A stretch of 64,000 nucleotides of DNA. Origin: Phycicoccus sonneratiae (GTDB taxonomy: Bacteria; Actinomycetota; Actinomycetes; Actinomycetales; Dermatophilaceae). The position numbers and the translations under genes are program-made. Below the pieces are notes generated by a model. The model made no database searches. It saw only the letters and a list, made by a program, of their open reading frames with translations, and was not told the DNA's origin. The stretch spans positions 62,001 through 126,000 of the forward strand of contig NZ_JAFDVD010000017.1 in the NCBI RefSeq assembly GCF_016887965.1. Reading direction: 5' to 3'. Below, piece after piece: positions 1-64,000 of the stretch; the first letter of the stretch is position 1; the number at the start of each line of letters is the position of its first letter.

Positions 1-681
1 GGTGGCCAGCAGCAGCGCGTAGCCCTCGCGCGGGCCCTCGTGATGCGCCCGAAGGTGCTGCTCTTCGACGAGCCGCTGTCCAACCTCGACGCCAAGCTCC
101 GGGTCCAGATGCGCGGCGAGATCCGGCGCCTCCAGCGCCGGCTCGGCATCACGACCATCTTCGTCACCCACGACCAGGACGAGGCGATGACGATGTCGGA
201 CCGGATCGTCGTCATGAACGTCGGGGTCATCGAGCAGGTCGACACCCCGGGTGAGATCTACCGTCACCCGGCGTCGGTCTTCGTCGCCGACTTCATCGGC
301 CGGGCCAACTTCCTCGACGCCGAGGTCTCCGACGTCGGGCCCGACACCGCCCGCATCACCGTCCTCGGCCGGGAGTGGACCGTGCCCCGTCACCCCGACG
401 CCACCGCCGACTCCGCCCCCGCCCTCCTCGTGCGGCCGGAGTCGGTGCGGCTGCGGCCGGCCCGTGAGGACTCCGTCGGTGGTTCGACGGGCCGCACGAT
501 CTCGTCGATGTTCTACGGCCAGTCGGTCGAGTACGACATCGAGACCGAGGCGGGCAACATCGTGGCGTCGGTGGCCGACCCCCACGAGGACCAGACCTTC
601 GAGCCCGGCGACCTCGTCGACGTCTCCTTCGAGGCCGCGCGCACCTGGCTCCTCCCCGTCCCGGGCGCCGGGGCGCCGTGA
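1..681 (+). CDS. ABC transporter ATP-binding protein, C-terminal part (gene begins before the window)
   Basis: The frame is open from base 1 and enters inside the ABC signature ([13 protein letters not shown]). Walker B ([13 protein letters not shown]), the D-loop and the H-loop (FVTHDQDEA) follow. The last third is a TOBE-type domain, with residues such as [10 protein letters not shown]. This order is that of importer ATPases of the PotA/FbpC/phosphonate group. The segment [16 protein letters not shown] resembles that group more than CUT1 sugar ATPases, so the substrate may be a polyamine, ferric iron or a phosphonate; this is inference. Walker A and the N-terminus lie outside the window. 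The stop overlaps the start of the phosphatase gene in a GTGA, so the two are probably translated together. Confidence 0.93.
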
Positions 682-1541
682 GCGGCGCGGCGACGGCGGA
701 GGCCGTCCAGGAGTCACATCGGCTGCGGCGGGTCGCCTCGGCCGCGGCGGCGGCCAGCGCCCGCCACCTGCTGACCGCGTTCCGGTCGCCGATGCTCGTC
801 GAGCACAAGGGCGGTGCCCACGACCTCGTCACCGAGCACGACCTCGCCTCGGAGGCGATCATCCGCGACCTCATCCTGCGCGAGGAGCCGGACAGCACCG
901 TGCTCGGCGAGGAGGGGGGCGCGGTCGGCGACGGGCGGGTCGTCTGGCACGTCGACCCCATCGACGGGACCGTCAACTTCGCCAACGGCATCGCCTTCTG
1001 GTGCGTCTCGGTCGCGGCTGCGATCGAGGGCGAGGTCGTGGCCGGGGTGGTGCTCGACCCGGTCGGCGGGCACGAGTTCGCGGCCGACCTCGGGGGCGCG
1101 TGGCTCGACGGCGCCCGCCTGGGCCCGCCGGCCGCGCCGACCGAGCTGGGCGCGACGGTCGTCAGCAGCTTCCCCGCCGCCCTGGACCTCGCGAGCCACG
1201 GGGCAGCGGCGCTCGAGGCGACCGGTCGGCTGCTCGAGGCCTTCGGTACGACGCGGGCGATGGGCAGCGGCGCACTCGGCCTGGTCCACGTGGCGGCCGG
1301 CTGGGCCGACGCGACCTTCGACCTGCACACCCACCCGTGGGACGTGGCCGCCGGCAGCCTCGTGGTGCGCATGGCCGGCGGCCGCTACGTGGGGTTCGTC
1401 GACGGTCGCCCCGACGAGGACCCCCGCACCCTCCACCTCGCGCCGTCCTACTACGCCGTCGGCCCGGGGGCGCACTACCCCACGCTGGACTCGGTGGTCC
1501 GCCGGCTGTCCGGGAGCCGGCTGCCGGCCGCGTCGGCCTGA
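678..1541 (+). CDS. Inositol monophosphatase family protein
   Basis: A 287-residue protein of normal length for the Mg-dependent, Li-sensitive phosphatase family (IMPase/FBPase/CysQ). The metal-binding GEE is near residue 76, the hallmark DPIDGTVNF near residue 91 and the C-terminal metal motif HPWDVAAG near residue 218. The predicted reaction is hydrolysis of a phosphate monoester such as inositol-1-phosphate or histidinol phosphate; the exact substrate cannot be read from these motifs. The GTG start overlaps the upstream ABC ATPase stop (GTGA), which suggests that transporter and phosphatase share a substrate route, for example uptake followed by dephosphorylation. That link is inference. 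Confidence 0.9.
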
Positions 1542-1598
1542 GGACCCGGCGGCGCGGCGCGGGCTACCCTCGGTGGACGACGACGAGGAGGTGCACGG

Positions 1599-2888
1599 AT
1601 GGCCGACGCACCCCGTCTCCCGGTTGGTCCCCGCCTGCCGCGCGCGGTCCAGAGCGTCGGGATGATGCGGCTGCGGCACCGCTGGGTGCCCCGGCTGCAC
1701 CGCCGGTACGGCGACGTCTTCACCGTCCGGCTGCTCCCCCGGGGCCGTGACGTCGTCCTCTTCTCCGACCCCGCCGCCGTCCGCGAGATCTTCGCCGGCG
1801 ACCCCGCCGTCTTCCACGCCGGCGAGGCCAACTCGCTGCTCGGGCCGGTGATGGGCGAGCACTCGCTGCTGCTCCTCGACGACCTCGAGCACCGGCGCGC
1901 CCGGGCCCTCCTCACGCCGGCCTTCTCGGGGCGGGCGCTGCGCGGGTACGCCGACCTCGTCTCCGGGCTGGCCAAGACCGAGGTCGGCTCGTGGGTCCCC
2001 GGCGTCCCGTTCCCCGTGCTCGACCGGATGAACGCGCTGACCCTCGAGGTCATCCTCCGGGTCGTCTTCGGCGTCACCGACGACACCCGGCTGGCCCGGC
2101 TGCGGCCCCTCGTGCGCGACCTCGTCGACGTCAGCCCGCTCGTCTTCCTCGGCTACGCCGTGCCCAGGCTCCGGCACGTCGGGATGTGGCGCCGGGCCGC
2201 CGAGCGCACGTCCGCCCTCGACGCCCTCGTCCGCGAGGAGATCCGCGAACGCCGGGCCGACCCCGACCTCCCGCACCGCGACGACGTCCTGTCCCGGCTC
2301 GTCCGGGTCGACGACGGCGGCGACCGGCTCACCGACGACGAGCTGCGCGACCAGCTCGTCACCCTGCTGCTTGCCGGGCACGAGACGACCGCGACGGCCC
2401 TCGCCTGGACCCTCCACGAGATCGGCCTCGACCCCGAGCGGCGAGCCTGGGCGCGCGACGCCGCCCGCAGCGGGGACGACGACCGGCTCGAGGCCCTCGT
2501 CGAGGAGGCGATGCGCCTGCATCCGGTCATCCCCATGGTCGTCCGGGTGCTGCGCGCGCCGGCGACGGTCGGCGGCCGCGACCTCCCGGCCGGCACGACG
2601 GTGGCCGCCTCGATCCTCCTCGCGCACTCCCGCGCCGAGAACCACCCCGACCCCGGCGCCTACCGCCCCGAGCGCTTCCTCGGCGGCCAGCCGGCCCCGA
2701 ACACCTGGATCCCGTTCGGCGGCGGCGTGCGGCGCTGCCTCGGAGCCGGGTTCTCCCTCATGGAGGCCGTCGCCGTGCTCCGCGAGGTGCTCGTGGCCGT
2801 CGACGTCAAGTCGCTCGGCCCGGAGCCACCGCGGGTCCGCAACATCACGAGCGTCCCGGGCCACGGGGCCCGGATCGTCGTCCACTGA
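1599..2888 (+). CDS. Cytochrome P450
   Basis: A 429-residue soluble bacterial P450. The oxygen-binding I-helix motif AGHETT is near residue 258, the K-helix EAMRLHP (ExxR) near 302 and the haem-ligand loop FGGGVRRCLG near 372-381, with Cys about 380 as thiolate ligand. ATG is preceded by GAGGAGG at good spacing. No ferredoxin or ferredoxin reductase gene is adjacent, so electrons must come from partners encoded elsewhere. The N-terminus lacks a membrane anchor. The substrate is unknown. The 56-bp gap from the phosphatase and good Shine-Dalgarno sequence allow either read-through or a separate promoter. Confidence 0.93.
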   Translation: MADAPRLPVGPRLPRAVQSVGMMRLRHRWVPRLHRRYGDVFTVRLLPRGRDVVLFSDPAAVREIFAGDPAVFHAGEANSLLGPVMGEHSLLLLDDLEHRRARALLTPAFSGRALRGYADLVSGLAKTEVGSWVPGVPFPVLDRMNALTLEVILRVVFGVTDDTRLARLRPLVRDLVDVSPLVFLGYAVPRLRHVGMWRRAAERTSALDALVREEIRERRADPDLPHRDDVLSRLVRVDDGGDRLTDDELRDQLVTLLLAGHETTATALAWTLHEIGLDPERRAWARDAARSGDDDRLEALVEEAMRLHPVIPMVVRVLRAPATVGGRDLPAGTTVAASILLAHSRAENHPDPGAYRPERFLGGQPAPNTWIPFGGGVRRCLGAGFSLMEAVAVLREVLVAVDVKSLGPEPPRVRNITSVPGHGARIVVH

Positions 2889-2928
2889 CCCGGAACGGCA
2901 CGCCCTCCCCCGACGTCCCACGGGCGAG

Positions 2929-2945
2929 GGTCGCGGTCCGCGACC
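2929..2945. repeat. 17-bp perfect palindrome between P450 and lipoprotein genes
   Basis: GGTCGCGG and CCGCGACC flank a single central T. It lies 41 bp after the P450 stop and 23 bp before the lipoprotein ATG. It could be an operator or a short hairpin; it has no T-tract, so a classical intrinsic terminator is unlikely. Confidence 0.4.
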
Positions 2946-2968
2946 ATGAGGGCGTGAAGGGATCACCG

Positions 2969-3637
2969 ATGAGCGCACCGACCACCGCACCCCGCACCCG
3001 ACGGGCGGGCCGCGCGGCCCTGGCCGCCACGACCGCGCTGGCCGTCGCGACCCTCGCCGCCTGCACGGTCGGCGGCAAGGAGGACCCGCCGCTCGGTCCC
3101 GACCCCTCGGTCTCGACCTCGTCCGCCGGCCCGTCCGCCTCGCCGTCGCCCACCGAGTCCTCCGCCTCCCCGTCGCCGAGCGGCACCCTCGCCGGCTTCA
3201 CCCTCGAGGACCAGCAGAGCGATGACTGGCCCGAGCTCGGCGCCGACCTCGGCATCGGCCTGGAGTCGCGGGTCGGGAAGCACGAGGGCTACGACCGCGT
3301 CGTCTACGAGTTCACCGGCAAGGACGCCCCGAACTACCGGGTCCGCTATGTCGACGAGCCGATCGGCGACCCGTCGGGCGAGCGGGTCAAGGTCGCCGGC
3401 GACGTGTGGCTCGAGGTCGTCGTCAACTCCCTCGACATCCCGGGCGAGTCGGCCCCGAGCCCGGACGACCCGCTGCCCTCGACCCTCGCCGGAACCGGTG
3501 TCGCGGAGGCGAACGCCATCTGGGGCGGCTTCGAGGGCTACGGTCAGGCGTTCATCGGGCTGACCGGCGAGCAGCGCCCCTTCAAGGTCTCGACGGCGAC
3601 GAACCCGAGCCGGCTCGTCGTCGACGTCGCCCGCTGA
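2969..3637 (+). CDS. AMIN-like domain lipoprotein
   Basis: A 222-residue secreted lipoprotein. An Arg-rich n-region and hydrophobic core end in a lipobox (TLAAC, Cys about 31), followed by a Ser/Pro/Thr linker to about residue 70. A compact beta-rich domain then begins near GFTLEDQQSDDWPELG and ends in PSRLVVDVAR. This pattern matches actinobacterial AMIN-like (AMIN C-terminal type) proteins, which are thought to associate with the cell wall. The ATG is chosen because AAGGGA lies 6 bp upstream; an in-frame GTG five codons earlier is possible. It ends 21 bp from the convergent GNAT gene. Confidence 0.8.
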   Translation: MSAPTTAPRTRRAGRAALAATTALAVATLAACTVGGKEDPPLGPDPSVSTSSAGPSASPSPTESSASPSPSGTLAGFTLEDQQSDDWPELGADLGIGLESRVGKHEGYDRVVYEFTGKDAPNYRVRYVDEPIGDPSGERVKVAGDVWLEVVVNSLDIPGESAPSPDDPLPSTLAGTGVAEANAIWGGFEGYGQAFIGLTGEQRPFKVSTATNPSRLVVDVAR

Positions 3638-3658
3638 GGACCTGCCGCCTCCGGCCCG

Positions 3659-4687
3659 TCAGAGGTCGAGGTCCTGGTGCCACGACTGGGTGCGGTAGTC
3701 GGTGACCCAGCCCATCGAGGTGTAGAGGCCGTCGGCGCCGGTCGGTGAGTCGGCGTCGACCTCGAGGCCGACCCGGTTGCGGCCGCGGCGGGCGGCATCG
3801 CTGATCACGGTGTGCAGCAACGCCTTCGCCACACCGCGTCCGCGGGCCCGCCGGTGCACCCCGATGTAGTCGACGTAGCTGCCGGGGATGCCCTCGGCGT
3901 CCGGCCGCAGCACCGAGGAGACGACGGCGCCGGCGGGCAGCGGGCCCTCGTCGGTCTCGACGGTCGCCAGCCACCAGTGGTCCCACCGGTGGCCGGGATC
4001 CTCGCGCAGCCGCATGACGAACTCCGGGAAGCTCTCGCGGTAGGAGCTGAAGTGGTCCTGGAACGACTCCTCGAGGACCCGGTGCACGGCCTGGAGGTCC
4101 TGCGCGACGGGCAGGCCGTCGTCGTGGCGGTCGACCGGGCGGACGAGCACCCCCTCACGCGGACCGGGGAGCGAGGACTCCTCGTCGGGGTGGACGGGAC
4201 GGGTCATCTGGAGCCAGGTCCGCGTGCAGCGGTAGCCGGCCGCGTCGAGCCAGCGCTGCTGGCGGGGGTCGTCGGCGTAGGCGCCGGAGTCGAGGAGGGT
4301 CGTGCGCAGGCGGCGCATCCGGCCGATGTCGCGGGCGTGGCGCTCGCCCGCGGCGAAGAGGTGGCCGGCGAGGAGGTCGGCCTCCTTCTCGGCGGCGTCC
4401 GGGGAGACGGTGACCTCGACGAGCACCCGCCCGGCGGCGCGGTCGTGCACCGACAGCCAGGCGAGCAGCCGGGCGTCGGGGTCGCGGACGAGCACCTGCC
4501 GCCGCGTCCACGACCCGGTGCCCGCGAGCTGGCCGAGCACCGCCTCGGGGTCGACGCCCGCCGAGCCCTTCGCGGCCTGCTGGTGCGCGGCGAGCAGCGC
4601 GGTGACCTCGGGCACGTCCTCGGCCACCGGGCGGGTGGTGGCGTAGCGGTCGGGCAGTCCGTCGATGGTCACCTCGGCGTCGTTCAT
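3659..4687 (-). CDS. GNAT family N-acetyltransferase
   Basis: A 342-residue protein. The C-terminal half is a clear GNAT fold, with beta-strand VDYIGVHRRARGRG giving the acyl-CoA pyrophosphate-binding turn (R-G-R-G-V-A), then helix AKALLHTVI and a terminal GLYTSMGW strand. The N-terminal half looks like a degenerate second GNAT domain, a layout seen in mycothiol-synthase-like and other tandem GNAT proteins. The acceptor is unknown. The ATG at 4687 is preferred because GGGAG lies about 10 bp upstream; a GTG three codons earlier would sit almost on that Shine-Dalgarno sequence. The 31-bp gap to the upstream alpha/beta hydrolase gene suggests co-transcription. Confidence 0.85.
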   Translation of the reverse strand: MNDAEVTIDGLPDRYATTRPVAEDVPEVTALLAAHQQAAKGSAGVDPEAVLGQLAGTGSWTRRQVLVRDPDARLLAWLSVHDRAAGRVLVEVTVSPDAAEKEADLLAGHLFAAGERHARDIGRMRRLRTTLLDSGAYADDPRQQRWLDAAGYRCTRTWLQMTRPVHPDEESSLPGPREGVLVRPVDRHDDGLPVAQDLQAVHRVLEESFQDHFSSYRESFPEFVMRLREDPGHRWDHWWLATVETDEGPLPAGAVVSSVLRPDAEGIPGSYVDYIGVHRRARGRGVAKALLHTVISDAARRGRNRVGLEVDADSPTGADGLYTSMGWVTDYRTQSWHQDLDL

Positions 4688-4718
4688 GGCGACCACTCTC
4701 CCACCGCCGGGACGGGGC

Positions 4719-5798
4719 TCAGACCTCGGTCTCCAGCAGCTCGCGCAGGTGGGCGTCGACCTCGTCGAGGTAGGACTGCTCGAACCCGAAGAGCCCGAAG
4801 TGTCCCGCGATGCTGTGGAGCATCCGCACCTCGGCGCCGGGCGTCATCGCGGCCTCGGGCTCGCAGTCGCGCGGCGGGAAGAACATGTCCTGCTCGATCG
4901 GCATGACGAAGGTCTTCGCCGTGATCCGCCCGAGGGCCGCCGCGAGGTCGCCGCCGGCGTTGCGGGCGACGTCGCCGCGCTGCCACTTCCAGCCCATCGA
5001 CAGCAGGGCGTTCGGGTCCATCATCCCGAACAGCGTGCGCGTGAAGTTCTGCTGGAACTCCTCGTAGGTCGAGAACTCCAGGCCCTCGGCGATCGGCGGG
5101 ATGCCGCGCCAGAACTCCGTCTTCCAGAAGTCGGTCGTCAGCCCCATCGTCGCCCAGATGTCGGCGTGCCGCGCGAGGCCGGCGGCCACCTCCTCGTGCG
5201 AGGCGTACTCGCCGCCGTTCCACCCGGGGTCGGACGTGATGGCGTCCATGAGGGTCCGGGTGAACAGGAAGTCGTGCGGCGTGTTCTGCGCGGTGCCGGC
5301 GATGGGCGCCGCGCGAAGCACCTTGTCCGGGAACCGGACCGCCCACTCCCACGTCTGCTGCGCACCCATCGAGCCACCGACGACGAGGGCGAACCGCTCG
5401 ATCCCGAAGTGCTCGCGCATCAGCTGCTCCTGCGCCCGCACGTCGTCGCCGATGCGGACGTCGGGGAAGCGCGACATCGCGATGGACGTGTCGTCAGTGG
5501 TGTGCGGCGAGGTCGACATCCCGTTGCCGATCTGGTTGACGACGGCGATGAACCACCGGCTCGGGTCGAGCGCCCGGCCCTCACCGATGTAGACCTGCCA
5601 CCACGTCGCGTGCGTGCCCGAGAACCACGTCGGGACGAGGATCGCGTTGTCCTTCGCCTCGTTCAGCTCGCCGAAGGTCGCGACCGCGAGGTGCAGGTCG
5701 GGGATGACCCCGCCCTCCTCGAGCTCGAAGCGGCCGACCCGCAGGAGCTCGGACGGCCCCTGCACCTCGGCGCTGTAGAACGGGTTGTCCAGGGGCAT
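4719..5798 (-). CDS. Alpha/beta hydrolase of the homoserine O-acetyltransferase (MetX-like) family
   Basis: A 359-residue alpha/beta hydrolase. The nucleophile elbow GGSMG is near residue 142, the acid Asp in PIEQDMFFP near 303 and the catalytic His in AGHFGLFG near 331, giving a full Ser-Asp-His triad. Segments such as NQIGNGMSTSP and WEWAVRFPDKV are typical of the MetX family. The usual homoserine acetyltransferase signature GGSMGGMQ is replaced here by GGSMGAQQ, and no Met or Cys biosynthesis gene is nearby. It may therefore be one of the MetX-like esterases or acyltransferases of unknown substrate. It sits 99 bp downstream of the M20 peptidase on the same strand. Confidence 0.85.
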   Translation of the reverse strand: MPLDNPFYSAEVQGPSELLRVGRFELEEGGVIPDLHLAVATFGELNEAKDNAILVPTWFSGTHATWWQVYIGEGRALDPSRWFIAVVNQIGNGMSTSPHTTDDTSIAMSRFPDVRIGDDVRAQEQLMREHFGIERFALVVGGSMGAQQTWEWAVRFPDKVLRAAPIAGTAQNTPHDFLFTRTLMDAITSDPGWNGGEYASHEEVAAGLARHADIWATMGLTTDFWKTEFWRGIPPIAEGLEFSTYEEFQQNFTRTLFGMMDPNALLSMGWKWQRGDVARNAGGDLAAALGRITAKTFVMPIEQDMFFPPRDCEPEAAMTPGAEVRMLHSIAGHFGLFGFEQSYLDEVDAHLRELLETEV

Positions 5799-5897
5799 GG
5801 CGGGTCCTCTCGTCGCGACGCTGCTGACGTCCCGACGCTAGGCGGCGGACATCGGCCGGCGGAACCCTCCACCCGGCCGGGGCCATCCCGAACGTGG

Positions 5898-7166
5898 TCA
5901 GTCGGTGGTGGAGAGGCGCCGGACGGCGAGGACGGCGAGCGCCCGCGCGACCGCGACGACCTCGTCGAGCGGCACCGACTCGCGGGGCGAGTGCGCCAGC
6001 CGCACGTCCCCCGGCCCGTACTGGAGGGTCGGCACCCCCGCCGCGGCGTAGAGCCGCAGGTCGGAGCCGTAGGGCGCGGCCGCCACCGTGGGGCGGGCCA
6101 TTCCCACCGCCTCCGCCGCGTCGGCCACCTCGTCGGCGAGCGGGTGGCCGGCCGGCAACCGACCCGGGGCGAAGGCGCCCCCGGGCCAGGTGACCACGGG
6201 CGGGTGCTCGCGCAGCCACGGGTCCCCGGACGCGGCCTCGGCGACGCACCGCACGAAGGCCTCGCGCGCCGCCTGCGGGTCCTCGTCGAGCGCGACGCCG
6301 TACCGCCCCTCGGCGACGAGCAGGTCGGGGACGCTGCTCGCCCAGTCGCCGGCGCGGACCTGCCCGACCGAGAGGGCGTACGGCAGCCGGGTGCCGGCGA
6401 ACAGGGGGTCGGGGGAGGCGTTGCGGGCGGCCTCGAGCCGGCGCAGCGCCGCGTGCACGACCGCGAAGGTGTCGAGGGCCGAGACGCCCTCGAGGCGGGT
6501 GCTGCCGTGGGCGGCGAGGCCGGTGACCTCGAGGCGGAAGGTCAGGGCACCCGCGTTGGCGGTGAGCAGCCGGCCGCTCGTCGGCTCGGTGACGACCGCG
6601 ACCTCCCCGGTGTGCCCGCGGCGCAGGGTCGCGAACGCCCCGAGGCCGCCGTCCTCCTCGCCGACGACGGAGTGCAGGGCGAGCCGCCGCCCGCTGCGGA
6701 CCCCGGAGCGGTGCAGCGCCCGGGCCACCGCGAGGTTCACCGCGACCCCGGCCTTCATGTCGCAGGCGCCGCGCCCGTGCAGCCGCCCGTCGTGCACGAC
6801 GGCCGCGAACGGGTCGTGCGCCCAGGCGGCCGGGTCGCCGACCGGCACGACGTCGACGTGGCCCTGGAGGACGAGCGCGGGCTCGCCGTCGCCCGGCGTC
6901 GTCCCGACCAGCCCCCAGGCCTCGGTGCGCGGCGCCTCGCTGCCGGGGAAGCCGGGGTCGGCGCGCAGGGCGTCGAGGTCCTCGGACCACATGTCGACCT
7001 CGAGCCCGACCTCGTCGAACCAGCCGGCGAGCAGGTGCTGCACCTCGCCCTCGGCCGCCGACCCGGTGACGCTGGGGACGCGCACCAGCGCGACGAGGTC
7101 CTCGACGAGGCGCCGCTCGTCGAGCGCCTCGAGCACCCGGCCCTCGTCCTCCGACAGCGCACCCAC
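5898..7166 (-). CDS. M20 family metallopeptidase (ArgE/DapE-like)
   Basis: A 422-residue cytosolic dizinc hydrolase. Motifs run in family order: GHVDVVP (metal His and Asp, near residue 104), GRGACDMKAG (bridging Asp, near 132), GEEDGG (catalytic Glu pair, near 168) and a C-terminal PGDVRLAHSPRE containing the last metal His. Length and motifs fit ArgE/DapE/CPG2-type N-acyl amino acid or dipeptide hydrolases; the substrate is open. It starts 38 bp from the divergent DHA2 transporter gene, so the two probably share a control region. Confidence 0.88.
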   Translation of the reverse strand: MGALSEDEGRVLEALDERRLVEDLVALVRVPSVTGSAAEGEVQHLLAGWFDEVGLEVDMWSEDLDALRADPGFPGSEAPRTEAWGLVGTTPGDGEPALVLQGHVDVVPVGDPAAWAHDPFAAVVHDGRLHGRGACDMKAGVAVNLAVARALHRSGVRSGRRLALHSVVGEEDGGLGAFATLRRGHTGEVAVVTEPTSGRLLTANAGALTFRLEVTGLAAHGSTRLEGVSALDTFAVVHAALRRLEAARNASPDPLFAGTRLPYALSVGQVRAGDWASSVPDLLVAEGRYGVALDEDPQAAREAFVRCVAEAASGDPWLREHPPVVTWPGGAFAPGRLPAGHPLADEVADAAEAVGMARPTVAAAPYGSDLRLYAAAGVPTLQYGPGDVRLAHSPRESVPLDEVVAVARALAVLAVRRLSTTD

Positions 7167-7204
7167 GGCGGCACGCTAGCGCTCCCGCGCGCCACGACCG
7201 CGGA

Positions 7205-8707
7205 ATGCGCGGCCCGGGGTCGCGGGTTGCTCCGCAGGTGAGCTCCCCCTCGACGACCCGGGTCCCGCGCGCGAGCGTCGGGCTGCGCAGCGAGCGCGGC
7301 CCGGTCCTGCTGTCGGTGATGCTGTCCACCGGCCTCGTGGCGATCGACGCGACCATCCTCGCCACCGCCGTGCCGGCCGTCGTCCGCGACCTCGGGGGCC
7401 TCTCGCAGTTCCCCTGGCTGTTCTCGGTCTACGTGCTCGCCCAGGCGGTCTCGGTCCCGGTGTACGGCAAGGTCGCCGACCTCTTCGGCCGCAAGACGGT
7501 GATGCTCGTCGGGGTCGGCCTCTTCGTCCTCGGCTCCCTGCTCTGCGGGCTCGCCTGGTCGATGGGCGCGCTCATCGCGTTCCGTGCCGTCCAGGGCCTC
7601 GGCGCCGGGGCCATCCAGCCGATCGGCATGACCATCGTCGGCGACCTCTACACCGTCGCCGAGCGGGCGACCGTCCAGGGCTACATCGCATCGGTCTGGG
7701 CCGTCAGCTCGCTCGTCGGGCCGACCCTCGGGGGCGTGTTCTCCGAGGCGCTCACGTGGCGCTGGATCTTCTTCGTCAACCTGCCGCTCGGCGCCGCCGC
7801 GGCGTGGATGCTCTGGCGGCGGTTCTCCGAGACACCGCGCCCCGCCGCGGAGCGGCCGCGCATCGACGTCGCCGGGACCCTGCTGCTGCTCCTCGGCACG
7901 GTCGCGCTGCTCGTCGCCCTCCTCGAGGGCGGGGTGCTCTGGGCGTGGTCGTCCCCGACGAGCGTGGCGCTCTTCGTCGCGGCGGTCGTGCTCCTCGCGG
8001 CCTTCGTCGCCGTCGAGCGCCGGGCCGCCGAGCCGGTCCTGCCGCTCTGGGTCTTCGGCCACCGCGTCGTCGGCGGGGCGATGCTCGTCTCGCTCGTCGT
8101 GGGCGTCATGCTCCTCGGCCTCACCTCCTACGTGCCCCTCTACGCGCAGGGCGTCCTCGGCACCGGAGCGATCGTCGCCGGCTTCGCGCTCGCCGCGATG
8201 ACGATGGGCTGGCCGGTGGCCGCCTCCACCGCCGGGCGGCTCTACCTGCGGCTCGGCTTCCGGACCACCCTCCTCATCGGGTCGGTGCTGGCCGTCGCGG
8301 GCTCGGGCCTGCTCCTCGCCGTCGGCCCGGACAGCTCGGTGTGGCTGCTCGCCGGCGCCTGCCTCGTCCTCGGCCTCGGCTTCGGGTACGTGGCCAGCCC
8401 CTCGCTCGTCGCGGCCCAGTCCTCGGTGCCGTGGCACCAGCGCGGCGTCGCGACGAGCGCCTCGATCTTCGCGCGCTCGGTGGGCAGCGCGGTCGGGGTC
8501 GCGGCCTTCGGCGCCGTGGCCAACACGGTCGTCCGCTCGCGGCTGGGCCACAACCCCTCAGACCTCGAGTCGCTGCCCCCCGGAGTGCTCGGGCCGGCGC
8601 TGGGGACCGTGTTCGCGGTCGCCGCCGGGGTCTCGGTGACGATGCTGCTCGCCTCCCTCGTCATGCCGCGCGAGGTACACGAGGTCGAGGCGACGACCCC
8701 CTCCTGA
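7205..8707 (+). CDS. MFS drug-type exporter, DHA2 (14-TM, EmrB/QacA-like) family
   Basis: A 500-residue integral membrane protein. After a short polar N-terminus it shows D-A-T-I in TM1, the loop 2-3 motif GKVADLFGRKTVM (MFS motif A) and motif C-like GPTLGGVFSEALTWRW in TM5. About 14 hydrophobic segments are visible, the usual number for DHA2 proton antiporters. It likely exports a drug or metabolite. The start is uncertain: ATG at 7205 and GTG at 7238 are both in frame and neither has a strong Shine-Dalgarno sequence. It is divergent from the M20 peptidase gene 38 bp away. Confidence 0.9.
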   Translation: MRGPGSRVAPQVSSPSTTRVPRASVGLRSERGPVLLSVMLSTGLVAIDATILATAVPAVVRDLGGLSQFPWLFSVYVLAQAVSVPVYGKVADLFGRKTVMLVGVGLFVLGSLLCGLAWSMGALIAFRAVQGLGAGAIQPIGMTIVGDLYTVAERATVQGYIASVWAVSSLVGPTLGGVFSEALTWRWIFFVNLPLGAAAAWMLWRRFSETPRPAAERPRIDVAGTLLLLLGTVALLVALLEGGVLWAWSSPTSVALFVAAVVLLAAFVAVERRAAEPVLPLWVFGHRVVGGAMLVSLVVGVMLLGLTSYVPLYAQGVLGTGAIVAGFALAAMTMGWPVAASTAGRLYLRLGFRTTLLIGSVLAVAGSGLLLAVGPDSSVWLLAGACLVLGLGFGYVASPSLVAAQSSVPWHQRGVATSASIFARSVGSAVGVAAFGAVANTVVRSRLGHNPSDLESLPPGVLGPALGTVFAVAAGVSVTMLLASLVMPREVHEVEATTPS

Positions 8708-8839
8708 CCGATCGGGTGTGAGGTCGGGAACACCTGCGCGCGAGGGCTGTTCATGGCGTCGTAGGTTGGCGGTGCAGGGGCGCGCACCCGCGGGCTGCAG
8801 GGACCCGCGGGGACGTGCCCCCTCGACCGAGGAGGTCTC

Positions 8840-9721
8840 GTGGCCATCGTCACTCGGCTCGACGCCGTCTCGCCCCCGGAGCGGGCCGATCGCCCGGTCC
8901 TCGTCGCCGGACCGCGCCTGCGGGCCGGAACCGTGCTGTCGTGGGTCGTGGTCGGGCTGATGACCCTCCAGGCCGTCCTCGGACTCGCTGTCGACGGCCT
9001 CTACCCCGAGCAGGCGTGGGCCGTGGCCGCGCTCCGGGGCAACGACCTCGTCACCGTCGCGATCGTGGTCCCGGCGCTGGCGCTCGCCCTCGTCCTCTCC
9101 CGGCGTGGGGGATCCGCACCGGCAGCCGCCACCTGGCTCGGGCTGCTCTTCTACGGCGTCTACAACTTCGCGTACTACGCCTTCGGCGCCGCCTTCAGCC
9201 GCGTCTTCCTCCTCCACGTCGCGGCCTTCTCGCTCTCCGTGTGGGCGCTGGTCCTCCTCGGGACGAGCGTCGACGCCGCGGCGCTCGCGGCCCACGTCCG
9301 TGGCGGACCCGCCGCGCGCGTCGTCGCGGGGTTCACGGCGCTCGTCGGGCTCGCCCTGGTCGGCGCCTGGGGCGCGATGTCGGTGCGCTTCGCGGTCACC
9401 GGACGGCTCCCCGAGGACGTCATGCCGCCCAGTGCGGTGCACCTCGTCTACGCCCTCGACCTCGGCGTCCTCGCGCCCGTGTTCCTCGTCGCCGGCGTCC
9501 TGCTGTGGCGCCGCCGGGCGTGGGGGTCGGTGCTGGCGTCGGCGGTCAACGTCTCCGGGGCGGCCTACCTCGCGGTGCTCGAGGTCGTCGGGGGGTTCCA
9601 GGCCGACGCCGGGATCGCGGGGAAGACGTGGGCGTCGCCGGTCGGCATCGGGTCGACCCTGCTGTGCCTCGGGGCGGCGCTCGTCCTCCTCGTGCGGGTG
9701 CCTCGCTCAGCCGAGGCGTGA
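8840..9721 (+). CDS. Multi-pass membrane protein of unknown function
   Basis: A 293-residue hydrophobic protein with about eight predicted membrane spans, for example VLSWVVVGLMTLQAVLGLAV near residues 32-51. I do not recognise a family motif or catalytic residue. GTG at 8840 is chosen because GAGGAGG lies 6-7 bp upstream. The 131-bp upstream gap has room for a promoter. The last 15 bases overlap the end of the convergent DUF5701 gene, so antisense transcription of both 3' ends is expected. Confidence 0.8.
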   Translation: MAIVTRLDAVSPPERADRPVLVAGPRLRAGTVLSWVVVGLMTLQAVLGLAVDGLYPEQAWAVAALRGNDLVTVAIVVPALALALVLSRRGGSAPAAATWLGLLFYGVYNFAYYAFGAAFSRVFLLHVAAFSLSVWALVLLGTSVDAAALAAHVRGGPAARVVAGFTALVGLALVGAWGAMSVRFAVTGRLPEDVMPPSAVHLVYALDLGVLAPVFLVAGVLLWRRRAWGSVLASAVNVSGAAYLAVLEVVGGFQADAGIAGKTWASPVGIGSTLLCLGAALVLLVRVPRSAEA

Positions 9722-10366
9722 CCCGGCCGAGGCGACCCCGAGCCAGGTGTGCGGGTTGCCGTCCCAGCACCAGCCCAGCTTCGGCGCGCGCTCGCTGATC
9801 CACAGCGCCGGCACCCGACGGTCGCCGCGCCGGGAGCCCGACAGCATGAAGCAGCGGTTCTTCTCGAGCAGCGCCGGCGCGTGCGTGACGGTGGCGATCC
9901 CCTCCTCGATGGTCAGGGGGGTCCGTCCGCGGCCGAGCACCACCGGCAGCGCCTCCTCGGGGCGGACGCCGCAGAACTCCTCGCCGCGGTCGACGTCGAG
10001 CAGGAGGTAGGCGTCCGGGCGGGGCAGGGCGACCGCCTCGATCGGCCGGTACGGCGACAGCCCCGCCTCGCCGTGGTTGCGGTCGAGGATGCCGGGCCGG
10101 GTGCCGCGCGGCGCGAGCCGCAGGAGCGGGACGGTCCGCTCGGGGTCGACGACCTCGCGGGTCACGACGAGGACGAGGGGGGTGCGTCCGTGAGCGGTCG
10201 GCGGCAGGTCGCCGAGACCGGCGGCCAGGTCGCGCAGCGGGGCGACGCGGGCGCGGAAGGCGTTCTCGGAGTCGCCGGCGAGGGCCGGGTAGCCGAGGCG
10301 GACGAGGGTCGCGACCTGCTCGTCGAGGACGTCGAGGGCGGGTGCGGTGGCGGCGGGAGCGGTGAT
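9707..10366 (-). CDS. DUF5701 family protein, apparent ATC start codon
   Basis: About 219 residues, recognised as DUF5701 from EQVATLVRLGYPALAG near the N-terminus and the C-terminal RRVPALWISERAPKLGW. The function is unknown. No ATG, GTG or TTG occurs near the expected N-terminus in this frame. A perfect GGAGG (10378-10374) is followed after 7 nt by ATC at 10366, exactly where homologues would be expected to begin. Either the gene starts with the rare codon ATC, or one base differs from the true sequence. The coding frame is well supported because conserved residues begin within 20 codons. It overlaps the convergent membrane protein gene by 15 bp. Confidence 0.8.
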   Translation of the reverse strand: MTAPAATAPALDVLDEQVATLVRLGYPALAGDSENAFRARVAPLRDLAAGLGDLPPTAHGRTPLVLVVTREVVDPERTVPLLRLAPRGTRPGILDRNHGEAGLSPYRPIEAVALPRPDAYLLLDVDRGEEFCGVRPEEALPVVLGRGRTPLTIEEGIATVTHAPALLEKNRCFMLSGSRRGDRRVPALWISERAPKLGWCWDGNPHTWLGVASAGSRLG

Positions 10367-10446
10367 GGCGGGACCTCCGGGTCGTCGTGGGCGGCCCGGT
10401 CTCAACGCCTCGACCCGCGCCGGAGTTCCCCGCCGGCCAGGCTGCC

Positions 10447-10556
10447 GGTCGAGGTGAACCCGACGCGCAGAGGGTCCCGCATCACCTCGACCCACCCGGA
10501 CCCTCCACCGGTCGAGGTGAGACCCGACCCGCAGAGGGTCGCGTATCACCTCGACC
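10447..10556. repeat. Two tandem palindromic units (family A) at the 3' end of the MFS gene
   Basis: Two copies (10447-10492 and 10510-10556) each have arms GGTCGAGGTGA and TCACCTCGACC around a similar 24-25-bp centre. Most of the centre (GCAGAGGGTC...) is shared, so this is a duplicated unit. The right arm of the second copy contains the stop codon of the minus-strand MFS gene. Both units lie between that gene and DUF5701. They could end or stabilise the MFS transcript; no T-tract is present. Confidence 0.75.
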
Positions 10557-11820
10557 CGGCAGCCGCCCCGCCGGCCGTCGACCGCCGCACCGGGTGGGTC
10601 TCGCGGGCCCGCAGCCACGGCACCGCCGCGACGAGGGTGATGGCGCCCGTGACGGCGAAGGCCAGGCCGAAGCTGCCCTCGTCGACGAGCAGGCCGGCGA
10701 CGACCGGGCCGATGATGGCGCCGGTGTCGGCGGACATCTGGAAGGCCGCGAGCGCGGGGCCGCCGTTGCGCTCGCGACCGACGACGTCGGCGAGCGAGGC
10801 CTGCTGGGCCGGGTTGAGCGCGCCCGAGCCGAGGCCGGCGACGACGGAGCAGGCGATGAGCAGGGGCAGGGTGCTCGCGAGGCCGGTGAGCGCGGTGAAG
10901 ACGCCCGACACGACGAGCCCCCCGATGATGTACGGCTTGCGACCGACCCGGTCCGAGGTGCGTCCGGCGAAGGTCAGCCCGACGGCGTTGCCGACCGCGA
11001 AGGTGGCCAGGGCGGTGCCGGCCACGAGCGACTGCTGGGACTCGCGCGTCGCGACGTCGAGGCCCTGGTCGACGATGACGGCGGCCGCGAAGAGCGGCAG
11101 GATCGCGTTCCGGACCCCGAAGTTCGCCCAGCCGTTGGCGAACCCGGAGGCGACCGCCGCGCGGTAGGCGCTGTCGCGCCAGCCGTCGCGGACGCCCATG
11201 ACGGGCAGGACCGGCGCACCCTCGACCGGGCGCAGGGAGGCGTCCTTGAGGAAGACGAAGACGATCGTCGCGGCGAGCAGCAGGGCCGCCGCGTAGACGA
11301 GGAAGGGCACCCGCAGGCCGAGCCCGCCGAGGGTGCCACCGACCACCGGCCCGCCGATGCCGCCGATGAGGAACGCCGAGGCGTAGGCCGAGGAGACCCG
11401 GGCCCGGATGGACGGCGGCGCCAGCCGCACGATGAGCGCGACGGCCGAGACGGTGAACATCACCGACCCGATGCCGCCGAGGCCGCGGAAGACGAGCAGC
11501 TGCCAGTAGGAGTGGGCGAAGGCCGTGGCCCCGGTGGAGACCGCGACGATGACGAGCCCCGCGAGGTAGATGGGCCGCTCGCCGAGCCGGGCGATGAGCC
11601 GGCCACCTGCGGGCGCGAAGAGCAGCCGGAAGAACGCGAACGCGCTGACGACGACGCTGCTGGCCGTCGCCCCGACCCCGAAGCTCTGGGCGAACTGCGG
11701 GAGGACCGGCGTGATGAGCCCGAACCCGAGCGCGATGACGAACGCCGACGCGATGAGGACCCAGATCTCGCGGGGGATGCGGGCGGTGGCGGAGGGGGTC
11801 GTCACGGGGTCGGCGGACAC
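10546..11820 (-). CDS. MFS transporter (12-TM)
   Basis: A 424-residue major facilitator. TM1 (VLIASAFVIALGFGLITPVL) is followed by GGRLIARLGERPIYL (motif A), and a second motif A-like GRTSDRVGRKPYII lies mid-protein, giving the usual two six-helix halves. The profile resembles multidrug or sugar-efflux MFS proteins. The open frame extends upstream, but membrane-protein character begins only after a GTG at 11820, which I take as start; a GTG five codons later is also possible. The stop codon lies inside a palindromic repeat. It is 58 bp downstream of the small lipoprotein gene on the same strand. Confidence 0.87.
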   Translation of the reverse strand: MSADPVTTPSATARIPREIWVLIASAFVIALGFGLITPVLPQFAQSFGVGATASSVVVSAFAFFRLLFAPAGGRLIARLGERPIYLAGLVIVAVSTGATAFAHSYWQLLVFRGLGGIGSVMFTVSAVALIVRLAPPSIRARVSSAYASAFLIGGIGGPVVGGTLGGLGLRVPFLVYAAALLLAATIVFVFLKDASLRPVEGAPVLPVMGVRDGWRDSAYRAAVASGFANGWANFGVRNAILPLFAAAVIVDQGLDVATRESQQSLVAGTALATFAVGNAVGLTFAGRTSDRVGRKPYIIGGLVVSGVFTALTGLASTLPLLIACSVVAGLGSGALNPAQQASLADVVGRERNGGPALAAFQMSADTGAIIGPVVAGLLVDEGSFGLAFAVTGAITLVAAVPWLRARETHPVRRSTAGGAAAGSR

Positions 11821-11878
11821 GATCCACCAGTATGCCCGCGCCCACCGACGCCGCGGCCTCAGCCGGCGGAGGTGCCGC

Positions 11879-12313
11879 TCACTTCGCCGCGGCCTTGGTG
11901 GCCGAGGGCACGCACTGCGCGTCGGCGGCCTTCTCGTCGCCGGAGTAGAAGTCCTTCGCCTCGAGCTCGGTCGAGTCGCCGCCGTCGAGGGTCTCGGTGA
12001 GCGTCGTGCTGCCGAGGACCGTGCCGCCATCCTTCTTCGCGACCGCGACGAGGACGGTGTAGGTCATCCGGTCCGACCCGTCGTTGGTCAGGGTGGCCGA
12101 GAAGGACCAGTCCTTGCCGTCCTGCGCGCACTCGACCTTCGAGAGCTCCTTGATGGCGCCGGCCGGCTGGTTGCTCGGCGGGGCCGCGGTGACGGTCCGG
12201 AGCGCACCGCTGTTCGTCGGGGTGGGCTCCGCGTCGTCGCCCGAGCAGCCGGCGAGGCCGGTGGCGAGCAGGAGGGTGGTCAGGGCGGCGGTGGCCCGCG
12301 TCCTGGGTGTCAC
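11879..12313 (-). CDS. Small lipoprotein of unknown function
   Basis: 144 residues, with a signal sequence (Arg-rich start, TTLLLATGLAGC) whose lipobox Cys is about residue 24, followed by an Asp/Glu/Thr linker. The mature part has two Cys (in VECAQDGKDW and DAQCVPS) that could form a disulfide, and a beta-strand-rich, FxxExE-like domain (NDGSDRMTYTVLVAVAKKDG). GTG at 12313 is preceded by GAGGAA at 8-bp spacing. It begins only 34 bp after the stop of the giant surface-protein gene and could be co-transcribed with it. Confidence 0.8.
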   Translation of the reverse strand: MTPRTRATAALTTLLLATGLAGCSGDDAEPTPTNSGALRTVTAAPPSNQPAGAIKELSKVECAQDGKDWSFSATLTNDGSDRMTYTVLVAVAKKDGGTVLGSTTLTETLDGGDSTELEAKDFYSGDEKAADAQCVPSATKAAAK

Positions 12314-12347
12314 GACGTGCGTTCCTCTCGTTGGGGTCTTCAGTGCA

Positions 12348-15300
12348 TCACGGTCGGTGGGCGTGCCGGGCACCGGCTCCGCGCCGCCGGGAGGCCAGCA
12401 CCGCCAGCAGGCCGGCGAGGACGAGCAGGAGGCCCAGGCCGAGGCCGCGGACCAGGTCGGTCCCGGTCTGCGCGAGGGGGCCCCCGCCACCGGCCGACGG
12501 CGGGACCGCGTCGTCGGTCGCCGCGACGGTCACGGAGTCCGCGTCGGACACGACGGCGTCGTACGGGTCGGCGGCCGTGACGCCCGCGCGGTTGACCACC
12601 TCGCCGGAACGCACCTCGGCGGCGGTCACGACGTGGGTCCTGGTGAGGTCGGCGCAGGCCTGCGTGGCCCCCGGTGCAAGCGGCCCGGCCGTGCACAGCG
12701 TGCCGGCGAGGCCGAGCATCGGGTCGGTGAGGCGGACGTCGGTGAGCACGGTGTCCCCGGTGTTGCGGACCGAGAACGAGTACTCGATGCGCTCGCCGGC
12801 GTCGGCCCTGTCGTCGCCGTCCTCGTCGCGGAGCCGCGCGGTCTTCGTCAGCTCGATGCCGGAGGTCGGCCGCGTCTCGACGACCGCCGCGCTCTCGCTC
12901 GGGGCGGGGTCGGGGACACCGGCGGTGTCGCTGACCGCCGTCGCGACGGCGACGTTGCGGATCATCCCGGCCGCCGCGTCGGCCGGCGTGACGACGTAGG
13001 CGAGGACCGAGCAGTCGAGCGAGTCACCCGGCGCCAGCGGACCGGCGGGGCAGGTGACCTCGCCGCCGAGGCGCGGGTCGGAGACCGCGACGTCGGTGAG
13101 GGTGACCGTGCCCGTGTTCGTCACGCGGAAGGCGTAGCGGATGGTCTCGCCGGCCGAGGCGCGGCCGTCGCCGTCCTCGTCGACGAGGGTGCCCGTCTTG
13201 ACGAGGTCGAGGGAGGCGCCGCCCGTGACGGGGACGGAGACCTCGTCGGTGGCGGCGACCCGGGGGCCGCTCGGACCGGCGGAGGACCCGGACGCGGTCG
13301 CGGTGTTGTCGACCCGGCCGGCGTCGAGGTCGGCCTGGGTCAGCGCGTAGGTCGCGGTGCAGGACCTCGAGGCCCCGGGGGCCAGCGGGCCGGTGCCGCA
13401 CGCCAGCCCGGCGAGCGAGAGGCGGGCGTCGTCGACCGTCACGTCGAAGAGCGTCGTCGTGCCCGTGTTCGTCACGGTGAAGGTGTAGGTGACGCTGTCA
13501 CCGGCGTCGACCCGGCCCGAGTCGTTGGTGTCCGTGACCGGCCCGGCCGTCTTGTCGAGGGCGATGCCCGCGGCGTCGTCGACGACGACGGTGGCGGTGT
13601 CGACGGCCGACACCGGGGCGCCGCCGGGACCTTCCGCCCGCGCCGTCGCGGTGTTGTCGACCCGGCCCGCGTCGACGTCGGCCTGGGTGAGGACGTACGG
13701 GTCGGCCGTGCAGGTGGTGCTCGCGCCGGCGGCGAGGGTGGTCGCCGGGCACGTGACGTCGCCGACGAGGGGGTCCTCGACCGTGAGGCCGGTGAGCGTC
13801 GTCGTCCCGGTGTTGCGGACGGCGAAGGTGTAGGTGACGGTGTCGCCGGCGTCCGCCGTGCCTGAGTTGTTCGCGTCGACGACCGCGCCGGCCGTCTTCG
13901 TCAGCCGGAGCTGCGCGAGGCCGTCGAGAGGCACGACCGCCGAGGCGTCGTCCGTCACGGTCCCGCCGGTGGTCGGCACCGCCGTCACGGTCGCGGTGTT
14001 GAGGACGGCGCCGGCGTCGAGGTCGGATGCGGTCAGCGTGTAGAGCACCGTCGTCGCGCACGCGGCCGAGGCGCCGGGCGCGAGCGGGCCGTCGGTGCAG
14101 GCCAGGCCGGTGACGTCGAGGCGCGGGTCGTCGACGACGAGGTCGGTGAGCGAGACGTCACCGGAGTTGCGGACGGAGAAGGCGAACTCGACCTGGTCGC
14201 CGGCCGAGACGCGACCGTCACCGTCGGTGTCGCGGACCCCGGACGCGGTCTTCGTCAGCTCGACCGACGCGGTGGGGGCGAGGACGACGGTGGCGCTGTC
14301 CTCGGCCCTCAGGGCGGCGCCACGGCTGTCGGTGCCCCGCACGGCCGCGGTGTTGTCGACCCGGCCGTCGTCGACGTCGCCCTGGGTGAGCACGTGGTCG
14401 CGTTCGCAGGACGTGCTCGCCCCGGGTGCCAGGGAGGTGTCACCGCACTCGGCGCCGACGAGCCCGAGCCGCGCGTCGTCGAGGACCAGCCCGGAGACGG
14501 TCGTCGCGCCGGTGTTCGTCACGGTGAAGCGGTAGGTGACGGTGTCGCCGGCGTCGTCACGGCCCGACCCGTTGGTGTCGTCGACCCCGACCACGTCCTT
14601 GACGAGCCCGAGCGCACCGGAGGGTGCGAGGTCGGCCGTCGCCGAGTCGGTGGCGTCGACGGGGTCGCCGGTCGGCGGGGTGCCCCGGACCGTCGCGGTG
14701 TTGGTCACCGACCCGGCGTCGACGTCGTCCTGGGTCAGCGCGTACGCCGGCGGGACGCAGGTCCGCGTCTCGCCCGGCGCGAGGGGCCCTGCGCCGCAGG
14801 CGAAGTCGGTGAGGCCGAGCAGCGCGTCGTCGACGACGACGGTGTCGAGGGTCGTGGTGCCGGTGTTCGTCACGGTGAGGGTCCAGGTGACGGTGTCACC
14901 CGCGTCCACGCCGTTCGTGTCGGGGTCGCCGACGTCGCCCGCGGTCTTCGTGAGCGACACCGAGGCCGCACCGGCGAGCGGGACGCGCACCGAGTCCTCG
15001 TCGGACACGACGGCGACGGGGCTGGTCGCCGTGACCCGGGCGGTGTTGTCGACGCGGCCGGCGTCGAGGTCGGGCTGGGTGAGGGTGTGCACCGGCGCGG
15101 TGCAGGACGTGGACGCACCGGCGGCCAGCGTCGTCGCAGCGCAGGTGACGGCGCCGAGCAGCGGGTCGGACACCTCGACGTCGGTGAGCGTGACGTTCGA
15201 GGTGTTCTCGACGCGCAGGGTGAAGCCGACGGTGTCGCCCGCGTCGACGCGGCCGGAGCCGTTGGCGTCGACGACGTCGCCGGCGGTCTTGACGAGCCGG

Positions 15301-18300
15301 ACCTCGGCCACGCGGTCGAGCGGGGCCGACGCGCTGTCGTCGTCGGAGACGGTGCCCCCGGCCGGCGTCGCCGCGTCGACGGTGGCGGTGTTGTCGACCG
15401 TCCCCGCGTCGAGGTCGTCGGCGGTCAGCGTGTGGGGGCGCGGCGCCTCGCACGTGGCGGCGGCACCGGGGACGAGCGGGCCGGTCGCGCAGGCGAACCC
15501 GTCGAGCCCGAGCAGCGCGTCGGTGACGGCGGGGTCGGAGAGGGTCGTGGCCCCGGTGTTGGTCACGACGAAGGTGTAGGTGAGCTGGTCACCCACGCTC
15601 GGTCGGCCGTCGTCGTCGACGTCGACGACCGCGGAGACCGACTTGTCGAGCCGCACCGACGAGGGACCGGCGAGCGTGACGGTGGCGGAGTCGTCGTCGG
15701 TGGCCGGGTCGCCGCCCGGCGTGCGCGCGGTGGCGGTCGCGGTGTTGACCAGCTCGCCGGCGTCGACGTCAGCCTGGGCCAGCTCGTACGTGGCGGTGGG
15801 GCAGGTGACGCTCGCCCCCGGGTCGAGCGAGCCGCCGCCGCAGCGCAACCCGTCGAGGCCCAACCGGCTGTCGCTGACCGCGACGTCGGTGAGGCGGGTG
15901 CTCCCCGTGTTCGTGACGACGAGGGTGTAGGTGACGGTGTCGCCCGCGTCGACCCGGCCGCTGCCGTTCGCGTCGACGACGTCTCCGGCCGTCTTGTCCA
16001 GCCGCAGGGTGCCGGTCGTCGACAGGCGCGTCGTGACGGTGTCGGTGGCGGTGGTCTCGACGTCCTGCGGGTCGAGCCCGACGACGGTCGCGGTGTTGTC
16101 CACCCGGCCGGCGTCGACGTCGGCCTGGGTGAGGACGTAGGCCGGCGCCGAGCACGTGGTCGTCGCACCCGGCGGCAGCGTGATGGCGCCGCACCGGATG
16201 TCGTCGAGGTTCGGGTCGGCGACCTGGATGACCCGCACGGTGACGTTCGAGACGTTCCGCACCGTGAAGGAGTAGGCGATCGTGTCGCCCGCCGAGTCCA
16301 CCCCGTCGCCGTCGACGTCGACGACGTCCGCCGCGGTCTTGTCGAGGGTCAGCTCGGCGAGCGTGGTCATCGGCGTCGTCGTGGACGACGAGGCGCTCGG
16401 CGCGGTCCCCGACGGCGGGACGGCGGTGGCGGTCGCCGTGTTGGAGACCGAGCCGGCGTCGACGTCGTCCTGGGTCAGCGTGTACGTCCACGTCCGGTCG
16501 CACGGGAGGCTCGCCCCCGGGGCGAGCGGGCCGGCGGTGCACGCGGCGTCCGTGAGCCCGAGCAGCGGGTCGGTGAGGGTCACGTCGCGCAGGGTCGTCG
16601 TGCCGTCGTTGCGCACCGAGAACGAGTACTCGACGGTGTCGCCGGCGTCCGCGCCGTTCCCGTCGGTGTCGGAGATCGCCGAGGCGGACTTCGTCAGGGC
16701 GAGCGCGTTGCGGCCGGTGACCTCGAGGTCGGTGCCGTCGGACGTCGTCACCGGGTCGCCCGGCGGCGTGAAGCCCGTCGCGGTCGCGGTGTTCGACAGG
16801 CCACCGGCGTCGATGTCGGCCTGGGTCAGGACGTAGCTGCCCGTGCAGTCGACCGACTCGCCGGGGGAGAGTGTCGCGACGCAGCGCAGCGCCGTGAGGC
16901 CGATCCGCGGGTCGGCGACGGTCAGCAGGTCGAGGGTCTGGGTTCCGGTGTTGGTCACCCGGAACGCGTAGTCGACGACGTCGCCGGCGTCGGTGGTCGT
17001 CGGGTCGAGGCCGCGGTCGGTCGTCGGCGTCCCGGCCGTCTTGCGCAGCGACATCCCGTTGGTCACCGGGACCCGGAGGCCGACCGAGCCGTCGGCCCGC
17101 GTCGGCGTGCCGTCCGGGCCGGTGGCCGTCGCCGTGGCGGTGTTGTCGACCCGCGCGGCGTCGACGTCGGCCTGGGTGAGGACGTAGGGGTCGCTCGTGC
17201 ACTCGGTCGACGCACCGGGGGCCAGCGTGTCGGTGCCGCAGACCTCGTCCTCGAGGCCGAGCCGCGCGTCGGTAAGGGCGACCCCCGTGAGGGTGACGTT
17301 CGAGGTGTTCGTGATCGTGAAGCCGTAGGTCACCGTGTCGCCGGCATCCGTGCGGCCGGAACCGTTCGCGTCGACGATCGGGCCCACGGTCTTGTCGAGG
17401 CGCAGCGCCGCGACCCGGTCGAGGGGCGTCACCGTGGAGGAGGTGTCGGTGGGCGCGGTGCCCGCCGGGGTCGTGGCGGTGACCGAGGCGGTGTTCGCGA
17501 CCGAGCCGGCGTCGACGTCGGCCTGGGTGAGGACGTGGACGACCGCGGCGTCGCACCCGAGCGTCTCGCCCGGCAGGAGCGGTTCGGTGGTGCAGGGCTC
17601 GCCGTCGAGGCCGAGCATCGCGTCGGTGAGCCGGACGTCGGTGAGGCGGGTCGTGCCGGTGTTGCGCACGGTGAACGTGTACGTGATCGTGTCGCCGGCG
17701 TCGGCACCGTTCCCGTCGAGGTCCTGGACCTCAGAGGCCGACTTGACGAGGTCGATGCCCGGTGCGGGGACGAGGACGACGGCCGCCGACGCGTCGTGGG
17801 ACAGGAGGGTCGACTCCGGCGTCAGCGCGGTGACGGACGCGGTGTTGTCGATGCGCCCCCGGTCGACGTCCTCCTGGGTGAGCACGAGGTCGGCGCTGCA
17901 CTCCGCCGAGGCCCCGGGGGCGAGGGAGTCGGCGCAGAGGAGGTCGGTGACGCCGACCACCTCGTCGCGGATCCTCGCGTCGGTCAGCGTGCGTGCTCCG
18001 GTGTTGGTCACCGTGAACGTGTAGGTCACCGTGTCGCCGGCGTCCTGGCGGCCGGTGCCGTTGGTGTCGCGCACCGGCCCGGCCACCTTGGCGAGCTCGA
18101 CCGACGCCGGGCCGTCCAGGGTGGTGGTCGTGCCGTCGGAGTCGGTGAGGTCGCGCCCCGTCGGGTCGGTACCGGTGGCGGTGGCGGTGTTGGTCACCGA
18201 GCCCGCGTCGAGGTCGGCCTGGGTCAGGGTGAGCACCGGCCCGTCACACGTGCGGGTCTCCCCCGGCGCGAGCGGGTCGGTGCCGCAGGGGAAGGCGACG

Positions 18301-21300
18301 AGCCCGAGCCGCGGGTCGTCGACGCGGACGGGGTCGAGACGCGTGGTGCCGGTGTTGGTCACCCGGAACGAGTAGCCGATGGTGTCGCCGGCGTCGACCT
18401 GCCCGCTGCTGTTGGCGTCGGTGACGCCGGTCGACTGCTTGACGAGGACGAGGCCGCTCGCCTGCGGGAGCGGGACGTTGACGACGTCGGCCGCGGAGAC
18501 AGCGCCCTGCGGGCCGGTGGCCGTCACCTCGGCCCGGTTGTCGAGCGCGCCGGCGTCGAGGTCGTCCTGCGTGAGGACGTACGCGGACGCCGTGCAGGTG
18601 GTCGAGGCGCCCGGCGCCAGCGTCGTCTCGGGGCAGATGACGGTGCCGACGAGCGGGTCGGTGACCACGACCCCGCGCAGCGTGACGTTCGAGGTGTTCC
18701 GCACGAGGAAGCGGTAGGTGACCGAGTCGCCGGCGTCGACCCGCTCGGGGTCGGCGCCCTGGGCGACCGTGGGGTCGCCCGCGGTCTTGTCGAGGGTGAC
18801 CTGCGCGAGGTTGTCGACCGCCACGGAGGCGGAGGCCGAGTCGGTGGCCGGTCGTCCGCGGGTGTCGGTGCCTCGGACGGTGGCGGTGTTCTCGACGCTG
18901 CCGTCGTCGACGTCGTCCTGGGTGAGGGTGTAGCCGGCGCTGCACCGCACGACCTCGCCCGGGGCGAGGGACGCCGCGCACACGAGGGCGTCGACCCCGA
19001 TCCGGCTGTCGGAGACCGTGACCCCGGTGAGCGTCGCCGGGCCCGTGTTCGTCACCGTGAACGTGTAGGTGACCGTGTCACCGGCGTCCGGCCCGTTGCC
19101 GTCGGTGTCGACGACCGCCGACCCCTCCTTGACGAGGTCGACGAGGGGCGTCGTGTCGACGGTGCGCGTCGCGTCGTCGGTGTCGGTGACCCGGCCACCC
19201 GTGGCGGCGGCCGCCGACACGACGGCGGTGTTGTCGACGCGGCCGGCGTCGACCTCGCCCTGGGTGAGGACGTGCGAGCCGCGGACGGCGCAGGCCGTCG
19301 TGGCGCCCGGCAGCAGCGGGCCACCGGCGCAGAGGGCGTTCGCGAGGCCGGCCACCGGGTCGTCGAGGCGCAGGTCGGTGAGGCTCACCGCGCCCGTGTT
19401 GCGGACGGAGAACGTGTACTCGACGGTGTCGCCCGCGTCCTGGCGGCCCGAGCCGTTGGCGTCGACGACGGCGCCGGCCGTCTTCGTCAGCTCGACCGAC
19501 GCCGGGCCGCCGACGACGACCGAGGCCGTGTCGTCGTCGCTGACCGTCGCGCCCTGCGGCGTCGCGGCTCGCGCCGTCGCGGTGTTGTCGACCCGGTCGG
19601 CGTCGACGTCGGCCTGGGTGAGGACGTACGGGGAGGTGCACGTGGTCGAGGCGCCCGGCGCGAGCGACGTCGCGCCACAGCTCGACGCCGCGCGCCCGAT
19701 CCGGCTGTCCTCCACCGTGACCGCCGTCAGCGTCACCGGCGAGGTGTTCGTCACCGTGAAGCGGTAGGTGACCGTGTCGCCCGCGTCGGTGCGGCCGTCG
19801 CCGTCGGTGTCGGCGATCCCGACGACCTCCTTGTCGAGGCGGATGACGGCGAGCGTGCTGACCGAGACGGTCGCGCTCGAGTCATCGGTGGCCGTGTCGC
19901 CGACCGAGCTCGTCGCGGTGGCCGTCGCCGTGTTGCGGACGGCTCCCGCGTCGACCTCGTCCTGGGTGAGGACGTGGACGTACGAGCCGGCGCAGGGCTG
20001 CACGCCGAACGGGGCGAGCGGGGTCGTCGTGCAGACCACGTCGTCGAGCCCGAGCAGCGCGTCGTCGAGGGTGACGCCCGTGAGGGTCGCGGACCCGGTG
20101 TTGCGCACCGAGAACGTGTACTCGACGGTGTCGCCGGCGTCCGGCCCGTTGCCGTCGACGTCGGTGACGGCCGAGGCGGTCTTCGTCAGCTCGACGGAGG
20201 TGGTCGGGCGGATGGTCACCGAGGCCGTGTCGTCGTCGTCGACGGTGCCGCCGGCGGGGGTCGTCGCCGAGGCGGTCGCCGTGTTGTCGATGCGGCCGGC
20301 ATCGACGTCGGCCTGGGTCAGCGTGTACGTGACCGAGCACGAGGCGGCGTCGCCCGGGGCGATGCTCGCGCCGCAGGCGAGCCCGGTGACGCCGATGCGG
20401 GGGTCGTCGACCGTCACGCCGGTGAGCGTCGTCGAGCCGGTGTTCCGCACCGCGAACGTGTAGGTGACGGTGTCACCGACGCCCTCGCGGCCGGTGCCGT
20501 TGGCGTCGACGACCGGCCCGGCGGACTTCGTGAGCACCAGCGCGGACGGCACGGCGTAGGTGACGGTCTCGCTGTCGGTGTCGGTGACGGTGACGTCGCG
20601 CGGGTCCTCGGCCCGCACGGTGGCGGTGTTGTCGACCCGGCCCGCGTCGACCTCCGCCTGGGTCAGCCGGTGCCCCGCGGCCGTGCAGACGGTGGAGTCG
20701 CCGGGGGCGAGCGTGGTGTCGGGGCAGGTGACCTCGCCGGCGAGCGCGTCCTCGACGCGCACGGCGCGCAGCGTGACGGTCGTCGTGTTCGTCACCGTGA
20801 AGGTCCAGCGCACGGTGTCGCCGGCGCTCACGGTGCCGGAGCCGTCGGTGTCCTCGGGGGCGGACCCGACCTTGTCGAGGGCGATCGACGCGACGCTGTC
20901 GACCGGCGTGAGGGTCGAGCTCGTCGCCGTCGGCGGCGTGCCGTAGGGCGGGGTCGCCGTGGCCGTCGCCGTGTTGGAGACGGAGCCGGCGTCGACGTCG
21001 GCCTGGGTGAGGGTGCGGGTCGCGGTGACCGCGCACGCCGCCGTCGCGCCGGGCGCGAGCGGGCCGGCGGTGCAGAGCGCGTCGGTGGTGCCGGTGACGG
21101 GGTCGGTGACGCGGACGTCGGTGAGGCTCGTCGTCCCCGCGTTGCGGACGCTGAACGAGTACTCGACGGTGTCGCCGGCGTCGGGGCCGTTGCTGTCACC
21201 GTCGATGACGTCGGACGCGGTCTTGGTGAGCTCGAGCTGGGCCGAGCCGGCCACCGTGACGCGGGCGCTCGAGGTGTCGGTGGTCACCGAGGCGTCCGGG

Positions 21301-24300
21301 CGCACCGCCCGGGCCGTCGCGGTGTTGTCGACGAGGCCGGCGTCGACGTCGGCCTGGGTGAGGACGTACGGGCGCGTGCAGGTGCCGCTCGCCCCGGGGG
21401 CCAGCGTGGCCGGGCCGCAGCGCTCGCCGTCGACGCCGAGGGTCGGGTCGCTGAGGGTCACGTCGGTGAGCGTGACGGTCGAGGTGTTGCGGACGGTGAA
21501 GCCGTAGGTGACGGTGTCACCGGCGTCGACCCGTCCGTCGGCGTTCGTGTCGTCGATGTCCGAGGCGGTCTTCGTCAGCTCGACGTCACCGGTGCTCGGC
21601 AGCAGGACGGTCGCCGAGTCCTGCGAGGTCGTCGTGCCGGTCGAGCCGGTGGCCCGTGCGGTCGCGGTGTTGTCGATCCGGCCGGCGTCGAGGTCGGCCT
21701 GGGTCAGCGTGTACGCGGGGCTGGTGCAGGTCCGGGTGGTCCGCGGGGTCAGCGCCGAGGACCCGGCGCAGGAGAACCCGGTCAGCCCGAGCCGGGCGTC
21801 GTCGACGAGCACCGTGCGCAGCGTCGTCGTCCCCGTGTTGAGAACCGAGAACGTGTACGTGACGACGTCGCCGGCATCGACCGTGCCGGAGGTGTTCGTG
21901 TCGACGACGGCCCCGGCGATCTTGTCGAGCTGCATGGCGTCGACCTGGGCGATGGGCAGCACGGCGGTGTCGGTGCTCGTGACCGGGTCGCCCCCGGGCT
22001 CGTCGGCCGTCGCCGTGGCCGTGTTGGACAGGGCGCCGGCGTCGGCCTCGGCCTGGGTGATGGTCGCCGTGGGGCCGGTGCACGTGGCCTGCTCCCCCGG
22101 TGCGAGGGTCGTCGGGTCGCAGGTGACCACGCCCAGCCGCGGGTCGCTGATGCGCAGGTCGGTCAGCGTCACGGCGGCGGAGTTCGTCACCGTGAAGGTG
22201 AAGGTGACCCGGTCTCCGGCGTCGGTCCGCCCGGTGCCGTTCGTGTCGACGACCGAGCCGACCGCCTTGTCGAGGGCGATCTCGGCGACCTGGTCGACCG
22301 GCGTCGTCGCCGTGTCGGAGTCGCTGACCGTCCCGCCGACCTGCGGTCGACCGGTGGCGGTCGCGGTGTTCTCGATCGACCCGGCGTCGACGTCGTCCTG
22401 GGTGAGCACGTACGGCCGCGGACCCTGGCAGGTGACCGATGCCCCCGGCGCGACCGGACCGGGGCTGCACAGGTAGTCGACGAGCCCGAGCTTGTCGTCG
22501 GTGACCCGGATGTCGCGAAGCGTCGTCGCCCCGCTGTTCGTGACGGTGAAGGTGTAGACGACCTCGTCGCCGGCGCTCGGCAGGCCGTCGTCGTTGGCGT
22601 CGCGGAGCTCGCCACCGGTCTTGAGGAGGAGGAGGGACGAGGTCGGCGCCAGCGGCGTGACGACGGAGTCCTGGCCCGGCGGGGTGCTCGTGCCGCCGCC
22701 GGGCGTCGTGGCGGTGACGGTGGCGACGTTCTCGACCCGCGACGAGTCGACGTCGCCCTGCGCGAGGGTGAACGCGGGGGCGGTGCAGGAGACGGTCTGG
22801 CCCGGAGCCACCGGACCGGCGGCGCAGAGGTACCCGGTGAGCCGGAGCTTGTTGTCGTTGACGACGACGTTGGTCACCGTGACGCTGCCGGTGTTGGTCA
22901 CCGAGAACGAGTAGACGATCTGGTCGCCCGCGTCGGTGCCGTTCCCGTCGAGGTCGATGACGCCGGAGGCGGTCTTGTCGAGGGCCAGCGTGCTCGGCGG
23001 CGCGAGCGTGACCGTCGCCGACGCGGAGGCGGTCGCGGTGCCACCGCGCGGGTCGGAGGCCGTGACGGACGCGGTGTTGACGACCGTGCCGGCGTCGAGG
23101 TCGGCCTGGGTGAGCCGGTACGGGGCCGCGGTGCACGTCGTGCTCGCGCCGGGGGCCAGGCTCGTCGCCGCGCAGGTGACGGTGCCGAGGCGCGCGTCGC
23201 TCACCGTGACACCGCTGAGGGTCACGGTCGAGACGTTGCGGACGGTGAAGGTGTAGGAGACCGTGTCGCCGGCGCTCTGCCGGCCGTCCGCGTTCGCGTC
23301 GACGACCGCGCCGGCCGTCTTGGTCAGCGCGACGGCCGCGACCGTCGTGAGGCTCGTCGTCGTGCTCGACTGGCCGGTCGCCGTTCCGCCCGTCGCGCCG
23401 GTGGCGGTCGCCGTGGCGGTGTTCGACACCGCCCCGGCATCGACGTCGGCCTGGGTCAGGGTGTACGTGCGGGTCGCGGCGCAGTCGGACGACGCGCCGG
23501 GCGCCAGCGGGCCGGTGACGCACAGCGCCCCGGACAGGCCGAGCTTGGCGTCGTCGACCCGCACGTCGGTGAGCGAGACCGTGCCGGTGTTCCGGACGGC
23601 GAACGAGTAGGTGATCGTGTCACCCGCGTCGGCACCGTTGCCGTCGAGGTCCGCGACCGCCGAGGCGCGCTTGGTCAGCTCGACGGCCGGCGTCGAGGTG
23701 AGCGTTCGGGTCGCGGCGGCGGGGGCGCTCACGGTGCCGCCGGCGGGCGTCGTGGCCTCCGTCGTCGCGGCGTTGTCGACCCGGCCGGCGTTGAGGTCGG
23801 CCTGGGTCAGGGTGTACGCCGGGGCGGTGCAGGTGACCGTCCCACCCGGAGCCAGCGACCCTGTCCCGCAGGCGTAGTCGACGACACCGAGCCGCGCGTC
23901 GGTGACCCGTGGCGCAGTGAGCGTGGTGGCCCCGGTGTTGCGCAGCGTGAAGGTGTAGGTGACCGTGTCGCCCGCGTCCTGGCGGCCCGAGCCGTTCGCG
24001 TCGACGACGGACCCGGCGGTCTTCGTCGCCGAGAGCGAGCTCGGCGGCGTCACGTCGCGGACGGCGGTCGAGGTCGCGGTGACCGTCGCCCCGGCCGGCG
24101 TGCGGCCCGAGGCGGTGACGGTGTTCTGCACGCGGCCGGCGTCGACCTCGGCCTGGGTGAGCGTGTGGACGAACCCGGAGCAGGTCGTCGAGGCGCCGGG
24201 GGCGAGCGTGCCGGTACCGCAGACCTCGCCGGACAGCCCGAGCATCGCGTCGCTGATCCGGACGAGGGAGAGCGTGACGTTCGAGGTGTTCGTCACCCGG

Positions 24301-27300
24301 AAGGAGTACGAGACCGTGTCGCCCGCGTCCTGGCGGCCGGAGGCGTTGGCGTCGGTGACGGCGCCCGCGGTCTTGACGACGGTGAGCGCCGCGAGCTGGT
24401 CGACGTCGCGCACCGCGCTCGCCGAGGCCGACGGCGCGGCGCCCGAGCGCGGGGTGGCGCTCGCCGTCGCGGTGTTGACGACCTGCCCGGCGTCGAGGTC
24501 GGCCTGGGTCAGCGTGTAGGTGGCCGAGGGGCACGACACCGTCGCGCCGGGGGCGAGCGGACCGGCCGCGCAGACGACGTTCGACAGGCCGAGGCGCGGG
24601 TCGTCGAGACGGATGTCGTCGAGCGTCGCGCCGCCGGTGTTGCGCACCGTGAACGTGTAGGTGACGGTGTCACCGACGTCCGGGCCGTTGTCGTCGACGT
24701 CGACGACGGCGCCCGCGGTCTTCGTGAGGACGACGGAGTTGGTCGGCGTGACGGCCCGCGTCGCGGTGCTCGTCGCGACCGGCGTGGTGCCGCCGCTCGG
24801 CGTCGTGGCCGTCGCGGAGGCCGTGTTCGTCAGGCCGCCGGCGTCGACGTCGGCCTGCGTGAGCACGTAGTCACGCGGCGCCGGGCAGGACACCGTCTGC
24901 CCGGGCACGATGCTGCCGGGGGCGCAGGTGAAGGCGGCCAGCCCGAGCTTCGGGTCGATGACGACGCCGTCGCGCAGCGTCGTCGACCCGGTGTTCGTCA
25001 CCTCGAACGAGTAGGCGACCGTGTCGCCCGCGTCCTGCCCGTTGGCGTCGAGGTCGGTGACCGTGCCGGCGACCTTGCGCAGCGAGACCGTGGACGTCGC
25101 GGCGAAGGCGCGGCGCTCGGTGTCGGACACCGTCACCGGGCCGCTCGGGGTCGTGCCGTCGACGGTGGCGGTGTTCTCGACGAAGCCGGCGTCGACGTCG
25201 GCCTGGGTGAGCACGTACGGGGCGGGCGCCGCGCAGGTGGCGGTCGCGCCCGGTGCCAGCGGTCCGGCGACGCACGGCGTCCCGGTGAGGCCGAGCCTGG
25301 CGTCGGTGACCGTCACGGAGCTGACGCTCTGGCTGCCGGTGTTGGTGACGCGGAACGAGTACGCGACGGTGTCACCCGCGTCGGGCCCGTTGCCGTCGAG
25401 GTCCTGGACCGGGTCGCTGACCTTGACGAGCGCGAGCGAGCGGGTCGGGACGAGGGTGACGACGGCCGAGGCGCTCGTGGACGTCGTGGCGCCACCGGGC
25501 GTGGTCGCCGTGGCCCCGGCGGTGTTGTCGACCCGGCCGGCGTCGAGGTCGGCCTGGGTGAGGACGTAGGCGGCCGCGGAGCAGGTCGTCGACTGCCCCG
25601 GCGTCAGGGTGGTGCGGACGCAGGTGACCGGGCCCAGCTTCGGGTCGGTGACCGTGACGTTGCCGAGCGTGACGTTCGAGGTGTTCGTCACCGTGAACGA
25701 GTAGGTGACCCGGTCGCCGGCGTCCTGCCGGCCGCTGCCGTTGGTGTCGGCGACCGCTCCGGCCGTCTTGGTCAGCGACAGCGCCGCCACGGTCGTCACC
25801 GGCGTCGTCGTGCCGGAGGTGGCGGTCGGGGCGGCGCCGCCGGGCGGCGTCGCCGTGGCCGACGCGGTGTTCGCCACCGAGCCGGCGTCCACGTCGGCCT
25901 GCGTGATGGGGTAGGCGACGACCGTCGAGCAGGTGGCCGAGGCGCCGGGGGCGAGGGTCGCGACGCACGCGGCCGCGGAGAGACCGAGCTTGGCGTCGGT
26001 GACCGTGACGTTGGTGAGCGTCGTCGTGCCGGTGTTGCTGACCGAGAAGCCGTAGGTGATCCGGTCACCCGCGGACGGCCGGCCGTCGCCGTTGGTGTCC
26101 GCGATGCCGGAGGCGGTCTTGGTGAGGGACAGGCCGTTCGTCGGCGCGACGGTGACGGTCGCCGAGGAGGTGCCGCTCACCGGGGTGGCCCCGTTCGGCG
26201 GGGTGCCCGTCGCGGTCGCGGTGTTGACGACCGAGCCGGCGTCGACGTCGGCCTGGGTCAGCGTGTACGTCCGGGTGCACGAGGTCGTGGCGCCGGGGGC
26301 GAGCGGGCCCGCCGCGCAGAGCACGGAGCCGAGCCCGAGGCGCGGGTCGCCGATCCGCAGGTCGCTGAGCGCCGTCGTGCCCGTGTTGCGGATCGAGAAG
26401 GTGTACGTGACGGTGTCGCCGGCGTCCGCGCGGCCGCTGCCGTTCGCGTCGACGACCGCCCCGGCGGTCTTCGTGAGGACGAGCGAGGCGGTCTGGGTCG
26501 GCGTCGTCGTCGAGTCGGTGTCGGTGACGGCGGGCAGGAACGGCGGTGTGCCGGTGGCGGTGGCGGTGTTGGCGACCGAGCCGGCCGTCACGTCGGCGGC
26601 CGTGATCGTGTACGGACCGGAGACCGGGCACGAGGTGCTCTCGCCGACCGAGAGCGCGGGGTCGGCGCACGGGGCCGTGATGCCGGCCGCCGCGAGGCGC
26701 GGGTCGCTGACGGTGACGCCGGCGACGGCGATCGTGCCGGTGTTGCGCATCGTGAAGCCCCACGTGATGCGGTCACCGGTGTCGGTGAGGCCGTTGCCGT
26801 TGACGTCCTGCACGCCGAGCACGGTCTTCACGAGGTCGATGCCGGGGGCCGGCGGGGTCGGCGGGGCGAGGCACGCGGCGTTGTTCGCGGTGCCGCCCGA
26901 CTCCTGGCCGGCCGGGAGGGCGGCCGCGTTGTACAGCCCGCTCCCGCTGCCCGCGCACGCCGTGGACGCGGTCGTGCGCGTCATGTGCAGGCGGATCGTG
27001 AGCGTCCACGTCTGGGTCGTCGTCCCGCCGATGGCCGTACCCGCGGGGGCGAGGGTGAAGGGCCCGGTCGTCGAGGACGAGCCCGTCGTCGGGCCGGTCC
27101 ACGACGCCCCCTCGACGACGAGGCCGGGCCCGAAGGCCGGGGTGTCGGTGAGCGCGCCGTACGTCGTGGGGGTCTGTCCGGAGTTGACGACCCGGACGGT
27201 GTACGTCGCGGTGTAGCGACCCGTCTCGGGGTCGAGGGCGCTCAGCGCGCCGGCGGTCTTGACGACGTCGAGGGAGGCCGCCGAGGCGACGGGCGTGCTC

Positions 27301-30300
27301 GTCCCCGAGGTGTTCGACGTGACCGACCCGCCGGTGACCGCCGCCGCCGCCGCGGTCGCGGTGTTCGTCACCGCTCCGGCCGTGACGTCGGCGCTCGTCA
27401 CGGTGTACACGGGCGAGGTGGTGCACGTGACGGTCGCCCCCGGAGCGAGGGATCCGGTGGCGCAGGCGACCGCGCTCAGGCCGAGCTTGGCGTCGGTGAC
27501 GGTCAGCGACGACAGCGTGACGTTGCCGGTGTTCGTCAGGCTGAAGGTGTAGCGGATGCGGTCACCGGGGTCGGTGACGCCGTTGGCGTTGACGTCGGTC
27601 ACCTCGGCGACCGACTTGGTGAGCGAGAGCCGAGGCGCTGGCGGGAGGGCCGTGGACGTCGAGGACGTCGCCGTCGTCGTCACGCCGTTGGGCGCCCGAC
27701 CGCTGACCGACGCGGTGTTGTTGACCGCTCCGGCATCGACGTCGGCCTGGGTGACGGTGTAGGACACCGCGGTACACGTCATCGAGGCGCCGACGGCCAG
27801 CGTGGTGGCCGGGCAGGTGAGCGCCGGGAGGCCGAGCTTCGGGTCGCTGAGGGCGACGGTGTCGAGGTCGACGTTGCCGGAGTTGCGGACGACGAACGAG
27901 AAGACGATGCGGTCACCGGCGTCGGCGCCGTTGCCGTCGAGGTCCTGGAGCGCGCCCGCGGACTTCGTGAGGGTCAGCGCGGGTGCGGGCGGGGCCGGCG
28001 GGGTGGCGCAGGCGGCGTTGTCCGAGGTGCTCCCGGCCTCCTGGCCCGCGGGCAGCGTCGCGCCGTTGTAGAGGCCGGTGCCGGTGCCCGAGCAGGCCAC
28101 CGCCTGGGTGCCGTTGGTGTACCGGAAGGTCACGACGACGGTGTACGTGTGGGTGGCGCCGGCCGCGATGCTCGTCCCGGCCGCGCCGACGGAGTACGGC
28201 CCTGCGCCGGTCGCCGACCCGCTCGCCTGGCCGCTCCACGTCGCGCCGGTGGGCTGGAGGTTCGACGCGAACGCCGGGGTGTCGGTGATCGGCCCATAGG
28301 TGCCCGCCCCGTTGCCGGTGTTGGCCACCGACACCGTGTACGTCGCGCGGTACGTGCCGTCCGCCGCAGGACCGGTGACCGCACCCGCCGTCTTCGACAG
28401 GTTGAGCGTCGGCTTGGTCACGGTCACGGTGGCGGTGTCGTTGTCGGAGACCGAGGTTCCGGTGACGTTGCCGGCGCCGGTCGCCGTGGCCGTGTTGGTC
28501 GTCGTCGTCGAGAGGGTCTGGCTCAGCGTGTAGACCCACGACTCGCCGACCTGCAGGAGGTTGTCCGCGTTGGTGTCGCCGGTGTGCGTCTGGCTGACGG
28601 TGCCCTTGTCGTCGGCGAGCGTCACGTTGCGCAGCGGTTCGTTGCCGGTGTTGATGACCGTGTACGTGTAGGTGACCGGTCCGCTGATGTTGAGCGTCGT
28701 CGGGCTGGCCGACTTCGTCACCTGGATGCCCGGGGTGTAGGCGAGGTTGCACGTGGGGTCCCCCGCGCCCGCGACCGACGGGTCGTCGGAGAGCGTGGTC
28801 GTCACGCCGCTCGCGCTGACCGTGGCCTGGTTGCACACCGACCGGACCGCAGCGGTCAGCGTGTTCACGGTGACCCGGAAGGTGACCGTCGCGGTCGCGC
28901 CCTTGGCGACGATGCCGCTGTTCACGCCCGCCGAGTTGACGGCCCGGGCGCTCGAGAAGGGGAAGAACGGTGAGCTCCCGGTGTCGGCGACCGCGGCACC
29001 GTTGAGGGTCGTCGAGTTGCGGACGTAGGTCGTGTTCGCCGGGATGGCGTCCTGGACGGTCGTGGCGAGGGCCGAGAGGGTGCCGAGGTTGTCGACCTTG
29101 ACGGTGTAGGTGAGGGTCTCGCCGCCGTCGACCGGGGTGCTCGGCGAGACCGTCTTCGTCGCCCGCAGCGCCGGCTTGGGGATGGCGCACGAGGCGAGGT
29201 CGCCGACGACCCGGAGGTTCGAGCCGGTGGACTGCTGGGTGACCGTCCCGGTGTCGGGGTCGACCCGGTAGAGCGCGTACTGGGAGGTGCCGGTGTTGGT
29301 GGAGGTGGCGTAGAGCGTCCCGTCGGACGAGAAGGCCAGGCCGTTGTAGAACGAGCCGACGGTCGGGGCCGCGAAGGTGTTGACGAGCTGGGCACTCGGA
29401 GTGCTCGTGGCCAGCGAGGCCGCCGTGATCCGGTAGAGGTAGGTCGTCGTCGAGTCGGCGGCGAGCACGTACATCGTGCCGTTGCCGTCGAAGGCGATGT
29501 CACCCGACTGCAGCGCGGAGAAGGCGACGCCGTTGCTCGTCGTCGGGGTCTTGCCGGCGGAGAACCCGCCCGCCGAGGTCCACGAGTAGAGCAGGCCGGC
29601 GTTGTTGAAGGTCCAGAGCCGGCCGTCGATGTCGAAGGCGAGTCGGTTGCTCGTGAACTCGAGGTTGCCCGTGCCGTCGGCGACCTTGGTCTGGGTCCCG
29701 GTGGCGAGGTCGACCCGGTAGAGGTCGTTGGCGAAGGTGCCTGCGGAGACGGTTCCGCGGGGTGCGTAGTAGAGGAAGTCCGGGTCCTTGGGGTTGATGG
29801 CGATCGCCGAGCTGTGCTGGTTGCCGGTCAGCCCCGGGGGGTTGAAGCTCCCGACGACCGCGGCCGTCGGATAGATGCGCCCGTAGGTCCCCGGGGCGAG
29901 GCTCGAGGTGCCCACCGAGCCGTACCAGATGGTCGAGCAGGGGGTGATCGGCTGCTGGACGGTCACGGTGGCCTGGCCGCTGCGGGCGACCGACCCGTCG
30001 CACTGGACCGGGCAGAAGGCGCCGTAGCCGAACGAGAAGCTCGCCGTGTTCGTCGTCGTGGCGGTCAGCGTCGTCGTGCAGCGGAAGACGAGGGTCTGCC
30101 CCGCATCGAACACCCGGGTGTTCTCGACGCCGGCGGTCGAGCCGCCCGAGACGTACGAGACGGCCGGGCACACGGAGTCGGTGGCCGACTGGAAGTACAG
30201 GCGGGTGTCGCCGGTGTTGACGAGCGTGTACGTGTAGCTGACCGTGCCGCCCTCGTAGGGCAGCGAGGTCGGGTTGGCGCTGACGTCGAGGGTGTAGGTG

Positions 30301-30614
30301 GGCGAGACCGCGGCGGCGAGGGACCCGGGTCGGGCGGCGGCCGGCGGGGTGGCCGCCTCCGGGGCCGCAGCCCGGGGTGCGGCGGCGGTCGGTGCTGGGG
30401 TGGCGAGCGCGGCGGCCGGGAGGACCACGGACCCACCGAGGGCGAGGACCAGCGTGGAGACGACGAGGATCGCCGTCCGTCGCCACGAGCGGGCCTGTCG
30501 ACCCCCACCGTGGACGGGACCGTCGCTCGCGAGCCACCCGCGCACCGCAGAAACCACCTTCGCGTCGCCCGGCGGGCCCCTGGTCCGCCGGCGGACCTCC
30601 CGGTCCTCGTTCAC
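12348..30614 (-). CDS. Giant (6,088-residue) repetitive cell-wall-anchored surface protein
   Basis: Order of parts: a positively charged start and signal peptide ending near LPAAALA (about residue 73); an Ala/Pro stretch; a Cys-containing beta domain (about 105-215); a propeller-like region with repeated AFDIDGRLW/AFDGNGTMYVL/AFSSDGTLYA strands (about 225-480); DUF11-type domains (about 480-875); 43 repeats of about 116 residues with one divergent domain inserted after repeat 2 (about 880-6040); then LAQTG (about 6047), a hydrophobic span and RRR. LAxTG is the motif of class E actinobacterial sortases, so wall anchoring is expected. No sortase gene is in the window. Each repeat starts L-x-K-T-x plus an acidic EF-hand-like loop, then a Cys pair around LAPG and a terminal LTQADVDAG-x-V-x-NTA motif. 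GTG at 30614 sits directly against AGGAA; a GTG at 30545 with AAGGTGG 8 bp upstream may be the true start. An adhesin or surface stalk role is inference. Confidence 0.9.
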   Translation of the reverse strand: MNEDREVRRRTRGPPGDAKVVSAVRGWLASDGPVHGGGRQARSWRRTAILVVSTLVLALGGSVVLPAAALATPAPTAAAPRAAAPEAATPPAAARPGSLAAAVSPTYTLDVSANPTSLPYEGGTVSYTYTLVNTGDTRLYFQSATDSVCPAVSYVSGGSTAGVENTRVFDAGQTLVFRCTTTLTATTTNTASFSFGYGAFCPVQCDGSVARSGQATVTVQQPITPCSTIWYGSVGTSSLAPGTYGRIYPTAAVVGSFNPPGLTGNQHSSAIAINPKDPDFLYYAPRGTVSAGTFANDLYRVDLATGTQTKVADGTGNLEFTSNRLAFDIDGRLWTFNNAGLLYSWTSAGGFSAGKTPTTSNGVAFSALQSGDIAFDGNGTMYVLAADSTTTYLYRITAASLATSTPSAQLVNTFAAPTVGSFYNGLAFSSDGTLYATSTNTGTSQYALYRVDPDTGTVTQQSTGSNLRVVGDLASCAIPKPALRATKTVSPSTPVDGGETLTYTVKVDNLGTLSALATTVQDAIPANTTYVRNSTTLNGAAVADTGSSPFFPFSSARAVNSAGVNSGIVAKGATATVTFRVTVNTLTAAVRSVCNQATVSASGVTTTLSDDPSVAGAGDPTCNLAYTPGIQVTKSASPTTLNISGPVTYTYTVINTGNEPLRNVTLADDKGTVSQTHTGDTNADNLLQVGESWVYTLSQTLSTTTTNTATATGAGNVTGTSVSDNDTATVTVTKPTLNLSKTAGAVTGPAADGTYRATYTVSVANTGNGAGTYGPITDTPAFASNLQPTGATWSGQASGSATGAGPYSVGAAGTSIAAGATHTYTVVVTFRYTNGTQAVACSGTGTGLYNGATLPAGQEAGSTSDNAACATPPAPPAPALTLTKSAGALQDLDGNGADAGDRIVFSFVVRNSGNVDLDTVALSDPKLGLPALTCPATTLAVGASMTCTAVSYTVTQADVDAGAVNNTASVSGRAPNGVTTTATSSTSTALPPAPRLSLTKSVAEVTDVNANGVTDPGDRIRYTFSLTNTGNVTLSSLTVTDAKLGLSAVACATGSLAPGATVTCTTSPVYTVTSADVTAGAVTNTATAAAAAVTGGSVTSNTSGTSTPVASAASLDVVKTAGALSALDPETGRYTATYTVRVVNSGQTPTTYGALTDTPAFGPGLVVEGASWTGPTTGSSSTTGPFTLAPAGTAIGGTTTQTWTLTIRLHMTRTTASTACAGSGSGLYNAAALPAGQESGGTANNAACLAPPTPPAPGIDLVKTVLGVQDVNGNGLTDTGDRITWGFTMRNTGTIAVAGVTVSDPRLAAAGITAPCADPALSVGESTSCPVSGPYTITAADVTAGSVANTATATGTPPFLPAVTDTDSTTTPTQTASLVLTKTAGAVVDANGSGRADAGDTVTYTFSIRNTGTTALSDLRIGDPRLGLGSVLCAAGPLAPGATTSCTRTYTLTQADVDAGSVVNTATATGTPPNGATPVSGTSSATVTVAPTNGLSLTKTASGIADTNGDGRPSAGDRITYGFSVSNTGTTTLTNVTVTDAKLGLSAAACVATLAPGASATCSTVVAYPITQADVDAGSVANTASATATPPGGAAPTATSGTTTPVTTVAALSLTKTAGAVADTNGSGRQDAGDRVTYSFTVTNTSNVTLGNVTVTDPKLGPVTCVRTTLTPGQSTTCSAAAYVLTQADLDAGRVDNTAGATATTPGGATTSTSASAVVTLVPTRSLALVKVSDPVQDLDGNGPDAGDTVAYSFRVTNTGSQSVSSVTVTDARLGLTGTPCVAGPLAPGATATCAAPAPYVLTQADVDAGFVENTATVDGTTPSGPVTVSDTERRAFAATSTVSLRKVAGTVTDLDANGQDAGDTVAYSFEVTNTGSTTLRDGVVIDPKLGLAAFTCAPGSIVPGQTVSCPAPRDYVLTQADVDAGGLTNTASATATTPSGGTTPVATSTATRAVTPTNSVVLTKTAGAVVDVDDNGPDVGDTVTYTFTVRNTGGATLDDIRLDDPRLGLSNVVCAAGPLAPGATVSCPSATYTLTQADLDAGQVVNTATASATPRSGAAPSASASAVRDVDQLAALTVVKTAGAVTDANASGRQDAGDTVSYSFRVTNTSNVTLSLVRISDAMLGLSGEVCGTGTLAPGASTTCSGFVHTLTQAEVDAGRVQNTVTASGRTPAGATVTATSTAVRDVTPPSSLSATKTAGSVVDANGSGRQDAGDTVTYTFTLRNTGATTLTAPRVTDARLGVVDYACGTGSLAPGGTVTCTAPAYTLTQADLNAGRVDNAATTEATTPAGGTVSAPAAATRTLTSTPAVELTKRASAVADLDGNGADAGDTITYSFAVRNTGTVSLTDVRVDDAKLGLSGALCVTGPLAPGASSDCAATRTYTLTQADVDAGAVSNTATATATGATGGTATGQSSTTTSLTTVAAVALTKTAGAVVDANADGRQSAGDTVSYTFTVRNVSTVTLSGVTVSDARLGTVTCAATSLAPGASTTCTAAPYRLTQADLDAGTVVNTASVTASDPRGGTATASASATVTLAPPSTLALDKTASGVIDLDGNGTDAGDQIVYSFSVTNTGSVTVTNVVVNDNKLRLTGYLCAAGPVAPGQTVSCTAPAFTLAQGDVDSSRVENVATVTATTPGGGTSTPPGQDSVVTPLAPTSSLLLLKTGGELRDANDDGLPSAGDEVVYTFTVTNSGATTLRDIRVTDDKLGLVDYLCSPGPVAPGASVTCQGPRPYVLTQDDVDAGSIENTATATGRPQVGGTVSDSDTATTPVDQVAEIALDKAVGSVVDTNGTGRTDAGDRVTFTFTVTNSAAVTLTDLRISDPRLGVVTCDPTTLAPGEQATCTGPTATITQAEADAGALSNTATATADEPGGDPVTSTDTAVLPIAQVDAMQLDKIAGAVVDTNTSGTVDAGDVVTYTFSVLNTGTTTLRTVLVDDARLGLTGFSCAGSSALTPRTTRTCTSPAYTLTQADLDAGRIDNTATARATGSTGTTTSQDSATVLLPSTGDVELTKTASDIDDTNADGRVDAGDTVTYGFTVRNTSTVTLTDVTLSDPTLGVDGERCGPATLAPGASGTCTRPYVLTQADVDAGLVDNTATARAVRPDASVTTDTSSARVTVAGSAQLELTKTASDVIDGDSNGPDAGDTVEYSFSVRNAGTTSLTDVRVTDPVTGTTDALCTAGPLAPGATAACAVTATRTLTQADVDAGSVSNTATATATPPYGTPPTATSSTLTPVDSVASIALDKVGSAPEDTDGSGTVSAGDTVRWTFTVTNTTTVTLRAVRVEDALAGEVTCPDTTLAPGDSTVCTAAGHRLTQAEVDAGRVDNTATVRAEDPRDVTVTDTDSETVTYAVPSALVLTKSAGPVVDANGTGREGVGDTVTYTFAVRNTGSTTLTGVTVDDPRIGVTGLACGASIAPGDAASCSVTYTLTQADVDAGRIDNTATASATTPAGGTVDDDDTASVTIRPTTSVELTKTASAVTDVDGNGPDAGDTVEYTFSVRNTGSATLTGVTLDDALLGLDDVVCTTTPLAPFGVQPCAGSYVHVLTQDEVDAGAVRNTATATATSSVGDTATDDSSATVSVSTLAVIRLDKEVVGIADTDGDGRTDAGDTVTYRFTVTNTSPVTLTAVTVEDSRIGRAASSCGATSLAPGASTTCTSPYVLTQADVDADRVDNTATARAATPQGATVSDDDTASVVVGGPASVELTKTAGAVVDANGSGRQDAGDTVEYTFSVRNTGAVSLTDLRLDDPVAGLANALCAGGPLLPGATTACAVRGSHVLTQGEVDAGRVDNTAVVSAAAATGGRVTDTDDATRTVDTTPLVDLVKEGSAVVDTDGNGPDAGDTVTYTFTVTNTGPATLTGVTVSDSRIGVDALVCAASLAPGEVVRCSAGYTLTQDDVDDGSVENTATVRGTDTRGRPATDSASASVAVDNLAQVTLDKTAGDPTVAQGADPERVDAGDSVTYRFLVRNTSNVTLRGVVVTDPLVGTVICPETTLAPGASTTCTASAYVLTQDDLDAGALDNRAEVTATGPQGAVSAADVVNVPLPQASGLVLVKQSTGVTDANSSGQVDAGDTIGYSFRVTNTGTTRLDPVRVDDPRLGLVAFPCGTDPLAPGETRTCDGPVLTLTQADLDAGSVTNTATATGTDPTGRDLTDSDGTTTTLDGPASVELAKVAGPVRDTNGTGRQDAGDTVTYTFTVTNTGARTLTDARIRDEVVGVTDLLCADSLAPGASAECSADLVLTQEDVDRGRIDNTASVTALTPESTLLSHDASAAVVLVPAPGIDLVKSASEVQDLDGNGADAGDTITYTFTVRNTGTTRLTDVRLTDAMLGLDGEPCTTEPLLPGETLGCDAAVVHVLTQADVDAGSVANTASVTATTPAGTAPTDTSSTVTPLDRVAALRLDKTVGPIVDANGSGRTDAGDTVTYGFTITNTSNVTLTGVALTDARLGLEDEVCGTDTLAPGASTECTSDPYVLTQADVDAARVDNTATATATGPDGTPTRADGSVGLRVPVTNGMSLRKTAGTPTTDRGLDPTTTDAGDVVDYAFRVTNTGTQTLDLLTVADPRIGLTALRCVATLSPGESVDCTGSYVLTQADIDAGGLSNTATATGFTPPGDPVTTSDGTDLEVTGRNALALTKSASAISDTDGNGADAGDTVEYSFSVRNDGTTTLRDVTLTDPLLGLTDAACTAGPLAPGASLPCDRTWTYTLTQDDVDAGSVSNTATATAVPPSGTAPSASSSTTTPMTTLAELTLDKTAADVVDVDGDGVDSAGDTIAYSFTVRNVSNVTVRVIQVADPNLDDIRCGAITLPPGATTTCSAPAYVLTQADVDAGRVDNTATVVGLDPQDVETTATDTVTTRLSTTGTLRLDKTAGDVVDANGSGRVDAGDTVTYTLVVTNTGSTRLTDVAVSDSRLGLDGLRCGGGSLDPGASVTCPTATYELAQADVDAGELVNTATATARTPGGDPATDDDSATVTLAGPSSVRLDKSVSAVVDVDDDGRPSVGDQLTYTFVVTNTGATTLSDPAVTDALLGLDGFACATGPLVPGAAATCEAPRPHTLTADDLDAGTVDNTATVDAATPAGGTVSDDDSASAPLDRVAEVRLVKTAGDVVDANGSGRVDAGDTVGFTLRVENTSNVTLTDVEVSDPLLGAVTCAATTLAAGASTSCTAPVHTLTQPDLDAGRVDNTARVTATSPVAVVSDEDSVRVPLAGAASVSLTKTAGDVGDPDTNGVDAGDTVTWTLTVTNTGTTTLDTVVVDDALLGLTDFACGAGPLAPGETRTCVPPAYALTQDDVDAGSVTNTATVRGTPPTGDPVDATDSATADLAPSGALGLVKDVVGVDDTNGSGRDDAGDTVTYRFTVTNTGATTVSGLVLDDARLGLVGAECGDTSLAPGASTSCERDHVLTQGDVDDGRVDNTAAVRGTDSRGAALRAEDSATVVLAPTASVELTKTASGVRDTDGDGRVSAGDQVEFAFSVRNSGDVSLTDLVVDDPRLDVTGLACTDGPLAPGASAACATTVLYTLTASDLDAGAVLNTATVTAVPTTGGTVTDDASAVVPLDGLAQLRLTKTAGAVVDANNSGTADAGDTVTYTFAVRNTGTTTLTGLTVEDPLVGDVTCPATTLAAGASTTCTADPYVLTQADVDAGRVDNTATARAEGPGGAPVSAVDTATVVVDDAAGIALDKTAGPVTDTNDSGRVDAGDSVTYTFTVTNTGTTTLFDVTVDDARLSLAGLACGTGPLAPGASRSCTATYALTQADLDAGRVDNTATASGSSAGPSGPRVAATDEVSVPVTGGASLDLVKTGTLVDEDGDGRASAGETIRYAFRVTNTGTVTLTDVAVSDPRLGGEVTCPAGPLAPGDSLDCSVLAYVVTPADAAAGMIRNVAVATAVSDTAGVPDPAPSESAAVVETRPTSGIELTKTARLRDEDGDDRADAGERIEYSFSVRNTGDTVLTDVRLTDPMLGLAGTLCTAGPLAPGATQACADLTRTHVVTAAEVRSGEVVNRAGVTAADPYDAVVSDADSVTVAATDDAVPPSAGGGGPLAQTGTDLVRGLGLGLLLVLAGLLAVLASRRRGAGARHAHRP
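12492..27977 (-). repeat. Array of 43 DUF11/DUF7507-like coding repeats
   Basis: Repeat 1 begins at 27977 (residue 880) and repeat 43 at 12857 (residue 5920); the mean period is about 116 codons (350 bp). One unrelated domain of about 145 residues interrupts after repeat 2. Eleven repeats (6, 10, 13, 16, 20, 23, 26, 30, 33, 36, 40) share a linker ending in V/L-A-x, and most of them carry N-T-S-x-V-T-L in place of N-T-G-x-x-T-L. Repeats 6, 16, 26 and 36 start at 25781, 22280, 18800 and 15302, so ten-repeat blocks are 1167, 1160 and 1166 codons long. The repeats are diverged in sequence, so this is an old array rather than a recent amplification. Confidence 0.85.
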
Positions 30615-30681
30615 TTCCTAGCGACGCTGCCCCCGAGGACAGGCGTTGCCACGCCACCCTAGGGGCCCTGACAACGGTGTC

Positions 30682-30729
30682 ACGATACCGGTGGGGGCTT
30701 CTTGACCAAGTCCTTGCCAAGCCTTGACC
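30682..30729 (-). promoter_or_regulatory. Putative promoter and repeated operator of the giant surface-protein gene
   Basis: On the minus strand TTGGTC (30709-30704) and TATCGT (30687-30682) are separated by 16 bp and could be -35 and -10 elements. The -35 lies in a cluster of three related units read on the plus strand: CTTGACCAAG (30701), CTTGCCAAG (30713) and CTTGACC (30723). Their spacing of 12 and 10 bp places them on one face of the helix, which suggests cooperative protein binding. Confidence 0.45.
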
Positions 30730-30803
30730 TACCTCTGGGATCCACCCTTCGTCTGTTGACGAATTCGAGGTGGGGACGAGGTGGCGGCGTGACCTCCGGA
30801 GGG

Positions 30804-33050
30804 TCAGCGGGCGAGCACGGAGACCGCGATCGGCACGACGGCGAGGAGCACGAGCAGGGTGTCGCCTCCGCGCCACGGGGCCGGCGACCACCAGGTGCGG
30901 CGGCGTGCCGTCGCGAAGCCCCGGCTGTCCATCGCGACGGCCAGCTCGGCGGCGGCGCGCAGGGTGCGGACGAGCAGGCCGAAGGTCAGCGCCCCGAGGT
31001 GCCGGACGAGCGCGGCCGGGTGCCGGGCCGACGACCCGAGCCCCCGCACCCGGCGGGCCCGGCCGATCTCGGTCCACACCGCCCCGAACGTGTGCACCCG
31101 GTGGACCGCCGCGGCCGTCGCGACCACCGTCCGGTCCGGGAGGCCGAGCCGCTGCGCGAGGTGGTCACCGAGCCGGTCCGGGTCGAGCCAGGGCAGGAGG
31201 ACGGCCGACGGCAGGACGATGACGAGGACCCGCAGGGCGACGGTCAGGGCGGTGTCGGCGTCGCGTCCCGCCAGCCACCACGTCGACCAACCCACGCTCA
31301 GCGCGGCGAGCGCCCCCGGGACGAGCCGCAGCAGCACCCCGCGGACCCGTCCCGTCGGCCCGACCCCCCGGCCCGGGGCCCACAGCCCCACGACGGCGAG
31401 GACCACCTGCGTCGCGAGCACGGCGAGCGAGGTGCTCCAGTGCGGCGACAGGACGCCGGCCGGGACGGCGAGGAGCGCGCCGGCCAGCAGGGCGAGCGGG
31501 GCGCACCGGGCGAGCAGGGGCGTGCGGCGGGGTCCGGGTGCGGGCCGGTCTCGGACCGGGGCCCGGACCTCGTGCACCGTGCCGGCCCGGGCGACGACCG
31601 CCGCGTCGTGGGTCGCCGCGACCACCGCACCTCCGGCCTCCCGGTAGGCGGCGACGAGGCCGACGACCGCCGCCCAGGTGTGCCGGTCCTGGCCGATGGT
31701 CGGCTCGTCCGCGAGCAGCACCGGCGGGCCGTGGTGGAGCGCGGCGAGCACGGCGAGCCGGCGCTGCTCGCCCCCGGAGAGCTCGCGCGGGTCGGCCCCT
31801 GCGAGGTGGCCGAGCCCGAGCGCGTCGAGCAGCCGGTGCGCGCGGTCCGCGGCGGCCGGGCCGTCCGCTCCCACCACCCGGCTCGTGACGAGGACCTCGT
31901 CGAGGACGGTGCCGGCGACGATGGTCGACCCGGCCCACTGGGGGACCCACGCCAGCGACCGGGCCAGGCCGCCGGGGGCGAGGTCCCGGGGGTCCGACGG
32001 GCCGGTGCCGGTCGTGACCCGCACGGCGTCGCCCGGCTCGGGGTCGAGGAAGCCCGCGAGCGCGTGGAGGAGGGTCGACTTGCCGGAGCCGCTCGGGCCG
32101 ACGAGCACCGAGAGCGACCCCGGCGCGGCGACGAGCGGCTCCTCCAGCCGCGCCGCGAGGGACGTTCGGGTCGAGCCGTCGAGCAGCCGGGTGGTGCGCG
32201 TGACCTCCATCGGGGCGGCCGCGAGGGCCGGGGCGTCCCCGACCGGGCGGCGCGGTGCGACGAGACCGGCGTCGAGGGGCAGCGCGACCGGGTCCGGCGC
32301 GCCGGGGACCCAGATGCCCATCGCGAGCAGCCGCTCGCGCTCGGCCGACAGCACCTCGCCGACGGCGCCGTCGGCGACGACCCGGCCGTCCGCGTCGAGG
32401 ACGACGAGCCGGTCGACGAGGTCGACCCACGGCCCGAGGACGTGCTCGACGACGACGAGCGTGCGCGGCTCTCGCTCGAGCATCCCCGCCACCGCGCTGC
32501 GCACCTCGAGCGCCGACCCCGGGTCGAGCATGGCCGTCGGCTCGTCGAGGAGGACGAGCGAGGGGTCGAGGGCGAGCGTGCCGGCCAGGGCGAGGCGCTG
32601 GGTCTGCCCGCCGGACAGCGCCGAGGTCGGGGTGTCGAGCGGCAGGTCGTCGAGCCCGACCGCGGCGAGCGCGGCGGTGACGCGCTCGGGCATCAGCGCG
32701 CGCGGGGTGCCGACGTTCTCGAGGCCGAAGGCGACGTCGCGCCCGACCGTCGCCGCGACGACCCCGCTGCCGGGCTCCTGGAGGACGAGCCCGCTCGCGC
32801 CGGCGCGCGCCCCCGGCGCGACGCCGTCGAGCGTCACGGAGCCGGACAGGTCGCCGGCCTCGACGCTCCCGAGCAGCCCGGCGAGCGCGCGCAGGAGGGT
32901 CGACTTGCCGGCCCCCGACGGCCCGGCGAGCAGGACGCGCTCGCCGGGCCGGAAGGTGAGGTGCACGTCGCGCAGGACCGGCTCGCGGCGCCCGTACGGA
33001 CGCCACGTCAGCCCCTCGACCTCGACGAGGCCGAGCCGCGCGGTCGTCAT
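30804..33050 (-). CDS. Fused ECF transporter energising module: two ATPase domains plus EcfT (YkoD-YkoC fusion)
   Basis: A 748-residue three-domain protein. ATPase 1 has Walker A GPSGAGKST (about 43-51), LSGGQTQRLALAG and LLDEPTAMLD. ATPase 2 has GPSGSGKST (near 322), LSGGEQRRLAV and LLADEPTIGQD. From about residue 530 an EcfT-type membrane domain follows, with several spans and the coupling-helix motif AELAVAMDSRGF near the C-terminus. The ATPase pair and transmembrane T protein, normally two or three genes, are therefore one polypeptide. It starts 4 bp after the ykoE-like stop and lies in the same TPP-riboswitch operon, so the substrate is probably a thiamine precursor such as hydroxymethylpyrimidine. 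The ATG at 33050 follows the usual operon geometry. Confidence 0.9.
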   Translation of the reverse strand: MTTARLGLVEVEGLTWRPYGRREPVLRDVHLTFRPGERVLLAGPSGAGKSTLLRALAGLLGSVEAGDLSGSVTLDGVAPGARAGASGLVLQEPGSGVVAATVGRDVAFGLENVGTPRALMPERVTAALAAVGLDDLPLDTPTSALSGGQTQRLALAGTLALDPSLVLLDEPTAMLDPGSALEVRSAVAGMLEREPRTLVVVEHVLGPWVDLVDRLVVLDADGRVVADGAVGEVLSAERERLLAMGIWVPGAPDPVALPLDAGLVAPRRPVGDAPALAAAPMEVTRTTRLLDGSTRTSLAARLEEPLVAAPGSLSVLVGPSGSGKSTLLHALAGFLDPEPGDAVRVTTGTGPSDPRDLAPGGLARSLAWVPQWAGSTIVAGTVLDEVLVTSRVVGADGPAAADRAHRLLDALGLGHLAGADPRELSGGEQRRLAVLAALHHGPPVLLADEPTIGQDRHTWAAVVGLVAAYREAGGAVVAATHDAAVVARAGTVHEVRAPVRDRPAPGPRRTPLLARCAPLALLAGALLAVPAGVLSPHWSTSLAVLATQVVLAVVGLWAPGRGVGPTGRVRGVLLRLVPGALAALSVGWSTWWLAGRDADTALTVALRVLVIVLPSAVLLPWLDPDRLGDHLAQRLGLPDRTVVATAAAVHRVHTFGAVWTEIGRARRVRGLGSSARHPAALVRHLGALTFGLLVRTLRAAAELAVAMDSRGFATARRRTWWSPAPWRGGDTLLVLLAVVPIAVSVLAR

Positions 33051-33054
33051 CCGC

Positions 33055-33756
33055 TCAGACAGCGCCGGTCTCCCGCAGCTCCTGGCCGGGCGGGAAGGCC
33101 GACAGGGCACCGGCGCGCGCCAGCGCCCGGGTCAGCAGCCAGCCGACGAGCCCGGCGAGGACGGCGCCCGACACCGCGAGGGCGCCGAGGTAGGCGAGCT
33201 TGTCGCGCAGCAGCAGCTCGCCGTACCAGGCTCCCCCGCCGGTGAGGTCGCCGAGGAGCGGGACGTCGGTCCACGACGCGGGCACGCTGAAGGTCTCGAA
33301 GAGCCACTCGAGCGGGACGGCGAGGACGCCGGCGAGCACCGCGGCCGGGAGCCGGTAGGAGCGGTAGCCGAGGAGCGCGAAGGCGAGCTCGGCGCCGAGG
33401 CCCTGGAGGATGCCGCTCATCAGCGTCGTCGCTCCCCACTGGGTGCCGGGGAGCATCGAGACGAGGGCGGCGACGACCTCGCACAGCAGGGCCGCGCCCG
33501 GGCGGCGGACGACGAGCCCGCCGACGACGCCGGCGAGGAGCCAGGGGCCGGTGAAGAGCCCGCTCAGCGGGACGTAGGCGACGGAGACGGCCTTGCTCAG
33601 GGGCTCGTAGGCGAGGGCCCACCCCCAGAAGACGATGCCGAAGGCGGCGCCGAGGAAGGTGATGGTGAGGATGTCGACGGTCCGCCAACCCAGCAGCGGG
33701 CGGGTGGCGGTGATGGAGCGCCGGCCGGGCGGCGCCTGCGTGGTGGTCGTGCTCAT
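33055..33756 (-). CDS. ykoE: YkoE-family ECF transporter substrate-binding (S) component
   Basis: A 233-residue membrane protein with about six hydrophobic spans, matching the YkoE family (TVDILTITFLGAAFGIVFWG, YEPLSKAVSVAYVPLSGLFTGPW and MSGILQGLGAELAFALLGYR). YkoE proteins capture hydroxymethylpyrimidine or thiamine for the YkoEDC ECF transporter. ATG is preceded by GGGAG at 8 bp. The TPP riboswitch lies about 100 nt upstream in the leader, and the fused energising protein follows 4 bp after the stop, so binding protein and motor are one unit. In Bacillus the equivalent operon is also TPP-riboswitch controlled. Confidence 0.92.
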   Translation of the reverse strand: MSTTTTQAPPGRRSITATRPLLGWRTVDILTITFLGAAFGIVFWGWALAYEPLSKAVSVAYVPLSGLFTGPWLLAGVVGGLVVRRPGAALLCEVVAALVSMLPGTQWGATTLMSGILQGLGAELAFALLGYRSYRLPAAVLAGVLAVPLEWLFETFSVPASWTDVPLLGDLTGGGAWYGELLLRDKLAYLGALAVSGAVLAGLVGWLLTRALARAGALSAFPPGQELRETGAV

Positions 33757-33858
33757 GGTTGCTGCTCCCGTGGTCGGTGGTGACCTCGGGGAGGCGTGAC
33801 CCCGCCGGCACCCGGACGCGAGCGACCGGACGTGGCGGGAGCACGCCTGAGATTCCCG

Positions 33859-33940
33859 ACTCCCTTCGCCGGTGCTAACCGGATCAGGTTCGAGGGTCTG
33901 CGGTCGGACCGCACTCTCAGCGCCTGGGCGCTCCCCTGTC
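33859..33940 (-). promoter_or_regulatory. TPP (THI-box) riboswitch
   Basis: Read on the minus strand, the conserved blocks occur in order: ACAGGGGAGC, GCTGAGAGT (pyrimidine-sensing arm with CUGAGA), GACCCTCGAACCTGATC and GGTTAGCACCGGCGAAGGGA. Helix-forming GCGC/GCGC and CCGG/CCGG pairs are intact. It lies in the 5' leader of the ykoE-like gene, about 100 nt before the ATG, so high thiamine pyrophosphate should shut down uptake of thiamine precursors. I cannot see whether control is by termination or by masking the GGGAG ribosome site. Confidence 0.96.
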
Positions 33941-34035
33941 GTTGGACGCGTCGAGCATACCCCCGTGCGGGCTAGGGTAACGAGACACCATCGGGCACAA
34001 CCGCTGTCCGGCCCCGACCCCCTGAGGAGCCACCC

Positions 34036-34311
34036 GTGGGAAAGCTCGCCTGGAAGATCCTCGGCACCGGCGGCCCGATCATCGCCGGGATCGTCGCGAC
34101 CAAGCTCGTCGACACGATCTGGGCCAAGGCCGGCCAGGACCAGATCAACCCGAAGAACCCCGACGCCCCGGTCGTCAAGGCCGTCGCCTACGCCGTGGCG
34201 CTCGGTGTCGCCGTGGGGGCCGCGCGCACGCTCGCCGAGCGGCAGGCCGCCTCGTACTACCGGAAGTCCTCGGGCCACCTGCCCAAGGACATCAAGGTCG
34301 AGCCGGTCTGA
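34036..34311 (+). CDS. DUF4235 domain-containing small membrane-associated protein
   Basis: 91 residues; the pattern GKLAWKILGTGGPIIAGIVA and later AYAVALGVAVGAARTLAERQ is that of actinobacterial DUF4235 proteins, with two short hydrophobic, glycine-rich helices. The function is unknown. GTG at 34036 has GAGGAGC 6 bp upstream. It is divergent from the thiamine transporter operon; the 279-bp region between them holds the TPP riboswitch on the other strand. It ends 9 bp from the convergent hutI stop. Confidence 0.88.
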   Translation: MGKLAWKILGTGGPIIAGIVATKLVDTIWAKAGQDQINPKNPDAPVVKAVAYAVALGVAVGAARTLAERQAASYYRKSSGHLPKDIKVEPV

Positions 34312-34320
34312 CCCCCGGCC

Positions 34321-35523
34321 TCAGTCGAGCTCGAGGGCCCGGGCGATGGGCATCCCCGGCCGGTAGGCGAGGTGCTCGTGGCCCGGGGCGTCGAGGACCG
34401 CGAGGTCGGCGCGGGCACCGACGGCCACCCGCCCGACGTCGTCGCGCCGCAGCGCCCGGGCGCCGCCGACGGTCGCGGCCACGAGGGCCTCGGCGGCGGT
34501 CATCCGCAGCTCCCGCACGGCGAGGGCGACGACGAACGGCATCGACGCGGTGTTGCACGTCCCGGGGTTGCAGTCCGAGGCCAGCGCGACCGACACCCCG
34601 GCGGCGAGCAGCCGGCGGGCGTCGGGGTAGGGCATCCGGGTCGAGAACTCCACGCCCGGCAGGAGGGTCGCGACCGTGGTGTCGGCGGCCGCGGCGAGGT
34701 CGTCGACGTCGGTGTCGTCGAGGAAGGTGCAGTGGTCGACCGAGGCCGCGCCGAGCCCGACGGCCAGCCGGGCCCCCGGTCCGGGTCCGAGCTGGTTGCC
34801 GTGCACCCGCAGCCCGAGACCGGCGTCGCGCCCGGCGAGGAGCACCCGGCGGGCCTCCTCGCCGGTGAAGGCGTGCGGGCTGTTGGGCTCGCAGAAGACG
34901 TCGACCCAGCGGGCGAGCGGGGCGCAGGCGGCGAGCATCGGCCCGGTGACGAGGTCGAGGTAGGCGGCGCGGTCCTCGCGCGCCTCGGGCGGGACGACGT
35001 GGGCGCCGAGGAAGGTCGTCTCGTCGGTGACCTCGCGGGCCAGCCGGAGGCTGCGGACCTCGTCCTCGACGGTCAGCCCGTAGCCGCCCTTGACCTCGAG
35101 GGTCGTCGTGCCGAGGGCCCTCGCGTCGGCGACGCGGGCGGCCAGCAGGCCGCGCAGCTCGTCGTCGGTCGCGGCGCGGGTGGCGGCCACCGACACCCCG
35201 ATGCCGCCGCCGTCGTAGGGCGTGCCGGCCATCCGGGCGGCGAACTCGGCGGACCGGTCGCCGGCGAAGACGAGGTGGCTGTGGCTGTCGACGAACCCCG
35301 GGACGACCGCCCGGCCGCCGACGTCGAGGGCGTCGTCCGCCGCCGGGGCCTCCACCGCCGGCCCGACCCAGGCGACCCGCCCGTCCTCGACGACGACCGC
35401 CGCGTCGCGCACGACCCCGAGCCGCTCGGCGGCGGGCAGCGACCGGTCGGTGACGGGCGTGGCGCCGTCGGGGCCGGCGCACGTGACGAGCTCGGAGATG
35501 CCGGTGACGACCGTGCTGCTCAT
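34321..35523 (-). CDS. hutI: Imidazolonepropionase
   Basis: A 400-residue amidohydrolase that opens 4-imidazolone-5-propionate to N-formimino-L-glutamate, the third step of histidine breakdown. Seen motifs: metal-binding [13 protein letters not shown] (near residue 76), EVKGGYGL, the catalytic HGNQLG region, [10 protein letters not shown] and [10 protein letters not shown]. Length is normal. GGAGGT lies 6 bp before the ATG, and the start overlaps the hutF stop by ATGA, so translation is probably coupled. It is the last gene of the amidohydrolase-hutF-hutI operon and ends 9 bp from the convergent DUF4235 gene. Confidence 0.96.
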
Positions 35524-36845
35524 CGACGGACCTCCGAGATCGCCTCCACGAGAAGATGACCCACGTCGCCGAGCCGGTGCCGTCCCTCGCTGACGACGTG
35601 CTCGCCGCCGACGACGACATCCGTGACGTCGGCCGAGGTGGCGGCGTACAGCACCTGGTCGAGGGCGCAGCCGGCCGTGCGCGGGCTGTCGGTGCGCACG
35701 GCGACGAGGTCGGCGACGTGGTTGCTCGCGAGGATGCCGCCGTCGGGCCAGCCGAGCGAGTGGTAGCCGTCGAGCGTGCCCATGGCGAGCAGGTCGGTCG
35801 GGGTGAATCGTCCCCGCTCGAGGGTGGTCAGCCGCTCGTGCATCTCGACGCCGCGCACCTCCTCGAAGGGGTCGACGACCGCGTGCTGGTCCGAGCCGAC
35901 GGCGAGCCGGGCGCCGGCCTCGGCGAGCGCGCGGGCCGGGCCGATGCCGTCGGCGAGGTCGCGCTCGGTCGTCGGGCAGAAGACCGCGCAGGCGCCGGCC
36001 CCGCCGAGGAGCGTGACGTCGTCGTCGGTGAGGTGCGTGGCGTGGACGAGCGACGTCGTCCCGGACAGCAGCCCCTCGTCGGCGAGCAGCCGGGCCGGGG
36101 TGCGCCCGTAGAAGGACTCGCACGCGAGGTTCTCGCCGGGCTGCTCGGACAGGTGCGCGTGCAGCGGCCACTGCTCGCGGCGCGCGGCGTCACCGACGAG
36201 GGCGAGGTCGTCGCACGGCACGGCCCGCACCGAGTGCACCGCGGCGCCGACCCGCCAGGTCCCGCCCGGCCGCAGCGCGGCGACCCGCTCGAGCCAGGCC
36301 TCGGCCGAGCCGTCGGAGAACCGCTGCTGGACGTCGTCGAGGGGCAGGTGCCCGGAGCCGGTGAGCCCGCCCGCGAGGTAGACCGTGTCGAGCAGGGTGA
36401 GCCGGAGACCGGCCGCCGCCGCCGCCTCCACGAGCGCGGTGCCCATCGCGTTGGGGTCGTCGTAGGGACGCCCGCCGGGGCCGTGGTGGAGGTAGTGGAA
36501 CTCCCCGACGACCGTGTAGCCGGCGAGCACCATCTCGGCGAAGACGGCGGTCGCGAGCCGGCGGTAGGAGTCGGGGTCGAGGTGGTCGGCGAGGGCGTAC
36601 ATCCCGTCGCGCCACGTCCAGAAGTTGCCCTCCTCGCCGTGCGTGCGGCCGCGCAGGGCCCGGTGGAACGCGTGGCTGTGGGCGTTCGCGAGGCCCGGCA
36701 GCACGAGCCCGTGGAGGACGGTGTCCCCGGGCTCGATCGCGCTGTCGGAGAGCACTTCGACGATGCGGCCGTGGTCCGTGACCACCCGGACGTGGCGCCG
36801 CGCACCCCCGGGGAGCACCGCGTGCTCGCACCAGTACGTGGTCAT
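35520..36845 (-). CDS. hutF: Formimidoylglutamate deiminase
   Basis: A 441-residue amidohydrolase. [16 protein letters not shown] carries the first metal histidines (near residue 55), [11 protein letters not shown] and [11 protein letters not shown] the next ligands, and [11 protein letters not shown] the catalytic Asp region; this set is typical of HutF. It converts N-formimino-L-glutamate to N-formyl-L-glutamate plus ammonia, so this organism uses the two-step end of the Hut pathway and needs a deformylase afterwards. ATG overlaps the upstream amidohydrolase stop (ATGA), and its own stop overlaps the hutI start the same way. Confidence 0.94.
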
Positions 36846-38095
36846 GCAGCGGTCGGTCCCGCGAGGTCGGCGACGACGTCGGCGAGGGCCGCCACGCCGG
36901 TGAGGCAGTCGTCGGCCGAGGCCCATTCGTCCGGGCTGTGGCTGACGCCGGTCGGGTTGCGCACGAACAGCATCGCCGTGCTGAGGCCGGCGTTGGCGAG
37001 GATGCCGGCGTCGTGCCCGGCGCCGGTGCCGATGACCGGGGCGCCGTCGACGAGGCCGGCGAGCCGGGCGACGAGGGCGGGGTCGAAGTCGGTGCTCGGG
37101 GTCCACGACTCCTCGGTGACGAGGGCGTCGAACTCGCCCGCGACCTGGCTGACCTCGGTGACGACGCGGCGCACCGCCTCGGGGTCGCGGCCGCGCGCGT
37201 CGAGCCACCCGGTGGCGCAGCTGGCGATGGCGTTGACGCCACCCGGCACGACGTCGACCTTGCCGACGGTCGCGAGGCAGCCGTGCTCCTCGGCGGCCCG
37301 GCGAGCGGCGATGACGGTGGCGGCCAGCCCGAGCACGGCGTCCTCGCGGGCGTCGAGGGCGGTGGTGCCGGCGTGGTTGGCCTCCCCGGGCACGTCGATG
37401 CGCCAGCGGCCGTGCGGCCAGATGTCGCTGCCGATCCCGACCGCCTGCCCGAGGTGGTCGAGCACCCGGCCCTGCTCGACGTGGAGCTCGACGAAGGCGC
37501 CGACGCGCGCGAGCGTGGCGTCGTCGCGCCCGAGGTGGTGCGGCGTGCCGCCCGCCCGCTCGATCGCCTCGGCCATCGTCACGCCGTCGCGGTCCTTGAG
37601 GCCGCGGGCCCGGTCGGGGGACATCGCGCCGGTGATGACGCGGGAGCCGGCGCAGGCGACGCCGAAGCGCGCGCCCTCCTCGTCGCCGAAGTTCACGACG
37701 CCGATGGGCCGCTGCGGCCGGAAGCCCCGCTCGCGGAGGGCGTCGAGCGCGGCGAGGGCGCTGACGACGCCGAGCGGGCCGTCGAAGGCGCCGCCGTCCG
37801 GGACCGAGTCGAGGTGGGAGCCCACGACGACACCGGGGTCACCCGCCGCGACGGCCGCGTCGGGGTCGCCCCACCACGCCCACTGGTTGCCCATGAGGTC
37901 GGTCGTCAGGTCGAGGCCGCGCGCGGCGCACTCGCCGCCGAACCACTCGCGCAGGTCGTGGTCGGTGCGGGTCCACGCGAAGCGCCGGTAGCCCCCGGTG
38001 CCCGCGTCGAGCCCGACCGACTCGAGGTCGGCCCACATCCGTCGGAAGGCGAGCGTCGCCCCCGGAGATGCCGACCTGTTGGACATGTCGACCAT
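36842..38095 (-). CDS. AllC-like M20 amidohydrolase, candidate N-formylglutamate deformylase
   Basis: A 417-residue metallo-amidase of the allantoate amidohydrolase/N-carbamoyl amino acid hydrolase group. Metal and catalytic motifs are complete: GSHLDSVPDGGAFDG, FGDEEGARFG (Glu-Glu), VELHVEQG and the C-terminal GAGHDA. Homology alone would suggest an N-carbamoyl or ureido substrate. However, it is the first gene of the operon with hutF and hutI, joined by ATGA overlap, there is no ureide or hydantoin gene nearby, and no HutG is in the window. Hydrolysis of N-formylglutamate is therefore the likely role, as inference. GGGAG lies 8 bp before the ATG; a candidate hut operator lies 46 bp upstream. 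Confidence 0.88.
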   Translation of the reverse strand: MVDMSNRSASPGATLAFRRMWADLESVGLDAGTGGYRRFAWTRTDHDLREWFGGECAARGLDLTTDLMGNQWAWWGDPDAAVAAGDPGVVVGSHLDSVPDGGAFDGPLGVVSALAALDALRERGFRPQRPIGVVNFGDEEGARFGVACAGSRVITGAMSPDRARGLKDRDGVTMAEAIERAGGTPHHLGRDDATLARVGAFVELHVEQGRVLDHLGQAVGIGSDIWPHGRWRIDVPGEANHAGTTALDAREDAVLGLAATVIAARRAAEEHGCLATVGKVDVVPGGVNAIASCATGWLDARGRDPEAVRRVVTEVSQVAGEFDALVTEESWTPSTDFDPALVARLAGLVDGAPVIGTGAGHDAGILANAGLSTAMLFVRNPTGVSHSPDEWASADDCLTGVAALADVVADLAGPTAA

Positions 38096-38140
38096 TGCAC
38101 CAACTCCCGGGACCTCACGGGGTGGGAGGGACGAGCGATT

Positions 38141-38156
38141 GTCTCGGCGGGGAGAC
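38141..38156 (-). promoter_or_regulatory. Candidate hut operator upstream of the amidohydrolase-hutF-hutI operon
   Basis: GTCTCG-GCGG-GGAGAC, a 16-bp inverted repeat with one mismatch, 46 bp before the ATG at 38095. The same 6-4-6 pattern occurs before hutU and hutH. The divergent YbaK gene starts 49 bp to the other side. Confidence 0.65.
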
Positions 38157-38204
38157 GGGTGCGGCGAGCGGTCGTCGCACCGGGGGTGACCCTAGGCTGG
38201 TCCG

Positions 38205-38684
38205 ATGGACGACGGAGCCGACCGCGCCCGGCGGGCCCTCGCCGCCTCCGGCATCGCCTACGAGATCACGAGCCACGGCCGGGTCGGGTCACTCGAGGAG
38301 GCGGCCCGGCTGCGCGGGGTCGAGCCGGCGGGCATCGTCAAGACCCTCGTCGTCCGGCGGGCCGAGGACGACCACCTCTTCGTCCTCGTGCCGGGCGACC
38401 GCGAGATCTCCTGGCCCAAGCTGCGGGCCCACCTCGGGGTCAACCGGGTGTCGATGCCGGACGCCGCGGTGGCGCGGGACGTCACCGGGTACGAGCGCGG
38501 CACCATCACGCCGTTCGGGTCGCTGCGGGCCCTGCCGGTCGTCGCCGACGCGACGCTCACCGGGCGGACGGTCTCGATCGGGGCCGGTGCGCACGGCGTG
38601 GCGGCGACCGTGGGCGCCGACGCGCTCGTCGCCGTCCTCGACGCCGAGGTCGCCGACGTCACCGACCCCGTCACCCCCCGCTGA
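38205..38684 (+). CDS. YbaK/EbsC-family aminoacyl-tRNA deacylase
   Basis: 159 residues, full length for the single-domain YbaK/ProX/EbsC editing family that hydrolyses mischarged tRNAs such as Cys-tRNA(Pro) or Ala-tRNA(Pro). The signature Lys lies in GIVKTLVVR (near residue 46). The segments GDREISWPKLRAHLG and GYERGTITPFG are characteristic. It acts in the cytoplasm. ATG at 38205 lies 6 bp after CTGG and lacks a strong Shine-Dalgarno sequence. It interrupts the hut cluster on the opposite strand; I see no functional link to histidine metabolism. Confidence 0.88.
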   Translation: MDDGADRARRALAASGIAYEITSHGRVGSLEEAARLRGVEPAGIVKTLVVRRAEDDHLFVLVPGDREISWPKLRAHLGVNRVSMPDAAVARDVTGYERGTITPFGSLRALPVVADATLTGRTVSIGAGAHGVAATVGADALVAVLDAEVADVTDPVTPR

Positions 38685-38697
38685 CCCCCCGCCCTTT

Positions 38698-38777
38698 CCC
38701 GACTTCTTGCGAGTTCAGCCGCTCGACGCGCCCTCCGGACGGCGTGTCGGCGGCGGAACTCGCAACAAGTCGGCGGG
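38698..38777. repeat. Long inverted repeat (family E) in the YbaK/hutU convergent gap
   Basis: Arms GACTTCTTGCGAGTTC (38701-38716) and GAACTCGCAACAAGTC (38756-38771) pair over 16 bp with one mismatch around a 39-bp centre. It lies between the stops of two convergent genes and could be a bidirectional terminator or mRNA-stabilising hairpin. Confidence 0.7.
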
Positions 38778-38785
38778 GATGCGGG

Positions 38786-40444
<1,659 letters not shown>

Positions 40445-40519
40445 GTCGTGCTCCTTCGTCGTCGTCCATCCACTGTCGCGGCGGCGTCGGGCCGGGTGAA
40501 CCCCGGGCGGCGTGGACGC

Positions 40520-40535
40520 GTCTGGCATCCGAGAC
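40520..40535 (-). promoter_or_regulatory. Candidate hut operator upstream of hutU
   Basis: GTCTGG-CATC-CGAGAC, an inverted repeat with one mismatch, 76 bp before the hutU ATG and 85 bp before the divergent methyltransferase ATG. It matches the sites at 38141 and 43810. Confidence 0.65.
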
Positions 40536-40619
40536 GTGCCGGCGGCGGCAGGGTGGGCGGTGTTGCCGGAACGGCACGGGGATGCGGCGCGCCGGGCGGC
40601 ACCGGAGCAGACTCGGGCC

Positions 40620-41303
40620 ATGACGACGCACGACGCCCACCACACCTCCGGCCACGACCACGGCCCGGCCGTCCGCCACGAGCACGGGTACGCGCTGCGC
40701 GACGACGAGTCGGTGTGGGACGCCCGGTACTCCGAGCTCGACCGGGTGTGGAGCGGCGAGCCGAACCTCGCCCTCACCGTCGAGGCCGCGACGCTGGCAC
40801 CGGGTCGCGCGCTCGACGTCGGCTGCGGCGAGGGCGCCGACGCCGTGTGGCTCGCGACCCGCGGCTGGGAGGTCACCGCGCTCGACCCGTCCGGGGTCGC
40901 CCTGGCCCGGGCCCGCGCGGCCGCCGAGTCGGTGCGGGTGTCGGTGCGCTGGGTGCACGCGGGCCTCGCGGAGGCCGACCTGCCCGTCGGTGGCTTCGAC
41001 CTCGTCTCGGTGTTCTACCCCGCCCTCGACCTGGAGACCGGGCCGGTCGGGCGGCTCGCCTCGCTCGTCGCGCCGGGCGGGACGTTGCTCTTCGTCCACC
41101 ACGCCGAGGTCGACCGCGAGCGCGCGCTGGAGCACGGCTTCGACCCCGACCTGCTCCTCTCGCCGGAGGGGATGGCGGCCGGGCTCGGCGACGGGTGGTC
41201 GGTGACGGGGCCGGAGAAGCGGCCGCGCTCGGTCAGTGGCGGCGCGGGGGCGCACCACCACGACGACCTCGTCGTCCGGGCCGTCCGGACGACGGACACC
41301 TGA
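40620..41303 (+). CDS. Class I SAM-dependent methyltransferase with His-rich N-terminus
   Basis: 227 residues. The SAM-binding glycine motif [15 protein letters not shown] is near residue 63, the acidic end of strand 2 is VTALDPSG, and [14 protein letters not shown] forms strand 4. The overall form resembles TehB/thiopurine-type small-molecule methyltransferases. The first 25 residues hold about eight histidines ([12 protein letters not shown]), possibly a metal-binding tail. Upstream in-frame codons exist, but coding character begins with this ATG. The acceptor is unknown. It is divergent from hutU. Confidence 0.85.
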
Positions 41304-41342
41304 CGGACGCCCCTCGCCTGCCCGCCCCCGCGCCGCGAGTGG

Positions 41343-41681
41343 TCAGCGCCGCTCGGCGCGGGTCCGGAGGTCGTCGAGCCGGCGGTCCCAGGCCCGCGAC
41401 ACGGACGCCAACCAGTCGGCGCGGGCGGCCACGGCCTCGACGTCGACGGCGTAGAGCACGTCGCGCCCCTGCTTCGAGGTCCGGACGAGCCCGGCGTCCT
41501 CGAGCACGCGCAGGTGCCGGCTGACCGCCTGCCGGGTCACCGGCAGCGGGGCGGCGAGCCGCGTGGCCGTCGACGCACCGGTCGTCCCCAGGGTCGCGAG
41601 GAGGGTCAGCCGGGTGGCGTCGCCGAGCGCCGCGAAGACCGCGGCGTCGGCCGGCCCGACCGGCGGGGCGGACGTGCTCAC
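41343..41681 (-). CDS. ArsR-family helix-turn-helix repressor
   Basis: 112 residues with a winged HTH; recognition helix PVTRQAVSRHLRVLEDAGLVR followed by the wing KQGRDVLYAVD. No Cys is present, so it is not a classical thiol metal sensor. GTG start overlaps the stop of the SRPBCC gene (GTGA). ArsR-SRPBCC pairs are common in actinobacteria; the regulator usually represses its own operon. The palindrome at 42147-42172, just upstream of the pair, is the probable operator. Confidence 0.9.
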   Translation of the reverse strand: MSTSAPPVGPADAAVFAALGDATRLTLLATLGTTGASTATRLAAPLPVTRQAVSRHLRVLEDAGLVRTSKQGRDVLYAVDVEAVAARADWLASVSRAWDRRLDDLRTRAERR

Positions 41682-42130
41682 GCCGCGTGCCGGCCCTCGA
41701 GGTGCCGCTTGGCGACGGCGAGCTCGGTGTCCCAGCCCTCGGTGTTGTCGGCGACGGTCTTCAGGAGCTCGGCCTCGGACTCGTCGAGGGACTCGAAGCC
41801 GCTCTCGCGGACCCGCAGCGTCACCCCGCCCGGGCGGTCCTCGACCCAGAACTCGGTGAGGGTGCCGGGTCCGTCGACCGCGGGCTCGTCGGTGCGCGCC
41901 AGCCAGCGGAACGCGACGTAGCGCGGCTCCCGCTCCTCGACGACGACGAGGGGGAAGACGCCGTGGACGGGATCGGTCACGGTGACGACGCCGTCCGCGC
42001 GCCGCTCGACGACGTGCTCGACGTACTCACCGTCGTTGATCCACCAGCCGGGCTCGCTGACCAGCGGCCACACCTGCGCCGCGTCGGCGTCGATCTCGAT
42101 GCTCTTCTCGATGACGTGTCCCAGGTCCAC
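41678..42130 (-). CDS. SRPBCC (AHSA1/START-like) domain protein
   Basis: 150 residues forming one SRPBCC ligand-binding fold: IEKSIEIDADAAQVWPLVSE at the N-terminus, EFWVEDRPGGVTLRVRESGF in the central sheet and a C-terminal helix WDTELAVAKRHLEG. Members bind hydrophobic small molecules; the ligand is unknown. It is first in the operon with the ArsR regulator, which overlaps its stop. The GTG start at 42130 follows GAGGGA with almost no spacer, so the precise start is not certain. Confidence 0.85.
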   Translation of the reverse strand: MDLGHVIEKSIEIDADAAQVWPLVSEPGWWINDGEYVEHVVERRADGVVTVTDPVHGVFPLVVVEEREPRYVAFRWLARTDEPAVDGPGTLTEFWVEDRPGGVTLRVRESGFESLDESEAELLKTVADNTEGWDTELAVAKRHLEGRHAA

Positions 42131-42146
42131 TCCCTCGGTCGTCGAT

Positions 42147-42172
42147 TATGTGCAATATCAATGTTGCACATA
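42147..42172. promoter_or_regulatory. Probable ArsR operator: 26-bp palindrome in an A+T island
   Basis: Perfect 9-bp arms TATGTGCAA (42147-42155) and TTGCACATA (42164-42172) are separated by 8 bp. The segment is strikingly A+T-rich for this genome and ends 16 bp before the SRPBCC start, where a promoter is expected. Autorepression by the ArsR protein encoded in the operon is the simple reading. Confidence 0.75.
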
Positions 42173-42192
42173 TGAGCCGATCGGGCAAGGAG

Positions 42193-43755
42193 TCAGGCGA
42201 GGGGGCCGGTGTGCTCCTCGACGACGCGGCGCACCGTGCCGTCGGTGACGAGCCGGTGGGCCACCTCGATCTCGGGGGCGAGGAAGCGGTCGGGGCCGGG
42301 GGCGCCGGCCCCCGCGGCGACGAGGGCCTCGACGACGGCCCCGGTGGCGGGCGCCGGCTCGAGGGGGGCGCGCAGCTGCAGGCCGCGGGCCGCCGTCAGC
42401 ACCTCGACGGCGAGGACGCGGGCCAGGCCGTCGACCGAGCGCCGCAGCTTGCGGGCGCCGGACCACCCCATCGAGACGTGGTCCTCCTGCATGGCGCTGC
42501 TCGGGATGGAGTCGACCGAGGCCGGGGCGGCCTGGCGCTTCAGCTCCGAGACGATCGCGGCCTGCGTGTACTGGGCGATCATGTGGCCGCTGTCGACGCC
42601 GGGGTCGTCGGCGAGGAACGGCGGGAGGCCGTGGCTGCGCGAGACGTCGAGGAACCGGTCGGTGCGGCGCTCGGACATCGAGGCGAGGTCGGCCGCGACA
42701 ATGGCGAGGAAGTCGAGGACGTAGGCCACCGGTGCGCCGTGGAAGTTGCCGTTGCTCTCGACCCGGCCGTCGGGGGTGACGACCGGGTTGTCGACGGCGG
42801 AGGCGAGCTCGTTCGCCGCGACGCGGGCGGCGTGCTCGACGGTGTCGCGGGCGCCGCCGGCCACCTGCGGCGCGCACCGCAGCGAGTAGGCGTCCTGGAC
42901 GCGGGTGCACTCCTCGGTGCGGTGCGACTCGCGGATCGGGCTGTGCGCCATCACCTTCCGGATGTTCGCCGCGCTGACGGCCTGGCCGGGCTGGGGTCGG
43001 AGGGCGTGCAGGTCGGCGGCGAAGACGTCGTCGGTCCCGAGCAGGCCCTCGACGCTCATCGCGGCGGACACGTCGGCGACGACGAGCAGCTCGCGCAGGT
43101 CGTGCAGCGCGAGGCAGAGCATCCCGAGCATGCCGTCGGTGCCGTTGACGAGGGCCAGGCCCTCCTTCTCCTCGAGCTCGACGGGCGTGAGCCCGGCCAC
43201 GGCGAGGGCGTCGGCGGCGGGCACCCGGGTGCCGGTGGCGTCGCGGACCTCACCCTCGCCCATGAGCGCGAGCGCGCAGTGCGAGAGGGGCGCGAGGTCG
43301 CCGGAGCAGCCGAGCGAGCCGTACTCGTGGACGACCGGCGTGATGCCGGCGTCGAGCATGCCGGCGTACGTGCGCAGGGTCTCCTCACGGATGCCGGTGC
43401 GTCCGGTCGCGAGCGTGGCGACGCGCAGGAGCATCAGGGCGCGCACCACCTCGCGCTCGACTTCGGGGCCGGAGCCTGCGGCGTGGCTGCGGATGAGGCT
43501 GCGCTGCAACCGGTGTCGAAGGTCGACGGGGATGTGCCGGGTCGCGAGGGCCCCGAAACCGGTGGAGACGCCGTAGTGCGGCTGCGGGTCGTCGGCGAGC
43601 CCGCGGATGATCTCGCGGGTGCGGCGGACCTCGGCGAGCGCGCCGTCGTCGAGGACGACCGGGGCGTCGTGGCGGGCGACGGCGACGACGTCCTCGACGG
43701 TCAGCGGGCCGGCGCCGACGACGACGGGGGCGGCGGGCGAGGAGGCAGCGGTCAT
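42193..43755 (-). CDS. hutH: Histidine ammonia-lyase
   Basis: A 520-residue enzyme that deaminates L-histidine to urocanate. The MIO prosthetic-group motif is EYGSLGCSGDLAPLSH with the cyclising triad Cys150-Ser151-Gly152; many relatives have Ala-Ser-Gly. The active-site loop YGVSTGFGALA (about 61-71), QDAYSLRCAPQV and GNFHGAPVAYVLDF are intact. ATG at 43755 is preferred: it gives normal length and leaves the candidate operator at 43810-43825 upstream; GGAGGG lies very close to it. An ATG at 43806 is a less likely alternative. It ends 62 bp before the SRPBCC-ArsR operon, with the ArsR palindrome between. Confidence 0.95.
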   Translation of the reverse strand: MTAASSPAAPVVVGAGPLTVEDVVAVARHDAPVVLDDGALAEVRRTREIIRGLADDPQPHYGVSTGFGALATRHIPVDLRHRLQRSLIRSHAAGSGPEVEREVVRALMLLRVATLATGRTGIREETLRTYAGMLDAGITPVVHEYGSLGCSGDLAPLSHCALALMGEGEVRDATGTRVPAADALAVAGLTPVELEEKEGLALVNGTDGMLGMLCLALHDLRELLVVADVSAAMSVEGLLGTDDVFAADLHALRPQPGQAVSAANIRKVMAHSPIRESHRTEECTRVQDAYSLRCAPQVAGGARDTVEHAARVAANELASAVDNPVVTPDGRVESNGNFHGAPVAYVLDFLAIVAADLASMSERRTDRFLDVSRSHGLPPFLADDPGVDSGHMIAQYTQAAIVSELKRQAAPASVDSIPSSAMQEDHVSMGWSGARKLRRSVDGLARVLAVEVLTAARGLQLRAPLEPAPATGAVVEALVAAGAGAPGPDRFLAPEIEVAHRLVTDGTVRRVVEEHTGPLA

Positions 43756-43809
43756 CCCTCCATTGGAGGGCCGGCCGGTCGGCGCGACCACCGACCGGAG
43801 CGGCATCCT

Positions 43810-43825
43810 GTCTCGCACCCGAGAC
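43810..43825 (-). promoter_or_regulatory. Candidate hut operator upstream of hutH
   Basis: GTCTCG-CACC-CGAGAC, a perfect 6-4-6 inverted repeat, 54 bp before the hutH ATG. It is the best of the three related sites in the hut locus. Confidence 0.7.
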
Positions 43826-43870
43826 CTCCGGGGCCCGGGCCCTTCCGTCGCGCACCCCCGCACCACACGC

Positions 43871-43952
43871 GTATCGGGTGACCCGACAACCCTGCGCTTC
43901 ACCCGGGAACGGTTCCGGGGTGAAGCGCGGCCGTATCGGGTGACCCGATACG
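43871..43952. repeat. Palindromic element (family C), copy 1
   Basis: Three parts: GTATCGGGTGACCCGA (43871-43886); a long hairpin with arms GCGCTTCACCC and GGGGTGAAGCGC around GGAACGGTTCC (43894-43928); and a 21-bp palindrome CGTATCGGGTGACCCGATACG (43932-43952). The hairpin and second palindrome recur nearly unchanged at 63038-63097. It lies downstream of the ABC exporter and upstream of hutH. Confidence 0.85.
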
Positions 43953-43976
43953 CGTGAGATCCGAGGGGTAAGGCGC

Positions 43977-45875
43977 TCAGGCGGGGACGGGTGCGTCCTC
44001 GGCCGCGGCGACGAGGCCCGCGTACCGGCCGCCGAGGGCGAGCAGCTCCTCGTGCGTCCCCGACTCGACGACCCGCCCGGCGTCGAGCACCGCGATGCGG
44101 TCGGCCCGGCGGACCGTCGACAGCCGGTGGGCGATGGTGATGGTCGTCCGGCCCCGGGCCAGCTCGTCGAGTGCCGCCTGGAGCGCCCGCTCGGTGGCGG
44201 TGTCGAGGGCCGAGGTCGCCTCGTCGAGGACGAGGACCGGCGGGTCGCGGAGGATGGTGCGCGCCACGGCCAGCCGCTGCTGCTCACCGCCGGAGAACCG
44301 GTGGCCGCGTGCCCCGACGACGGTGTCGAGCCCGTCCGGCAGCGACGCCACGAGGTCGGCGACCTGCGCGGCCGCCAGGGCCCGCCACAGCTCGGCCTCG
44401 GTCGCGTCCGGCCGAGCGAGCAGCAGGTTGTCGCGCACCGACGCGTGCACGAGGTAGCTCTCCTGCGACACCGTGCCGACGACGGCCGCGAGCACCTCGG
44501 GGTCGAGGTCGCGGACGTCGACGCCGTCGACCGTCACGCGCCCGGCGTCGGGGTCGTGGAGGCGGGCCAGCAGCCCGGCCAGCGTCGACTTCCCGGACCC
44601 GGTGGCCCCGACGAGGGCCAGCGTGGAGCCGGCCGGCACCCCGAGGGTCACGTCGGAGACGGCGTCGCGGTCCGAGCCCGGGTAGCGCACGCTCACGCCG
44701 TCCAGCCGCACCTCGCCCGACACGAGCGACGGCTCGAGCGGCACCGGGTGGGCCGGCGCCGGGACGTCCGGGACGAGGTCGAGGTACTCGAAGACCCGCG
44801 AGAACAGGGCCATCGAGGCGACCCACTGCGCCCCGACGTTCAGCAGCCCCATGAGCGGCCGGAAGATGCCGCCCTGCAGCGCGGTGAACGCGACGAGCGT
44901 GCCGATGGTCATCGACCCCGACGTGGCCGGCAGCCCGGCGGCGAGGTAGACCAGCGCCGGGATGACGGCGAAGACGATCTGCATCGTCGCCATCCGCCAC
45001 CGGCCGGCCAGCTGGGAGCGCAGCTCCAGGCCCACGAGGTCCGACGATGTCGACGAGAACCGTTCGGCCGCAGCCCGACCCGTGCCGAGTGTCTTGGCGA
45101 GGCGCACGCCGCTGACCGACAGGCCCTCCTCGATCTGGGCGTTGAGGTCGGCGAGCCGCCGCTGCTGCTGGGCGGTGACCTCACGGCGCAGCAGCGCCAC
45201 GCGGCGGGTCAGCCACAGCGCCGGCGGCACGACGAGGAGGGAGAGCAGCGAGAGCCGCCAGGAGAGGGCGACCATCGCGACGGCGGTGGCGACGGCGGTC
45301 GTGACGTTCGAGGCGATGGACGTGGCGGTCGAGGTGACGACGCCCTGCATGCCGCCGACGTCGTTGACGAGCCGCGACTGCACCTCGCCGCCGCGGGTGC
45401 GGGTGAAGAAGCCGAGCGACTGGCGCTGGAGGTGGGTGAAGACCTTGGTGCGCAGGCCGTGCATGACGCGCTGGCCGACCTGCGTCGACAGCCAGGTCTG
45501 GACGACGCCGAGCAGCTGGGTGACGGCCGCGACCGCGACCATCGCCGCAACGGCGAGGACGAGGAGGCGCACGTCCTGCTGCGGGAGCGCCACGTCGACG
45601 ACCTCGCGCACGAGGAACGGCTGGGCGAGACCGACGATGCTCGTGACGACGATGATCGCCACGACGACGGAGATCCGGGCGCGGTGCGGTCGGAAGAGGG
45701 CGAGCACGCGGGAGAGGCGCACGGGCGCCTCCTCGAGCCGGGCGCGGTCGCGGGGGTCGACGGTCATCGCGCCGCCGCGCCCACCACCACGGCCTCCGCC
45801 GTGGGTCGGTCCGGTCACGGGCGCGGGGTCGGAGGCGCGGGAACGGGTGGGGGTCTGGGTCGGGGCCGCTGTCAC
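43977..45875 (-). CDS. ABC exporter, fused membrane and ATPase domains
   Basis: A 632-residue half-transporter that would work as a homodimer. The six-helix exporter membrane domain spans about residues 65-340, starting RISVVVAIIVVTSIVGLAQPF. The nucleotide-binding domain follows: Walker A VGATGSGKST, Q-loop VSQESYLVHAS, signature FSGGEQQRLAVAR, Walker B VLVLDEATSALD and H-loop IAHRLST, all intact. The Gly-rich N-terminal leader is unusual. GTG at 45875 is favoured over 45881 because AAGGAGG then has a 7-bp spacer. It is divergent from a MarR regulator over a palindrome, so its substrate may be the inducer. Confidence 0.93.
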   Translation of the reverse strand: MTAAPTQTPTRSRASDPAPVTGPTHGGGRGGGRGGAMTVDPRDRARLEEAPVRLSRVLALFRPHRARISVVVAIIVVTSIVGLAQPFLVREVVDVALPQQDVRLLVLAVAAMVAVAAVTQLLGVVQTWLSTQVGQRVMHGLRTKVFTHLQRQSLGFFTRTRGGEVQSRLVNDVGGMQGVVTSTATSIASNVTTAVATAVAMVALSWRLSLLSLLVVPPALWLTRRVALLRREVTAQQQRRLADLNAQIEEGLSVSGVRLAKTLGTGRAAAERFSSTSSDLVGLELRSQLAGRWRMATMQIVFAVIPALVYLAAGLPATSGSMTIGTLVAFTALQGGIFRPLMGLLNVGAQWVASMALFSRVFEYLDLVPDVPAPAHPVPLEPSLVSGEVRLDGVSVRYPGSDRDAVSDVTLGVPAGSTLALVGATGSGKSTLAGLLARLHDPDAGRVTVDGVDVRDLDPEVLAAVVGTVSQESYLVHASVRDNLLLARPDATEAELWRALAAAQVADLVASLPDGLDTVVGARGHRFSGGEQQRLAVARTILRDPPVLVLDEATSALDTATERALQAALDELARGRTTITIAHRLSTVRRADRIAVLDAGRVVESGTHEELLALGGRYAGLVAAAEDAPVPA

Positions 45876-45906
45876 GGGCACCCCTCCTTCCGGTCGGGTC
45901 GTGTTA

Positions 45907-45921
45907 GTGAGGCTACCTCAC
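45907..45921. promoter_or_regulatory. Palindrome between ABC exporter and MarR gene, probable MarR operator
   Basis: GTGAGG-CTA-CCTCAC, a perfect 6-3-6 repeat, with weaker extension to TTxGTGAGG/CCTCACxAT. It lies in the 84-bp divergent region, where a MarR dimer could repress both genes. Confidence 0.6.
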
Positions 45922-45959
45922 AATGAGGCAAACGCACGAGTCGGCGGTAGCATTCCCCC

Positions 45960-46397
45960 GTGCGCCCACGCGACGACACCCCTGCCGCCGACCTCGACCT
46001 CGGCGACCTCGTGATGCGCGTCGCCCGCGACCTGCGGCGCACCGGCATGACCGCCTACGAGCCCTACGACCTGGCGCCCCACCACGCCCGCGCGCTGCGG
46101 GTCGTCGGGCACCACGGGACGATGCGGCTCGGCGAGCTGGCCCAGCACCTGCGGGTGGCGCCCCGGTCGGTCACCGACGTCGTCGACGCGCTCGAGGAGC
46201 GGGGCCTGGCCGAACGCTCGCCCGACCCGACCGACCGGCGGGCCCAGGTCGTCGGGCTGACGGACGCGGGCCGACGTCTCGTCGACGAGGTCGACGCGGC
46301 TCGACGCACCGGCGCCGAGGCGTACTTCGGACGGCTGCCCGAGCGCGACCGCGCGAGCCTGCGCCGCATCCTCGAGCGCCTCGACGCCACCGACTGA
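45960..46397 (+). CDS. MarR-family transcriptional regulator
   Basis: 145 residues with the MarR winged helix: MRLGELAQHLRVAPRSVTDV (HTH), DALEERGLAERSPDPTDRRA (wing, with the family DRR signature) and a C-terminal dimerisation helix. It probably represses itself and the divergent ABC exporter through the palindrome at 45907-45921. No clear Shine-Dalgarno sequence precedes GTG at 45960; TAGCAT lies 6 bp before it, which would fit a leaderless transcript. An ATG further in would remove conserved N-terminal helix residues. Confidence 0.9.
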   Translation: MRPRDDTPAADLDLGDLVMRVARDLRRTGMTAYEPYDLAPHHARALRVVGHHGTMRLGELAQHLRVAPRSVTDVVDALEERGLAERSPDPTDRRAQVVGLTDAGRRLVDEVDAARRTGAEAYFGRLPERDRASLRRILERLDATD

Positions 46398-46436
46398 CCG
46401 CCGGCGCGGTGTCCGTCCGCGTCGACGACCCCGACC

Positions 46437-46508
46437 TGCCGGAACCTTCAGCGACCTGCCTCTTGCAACCGGCAGGCGGCTGAAGGTTCCGGCATCCGGA
46501 GAGAAAGT
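46437..46508. repeat. Palindromic element (family B), copy 1
   Basis: Perfect 16-bp arms TGCCGGAACCTTCAGC (46437-46452) and GCTGAAGGTTCCGGCA (46479-46494) enclose a smaller stem CCTGCC/GGCAGG with TTGCAAC in its loop. A non-palindromic tail ATCCGGAGAGAAAGT follows. The same element, tail included, occurs at 55537-55607. It fills the convergent gap between the MarR and RraA-like genes. Confidence 0.88.
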
Positions 46509-46514
46509 GGGGCG

Positions 46515-46994
46515 TCAGGGGCGGGTGACGAGGAGGCCGTCCTCGTCGGCCCAGAGCGTCGCGCCGGGCACGAACTCGACGCCGCCGAACCCCACCGGCT
46601 CGTCGCGCTCGCCCACGCCGTCCTTCGCGGACTTGCGCGGGTTCGACCCGAGGGCCAGCACGCCGAGCGGCAGCTCGCCGAGGGCCACGACGTCACGCAC
46701 CGCCCCGTGGATGACGACGCCGGCCCAGCCGTTGGCCACCGCGGACCCGGCGATGAGGTCGCCCATGAGCGCCGACTCCAGCGACCCGCCACCGTCGACG
46801 ACGAGCACCCGCCCCTCCCCCGGCTCGGCCAGCACGGTCTTGACGAGGGCGTTGTCGCGGTGGCAGTGCACCGTGCTGATCGGCCCGCTGAAGCGCGCCA
46901 CCCCTCCGTAGGAACGGAACTGGGTCGAGCACGACTGCAGCGTCTCACCGTGCTCGTCGTAGAGGTCGGCGGTCGTGAAGTCCTCGGTGCTCAT
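46515..46994 (-). CDS. RraA-like protein with aldolase motif (HMG aldolase/oxaloacetate decarboxylase type)
   Basis: 159 residues of the RraA/MenG fold ([35 protein letters not shown]). It carries Asp79, then exactly 20 residues, then Arg100-Asp101: the D-X20-R-D metal and substrate motif of 4-hydroxy-4-methyl-2-oxoglutarate aldolases, which also decarboxylate oxaloacetate. RNase E inhibitor RraA of E. coli lacks it. Together with its place as last gene of the tricarboxylate transport operon, this favours a metabolic enzyme over an RNase regulator (inference). GGAGGAGG lies just before the ATG, which also overlaps the usp stop (ATGA). Confidence 0.88.
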
Positions 46995-47389
46995 GCGACC
47001 TCCTCCTTGACCGCGAGCACGGGGCACCGGGCATCGAGGAGGATGCGCTGCGCCACCGAGCCCATGATGAGCTTCCCGACGGCGGTGCGGTGCCGCAGCC
47101 CGATGACGACGACGGACGCCCCCCGGGCCGAGGCCTCCCCGACGATGACGTCCGCGGGGTCGCTGCCCTCCTCGACCTGGACGACCTCGACGTCGACCCC
47201 GAGCTCGCTGACGTCGCGCTCGACCCGCGCCAGGTCGTCGACGCCGGCCCGCCGCGCGTCGACGAGGACGTCGTCACGCGACATGTTGAGGACGAGCAGC
47301 GGCTCGGAGCGGCGGCGGGCCTCCTCGACACCGGCGCGCAGCGTCGCCTCCCCCAACGGGTTCGGCAGGTATCCCACGAGGACGGTCAT
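46991..47389 (-). CDS. Universal stress protein (UspA) family, single domain
   Basis: 132 residues. The nucleotide-binding C-terminal motif reads [20 protein letters not shown] and ends CPVLAVK, close to the family G-2x-G-9x-G-S/T signature, so ATP binding is likely. The start [17 protein letters not shown] is typical. It overlaps tctA upstream (ATGA) and rraA-like downstream (ATGA), so it is an integral part of the tct operon rather than a stress-only gene. Its role there is unknown; USP proteins sometimes modulate transporters. Confidence 0.9.
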
Positions 47390-48963
47390 GACGCGCGTCC
47401 TTCCGTCGTCGTGGCGCGGGCGAGCTCGACCTCGGGAGAGGGGTTCTCCCCGTCGCCTCCCGCGGGAGGGTCGTCGTCCCCTCCCCGTCCGCGACGCAGC
47501 CGGCTGACCAGCGGCCACACGAGGACGGCCACGATGAACGCGTAGCAGACCCAGGCCACCGGACCGCCGACGAGCCCGGAGGCGTCACCGCCGGTCAGCT
47601 GCAGCGCCTGGCGGGCCTTGCGCTCGACGAGCGGGCCGAGGATGGCGCCGACGATGAGCGGCAGCACCGGGAGCCCGAAGCGCCGCATCGCGAAGCCGAG
47701 GGCCCCGAGGCCGAGGAGGAGGAAGAGGTCGAACGGCTGGGCGTTGACCGCGTAGGCGCCCATCGACGCGAAGAAGAGGATCCCCGCGTAGAGGTAGGGC
47801 CGCGGGATGCGCAGCAGCTTGGCCCACGCCGGGGCGAGGGGCAGGTTGAGCACGAGCAGGAAGAAGTTGCCGATGAAGAGGCTCGCGACGAGCATCCACA
47901 CGAGGTCCGGCTCCTTCGTGAGCAGGAGCGGCCCGGGCTCGATGCCGTAGGACATGAACGCCGCGATGATGATCGCCGCGGTCGCGTTCGTCGGCAGCCC
48001 GAGCGCCAGCAGCGGCACCATCGTCCCGGCCGCCGAGGCGTTGTTCGCGGCCTCCGGGCCGGCGACGCCCTCGATCGCGCCCTTGCCGAACTCCTCCGGG
48101 TGCTTGGTCAGCTTCCGCTCGGTGAGGTACGACAGGAACGTCGGGATCTCGGCACCCCCGGCGGGGATGGCCCCGAACGGGAACCCGAGCGCGGTGCCCC
48201 GCAGCCACGGCTTCCACGACCGGCCCCAGTCCTCCTTCGACATCCACGGGCGGCCCACGGGGATGACCGTCCCTGCCTTGCGCCGCAGGTGCGCCGCGAC
48301 CCAGAGGGCCTCGCCGACCGCGAAGATGCCGACCGCGACGACGACGACGTCGATGTTGTCGGCGAGGAACGGGCTGCCGAAGGTGAGCCGCTGCTGACCG
48401 GTGACGAAGTCCGTGCCGACGAGCCCGAGCGCGAGACCGACGAGCAGCGCCGCGAACCCTCGCACGCGCGACGAGCCGAGGATGGCCGCGGTGCCGACGA
48501 ATGCCACGAGGATGATCGCGAGGAACTCCGGCGGCCCGAGGGTCACCGCGAAGTCGACGACCTGGGGCATGACGAAGACGATGGCGGCCGTGGCGATGGT
48601 GCCGGCGACGAAGGACCCGATGGCCGAGGTCGCGAGCGCCTGGGCGGCCCGTCCGGCCTTGGCCATCTTGTTGCCCTCGAGGGCGGTGACGACCGAGGCG
48701 GACTCGCCGGGGGTGTTGAGCAGGATCGAGGTCGTCGAGCCGCCGTACATGCCGCCGTAGAAGATGCCGCCGAAGAGGATGAGCGACTGCTCGACGGGCA
48801 GGCCGTAGGTGATGGGCAGCAGGAGGGCGACGGTCATCGCCGGGCCGATGCCGGGCAGGACGCCGACGGCCGTGCCGACGGTGACCCCGAGCAGCGCGAT
48901 GAGCAGGTTCATCGGGGTGATGACGTCGGCGAACCCGCCGAGCAGGGCGTTGACGTTGTCCAT
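47386..48963 (-). CDS. tctA: Tripartite tricarboxylate transporter, large membrane subunit
   Basis: A 525-residue, about 12-span permease with the TctA hallmarks [19 protein letters not shown] near residue 37, [20 protein letters not shown] near 69 and the second-half repeat [26 protein letters not shown]. It imports a tricarboxylate or similar organic acid using the sodium or proton gradient and the TctC receptor. The acidic C-terminal tail ([17 protein letters not shown]) is cytoplasmic. The ATG overlaps the tctB stop by one base and its own stop overlaps usp. Confidence 0.95.
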
Positions 48964-49511
48964 CAGAGGATCCCCTGGAGGATGCCGGCGGGCAGGTTGA
49001 CCCCGAGCCCGATGGCGAAGGCGTAGAAGGTGCCGAGCGCGAGGGCGATGCCGATCGCGAGCCCGCGCACGTGGTGCCGGTTGCCCAGGGCGAAGGCCGA
49101 CAGGAAGAACAGCAGCGACCCGCTGATGACCCACCCGAGCGGCTCGATGAGCACGGCGTTGAGGGCGAACGCGCCGCCGAGGAGACCGACGGTGCGCCAG
49201 TCGGCGCGGTGGCCGAGCTCGACGTCCTCGCCGGCCTCGGCCTCCCCGACGCCCCCGCGCAGGACGTCGAGGGCGTAGAGGACCGCGACGACGACGAGCG
49301 CCCCGCCGACGAGGAAGGGCATCGCGCGCGGGCCGACCGGGTCGTTGCTGCTGGTGACCTCGCCGAGCCGGGACGCGTCGACGACGACGACGACCCCGGC
49401 GAGGGCCAGGGCCGCACACAGGCCGAGCTGCGCGCGGTCCCGGACCCGGCCGAGGGGGCCGGCCCCGGAGGGCGTGGTGCCCTCCGGGGCGGTGGTGGCC
49501 TCGGTGCTCAT
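48963..49511 (-). CDS. tctB: Tripartite tricarboxylate transporter, small membrane subunit
   Basis: 182 residues with four predicted spans. It is identified as TctB by size, the segment [21 protein letters not shown], and its position between tctC and tctA. It forms the membrane complex with TctA. The sequence is poorly conserved in this family, so context carries much of the call. Stop and tctA start share one base (TGATG), and it starts one base from the tctC stop. Confidence 0.9.
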
Positions 49512-49512
49512 G

Positions 49513-50520
49513 TCAGGCCAGGCCGAGCGTCTGGAGGATCTTCGCGACCTCGGCGTCCTGCGCCGTGAGGAAGGTGCCGAACTCGTCGCCGGTGGCGAAG
49601 GCGTCGACCCAGCCGCGCTTCTCGAGCTCGGCCTTCCACGCGGCCGACTCGTGCATCTTCGTGAAGGCGTCGACCCAGACGGCCTTGTCGGCGTCGGAGA
49701 GGCCGGGCGGGGCGACGACGCCACGCCAGTTGGTGAACTCGAGGTCGATGCCGGACTCCTTGAGGGTCGGCACGTCCGGGAGGGCGGCGACCCGCTCGGC
49801 GCTGGTCACCGCGAGGATGCGGACGTCACCGGCCTCGACCTGGTCGAGGAACTCGCCGAAACCGCTGGCGCCGAAGGCGATCTTGTTGCCGAGCAGTGCC
49901 GGGAGGAGCTCGCCGCCGCCGTCGTAGCTGACGTAGCTGACCGTCTTCGGGTCGATGCCGACCGCGTTGGCGAGCTGCATCGGCAGGAGGTGGTCGGGAC
50001 CGCCCGGGGACGAGCCGCCACCGACGGCGAGGCCCTTCGGGTCGGCCTTCCACGCCGCGACGAGCGCGGTGATGTCCTTGTAGGGCGAGTCCTTCGGCAC
50101 GACGATCGCGCCGGCCTCCTCGATGAGCTTGGCGATCGGGGTGGTCTCGGAGAGCTTGGCCTGCGACTTCTGGGTGTACGCGGCGCCGACGACGCCGAGG
50201 CCCATCTGCATCGCGAGCTTGCCGTTGCCCTTCTCGTTGACGACCCGCTGGAGGCCGACCGTGCCGCCGGCGCCGGGGAGGTTGAAGACCTGGACGCTGC
50301 CGGTGATCTTCTCCTTCTCCATCACCTGGGCCGCGGTGCGCGCGGTCGTGTCGTACCCGCCGCCCGGGCTGTTCGGGACCATGTACTGGAGGCCGGTCGC
50401 CGGGGCGCCACCACCGGAGGAGGTCGCACCCCCGCTGCCCTGGTCCTTCGTGGCGCCGCAGCCGGTGAGGGCCAGCGTGGCCGCGACGAGTGCGCCGAGC
50501 GCGATGCGGTGGAGTCTCAT
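49513..50520 (-). CDS. tctC: Tripartite tricarboxylate transporter, solute-binding lipoprotein
   Basis: 335 residues. Signal peptide with lipobox LALTGC (Cys about 21), a Gly/Ser linker, then the TctC/Bug domain: [20 protein letters not shown] near residue 46, [31 protein letters not shown], and [20 protein letters not shown]. It is tethered outside the membrane and binds the organic acid. It is first in the tctC-tctB-tctA-usp-rraA-like operon, divergent from the sensor kinase gene across 100 bp, as expected for an operon induced by its substrate. Confidence 0.95.
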
Positions 50521-50620
50521 CGTCGAGATCCCTTTCCTGTGGTGGAGTGGAACGCGATGATCGTGGGCGACCGACGACGAGCCTGTCGCGCTTCTGTCCG
50601 CAACGGAGGTTGAGTACATA

Positions 50621-52342
50621 GTGGTCACGCGCAGACGCCGTCGCGCGACGCTGGCCGGGCAGCTCTTCGCGCTGCAGCTGGCCATCATCGTCGTCGTGCT
50701 CGTCGCCGTCGCCGCCGTGTCGCTCGCCCAGTCCGCGGCGACCTTCGAGCGCACCGAGGGCCGGCGGGTGTCGGCGCTCGGGGAGCAGCTGGCGTCCAAC
50801 CCGCTCGTCCGCGCCAACCTCGACCAGCCCGAGACGCGCACCGGGCTCGCGACGCTCGGGCTCTCGCTCGTCGCGCAGGCCAACATCACGTCGGTGAGCT
50901 TCGCCGAGCCCGACCTCGACGTCCGCGTCTCGACCGACCCCTCCCTCGAGGACCGCCCCCTGACGCTCGGCGACCCGCGCGTGGCCTCCGGCGGCAGCTG
51001 GTCCGGGACGCTCGTCCTCGACGGGCGCGAGTACATCGCCTCGCAGGTCCCGGTGCTCGCCGGCGACGACGACGACAAGGACCCCTCGACCCCGACCCGC
51101 GCCGGGCAGCTGCTCGGCACCGTGATGGTCGCCGAGCAGGCGCCGTCGACGTGGGAACGGCTGCAGGGCACCAGCTCCTATTTGCTCACCTACCTCGGCA
51201 TCGCGCTCGTCGTCGGGCTCGGGGGCTCGTGGCTGCTGTCCCGCCGGATCAAGCGGCAGACCCGCGGGATGGAGCCGCGCGAGATCGCCGGGCTCGCCGA
51301 GCACCGCGAGGCGATGCTGCGCGGCATCGCGGAGGGGGTCATCGCCCTCGACCCGCAGCACCGCATCACCCTCGTCAACGAGGTCGCGCGCCAGCTGCTC
51401 GACCTGCCCGAGCACGCCATCGGGACGTCGGTCTCCGACCTGCGCATCGAGGGCCGGCTGCGCGAGGTGCTCGTCGGCGAGAACGCCCGCCCGAGAACCG
51501 ATCTCGACCCGGACGACCACGTGACGGCTGCGCGTGACGAGGTCGTCGTCCGGCGTGGGAGGGTGCTCGTCATGAGCACGATGCGCGTCGTCAGCGGCGA
51601 CCGCGTCCTCGGCACCGTGACGACGATGCGCGACCGGACGGCGCTGGCCGACCTCGAGCGCGAGATCGGGTCGTTCCGCTCGACCGCGCACGTGCTCCGG
51701 GCCCAGGCGCACGAGTTCGCCAACCAGCTGCACACCATCAGCGGGCTCATCGAGATCGGCGAGCTCGACGAGGTCGTCCGCTACGTCGACGCCGTCAGCC
51801 AGCGCCGCAACGCGCTCGACATCACCCTCAACTCGCTCCTCGGCGACCCCACCATCGCCGCGCTGCTCATGGCCAAGGTGGCCACCGCGAACGAGCGCAG
51901 GGTCGATCTCGAGGTCACCGACGACTCGCGGCTCGAGCGGCTCGAGACCGCCGATGCCGCCGACGTCGCGACGGTGCTCGGCAACCTCGTCGACAACGCC
52001 CTCGAGCACGCACCGCGTGGAGCCCAGCGGCCGCCGGAGGTCCGCGTGCGCATCCGGCAGGACGCGAGCACGGTCGAGATCGTCGTCACCGACTCCGGGC
52101 CGGGCGTCCCGGACGACCTGCGCGCCTCGCTCTTCGAGCACGGGGTGACCTCGAAGCGCGTCGACCCCACCGCCCACGGGGTCGGCCTGGCGCTGACCCG
52201 CCTGGTCTGCCGACGGCGCGGCGGCGAGATCGAGGTCGACCGGGTCGAGGACCGGACCCGGTTCGTCGCCCGGCTCGGGGTGTCGACATTCGTCGAGCCG
52301 GACGAGGCGGAGGCCGCGGTCGGCGAGGGGGTGCGCCGGTGA
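50621..52342 (+). CDS. CitA/DcuS-type sensor histidine kinase
   Basis: A 573-residue membrane kinase. TM1 is about residues 14-36, an extracytoplasmic sensor (PDC-type) domain about 37-185, TM2 about 188-210, a cytoplasmic PAS about 225-330, then the DHp helix with phosphoacceptor His in RAQAHEFANQLHTISGLIE. The ATPase N-box is NLVDNALEHA, the G1 box TDSGPGVP and the G2 box HGVGLALTR. CitA/DcuS relatives sense citrate, tricarballylate or C4-dicarboxylates, which fits the divergent tct operon. Its stop overlaps the response regulator start (GTGA). Confidence 0.93.
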   Translation: MVTRRRRRATLAGQLFALQLAIIVVVLVAVAAVSLAQSAATFERTEGRRVSALGEQLASNPLVRANLDQPETRTGLATLGLSLVAQANITSVSFAEPDLDVRVSTDPSLEDRPLTLGDPRVASGGSWSGTLVLDGREYIASQVPVLAGDDDDKDPSTPTRAGQLLGTVMVAEQAPSTWERLQGTSSYLLTYLGIALVVGLGGSWLLSRRIKRQTRGMEPREIAGLAEHREAMLRGIAEGVIALDPQHRITLVNEVARQLLDLPEHAIGTSVSDLRIEGRLREVLVGENARPRTDLDPDDHVTAARDEVVVRRGRVLVMSTMRVVSGDRVLGTVTTMRDRTALADLEREIGSFRSTAHVLRAQAHEFANQLHTISGLIEIGELDEVVRYVDAVSQRRNALDITLNSLLGDPTIAALLMAKVATANERRVDLEVTDDSRLERLETADAADVATVLGNLVDNALEHAPRGAQRPPEVRVRIRQDASTVEIVVTDSGPGVPDDLRASLFEHGVTSKRVDPTAHGVGLALTRLVCRRRGGEIEVDRVEDRTRFVARLGVSTFVEPDEAEAAVGEGVRR

Positions 52343-53010
52343 TCCGGGTGCTCGTCGTCGACGACGACTTCATGGTCGCCCGCATCCACGTCGGGTTCGT
52401 CGAGCGGGTCGACGGTTTCGAGGTCGTCGGCACCGCATCCACCGGGGCCGAGGCGGTGCGTGCCGTCGAGGAGCTGCGCCCCGACCTCCTGCTCCTCGAC
52501 CTCTACCTGCCCGACCGGTTCGGGCTCGACCTGCTCGCCGAGCTGCGCGCCGGTCCGCACCCGTGTGACGCGATCGTCATCACCGCCGCCAAGGAGAGCG
52601 AGTCGGTGCGCTCGGCCGTGCGGCTCGGGGTCGCCGACTACGTCCTCAAGCCCTTCGGGTTCCCCGACCTCGAGGAGCGCCTGCGCCGCTACGCCGCGCA
52701 GCGGGCGGTGCTCGAGCGGGCCGAGGTCGTCGGCCAGGACGACGTCGACCGGGTCTTCAGCCGGGTGTCGGCCGGCGGCGCGGTGGTCCTCCCCAAGGGC
52801 CTCAGCCCGGAGACCGCCCGGCTCGTCGAGGGCACCCTGTCCGGGGCGGGCGGCACCCTGTCGGCGAGCGAGGTGGCCGAGGGGGTCGGGATCTCGCGGG
52901 TCAGCGCGCGCCGCTACCTCGAGCACTTCGTCGCGGTCGGCCGGGCCGACGTGCGCCTGCGGTACGGGTCGACCGGCCGGCCCGAGCGGCTCTACCGGTG
53001 GACGGGCTGA
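52339..53010 (+). CDS. CitB/DctR-type response regulator
   Basis: 223 residues. Receiver domain with acidic pocket VVDDD (residues 6-10), phosphoacceptor Asp in LLLLDLYLPD near residue 55, Thr in VITAAKE and Lys in YVLKPFGFPDL. The C-terminal HTH (LSASEVAEGVGISRVSARRYLEH) is that of the CitB/DcuR class. It should activate tctC-tctB-tctA across the divergent 100-bp region. It is translationally coupled to the kinase by GTGA. Confidence 0.93.
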   Translation: MIRVLVVDDDFMVARIHVGFVERVDGFEVVGTASTGAEAVRAVEELRPDLLLLDLYLPDRFGLDLLAELRAGPHPCDAIVITAAKESESVRSAVRLGVADYVLKPFGFPDLEERLRRYAAQRAVLERAEVVGQDDVDRVFSRVSAGGAVVLPKGLSPETARLVEGTLSGAGGTLSASEVAEGVGISRVSARRYLEHFVAVGRADVRLRYGSTGRPERLYRWTG

Positions 53011-53013
53011 GCG

Positions 53014-53775
53014 ATGGCCAACGCCCCCGCCGCCGGTCACGCCCTCGACGTGCTCGGCCTCATCGCCCGGCACGGCGAGCCGGTGCCCGCGGCCGCCATC
53101 GCGCGCGACCTCGGGCTGCCCCGCTCGAGCGTCTACCACCTGCTCGCCGTCCTCGTCGAGCGCGGCTACGTGCGACACCTGCCGGAGGAGCGGCGCTACG
53201 GGCTCGGGCTGGCGTCCTACGAGCTGGGGTCGGCGTACCAGCGGCAGGCCCCCCTCGGCCGGATGGCGCGGGGGCCGATGGACCGCCTCGTCGACGGCTG
53301 CGGGCAGAACGCCCACCTCGCCGTGCTGCACGGCACAGACGTCCTGTACGTCGTCGAGCAGCGTTCTCCCGGAAGGCCGTTGCTGGTCACCGATGTCGGT
53401 GTTCGGCTGCCGGCACCGCTGACGGCCACGGGGCTGGCGATGCTCGCCGCCCTGCCGGCCGCGCAGGTGCGGGCCCTGTTCCCCGACCGGTCGGCGCTCG
53501 TCCTGCGCGACGGCCGCGGGCCCTCGTCGACGACGCAGCTGCGCTCGTGGCTCCAGGCGGTGCGGCAGCGCGGGTACGCCGTCGAGGACGGGCTCGTGAC
53601 GCCGGGGCTCGGCTCGGTCGCGGTGGCGGTGCTCGACGCCAACGACTACCCGGTGGCCGCCGTGGCCGTCACCTACCCGCAGGCCGACGTCGACGACGAG
53701 GCCCGGTCGCGGCTGGTCCACGCGGTGCGGCAGACGGCCGCGACCGTCGCCTCCCGGGTCGGCCGCGCCCGCTGA
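53014..53775 (+). CDS. IclR-family transcriptional regulator
   Basis: 253 residues. N-terminal winged HTH (PAAAIARDLGLPRSSVYHLLAVLVERGYV) and C-terminal IclR effector domain (APLTATGLAMLAAL, RGYAVEDGLVTPGLGSVAVAVLD, ending in a dimer helix). It begins 3 bp after the response regulator stop, so it belongs to that operon. It may add a second level of control to the organic acid system. Corynebacterial hut genes are controlled by an IclR protein, so this is also the nearest candidate reader of the repeats at the hut promoters; that is speculation from family and proximity. Confidence 0.9.
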   Translation: MANAPAAGHALDVLGLIARHGEPVPAAAIARDLGLPRSSVYHLLAVLVERGYVRHLPEERRYGLGLASYELGSAYQRQAPLGRMARGPMDRLVDGCGQNAHLAVLHGTDVLYVVEQRSPGRPLLVTDVGVRLPAPLTATGLAMLAALPAAQVRALFPDRSALVLRDGRGPSSTTQLRSWLQAVRQRGYAVEDGLVTPGLGSVAVAVLDANDYPVAAVAVTYPQADVDDEARSRLVHAVRQTAATVASRVGRAR

Positions 53776-53795
53776 GGGGGTCGTAGCCTTCGAGG

Positions 53796-54776
53796 ATGCA
53801 GGCCATCACCATCCCCACGCCCGGAGGGCCGGAGGCCCTCGTCCTCGCCGACGTCGACGCGCCGGAGCCGCGAGCGGGCGAGGTGCTCGTCCGGGTGGCC
53901 GCGGCGGGGGTCAACCGGGCGGACTCGATGCAGCGCCAGGGCTTCTACCCGCCGCCTCCGGGTGAGTCGGAGGTGCCGGGGCTCGAGGTGAGCGGCGTCA
54001 TCGAGGCGCTCGGCGAGGGGGTCGAGGCCTGGTCGGTCGGCGACGAGGTGTGCGCGCTGCTCGCCGGAGGCGGGTACGCCGAGCTCGTCCGGGTGCCGGT
54101 GGGGCAGCTGCTGCCCGTGCCGCGCGGGGTGTCCCTCGCCGACGCCGCCGCCCTGCCCGAGGTGGTGTGCACGGTGTGGTCCAACGTCTTCCTCACCGCG
54201 AACCTCCAGCCGGGCGAGGTGCTCCTCGTCCACGGCGGCTCGTCGGGCATCGGGACGATGGCCATCCAGCTCGCGAAGGCGGTCCGCGCGACGGTGGCGG
54301 TGACCGCCGGCTCGGCGGAGAAGCTGGAGGCCTGTCGCTCGCTCGGCGCCGAGGTGCTCGTCAACTACCGCGAGGAGGACTTCGTCGAGCGGGTGCGCGA
54401 GGCCACGGGCGGGCACGGCGCCGACGTCGTGCTCGACAACATGGGGGCGAAGTACCTCGGCCGCAACGTCGACGTGCTCGCCGTCAACGGGCGGCTCGTC
54501 GTCATCGGCATGCAGGGCGGGCGCGTCGGCGAGCTCGACCTCGGCGCGCTGCTGGCCAAGCGCGGGGCGGTCATCGCGACGTCGCTGCGGGCCCGGCCGG
54601 CCGCGGAGAAGGCGGCCATCGTCGCGGCCGTGCGGGAGCACGTGTGGCCGCTCGTCGAGGACGGCGTGGTGCGGCCGGTGGTGCACTCCCGGCACCCGCT
54701 GGCCGCCGCGGCCGACGCGCACCGCGAGCTCGAGGAGAGCGGGCACGTCGGCAAGATCCTGCTCACCCTCGGGTGA
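53796..54776 (+). CDS. NAD(P)H-quinone oxidoreductase, zinc-free MDR family (PIG3-like)
   Basis: 326 residues. GroES-like domain first (AGVNRADSMQRQGFYPPPPG, residues about 38-57, a PIG3/QOR signature), then a Rossmann domain with HGGSSGIGTMAIQLAK as NADPH-binding loop near 147. No structural or catalytic zinc ligands are seen. Predicted one- or two-electron reduction of quinones using NADPH, in the cytosol. ATG lies 20 bp after the IclR stop, so it may be co-transcribed. Confidence 0.92.
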   Translation: MQAITIPTPGGPEALVLADVDAPEPRAGEVLVRVAAAGVNRADSMQRQGFYPPPPGESEVPGLEVSGVIEALGEGVEAWSVGDEVCALLAGGGYAELVRVPVGQLLPVPRGVSLADAAALPEVVCTVWSNVFLTANLQPGEVLLVHGGSSGIGTMAIQLAKAVRATVAVTAGSAEKLEACRSLGAEVLVNYREEDFVERVREATGGHGADVVLDNMGAKYLGRNVDVLAVNGRLVVIGMQGGRVGELDLGALLAKRGAVIATSLRARPAAEKAAIVAAVREHVWPLVEDGVVRPVVHSRHPLAAAADAHRELEESGHVGKILLTLG

Positions 54777-54874
54777 GCCCGGGGCCCGCGACGCCGGTCG
54801 ACGCGCGCGGAGCGCCGTGCGGCGCGGTGGACGAGGGGCTGCGCCGTCGCCGTGCCGTGCGGTAGACATCGCGG

Positions 54875-55237
54875 ATGAGCGTCGCCGCGACCGTCCTCAC
54901 CGCCCTCGTCGGGCTGATCCACGTCTACATCGTCGTCCTCGAGATGGCCCTGTGGGACACCCCGCGCGGGCGGGCGACCTTCGGCACGACGCCGCAGCTC
55001 GCGAAGCAGACCACCGTGCTCGCGGCGAACCAGGGGTTGTACAACGGGTTCCTCGTGGCGGGCATCGCGCTCGCGCTGCTCGGGCCGGAGGAGCACCGGT
55101 ACGCGTTCGCCCTCTTCACGCTCGGGTGCGTCGTCGTGGCCGGCGTGTTCGGGGCGGCGACGGCGAACCGGCGGATCCTGCTCGTGCAGGCGCTGCCGGC
55201 GGCGCTGGCGCTGGGGGCGCAGGTGCTCGCGCACTGA
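54875..55237 (+). CDS. DUF1304 family small membrane protein
   Basis: 120 residues, four predicted helices. LVGLIHVYIVVLEMALWDT near the N-terminus and AANQGLYNGFLVAGI in the middle are the DUF1304 pattern. The function is unknown. ATG at 54875 lies 98 bp after the oxidoreductase stop. No strong ribosome site is visible; GCGGTAGACAT lies directly upstream and could include a -10-like element for its own promoter. Confidence 0.9.
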   Translation: MSVAATVLTALVGLIHVYIVVLEMALWDTPRGRATFGTTPQLAKQTTVLAANQGLYNGFLVAGIALALLGPEEHRYAFALFTLGCVVVAGVFGAATANRRILLVQALPAALALGAQVLAH

Positions 55238-55343
55238 CGCGCGGCGCGGCATCCCGGCCCTCGGGCCCCGGCGAGATGCGCGGCCACGGGTGCGAGCGCA
55301 CGCGGAGCGGCGCATCCGGCACGGGGGGTCGGGCAGCACAGGG

Positions 55344-55480
55344 TGGTCTCCGACTGCTCTCGGTTGCTTCACATCCCGACCCAACCGAGAGCACTCGAGC
55401 ACCCCACCGGAACGCCCGGCCCATGTGGTCTCCGACTGCTCTCGGTTGCTTCCCATCCCGACCCAACCGAGAGCACTCGA
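55344..55480. repeat. Two tandem copies of a 55-bp palindromic element (family D)
   Basis: 55344-55398 and 55426-55480 are identical at 54 of 55 positions and start 82 bp apart. Each has perfect 12-bp arms TGCTCTCGGTTG and CAACCGAGAGCA around a 15-bp loop. They lie in the 390-bp convergent gap between DUF1304 and the acyl-CoA synthetase. That gap also holds family B copy 2 and otherwise shows no gene. Confidence 0.88.
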
Positions 55481-55536
55481 CCGCACCACCACTGCGGCCG
55501 CCCGCCGTCCCTGCCCGCGGCGCCGGCACCCGAACG

Positions 55537-55607
55537 GCCGGAACCTTGCGCGACCTGCCGCTTGCAACCGGCAGGTCGCCGAAGGTTCCGGCATCCGGAG
55601 GGAAAGT
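55537..55607. repeat. Palindromic element (family B), copy 2
   Basis: Outer arms GCCGGAACCTT and AAGGTTCCGGC enclose an inner stem GCGACCTGCC/GGCAGGTCGC with TTGCAACC in the loop, followed by ATCCGGAGGGAAAGT. It matches the element at 46437-46508 except for paired changes in the stem, which keep the hairpin. It ends 20 bp before the acyl-CoA synthetase stop. Confidence 0.88.
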
Positions 55608-55627
55608 TGAGACGGGCCCGGGCCGGC

Positions 55628-57163
55628 TCAGTTGACCTGGCGGTCGCGACCCTCCCAGTACGGCGCGCGCAGCTTGAACTTCTGGAGCTTGCCGGTGGCC
55701 GTCCGTGCCAGCTCGTCGCGGAACTCCACCGACGTCGGCGCCTTGTAGCCGGCCGCCTTCTCCTTGCACCAGGCGATGAGCTCGGCCTCGCCCACCGACT
55801 CCCCCGGCGCGAGCACCACCAGCGCCTTGATGGTCTCGCCCCACTTCTCGTCCGGCACCCCGATGACGGCCACCTCGGTGACCGCCGGGTGGCTGAAGAT
55901 CACGTCCTCGACCTCGATCGACGACACGTTCTCGCCGCCGGTGATGATGACGTCCTTCTTCCGGTCCGAGATCGTCAGGTAGCCGTCGTCACCGATCGTC
56001 CCGCCGTCGCCGGTGTGGAACCAGCCGTCCTCGAGCGCGCGCTCGGACTCCTCCGGCTGCTCCCAGTACCCCTCGAGGACGACGTTCGAGCGGGCCAGCA
56101 CCTCCGCGTCCGGCGACAGCGACAGCGTCACCCCGAGCGCCGGCGCCCCGGCCCGCACCAGCCGCTCGGCCCGCTCCTCGGTCGAGAGCTCGTCCCACTC
56201 GGCCCGGGTGCGGTTGATCGTCAGCAGCGGTGAGGTCTCGGTGAGCCCGTAGATCTGCATGAACTCCCACCCGAGCTCGGCCTCGACCCGCGCCACCGTC
56301 TTCGTCGGCGGCGGTGCCCCGGCGACGATGATGCGCACCCGGTCGCGCCCGGGGACCTCCCCGTCCCACGACTGCGCGGCCTCGAGCACGGCGTTGACGA
56401 CCGCCGGCGCAGCACACATGAAGGTCACCCCGTGGTCGCGCACCCGCCGGAGGATCTCGGCACCGTCGACCTTGCGCAGCACCACCTGCTTCACGCCGAG
56501 CCCGGTGGTGGCGAAGGGCATCCCCCAGCCGTTGGCGTGGAACATCGGGAGCGTGTGCAGGTAGACGTCACGGTCGGAGACGCCGGCGTGCAGCGCGAAG
56601 GTCAGCGCGTTGGTCCAGATGTTGCGGTGCGTGATCTGCACGCCCTTGGGCCGGGCCGTCGTGCCGGAGGTGTAGTTGATGGTCGCCGTCGCGTTCTCGT
56701 CGCGCTCCCACGGCCGCGGCGTCGCCCCCTCCGGCGCGTAGAGCGACCCGTCGTCCCGGCCGAGCACGAAGCGGTGCTCGGCCGTGACCGACGACAGCGC
56801 CTCGTCGACCTCCGGGTCGACGAGCAGCACCCGCGCCCCCGAGTGCTCGACGATGTACCGCACCTCGTCGGGCCGCAGCCGGAAGTTGACGGGCACGTAC
56901 ACCCGCCCCGACCCGCACACCGCGAAGAACCCCACGAGCATCCGGGCCGCGTTGTGCGACACGATCGCCACCCGGTCCCCGACCTCGATGCCGAGCTCGT
57001 CGAGCGCCGCGGCCTGCCGCGCGGCGAGCGCCGCGATCTCGGCGTACGTGAGGTCGGGCAACGGGTCGGCCGGCTGGCTCGGCTCGTCGACGACGCCGGT
57101 GCGCTCGCCGTAGACGGCCGCCGCGCGGTCGATGAAGTCGTTCACGGTCATCGGGACGAGCAT
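55628..57163 (-). CDS. Acyl-CoA synthetase (AMP-forming, ANL superfamily)
   Basis: 511 residues. The AMP-binding P-loop TINYTSGTTARPKGV is near residue 160, then QIYGLTETSP (A5 motif), WFHTGDGG (A7), ISDRKKDVIITGGENVSS (A8) and the catalytic Lys in RTATGKLQKF near the C-terminus. The set fits medium or long-chain fatty acyl-CoA ligases of the FadD3/AlkK type. ATG at 57163 has GAGGGAG about 5 bp upstream; a GTP-binding or membrane segment is absent. It is divergent from the PadR-controlled operon by 212 bp. Confidence 0.93.
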   Translation of the reverse strand: MLVPMTVNDFIDRAAAVYGERTGVVDEPSQPADPLPDLTYAEIAALAARQAAALDELGIEVGDRVAIVSHNAARMLVGFFAVCGSGRVYVPVNFRLRPDEVRYIVEHSGARVLLVDPEVDEALSSVTAEHRFVLGRDDGSLYAPEGATPRPWERDENATATINYTSGTTARPKGVQITHRNIWTNALTFALHAGVSDRDVYLHTLPMFHANGWGMPFATTGLGVKQVVLRKVDGAEILRRVRDHGVTFMCAAPAVVNAVLEAAQSWDGEVPGRDRVRIIVAGAPPPTKTVARVEAELGWEFMQIYGLTETSPLLTINRTRAEWDELSTEERAERLVRAGAPALGVTLSLSPDAEVLARSNVVLEGYWEQPEESERALEDGWFHTGDGGTIGDDGYLTISDRKKDVIITGGENVSSIEVEDVIFSHPAVTEVAVIGVPDEKWGETIKALVVLAPGESVGEAELIAWCKEKAAGYKAPTSVEFRDELARTATGKLQKFKLRAPYWEGRDRQVN

Positions 57164-57292
57164 CGGGTCTCCCTCTTCGTCGACGGACCTACCGGGCCCA
57201 TCCTGCGCCGCGCGGGCGCCCCTCCGCCACTGCCCGGTCGGCGAGAGGTCGTCGGGGCACCCCGGGCGGTCGCCCCCGTCGGCCCGGCGCGC

Positions 57293-57351
57293 TTGACCTC
57301 CCCCGGTGATACTCGGTATACATCTCTCGGTCAGCACGCAATACCGGGTAT
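57293..57351 (+). promoter_or_regulatory. Promoter of the padR-ABC operon with two PadR-type operators
   Basis: TTGACC (57293-57298), an 18-bp spacer and TATACA (57317-57322) form a good sigma-70-like promoter. Two palindromes of PadR type, ATAC-TCG-GTAT (57309-57319) and ATACC-G-GGTAT (57341-57351), have centres 32 bp apart, three helical turns. The first overlaps the -10 and the second lies downstream, so two dimers could block initiation. Confidence 0.75.
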
Positions 57352-57375
57352 GCACCCCGGGGACGGAGGGGCGGG

Positions 57376-58041
57376 ATGTCGGTCCGGCTCGGCCTCATGG
57401 CCCTGCTCGCCGAGGGCGACTCGTACGGCGCGCGGCTGCGCTCGGACTTCGAGGAGCGCACCGGCGGCACCTGGCCGCTCAACGTCGGGCAGGTGTACAC
57501 GACCCTCGAGCGGCTGGTCCGCGACGGTCTCGTCGAGCAGGCCGGCGAGCCGGACGCCGAGGGCCGCATCGCCTACCGGCTCACCCCGGCGGGCCGGGCC
57601 GAGCTCGCCGGCTGGTGGACCACCCCGGTCGACCGCACGAGCACCCCGCGCGACGAGCTGACCATCAAGCTCGCCCTCGCGGTCACCGCACCGGGCGTCG
57701 ACGTCGAGCGCGTCGTCCAGGCCCAGCGCACCTCGACCCTGCGCCAGCTGCGCGACCTCACCCGGCTCAAGCGGGACGCCCTCGACCGTGCGGAGGGGAC
57801 GGCCGAGGGCACCCACGACACCGGGAACGGCCTCGCCTGGCTGCTCGTCCTCGAGAACCTCGTCTTCGCCGCGGAGGCTGAGGTCCGCTGGCTCGACCAC
57901 GTCGAGTCGGTGCTGGCCCGCCACGCGCGCGAGCGCCGGACCCGCGAGGACCACGACACACCGGACGACGGCACCGCCGCCGATCCCGAGCACGACCACG
58001 CCGGCGCCGCGCCGGCCCACCGGGAGGGGACCCACGCATGA
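57376..58041 (+). CDS. PadR-family transcriptional regulator
   Basis: 221 residues. N-terminal winged helix of PadR type (LGLMALLAEGDSYGARLRSDF, WPLNVGQVYTTLERLVRDGL, RIAYRLTPAGRAEL), then the coiled C-terminal dimerisation domain, and a His/Asp-rich tail (DDGTAADPEHDHAGAAPAH) that is unusual and may bind metal. It likely represses its own operon through the ATAC/GTAT sites and responds to a compound exported by the ABC system. Its stop overlaps the ATPase start (ATGA). Confidence 0.92.
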   Translation: MSVRLGLMALLAEGDSYGARLRSDFEERTGGTWPLNVGQVYTTLERLVRDGLVEQAGEPDAEGRIAYRLTPAGRAELAGWWTTPVDRTSTPRDELTIKLALAVTAPGVDVERVVQAQRTSTLRQLRDLTRLKRDALDRAEGTAEGTHDTGNGLAWLLVLENLVFAAEAEVRWLDHVESVLARHARERRTREDHDTPDDGTAADPEHDHAGAAPAHREGTHA

Positions 58042-58766
58042 GCACGCCACACGTCGTCATCTCCGACGTCACCCGCGTCCACGGCCACGACGAGACCCGC
58101 GTCGTGGCCCTCGACCACGTCTCGCTCGAGATCCACCCCGGCGAGCTCGTCGCGGTCATGGGCCCGAGCGGCTCGGGCAAGTCGACCCTGCTCAACGTCG
58201 CGGGCGGCCTCGACGCCCCGACCTCGGGCACCGTGAGCATCGGCGGCGAGACCCTCGGCAGCCTCTCCCCCCGCGACCTCGCAAAGCTGCGCCGGCGCCG
58301 GATGGGCTTCGTCTTCCAGGACTACAACCTCATCCCCAGCCTCACCGCGGCCGAGAACGTCGCCCTGCCCCTCGAACTCGACGGGATGCGCGCCCGCCAG
58401 GCGCGGCGCGCGGCCCGACACACCCTCGACCTCATGGACCTCATGAGCCTGTCCGACCGCTACCCGGACCAGATGTCCGGTGGCCAGCAGCAGCGCGTCG
58501 CCATCGCCCGGGCGCTCGTCGGCAGCCGCCGGTTCGTCCTCGCCGACGAGCCGACCGGCGCCCTCGACAGCCACACCGGCGAGGAGGTGCTGCGCGTCCT
58601 GCGCGAGCGCTGCGACGACGGCGTCGCGGGCCTGCTCGTCACCCACGAGGCCCGGCACGCCGCGTGGGCCGACCGCGTCGTCTTCCTCCGCGACGGACGG
58701 GTCGTCGACACGACCGGCGCGGCCGACGACGCCGAGGACCTGCTCGCCTCGGGCGGCCCCCGGTGA
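58038..58766 (+). CDS. ABC transporter ATP-binding protein (MacB/LolD type)
   Basis: 242 residues. Walker A GPSGSGKST near 44, Q-loop FVFQDYNLIPSLTAAENV, signature [15 protein letters not shown], Walker B FVLADEPTGALDS and H-loop LVTHE are intact. The sequence family is that of ATPases paired with FtsX-type permeases (antimicrobial peptide or lipid exporters). ATGA overlap with padR and GTGA overlap with the permease show one translationally coupled operon. Confidence 0.95.
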   Translation: MSTPHVVISDVTRVHGHDETRVVALDHVSLEIHPGELVAVMGPSGSGKSTLLNVAGGLDAPTSGTVSIGGETLGSLSPRDLAKLRRRRMGFVFQDYNLIPSLTAAENVALPLELDGMRARQARRAARHTLDLMDLMSLSDRYPDQMSGGQQQRVAIARALVGSRRFVLADEPTGALDSHTGEEVLRVLRERCDDGVAGLLVTHEARHAAWADRVVFLRDGRVVDTTGAADDAEDLLASGGPR

Positions 58767-61681
58767 GTACCGCCGCTCCGCCTCGGCCGGACCTCGACGT
58801 GCCGCCCGGCCCCGCGGACTCCCCTGTCGCAGAGCCGAGCCGGTTCGCCCAGTGGCGCTCGTCGTGGTCCGTGGCCCTGCGGATGGCCCGCCGCGACGTC
58901 CGCCGCCACAAAGGACGCAGCGCCCTCGTCGTCGTCATGGTGCTCCTGCCGACCCTCCTGCTCTCGGCCGTCGTCACCATCGCCTACACCTCCGACGTCA
59001 AGGGCGCCGAGAAGATCCCCATGACGATGGGCAGCGGCCAGGCCCTCCTCGAGGGGCCGGACGCCAGCGCCGCCGTCCAGGGCCCGGACCCGTACCAGGC
59101 CTTCGGCTACGTCAGCGACGACGGCGAGGGCGAGGTCCCGCCCGCCACGCCCGTGCCCGGGTACGACCCCGGCGGTGACCCGTTCGAGAACGCCGGCGCC
59201 GTGGCCCGGCTCGTGGGGGCCGACGTCGCGGCCCTCGACGAGTACGGGCTGCGCACGACCGTCGACGACCGGCGGGTCTCCCTCCAGGGCCTGGCGCTCG
59301 ACGGCCGGACCGGGCTCGAGGGGAAGGTCGACCTGCTGTCCGGCCGGTGGCCGGCCACCCCGCCGAGCGACCCGGCCGCGACGGTCGAGGTCCTCCTCAC
59401 GCCCTACGCGCTCTCGAAGGGGGTCCCCGGGTCGGGGACGTTCACCGGGACCGTCGACGGGACGACCCGGACCTTCGAGGTCGTCGGGACGGCCGGGGCC
59501 CGGCTCGACTACTCGCAGGCCGGTGTGGTCACCGCCGGTGAGCCGGTGGCCCGCGACGCCGGCAGCGGAGGCATCGGCCGCTGGATCGTCCTCGGCGACG
59601 ACCCCGTCACGTGGGACGAGGTGCGAGAGCTCAACGGGTACGGCTTCCGCGTCACCTCGCGGGCGGTGCTCGAGGACCCGCCGAGCGTGGACCGGCTCGA
59701 CCCCGACATCGCCGGCCAGCTCGCCGGCGACGACCGCTACACCTCGCTGCTCGTCGGGCTCGGGGCCGCGATGCTCCTCGTCGTGACGACGCTGCTCGTC
59801 GGCCCGGCCTTCGCGGTGAGCGCCGCCCGGCAGCGGCGCACCCTGGCCCTCGCCGCGAGCAACGGGGCGCACACCCCGATGCTGCGGCGCACGGTCCTCG
59901 GCCAGGCCCTCGTCCTCGGCGCCCTCTCGGCCGTGGCGGGCACCGTCCTCGGGGTGGGGGCGGCGTGGGCGGTCGTCGCCTGGACCCGCACCACCGACGA
60001 CCTCACCCTCACCGGCCCGTTCGACGTCCGGCCGCTCGTGCTCGGGGCCGTCGCGCTGGCGGCGGTGGCGTCGACGGTGATCGCCGCGCTGGTCCCCGCC
60101 CGTCGCCTCGGCCGGCTGGACATCGTCGGGGTGATGCGCGGGCAGAGCGTCTCCCCACGCCCGAGCCGGCTGGTCCTCGCCGCGGGGCTCCTCCTGGCCG
60201 TCGTCGGCGCGGTGCTCACCCTGGCCGGGACCGGCGTCCTGGACTCCTCGGCCCTCGGACCGCTGCGGGGCTTCGTGGGGTACTCCTCGGAGTACCTCGT
60301 CACCATCGGGGCGGTCGTCCTCATCCTCGGCTCGCTGCTGCTCGTCCCGATGCTCCTCACCGCCGTCGGACGGCTCGGCAGCCACCTGCCCACCTCGCTG
60401 CGGATGTCCGCCCGCGACCTCGCCCGCCACCGCGCCCGCAGCGCCCCCTCGGTCGCCGCCGTGCTCGCCGCCGTCGCCGGCCTGACCTTCGGGCTCACCG
60501 GCCTGTCCAGTGACACCGAGCAGAATCGGCGCGAGTACGTGCCGAGCACCCTGCCCGGCGAGGCCGTCCTCTACGCCTTCGGCCCCGAGGCGGTCGACGA
60601 CTCCGCGCTCGAGGCCGCCGCACCGGGGCTCGTGGTCGACCCCGTCACCATCCTCTCCGGCGACCCGTCGAACTACGCGTACGACTCGGCTCCGCAGGAG
60701 CCCTACCGCGTGCAGTTCCTCTCCCTCGTGCCCGACGGGTGCTCGGTGCAGCAGACCCTGGGCGGCGTCGCCGTCGAGGGGCAGTTCGTCGAGGAGTGCC
60801 TCGTCGCCGGGACGCAGGCCAACGGCTCCGGCATGGTCCTCGCGCTCCCCGCCGACCAGCTCCTCCGCCGGCTCGACCTCTCCGACGCCGACGCCGCCCG
60901 GGTCCGCGCCGGCGCGGTCGTCGTGCTCGGGGGCCGGGGCAGCACGGCCGAGGTCGCGAGCGGCTCCTACCGCGTCGACCCCACCGCGGAGCAGCCGGTC
61001 GCCCCCGACCTGAAGGTCGAGCGCGACGAGACCGTCCCGGCGCTCGCCCTCCCGCGGACGAAGGAGAACAGCGGGCGACTGCTCGGCGCGACCCTGGCCT
61101 TCGCCGCCGACAGCCCCGCCGTCGCTGGCCTCGACACGCGCGCGGGCAGCTGGACGGTGCGGATGGAGGACGGCAGCCCCGTCCCCGACGCCGCGCTCGA
61201 GCGGATCCAGCAGGCGCTCGGGGACGAGGGGAACATCCAGCGCGAGGACGGCTTCCAGCGTGACGACCGCCTCGTCGTCGGCATCCTCCTCGGGGTGTTC
61301 TCGCTGCTCATCCTCGTCGTCACGCTCACCTCGACCGCACTGACCCTCGCCGAGCAGCAGACCGACCAGGCCACCCTCGCCGCGCTGGGGGCGACGAGGG
61401 GGACCCGGCGGGTGATGGCGGCCGCGCAGGCCTTCGTCCTCGCCGCCGTCGGCTGCGTGCTCGGGGTGGCCGTCGGGCTCGTCCCCGGCATCGCCATCTC
61501 CAAGCCGCTGACGACGAACGGCTACGACCCCCTGACCTTCCGGTCGGTCGACACCCCGGGCGTCCTCGTCATCCCGTGGCTCGCCCTGCTGACCGTCGGG
61601 GTGCTCGTCCCGGTCGTCGCGGCGGCGCTCGCCGCGGCCGGCATCCGCAGGGCGCCCCAGGTCACCCGCCGGGCGACCTGA
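58763..61681 (+). CDS. FtsX-type ABC permease, large two-unit form
   Basis: 972 residues. TM1 about 58-80 (SALVVVMVLLPTLLLSAVVTI), a large extracytoplasmic domain about 85-325, then three spans, linker, two spans, a second extracytoplasmic domain about 580-800 and the last FtsX core (VVGILLGVFSLLILVVTLTS onwards, with LAALGATRGTRRVMAAAQAF). This is the ten-span duplicated FtsX layout. It works with the preceding ATPase to extrude or extract hydrophobic compounds or peptides. GTG overlaps the ATPase stop. The substrate is unknown. Confidence 0.92.
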   Translation: MSTAAPPRPDLDVPPGPADSPVAEPSRFAQWRSSWSVALRMARRDVRRHKGRSALVVVMVLLPTLLLSAVVTIAYTSDVKGAEKIPMTMGSGQALLEGPDASAAVQGPDPYQAFGYVSDDGEGEVPPATPVPGYDPGGDPFENAGAVARLVGADVAALDEYGLRTTVDDRRVSLQGLALDGRTGLEGKVDLLSGRWPATPPSDPAATVEVLLTPYALSKGVPGSGTFTGTVDGTTRTFEVVGTAGARLDYSQAGVVTAGEPVARDAGSGGIGRWIVLGDDPVTWDEVRELNGYGFRVTSRAVLEDPPSVDRLDPDIAGQLAGDDRYTSLLVGLGAAMLLVVTTLLVGPAFAVSAARQRRTLALAASNGAHTPMLRRTVLGQALVLGALSAVAGTVLGVGAAWAVVAWTRTTDDLTLTGPFDVRPLVLGAVALAAVASTVIAALVPARRLGRLDIVGVMRGQSVSPRPSRLVLAAGLLLAVVGAVLTLAGTGVLDSSALGPLRGFVGYSSEYLVTIGAVVLILGSLLLVPMLLTAVGRLGSHLPTSLRMSARDLARHRARSAPSVAAVLAAVAGLTFGLTGLSSDTEQNRREYVPSTLPGEAVLYAFGPEAVDDSALEAAAPGLVVDPVTILSGDPSNYAYDSAPQEPYRVQFLSLVPDGCSVQQTLGGVAVEGQFVEECLVAGTQANGSGMVLALPADQLLRRLDLSDADAARVRAGAVVVLGGRGSTAEVASGSYRVDPTAEQPVAPDLKVERDETVPALALPRTKENSGRLLGATLAFAADSPAVAGLDTRAGSWTVRMEDGSPVPDAALERIQQALGDEGNIQREDGFQRDDRLVVGILLGVFSLLILVVTLTSTALTLAEQQTDQATLAALGATRGTRRVMAAAQAFVLAAVGCVLGVAVGLVPGIAISKPLTTNGYDPLTFRSVDTPGVLVIPWLALLTVGVLVPVVAAALAAAGIRRAPQVTRRAT

Positions 61682-61709
61682 GGCGCGCGGGGCACCGGTC
61701 GCGAGCCGG

Positions 61710-61824
61710 TAGAATCGGCGCAGCACAGGGTCCTGGTGCGTCGTTGGAGGCGGGTTCGGCGCACGCCCGCTCCGCCCTACCCCTGCACGGGTCAGGGCGC
61801 AGGACCCCGAAGGCAGCACCCGTG
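61710..61824 (+). promoter_or_regulatory. Structured leader (riboswitch-like) of the following MFS gene
   Basis: TAGAAT (61710-61715) can be a -10. The leader then has GGGTCCTG (61728-61735) pairing perfectly with CAGGACCC (61800-61807), and CACGGGT (61786-61792) pairing perfectly with ACCCGTG (61818-61824), which contains the GTG start codon. The two helices interleave as a pseudoknot. Internal G+C hairpins such as GGAGGCGGG/CCCGCTCC lie between. I do not recognise a known riboswitch class. Confidence 0.5.
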
Positions 61825-63069
61825 TCACCCATCGCCAGCTACCGGCGCCTGTTCTCCCTCGCCGGCCCCCTCTACGTCCTCGTCGCGTTCGTCGGCCGCC
61901 TGCCCCTGGCGATGAGCCAGATGGGCACCCTCCTCCTCGTCTCCGGCACGACCGGTTCCTACGGCCTCGGCGGTGCCGCGGCCGGTGGTCTCGCCGTGGC
62001 CAACGCCGCCGGTGCACCCGTGGCGGGCGGCCTCGCCGACCGGATCGGGCAGCGGCCGGTCGTCCTCGCCCAGTCGCTCGCCGGCGGCGCCGGCCTGCTG
62101 CTCCTCGTCGGGCTCGCCCACGGCGGGGCGGCGCCGGCCCTCGTCGTCGCGTCCGCGGCCCTCGCCGGCCTCCTCATGCCGCAGGTCGGGCCGCTGGCCC
62201 GGGTGCGCTGGCGGCCGATGACCCGCCACCAGGGTGAGCACCAGCCGCGGCTCATGGAGACGGCGTTCTCGTACGAGGGTGCGGCCGACGAGGCCTCGTT
62301 CGTCATGGGTCCGGCGCTCATCGGGGTGCTGGCCGTCCTCGCCAGCCCGTCGGTGGCGCTCGTCGTCGCCGCCCTGCTGCTGCTCGGCTTCGGCACGGCG
62401 TTCGCGGTGCACCACACCGCCGCCCTCACCCACGCGCACCGTCCGGCCGCCGACCACACCGGGCGCCTCGTGACCGCGACCTTCGTCGTGCTCCTCGGCG
62501 CCCAGCTGCTCATGGGCGTGGTCTTCGGGTCGGTGCAGACGGGGACGACGGTGCTGACCACCCTCGCCGGCCGGCCCGGGCTCGCCGGACTCGTCCACGC
62601 GACCCTCGGCGTCGGGTCGGTCGTCGCCGGGCTCGCGGTCGCCGGGCTGCCGGCCCGGTTCACGGTGCCCTCGCGCGTCCTCGTCGCCGCCCTCGGGCTC
62701 GCCGTGCTCAGCACGCCGCTGCTCCTCACGGACACCGTGCCGCGGCTCTTCCTCGTCGTCCTCGTGCTCGGGTTCGTCATCGCGCCGTACATGATCAGCG
62801 TCTTCCGCCTCGGCGAGCGGGCCGTGCCGCCGGCCCGCATCGGCGCGGCGATGACCCTCCTCGCGTCGGTGACCGGCCTCGGCTACGCGGTCGGATCGGC
62901 GGTCGCCGGGCGCATCGCCGACGACCACGGCCACTCGGGCGCCTTCGCCGTCACCGTGACCGCCGCGTGCGCGGCGGCCGTGCTGGCCCTCGCGTCGCAG
63001 CCCCTGCTCCGTCGGGGCGCGCCCTCACCCGACGTCCCTGCGCTTCACCCCGGAACCGTTCCGGGGTGA
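61822..63069 (+). CDS. MFS transporter (12-TM)
   Basis: 415 residues. TM1 is YVLVAFVGRLPLAMSQMGTL; motif A-like GGLADRIGQRPVVL joins TM2-3; two halves of six spans are separated by a His-containing loop (HTAALTHAHRPAADHTG). It resembles actinobacterial efflux MFS proteins of unknown substrate. GTG at 61822 is chosen from GAAGG 8 bp upstream and because the upstream in-frame sequence forms the structured leader. The last codons and stop lie inside palindromic element C copy 2, so the C-terminal residues LHPGTVPG are encoded by the repeat. Confidence 0.88.
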   Translation: MSPIASYRRLFSLAGPLYVLVAFVGRLPLAMSQMGTLLLVSGTTGSYGLGGAAAGGLAVANAAGAPVAGGLADRIGQRPVVLAQSLAGGAGLLLLVGLAHGGAAPALVVASAALAGLLMPQVGPLARVRWRPMTRHQGEHQPRLMETAFSYEGAADEASFVMGPALIGVLAVLASPSVALVVAALLLLGFGTAFAVHHTAALTHAHRPAADHTGRLVTATFVVLLGAQLLMGVVFGSVQTGTTVLTTLAGRPGLAGLVHATLGVGSVVAGLAVAGLPARFTVPSRVLVAALGLAVLSTPLLLTDTVPRLFLVVLVLGFVIAPYMISVFRLGERAVPPARIGAAMTLLASVTGLGYAVGSAVAGRIADDHGHSGAFAVTVTAACAAAVLALASQPLLRRGAPSPDVPALHPGTVPG

Positions 63070-63101
63070 AGCGCGGGCGTATCGGGTGACCCGATACCCG
63101 T
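63038..63101. repeat. Palindromic element (family C), copy 2
   Basis: Hairpin CGCTTCACCCC/GGGGTGAAGCG around GGAACCGTTCC (63038-63075), then the palindrome GTATCGGGTGACCCGATAC (63079-63097). It matches 43892-43952. It contains the MFS stop codon and fills the convergent gap to the HTH gene. Confidence 0.85.
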
Positions 63102-63116
63102 GGGGCGCCGGCGGGG

Positions 63117-63344
63117 TCAGATGGGCGGCTCGACGGTCAGCAGGTCGCCCGGCTGGCAGCCGAGCACGTCGCAGACGGCCGTCAGGGTGCTGAACCGGAT
63201 GGCCTTGGCCCGGTCGTTCTTGAGGACCGAGAGGTTGACGACGGTGACACCGACGGCCTCGGCGAGCGCCGCGAGGGTCATCCCGCGCTCCTCGAGCAGC
63301 CGGTCGAGGTGACAGACGACCCGGTGCGGCTCCTCGACGGGCAT
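63117..63344 (-). CDS. Small Xre/Cro-type helix-turn-helix regulator (YozG-like)
   Basis: 75 residues, a single HTH: LEERGMTLAALAEAVGVTVV then NLSVLKNDRAKAIRFSTLTA and CDVLGCQPGDLLTVE, the YozG/HTH_26 pattern. It usually partners a DUF2975 membrane protein, as here: its ATG overlaps the DUF2975 stop by one base (TGATG). It probably controls the pair. It has no separate effector domain. Confidence 0.9.
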   Translation of the reverse strand: MPVEEPHRVVCHLDRLLEERGMTLAALAEAVGVTVVNLSVLKNDRAKAIRFSTLTAVCDVLGCQPGDLLTVEPPI

Positions 63345-63961
63345 CAGACCAGCCCCTCGACGTCCTCGCGCAGCCGGCTGCCGGCCCGGAACGCCTCGGC
63401 GACGAGGGCGATGACCATGCCGGTGACGACGGGCAGCCACGGGAGCTCGAAGAGCGCTCCGGCCACGCCCTCCTCGAGGTCCAGGGACGTGACGAGCGAG
63501 AGGTCGACGCTGCTGCGCGCGAACCACACGACCGGTGCACCCACGGCGACCAGCAGGGCCAGGGCCCGGAGCCGGACGACGTTGCGCCAGCGGAACGGGT
63601 CGCCGCTGCCGACGTCGCGCAGGACCCCGAGGACGAGCCAGCAGCCCACGACGACGAGCACGGTGGCGAGGACACCCGGGGCGAGGTCGAGCAGCCGCTG
63701 CGCGGTGCTGGGGTTCGCGAGGGTGGCGTCGACCGCGCCGAGCTCGTCGTAGGCGACCCCCGCCCGGTCGAGGGCGGGAACGGCGAGCGGCCCGACGTAG
63801 CGCAGCGGCAGGCCGTCGCCGCCCGCCCAGCGCACGAGCGGCGCCACGACGGCGACCGCCGTCGTCACGGCGGCGACGAGGCCGAGCAGCAGGCCGAGGC
63901 CCCAGCGGTCGGCACGGTCGAAGGCCCAGAGGTCCTTGCGGGGACGGGGGGTGGTGCTCAT
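63344..63961 (-). CDS. DUF2975 family membrane protein
   Basis: 205 residues with four predicted spans (about 21-42, 90-115, 130-150, 165-190), a loop region DVGSGDPFRWRNVVRLRALA typical of DUF2975, and a cytoplasmic C-terminus. It is the standard partner of a YozG-like HTH. AGGAG lies 7 bp before the ATG. The upstream 39 bases to the window end are A+T-rich with repeated ATCGAT-like steps and probably hold the promoter and operator, incompletely seen. Confidence 0.88.
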   Translation of the reverse strand: MSTTPRPRKDLWAFDRADRWGLGLLLGLVAAVTTAVAVVAPLVRWAGGDGLPLRYVGPLAVPALDRAGVAYDELGAVDATLANPSTAQRLLDLAPGVLATVLVVVGCWLVLGVLRDVGSGDPFRWRNVVRLRALALLVAVGAPVVWFARSSVDLSLVTSLDLEEGVAGALFELPWLPVVTGMVIALVAEAFRAGSRLREDVEGLV

Positions 63962-64000
63962 CGGTCCGCTCCTGACATATCGATGGTCGATTTGTTATCG

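What the first reader, a model, noticed from the sequence alone, without database searches (positions are those of the whole stretch)
38141..43825. One 16-bp inverted repeat precedes all three hut transcription units
Upstream of hutH (43810, GTCTCG-CACC-CGAGAC), hutU (40520, GTCTGG-CATC-CGAGAC) and the amidohydrolase-hutF-hutI operon (38141, GTCTCG-GCGG-GGAGAC) the same 6-4-6 palindrome occurs 46-76 bp before each start codon. The half-site GTCTSG is kept while the centre varies, as expected of a protein-binding site. This defines a candidate hut regulon operator for this lineage. The regulator is not adjacent; the IclR gene at 53014 is one candidate because corynebacterial hut genes use an IclR regulator.
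Basis: partly seen in the sequence, partly recalled or inferred. Interest (0 to 1): 0.75.

Follow-up and report, generated by a model that had tools for sequence, protein, structure and literature searches.

The report
HutR operators of histidine-breakdown genes
A short mirror-image DNA sequence in front of each histidine-breakdown gene set is very probably the docking site of HutR, a regulator already known from corynebacteria, and its nearly constant distance to the promoter in related bacteria suggests that HutR switches these genes on.

Summary
The three palindromes are real and not chance: the pattern occurs at 5 places in the 4.1-Mb genome, 3 before hut units and 2 inside unrelated ORFs. 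They match the published HutR (IclR family) motif of Corynebacterium resistens. The IclR gene at 53014 is the HutR orthologue by tree, recognition helix, synteny and co-occurrence: 52 of 54 hutH-positive family genomes carry it, 0 of 5 hutH-negative. The two hutR-less hutH genomes lack the site.

Corrections: the centre is not free. AT is kept in 41 of 45 sites at 80 hutU loci; this genome's hutH and amidohydrolase sites deviate, and the latter is weak.

New here: the palindrome lies about 42 nt before a -10-like box (within one base in 38 of 42 family and 21 of 45 other promoters), putting the operator near -62.5 of a predicted, often leaderless start. This fits activation better than repression. 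hutU carries an operator mainly where it is split from hutH; two NCS1-type permease genes carry one too.

A new member of a known kind with a testable promoter architecture. No binding or expression was tested.

The parts
43810..43825 (-). HutR operator of hutH, GTCTCGGGTGCGAGAC read toward hutH; centre GT instead of AT
   Evidence: (score 16.4)
43762..43767 (-). predicted -10 box of hutH (TCCAAT, starts 43 nt after the operator); T at 43790 in the -35 place; predicted leaderless start at 43755
   Evidence: inferred, no start site mapped
42193..43755 (-). hutH, histidine ammonia-lyase
   Evidence: NCBIfam TIGR01225
40520..40535 (-). HutR operator of hutU, GTCTCGGATGCCAGAC, full consensus with AT centre
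   Evidence: score 24.9
40472..40477 (-). hutU box at the same spacing (GACAGT), a poor match to the -10 consensus
38786..40444 (-). hutU, urocanate hydratase
   Evidence: NCBIfam TIGR01228
38141..38156 (-). weak HutR operator of the amidohydrolase-hutF-hutI unit, GTCTCCCCGCCGAGAC
   Evidence: (score 4.0)
38094..38099 (-). predicted -10 box TGCAAT of the amidohydrolase unit (spacing one base shorter); suggests the true start codon is ATG 38086 rather than 38095
   Evidence: inferred
36842..38095 (-). M20-type amidohydrolase, named allantoate amidohydrolase by NCBIfam
   Evidence: NF006770 over cut-off
35520..36845 (-). hutF, formimidoylglutamate deiminase
   Evidence: TIGR02022 / NF006681
34321..35500 (-). 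hutI, imidazolonepropionase (start codon approximate)
   Evidence: TIGR01224
53014..53775 (+). hutR orthologue, IclR-family regulator, 253 aa, recognition helix LPRSSVYHLL
53796..54776 (+). quinone oxidoreductase (PIG3 family) next to hutR; also within 1.5 kb of hutR in half of the family loci looked at
50621..53010 (+). sensor kinase and response regulator directly upstream of hutR; lie between hutH and hutR here

Best explanation
The palindromes are operators for HutR, an IclR-family regulator (taken to act as a dimer) encoded at 53014-53775. HutR binds a 16-bp site GTCTSGNATNCSAGAC before separately transcribed hut units. The operator lies at a nearly fixed distance upstream of a weak promoter: a lone conserved T in the -35 place and a T-T/G-N-N-A-T -10 box that begins 43 nt after the operator. 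The operator centre is therefore near -62.5 from the predicted start, which is often the A of the ATG. From this position HutR most likely recruits RNA polymerase when histidine or urocanate is present (class-I-like activation). In relatives where hutR is divergent from hutH the same site may also hold down hutR itself. In this genome hutR is about 9 kb away because other genes lie in between. Shown: sites, spacing, orthology, co-occurrence. Inferred: binding, activation, ligand, start sites.
For: Published HutR motif GTCTGWWATWCCAGAC has the same 16-bp frame; that exact consensus hits 3 of 394 class genomes, all 3 beside a hut gene and a HutR-like gene. The IclR tree puts the window gene inside the hut-linked clade, sister to the Intrasporangium and Humibacillus copies (100/99), at 62-64% identity to its four best hits; the other five own IclRs reach 28-34%. 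Of the six own IclRs only the window one has the PRSS.YHLL helix. hutR is in 52 of 54 hutH-positive and 0 of 5 hutH-negative family genomes (Fisher 4e-6); the two hutR-less hutH genomes have no site before hutH. 31 of 32 consensus sites in 25 of 59 genomes lie at hut genes, reversed control 0. Spacing: T...AT at +43 in 27 of 42 family promoters and 16 of 45 promoters of the 80-locus set; largest pile-up in 300 shuffles 4 in each. Operator plus spacing plus box finds 41 sites in 38 of 394 genomes, control 0; 28 of the 30 loci fetched are at hut genes. hutU carries its own operator in 4 of 5 genomes with a hutH-hutU gap over 500 nt (the exception, G011, lacks hutR) and in 1 of 25 with a gap of 249 nt or less.
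Against: No binding, start-site or expression data. The own genome itself gives 0 matches to the strict composite pattern: its hutH and amidohydrolase centres deviate and its hutU box is poor. The own amidohydrolase site scores 4.0, and 21 of 30 family amidohydrolase upstreams have no site over threshold. 10 of 52 family hutH upstreams are under threshold: two without hutR, two with a strong site elsewhere at the hut genes, six with weaker palindromes. 24 of 45 promoters of the 80-locus set lack even the relaxed box within one base of +43. 7 of 37 loci with a HutR gene lack the strict 16-mer. Position 2 of the box is rarely A (8%), unusual for a sigma-A promoter (recalled). Two of the 52 hutR matches (G025, G038) contain an in-frame TGA. 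The C. resistens HutR protein could not be compared.
Confidence: 0.77

Rival explanations
1. The sites are HutR operators, but HutR is a repressor that leaves the DNA when histidine or urocanate is present.
For: Members of the IclR family act as activators and/or repressors (title of the Molina-Henares 2006 review, seen in the reference list of PMC13273656). Sites that overlap a divergent hutR promoter would suit autorepression.
Against: The operator ends about 19 nt before the -35 place, and its distance to the -10 box is kept within one base in 38 of 42 family rows and 21 of 45 others. A repressor does not need such fixed spacing and commonly sits on or after the promoter (recalled).
Confidence: 0.22
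2. Another regulator (GntR/HutC, LacI or another IclR) binds these palindromes and IclR 53014 controls something else.
For: hutR is not adjacent here and starts 4 nt behind a two-component gene pair. No GntR or LacI search was made.
Against: Tree, helix, synteny with the quinone oxidoreductase gene (15 of 30 loci, own included) and co-occurrence single out IclR 53014. In the 80 hutU loci HutR and the 16-mer go together: 30 with both, 7 HutR only, 4 motif only, 39 neither; Fisher 3e-11. One of the 30 (L012) has its match away from the hut genes.
Confidence: 0.04
3. Chance palindromes or transcript hairpins in GC-rich DNA.
For: Two of the five genome matches are inside unrelated ORFs; with two mismatches the window holds fewer matches than shuffles (61 against 139).
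Against: The five exact strand-matches were not reached in any of 100 shuffles. The sites recur before hut genes over family and class with zero hits for the reversed patterns. They lie upstream of the predicted transcript.
Confidence: 0.01

Closest known systems
HutR of Corynebacterium resistens DSM 45100 (IclR family; Schroeder et al. 2012, not held; known here only from passages of PMC8222616 and PMC3350403)
   Same: IclR family, hut genes as targets, same 16-bp frame GTCTS-N6-SAGAC with AT centre
   Different: There the hut genes form one cluster that contains hutR and use HutG; here three units, HutF plus an amidohydrolase, hutR about 9 kb off, C as well as G at the fifth base, degenerate centres in two sites
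HutC (GntR family) of Pseudomonas
   Same: Controls hut genes
   Different: Different protein family; described as a repressor in the abstract of PMC12977541 (search listing); its motif was not compared
Class I activated promoters (CRP at -61.5; recalled)
   Same: Operator centre about -62.5, -35 reduced to one conserved T, fixed spacing
   Different: No contact with RNA polymerase shown; different protein family

Membership tests
HutR (IclR family) | IclR helix-turn-helix and IclR C-terminal effector domain | tested here: met
   PF09339 and PF01614 over cut-off in window:53014-53775
HutR (IclR family) | Falls in one clade with IclR genes that sit near hut genes | tested here: met
   98/98 clade of 39 rows including the window gene; sister to Intrasporangium and Humibacillus copies at 100/99
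HutR (IclR family) | Recognition helix of that clade (lPRSs.YHLL) | tested here: met
   Window gene LPRSSVYHLL; none of the five other own IclRs
HutR (IclR family) | Operator like GTCTGWWATWCCAGAC upstream of hut genes | tested here: met
   Same frame at all three; only the hutU site has the AT centre, hutH and amidohydrolase sites deviate there
HutR (IclR family) | Gene lies in the hut cluster | tested here: not met
   9.3 kb from hutH here; within 2 kb in 36 of 52 family genomes. A matter of gene order, which does not decide orthology
HutR (IclR family) | Sequence similarity to the C. resistens HutR protein itself | not tested
HutR (IclR family) | Binds the operator; responds to histidine or urocanate | not testable with these tools
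   Needs gel shift and reporter
Class-I-type activator | Operator near -61.5 at fixed spacing from the -10 box | tested here: inconclusive
   Box at +43 well above shuffles, but the start site is predicted, not mapped, and 24 of 45 rows of the 80-locus set lack the box
Class-I-type activator | Transcription depends on the bound regulator | not testable with these tools
   Needs a deletion strain
GntR-type HutC regulation | GntR/HutC gene tied to the hut genes | not tested
   No GntR search of the genome was made

The most novel reading that the evidence does not exclude
Many Actinomycetes share one fixed hut promoter design: a HutR operator centred near -62.5 on a weak, often leaderless promoter that HutR must activate. 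Operators appear where hut genes split into new units, hutR itself can drift away from the cluster, and in some lineages the regulon takes in an NCS1-type permease (PF02133) as a probable histidine or urocanate importer.
Probability: 0.55. Interest if true: 0.5.

Novelty: new member of a known kind. Interest (0 to 1): 0.42.

Why it matters
It assigns a regulator and its operator to histidine catabolism in many Actinomycetes; in the papers searched the only experimental study I saw cited is on one Corynebacterium. It gives a composite signature (operator, spacer, -10 box) that is specific though not sensitive: 28 of 30 fetched hits are at hut genes, but only 38 of 394 class genomes have one. 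It makes the activator-or-repressor question a simple reporter test and points to a candidate transporter.

Tried and rejected
Chance or hairpin: rejected. The other five own IclR genes as regulator: rejected by tree and helix. Further regulon members in the own genome: 16 places lie within two mismatches of GTCTSGNATNCSAGAC (reversed control 9); two are the hutU and hutH sites, and the amidohydrolase site is not among them. Of the 14 others I looked at 12 by reading ORFs (L092-L097, L099-L102, L004, L005); L098 and C32:124334 were not looked at. Most of the 12 lie inside ORFs; L092, L094 and L096 may be between genes. I recognised no hut-like neighbour but ran no family search on them, so further targets are not excluded. 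The consensus site G002:C25:39476 lies inside an ORF away from hut genes; unexplained. A second IclR clade near hutU in 8 loci was searched for a shared palindrome before hutU without success. The 2012 HutR paper is not held, so its own verdict on activation or repression was not seen. PMC9413887 on histidine regulation in Gram-positives (term search and one passage) has 0 occurrences of HutR or IclR. That the operator-to-promoter spacing is unpublished rests only on searches (listings) and passages of PMC8222616; its supplement, which lists sites, could not be read here.

Limits of the matrix: its 37 training sites were picked with fixed arms, so only the six central columns are informative. 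Eight of 45 sites were dropped before building it: L006, L007 (two), L009, L049 as close relatives, L074 (two) and L012; three of those eight lack the AT centre. L015 was kept as another family but is probably a member of the window's family (its contig length equals that of G048), so it is also one of the 45 'other' rows; other rows were not checked for family. One search ignored strand and is void; one search replaces it. together tested 52 of 54 hutH-positive genomes; G014 and G041, where hutH follows or lies apart from hutU, were read separately and have a strong site before hutU (27.5 and 26.7). hutU was tested in 30 of 54 and the amidohydrolase in 30 of 44 genomes with a match.

Full report
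What is there. The window carries three hut units on the minus strand: hutH (43755-42193), hutU (40444-38786) and amidohydrolase-hutF-hutI (38095 to 34321), named from NCBIfam matches. Each has a 16-bp palindrome upstream at the coordinates given. Exact matches to the pattern are at 3 places in the window and 5 in the genome; the two extra places are inside ORFs that read as a PAS kinase and a serine dehydratase.

Which protein. PMC8222616 Table 1 (passage read) gives the HutR motif of Corynebacterium resistens as GTCTGWWATWCCAGAC, the same frame. PMC3350403 (passages read) says that all corynebacterial hut clusters compared there contain hutR, an IclR-type gene. The own genome has six IclR matches. 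A tree with the IclR genes found in 80 hutU loci puts, of the six, only the window gene at 53014 in the hut-linked clade, and only it has the clade's recognition helix PRSS.YHLL. In 15 of 30 family loci, own included, the quinone oxidoreductase gene that follows hutR in the window is also within 1.5 kb of hutR; the two-component genes in front of hutR were seen in 5 of 30, own included, and in one of these (G001) only the regulator gene fell in the stretch. hutR lies within 2 kb of hutH in 36 of 52 family genomes and 9.3 kb away here. So hutR probably sits at its old place beside the oxidoreductase, with other genes now between it and hutH.

Co-occurrence. Of 59 family genomes, 54 have hutH and 52 of those have the hutR orthologue (at least 48% identity, E at most 5e-61; in the genomes counted as lacking it the best match is E 4e-22 or weaker). 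None of the 5 without hutH has it, among them a genome of the same genus (Fisher 4e-6); two of those five are under 80% complete, and two of the 52 matches contain an in-frame TGA. The two genomes with hutH but no hutR (G011, G036) have no site before hutH (best 2.4 and -9.3). In the 80 hutU loci, HutR and the strict 16-mer occur together in 30 (one of them, L012, away from the hut genes), HutR alone in 7, motif alone in 4, neither in 39 (Fisher 3e-11). The 4 motif-only loci are on short contigs or near contig ends. Related genomes are not independent, so these values are rough.

The motif. Of 45 sites with the outer frame in the 80 hutU loci, 41 have AT in the centre. A matrix from 37 of them scores the own sites 24.9 (hutU), 16.4 (hutH) and 4.0 (amidohydrolase); 2400 random coding segments give 3.5 at 99% and 11.1 at 99.9%. 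The consensus GTCTSGNATNCSAGAC occurs 32 times in 25 of 59 family genomes, 31 of them within about 170 bp of a hut gene or hutR (positions compared by eye), and the reversed control 0 times. A site over threshold lies before hutH in 42 of 52 family genomes tested (25 of 30, 17 of 22). Of the ten others, two lack hutR; G013 has a strong site before hutU (18.6) and G043 before hutR and hutU; six (G008, G009, G030, G034, G045, G056) show weaker palindromes (0.5 to 8.3).

Operons that split gain operators. hutU has its own operator in G000, G001, G007 and G012, where 907-4317 nt separate it from hutH, not in hutR-less G011 (648 nt), and in only 1 (G051) of 25 genomes with 249 nt or less. The amidohydrolase unit has one in 9 of 30. 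Of 25 genomes tabulated, it is absent in all 5 where the gene follows hutU within 142 nt; of 20 with 478 nt or more, 8 have a site over threshold, 3 (own included) a weak one and 9 none, so the rule is loose there. The own weak site is 45 nt before ATG 38095; by ungapped extrapolation the strong sites of G017 and G012 and the fair one of G044 are at 45, 46 and 45 nt, while other strong sites range from 17 to 70 nt.

Promoter geometry. Aligned on the palindrome, hut promoters show a second element at a fixed place: T...AT starts 43 nt after the operator in 27 of 42 family rows and at 44 in 9, and at 43 in 16 of 45 rows of the 80-locus set; the largest pile-up in 300 shuffles is 4. With T...[AT]T and one base of slack it is 38 of 42 and 21 of 45. 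It stays there where the start codon is further away (hutU of G012, amidohydrolase of G032), so it is not the start codon itself. Over 87 rows T+20 is 62%, T+43 69%, A+47 66%, T+48 77%, A+55 59%. I read this as a -10 box, a remnant -35 at 17 bp and a start near +55, often the A of the ATG. The operator centre is then near -62.5, clear of the polymerase core sites, as in class I activation (recalled comparison). Activation is inferred. In the own genome the hutH box is TCCAAT, the amidohydrolase box TGCAAT with one base less spacing, and the hutU box GACAGT, a poor match. For the amidohydrolase this suggests ATG 38086 as start.

Reach. Operator plus 41-43 nt plus TNNNATGG occurs 41 times in 38 of 394 class genomes, reversed control 0, and not in the own genome, whose sites deviate. 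Of 41 hits 30 loci were fetched: 28 lie at hutH, hutU or the amidohydrolase, one before an NCS1-type permease (L270, PF02133) and one before an alcohol dehydrogenase (L256). A second PF02133 permease follows a HutR site in a Nocardioides jejuensis hut cluster (L021). The genome of L270 shares its genus handle with a genome whose hutH promoter is identical to that of Nocardioides silvaticus (L050 and G418), so it is probably a Nocardioides too.

Verdict. It is a HutR operator set of known kind; the fixed spacing, the split-operon pattern and the permease are the parts I did not find in the papers searched, but the supplement that lists sites could not be read. Confidence: HutR operators about 0.93, activation about 0.75, the amidohydrolase site working about 0.6.

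Noticed in passing
L021:13558-13573 and L270 (site near 1552): HutR-type operator with the spaced -10 box before NCS1-type permeases (PF02133), candidate histidine or urocanate importers.
   Followed up: partly
L028:4675, L038:8088, L046:9250, L055:8963, L056:3001, L068:9041, L073:9211, L082:5856: A second, distinct IclR clade in hut loci of Microbacteriaceae and Micrococcaceae, in most of them just upstream of hutU; no strict HutR 16-mer in these eight loci and no shared palindrome found before hutU. May be a different hut regulator.
   Followed up: partly
window 36842-38095: First gene of the hutF-hutI operon is an M20 amidohydrolase named allantoate amidohydrolase; in this place it may remove the formyl group of N-formylglutamate in place of HutG (idea only).
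   Followed up: no
window 43977-53010: About 9 kb lies between hutH and hutR, ending in a sensor kinase (best NCBIfam match DcuS/MalK family, below cut-off) and response regulator directly before hutR; similar pairs precede hutR in G032, G030 and G044, and the regulator gene in G001.
   Followed up: partly
L108, L123 (hutH upstream of G030, G017) and G366:C3:341560: An inverted repeat GGTATGCCG...CGGCATACC follows the operator directly in some genomes, and a half AGTATGCCG in a few more; role unknown.
   Followed up: no
window 43870-43956: A palindrome TATCGGGTGACCCGATA and a near copy flank an inverted repeat GCGCTTCACC...GGTGAAGCGC between the ABC transporter gene and hutH (read).
   Followed up: no
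window 33844-33947: TPP riboswitch on the minus strand, 68 bits.
   Followed up: no
G008, G045, G009, G056 (hutH upstream): Here the half-sites before hutH have shifted to forms such as GTCCCA and ATCCCA at 53-57 nt from the aligned start, perhaps a lineage change in HutR specificity.
   Followed up: no
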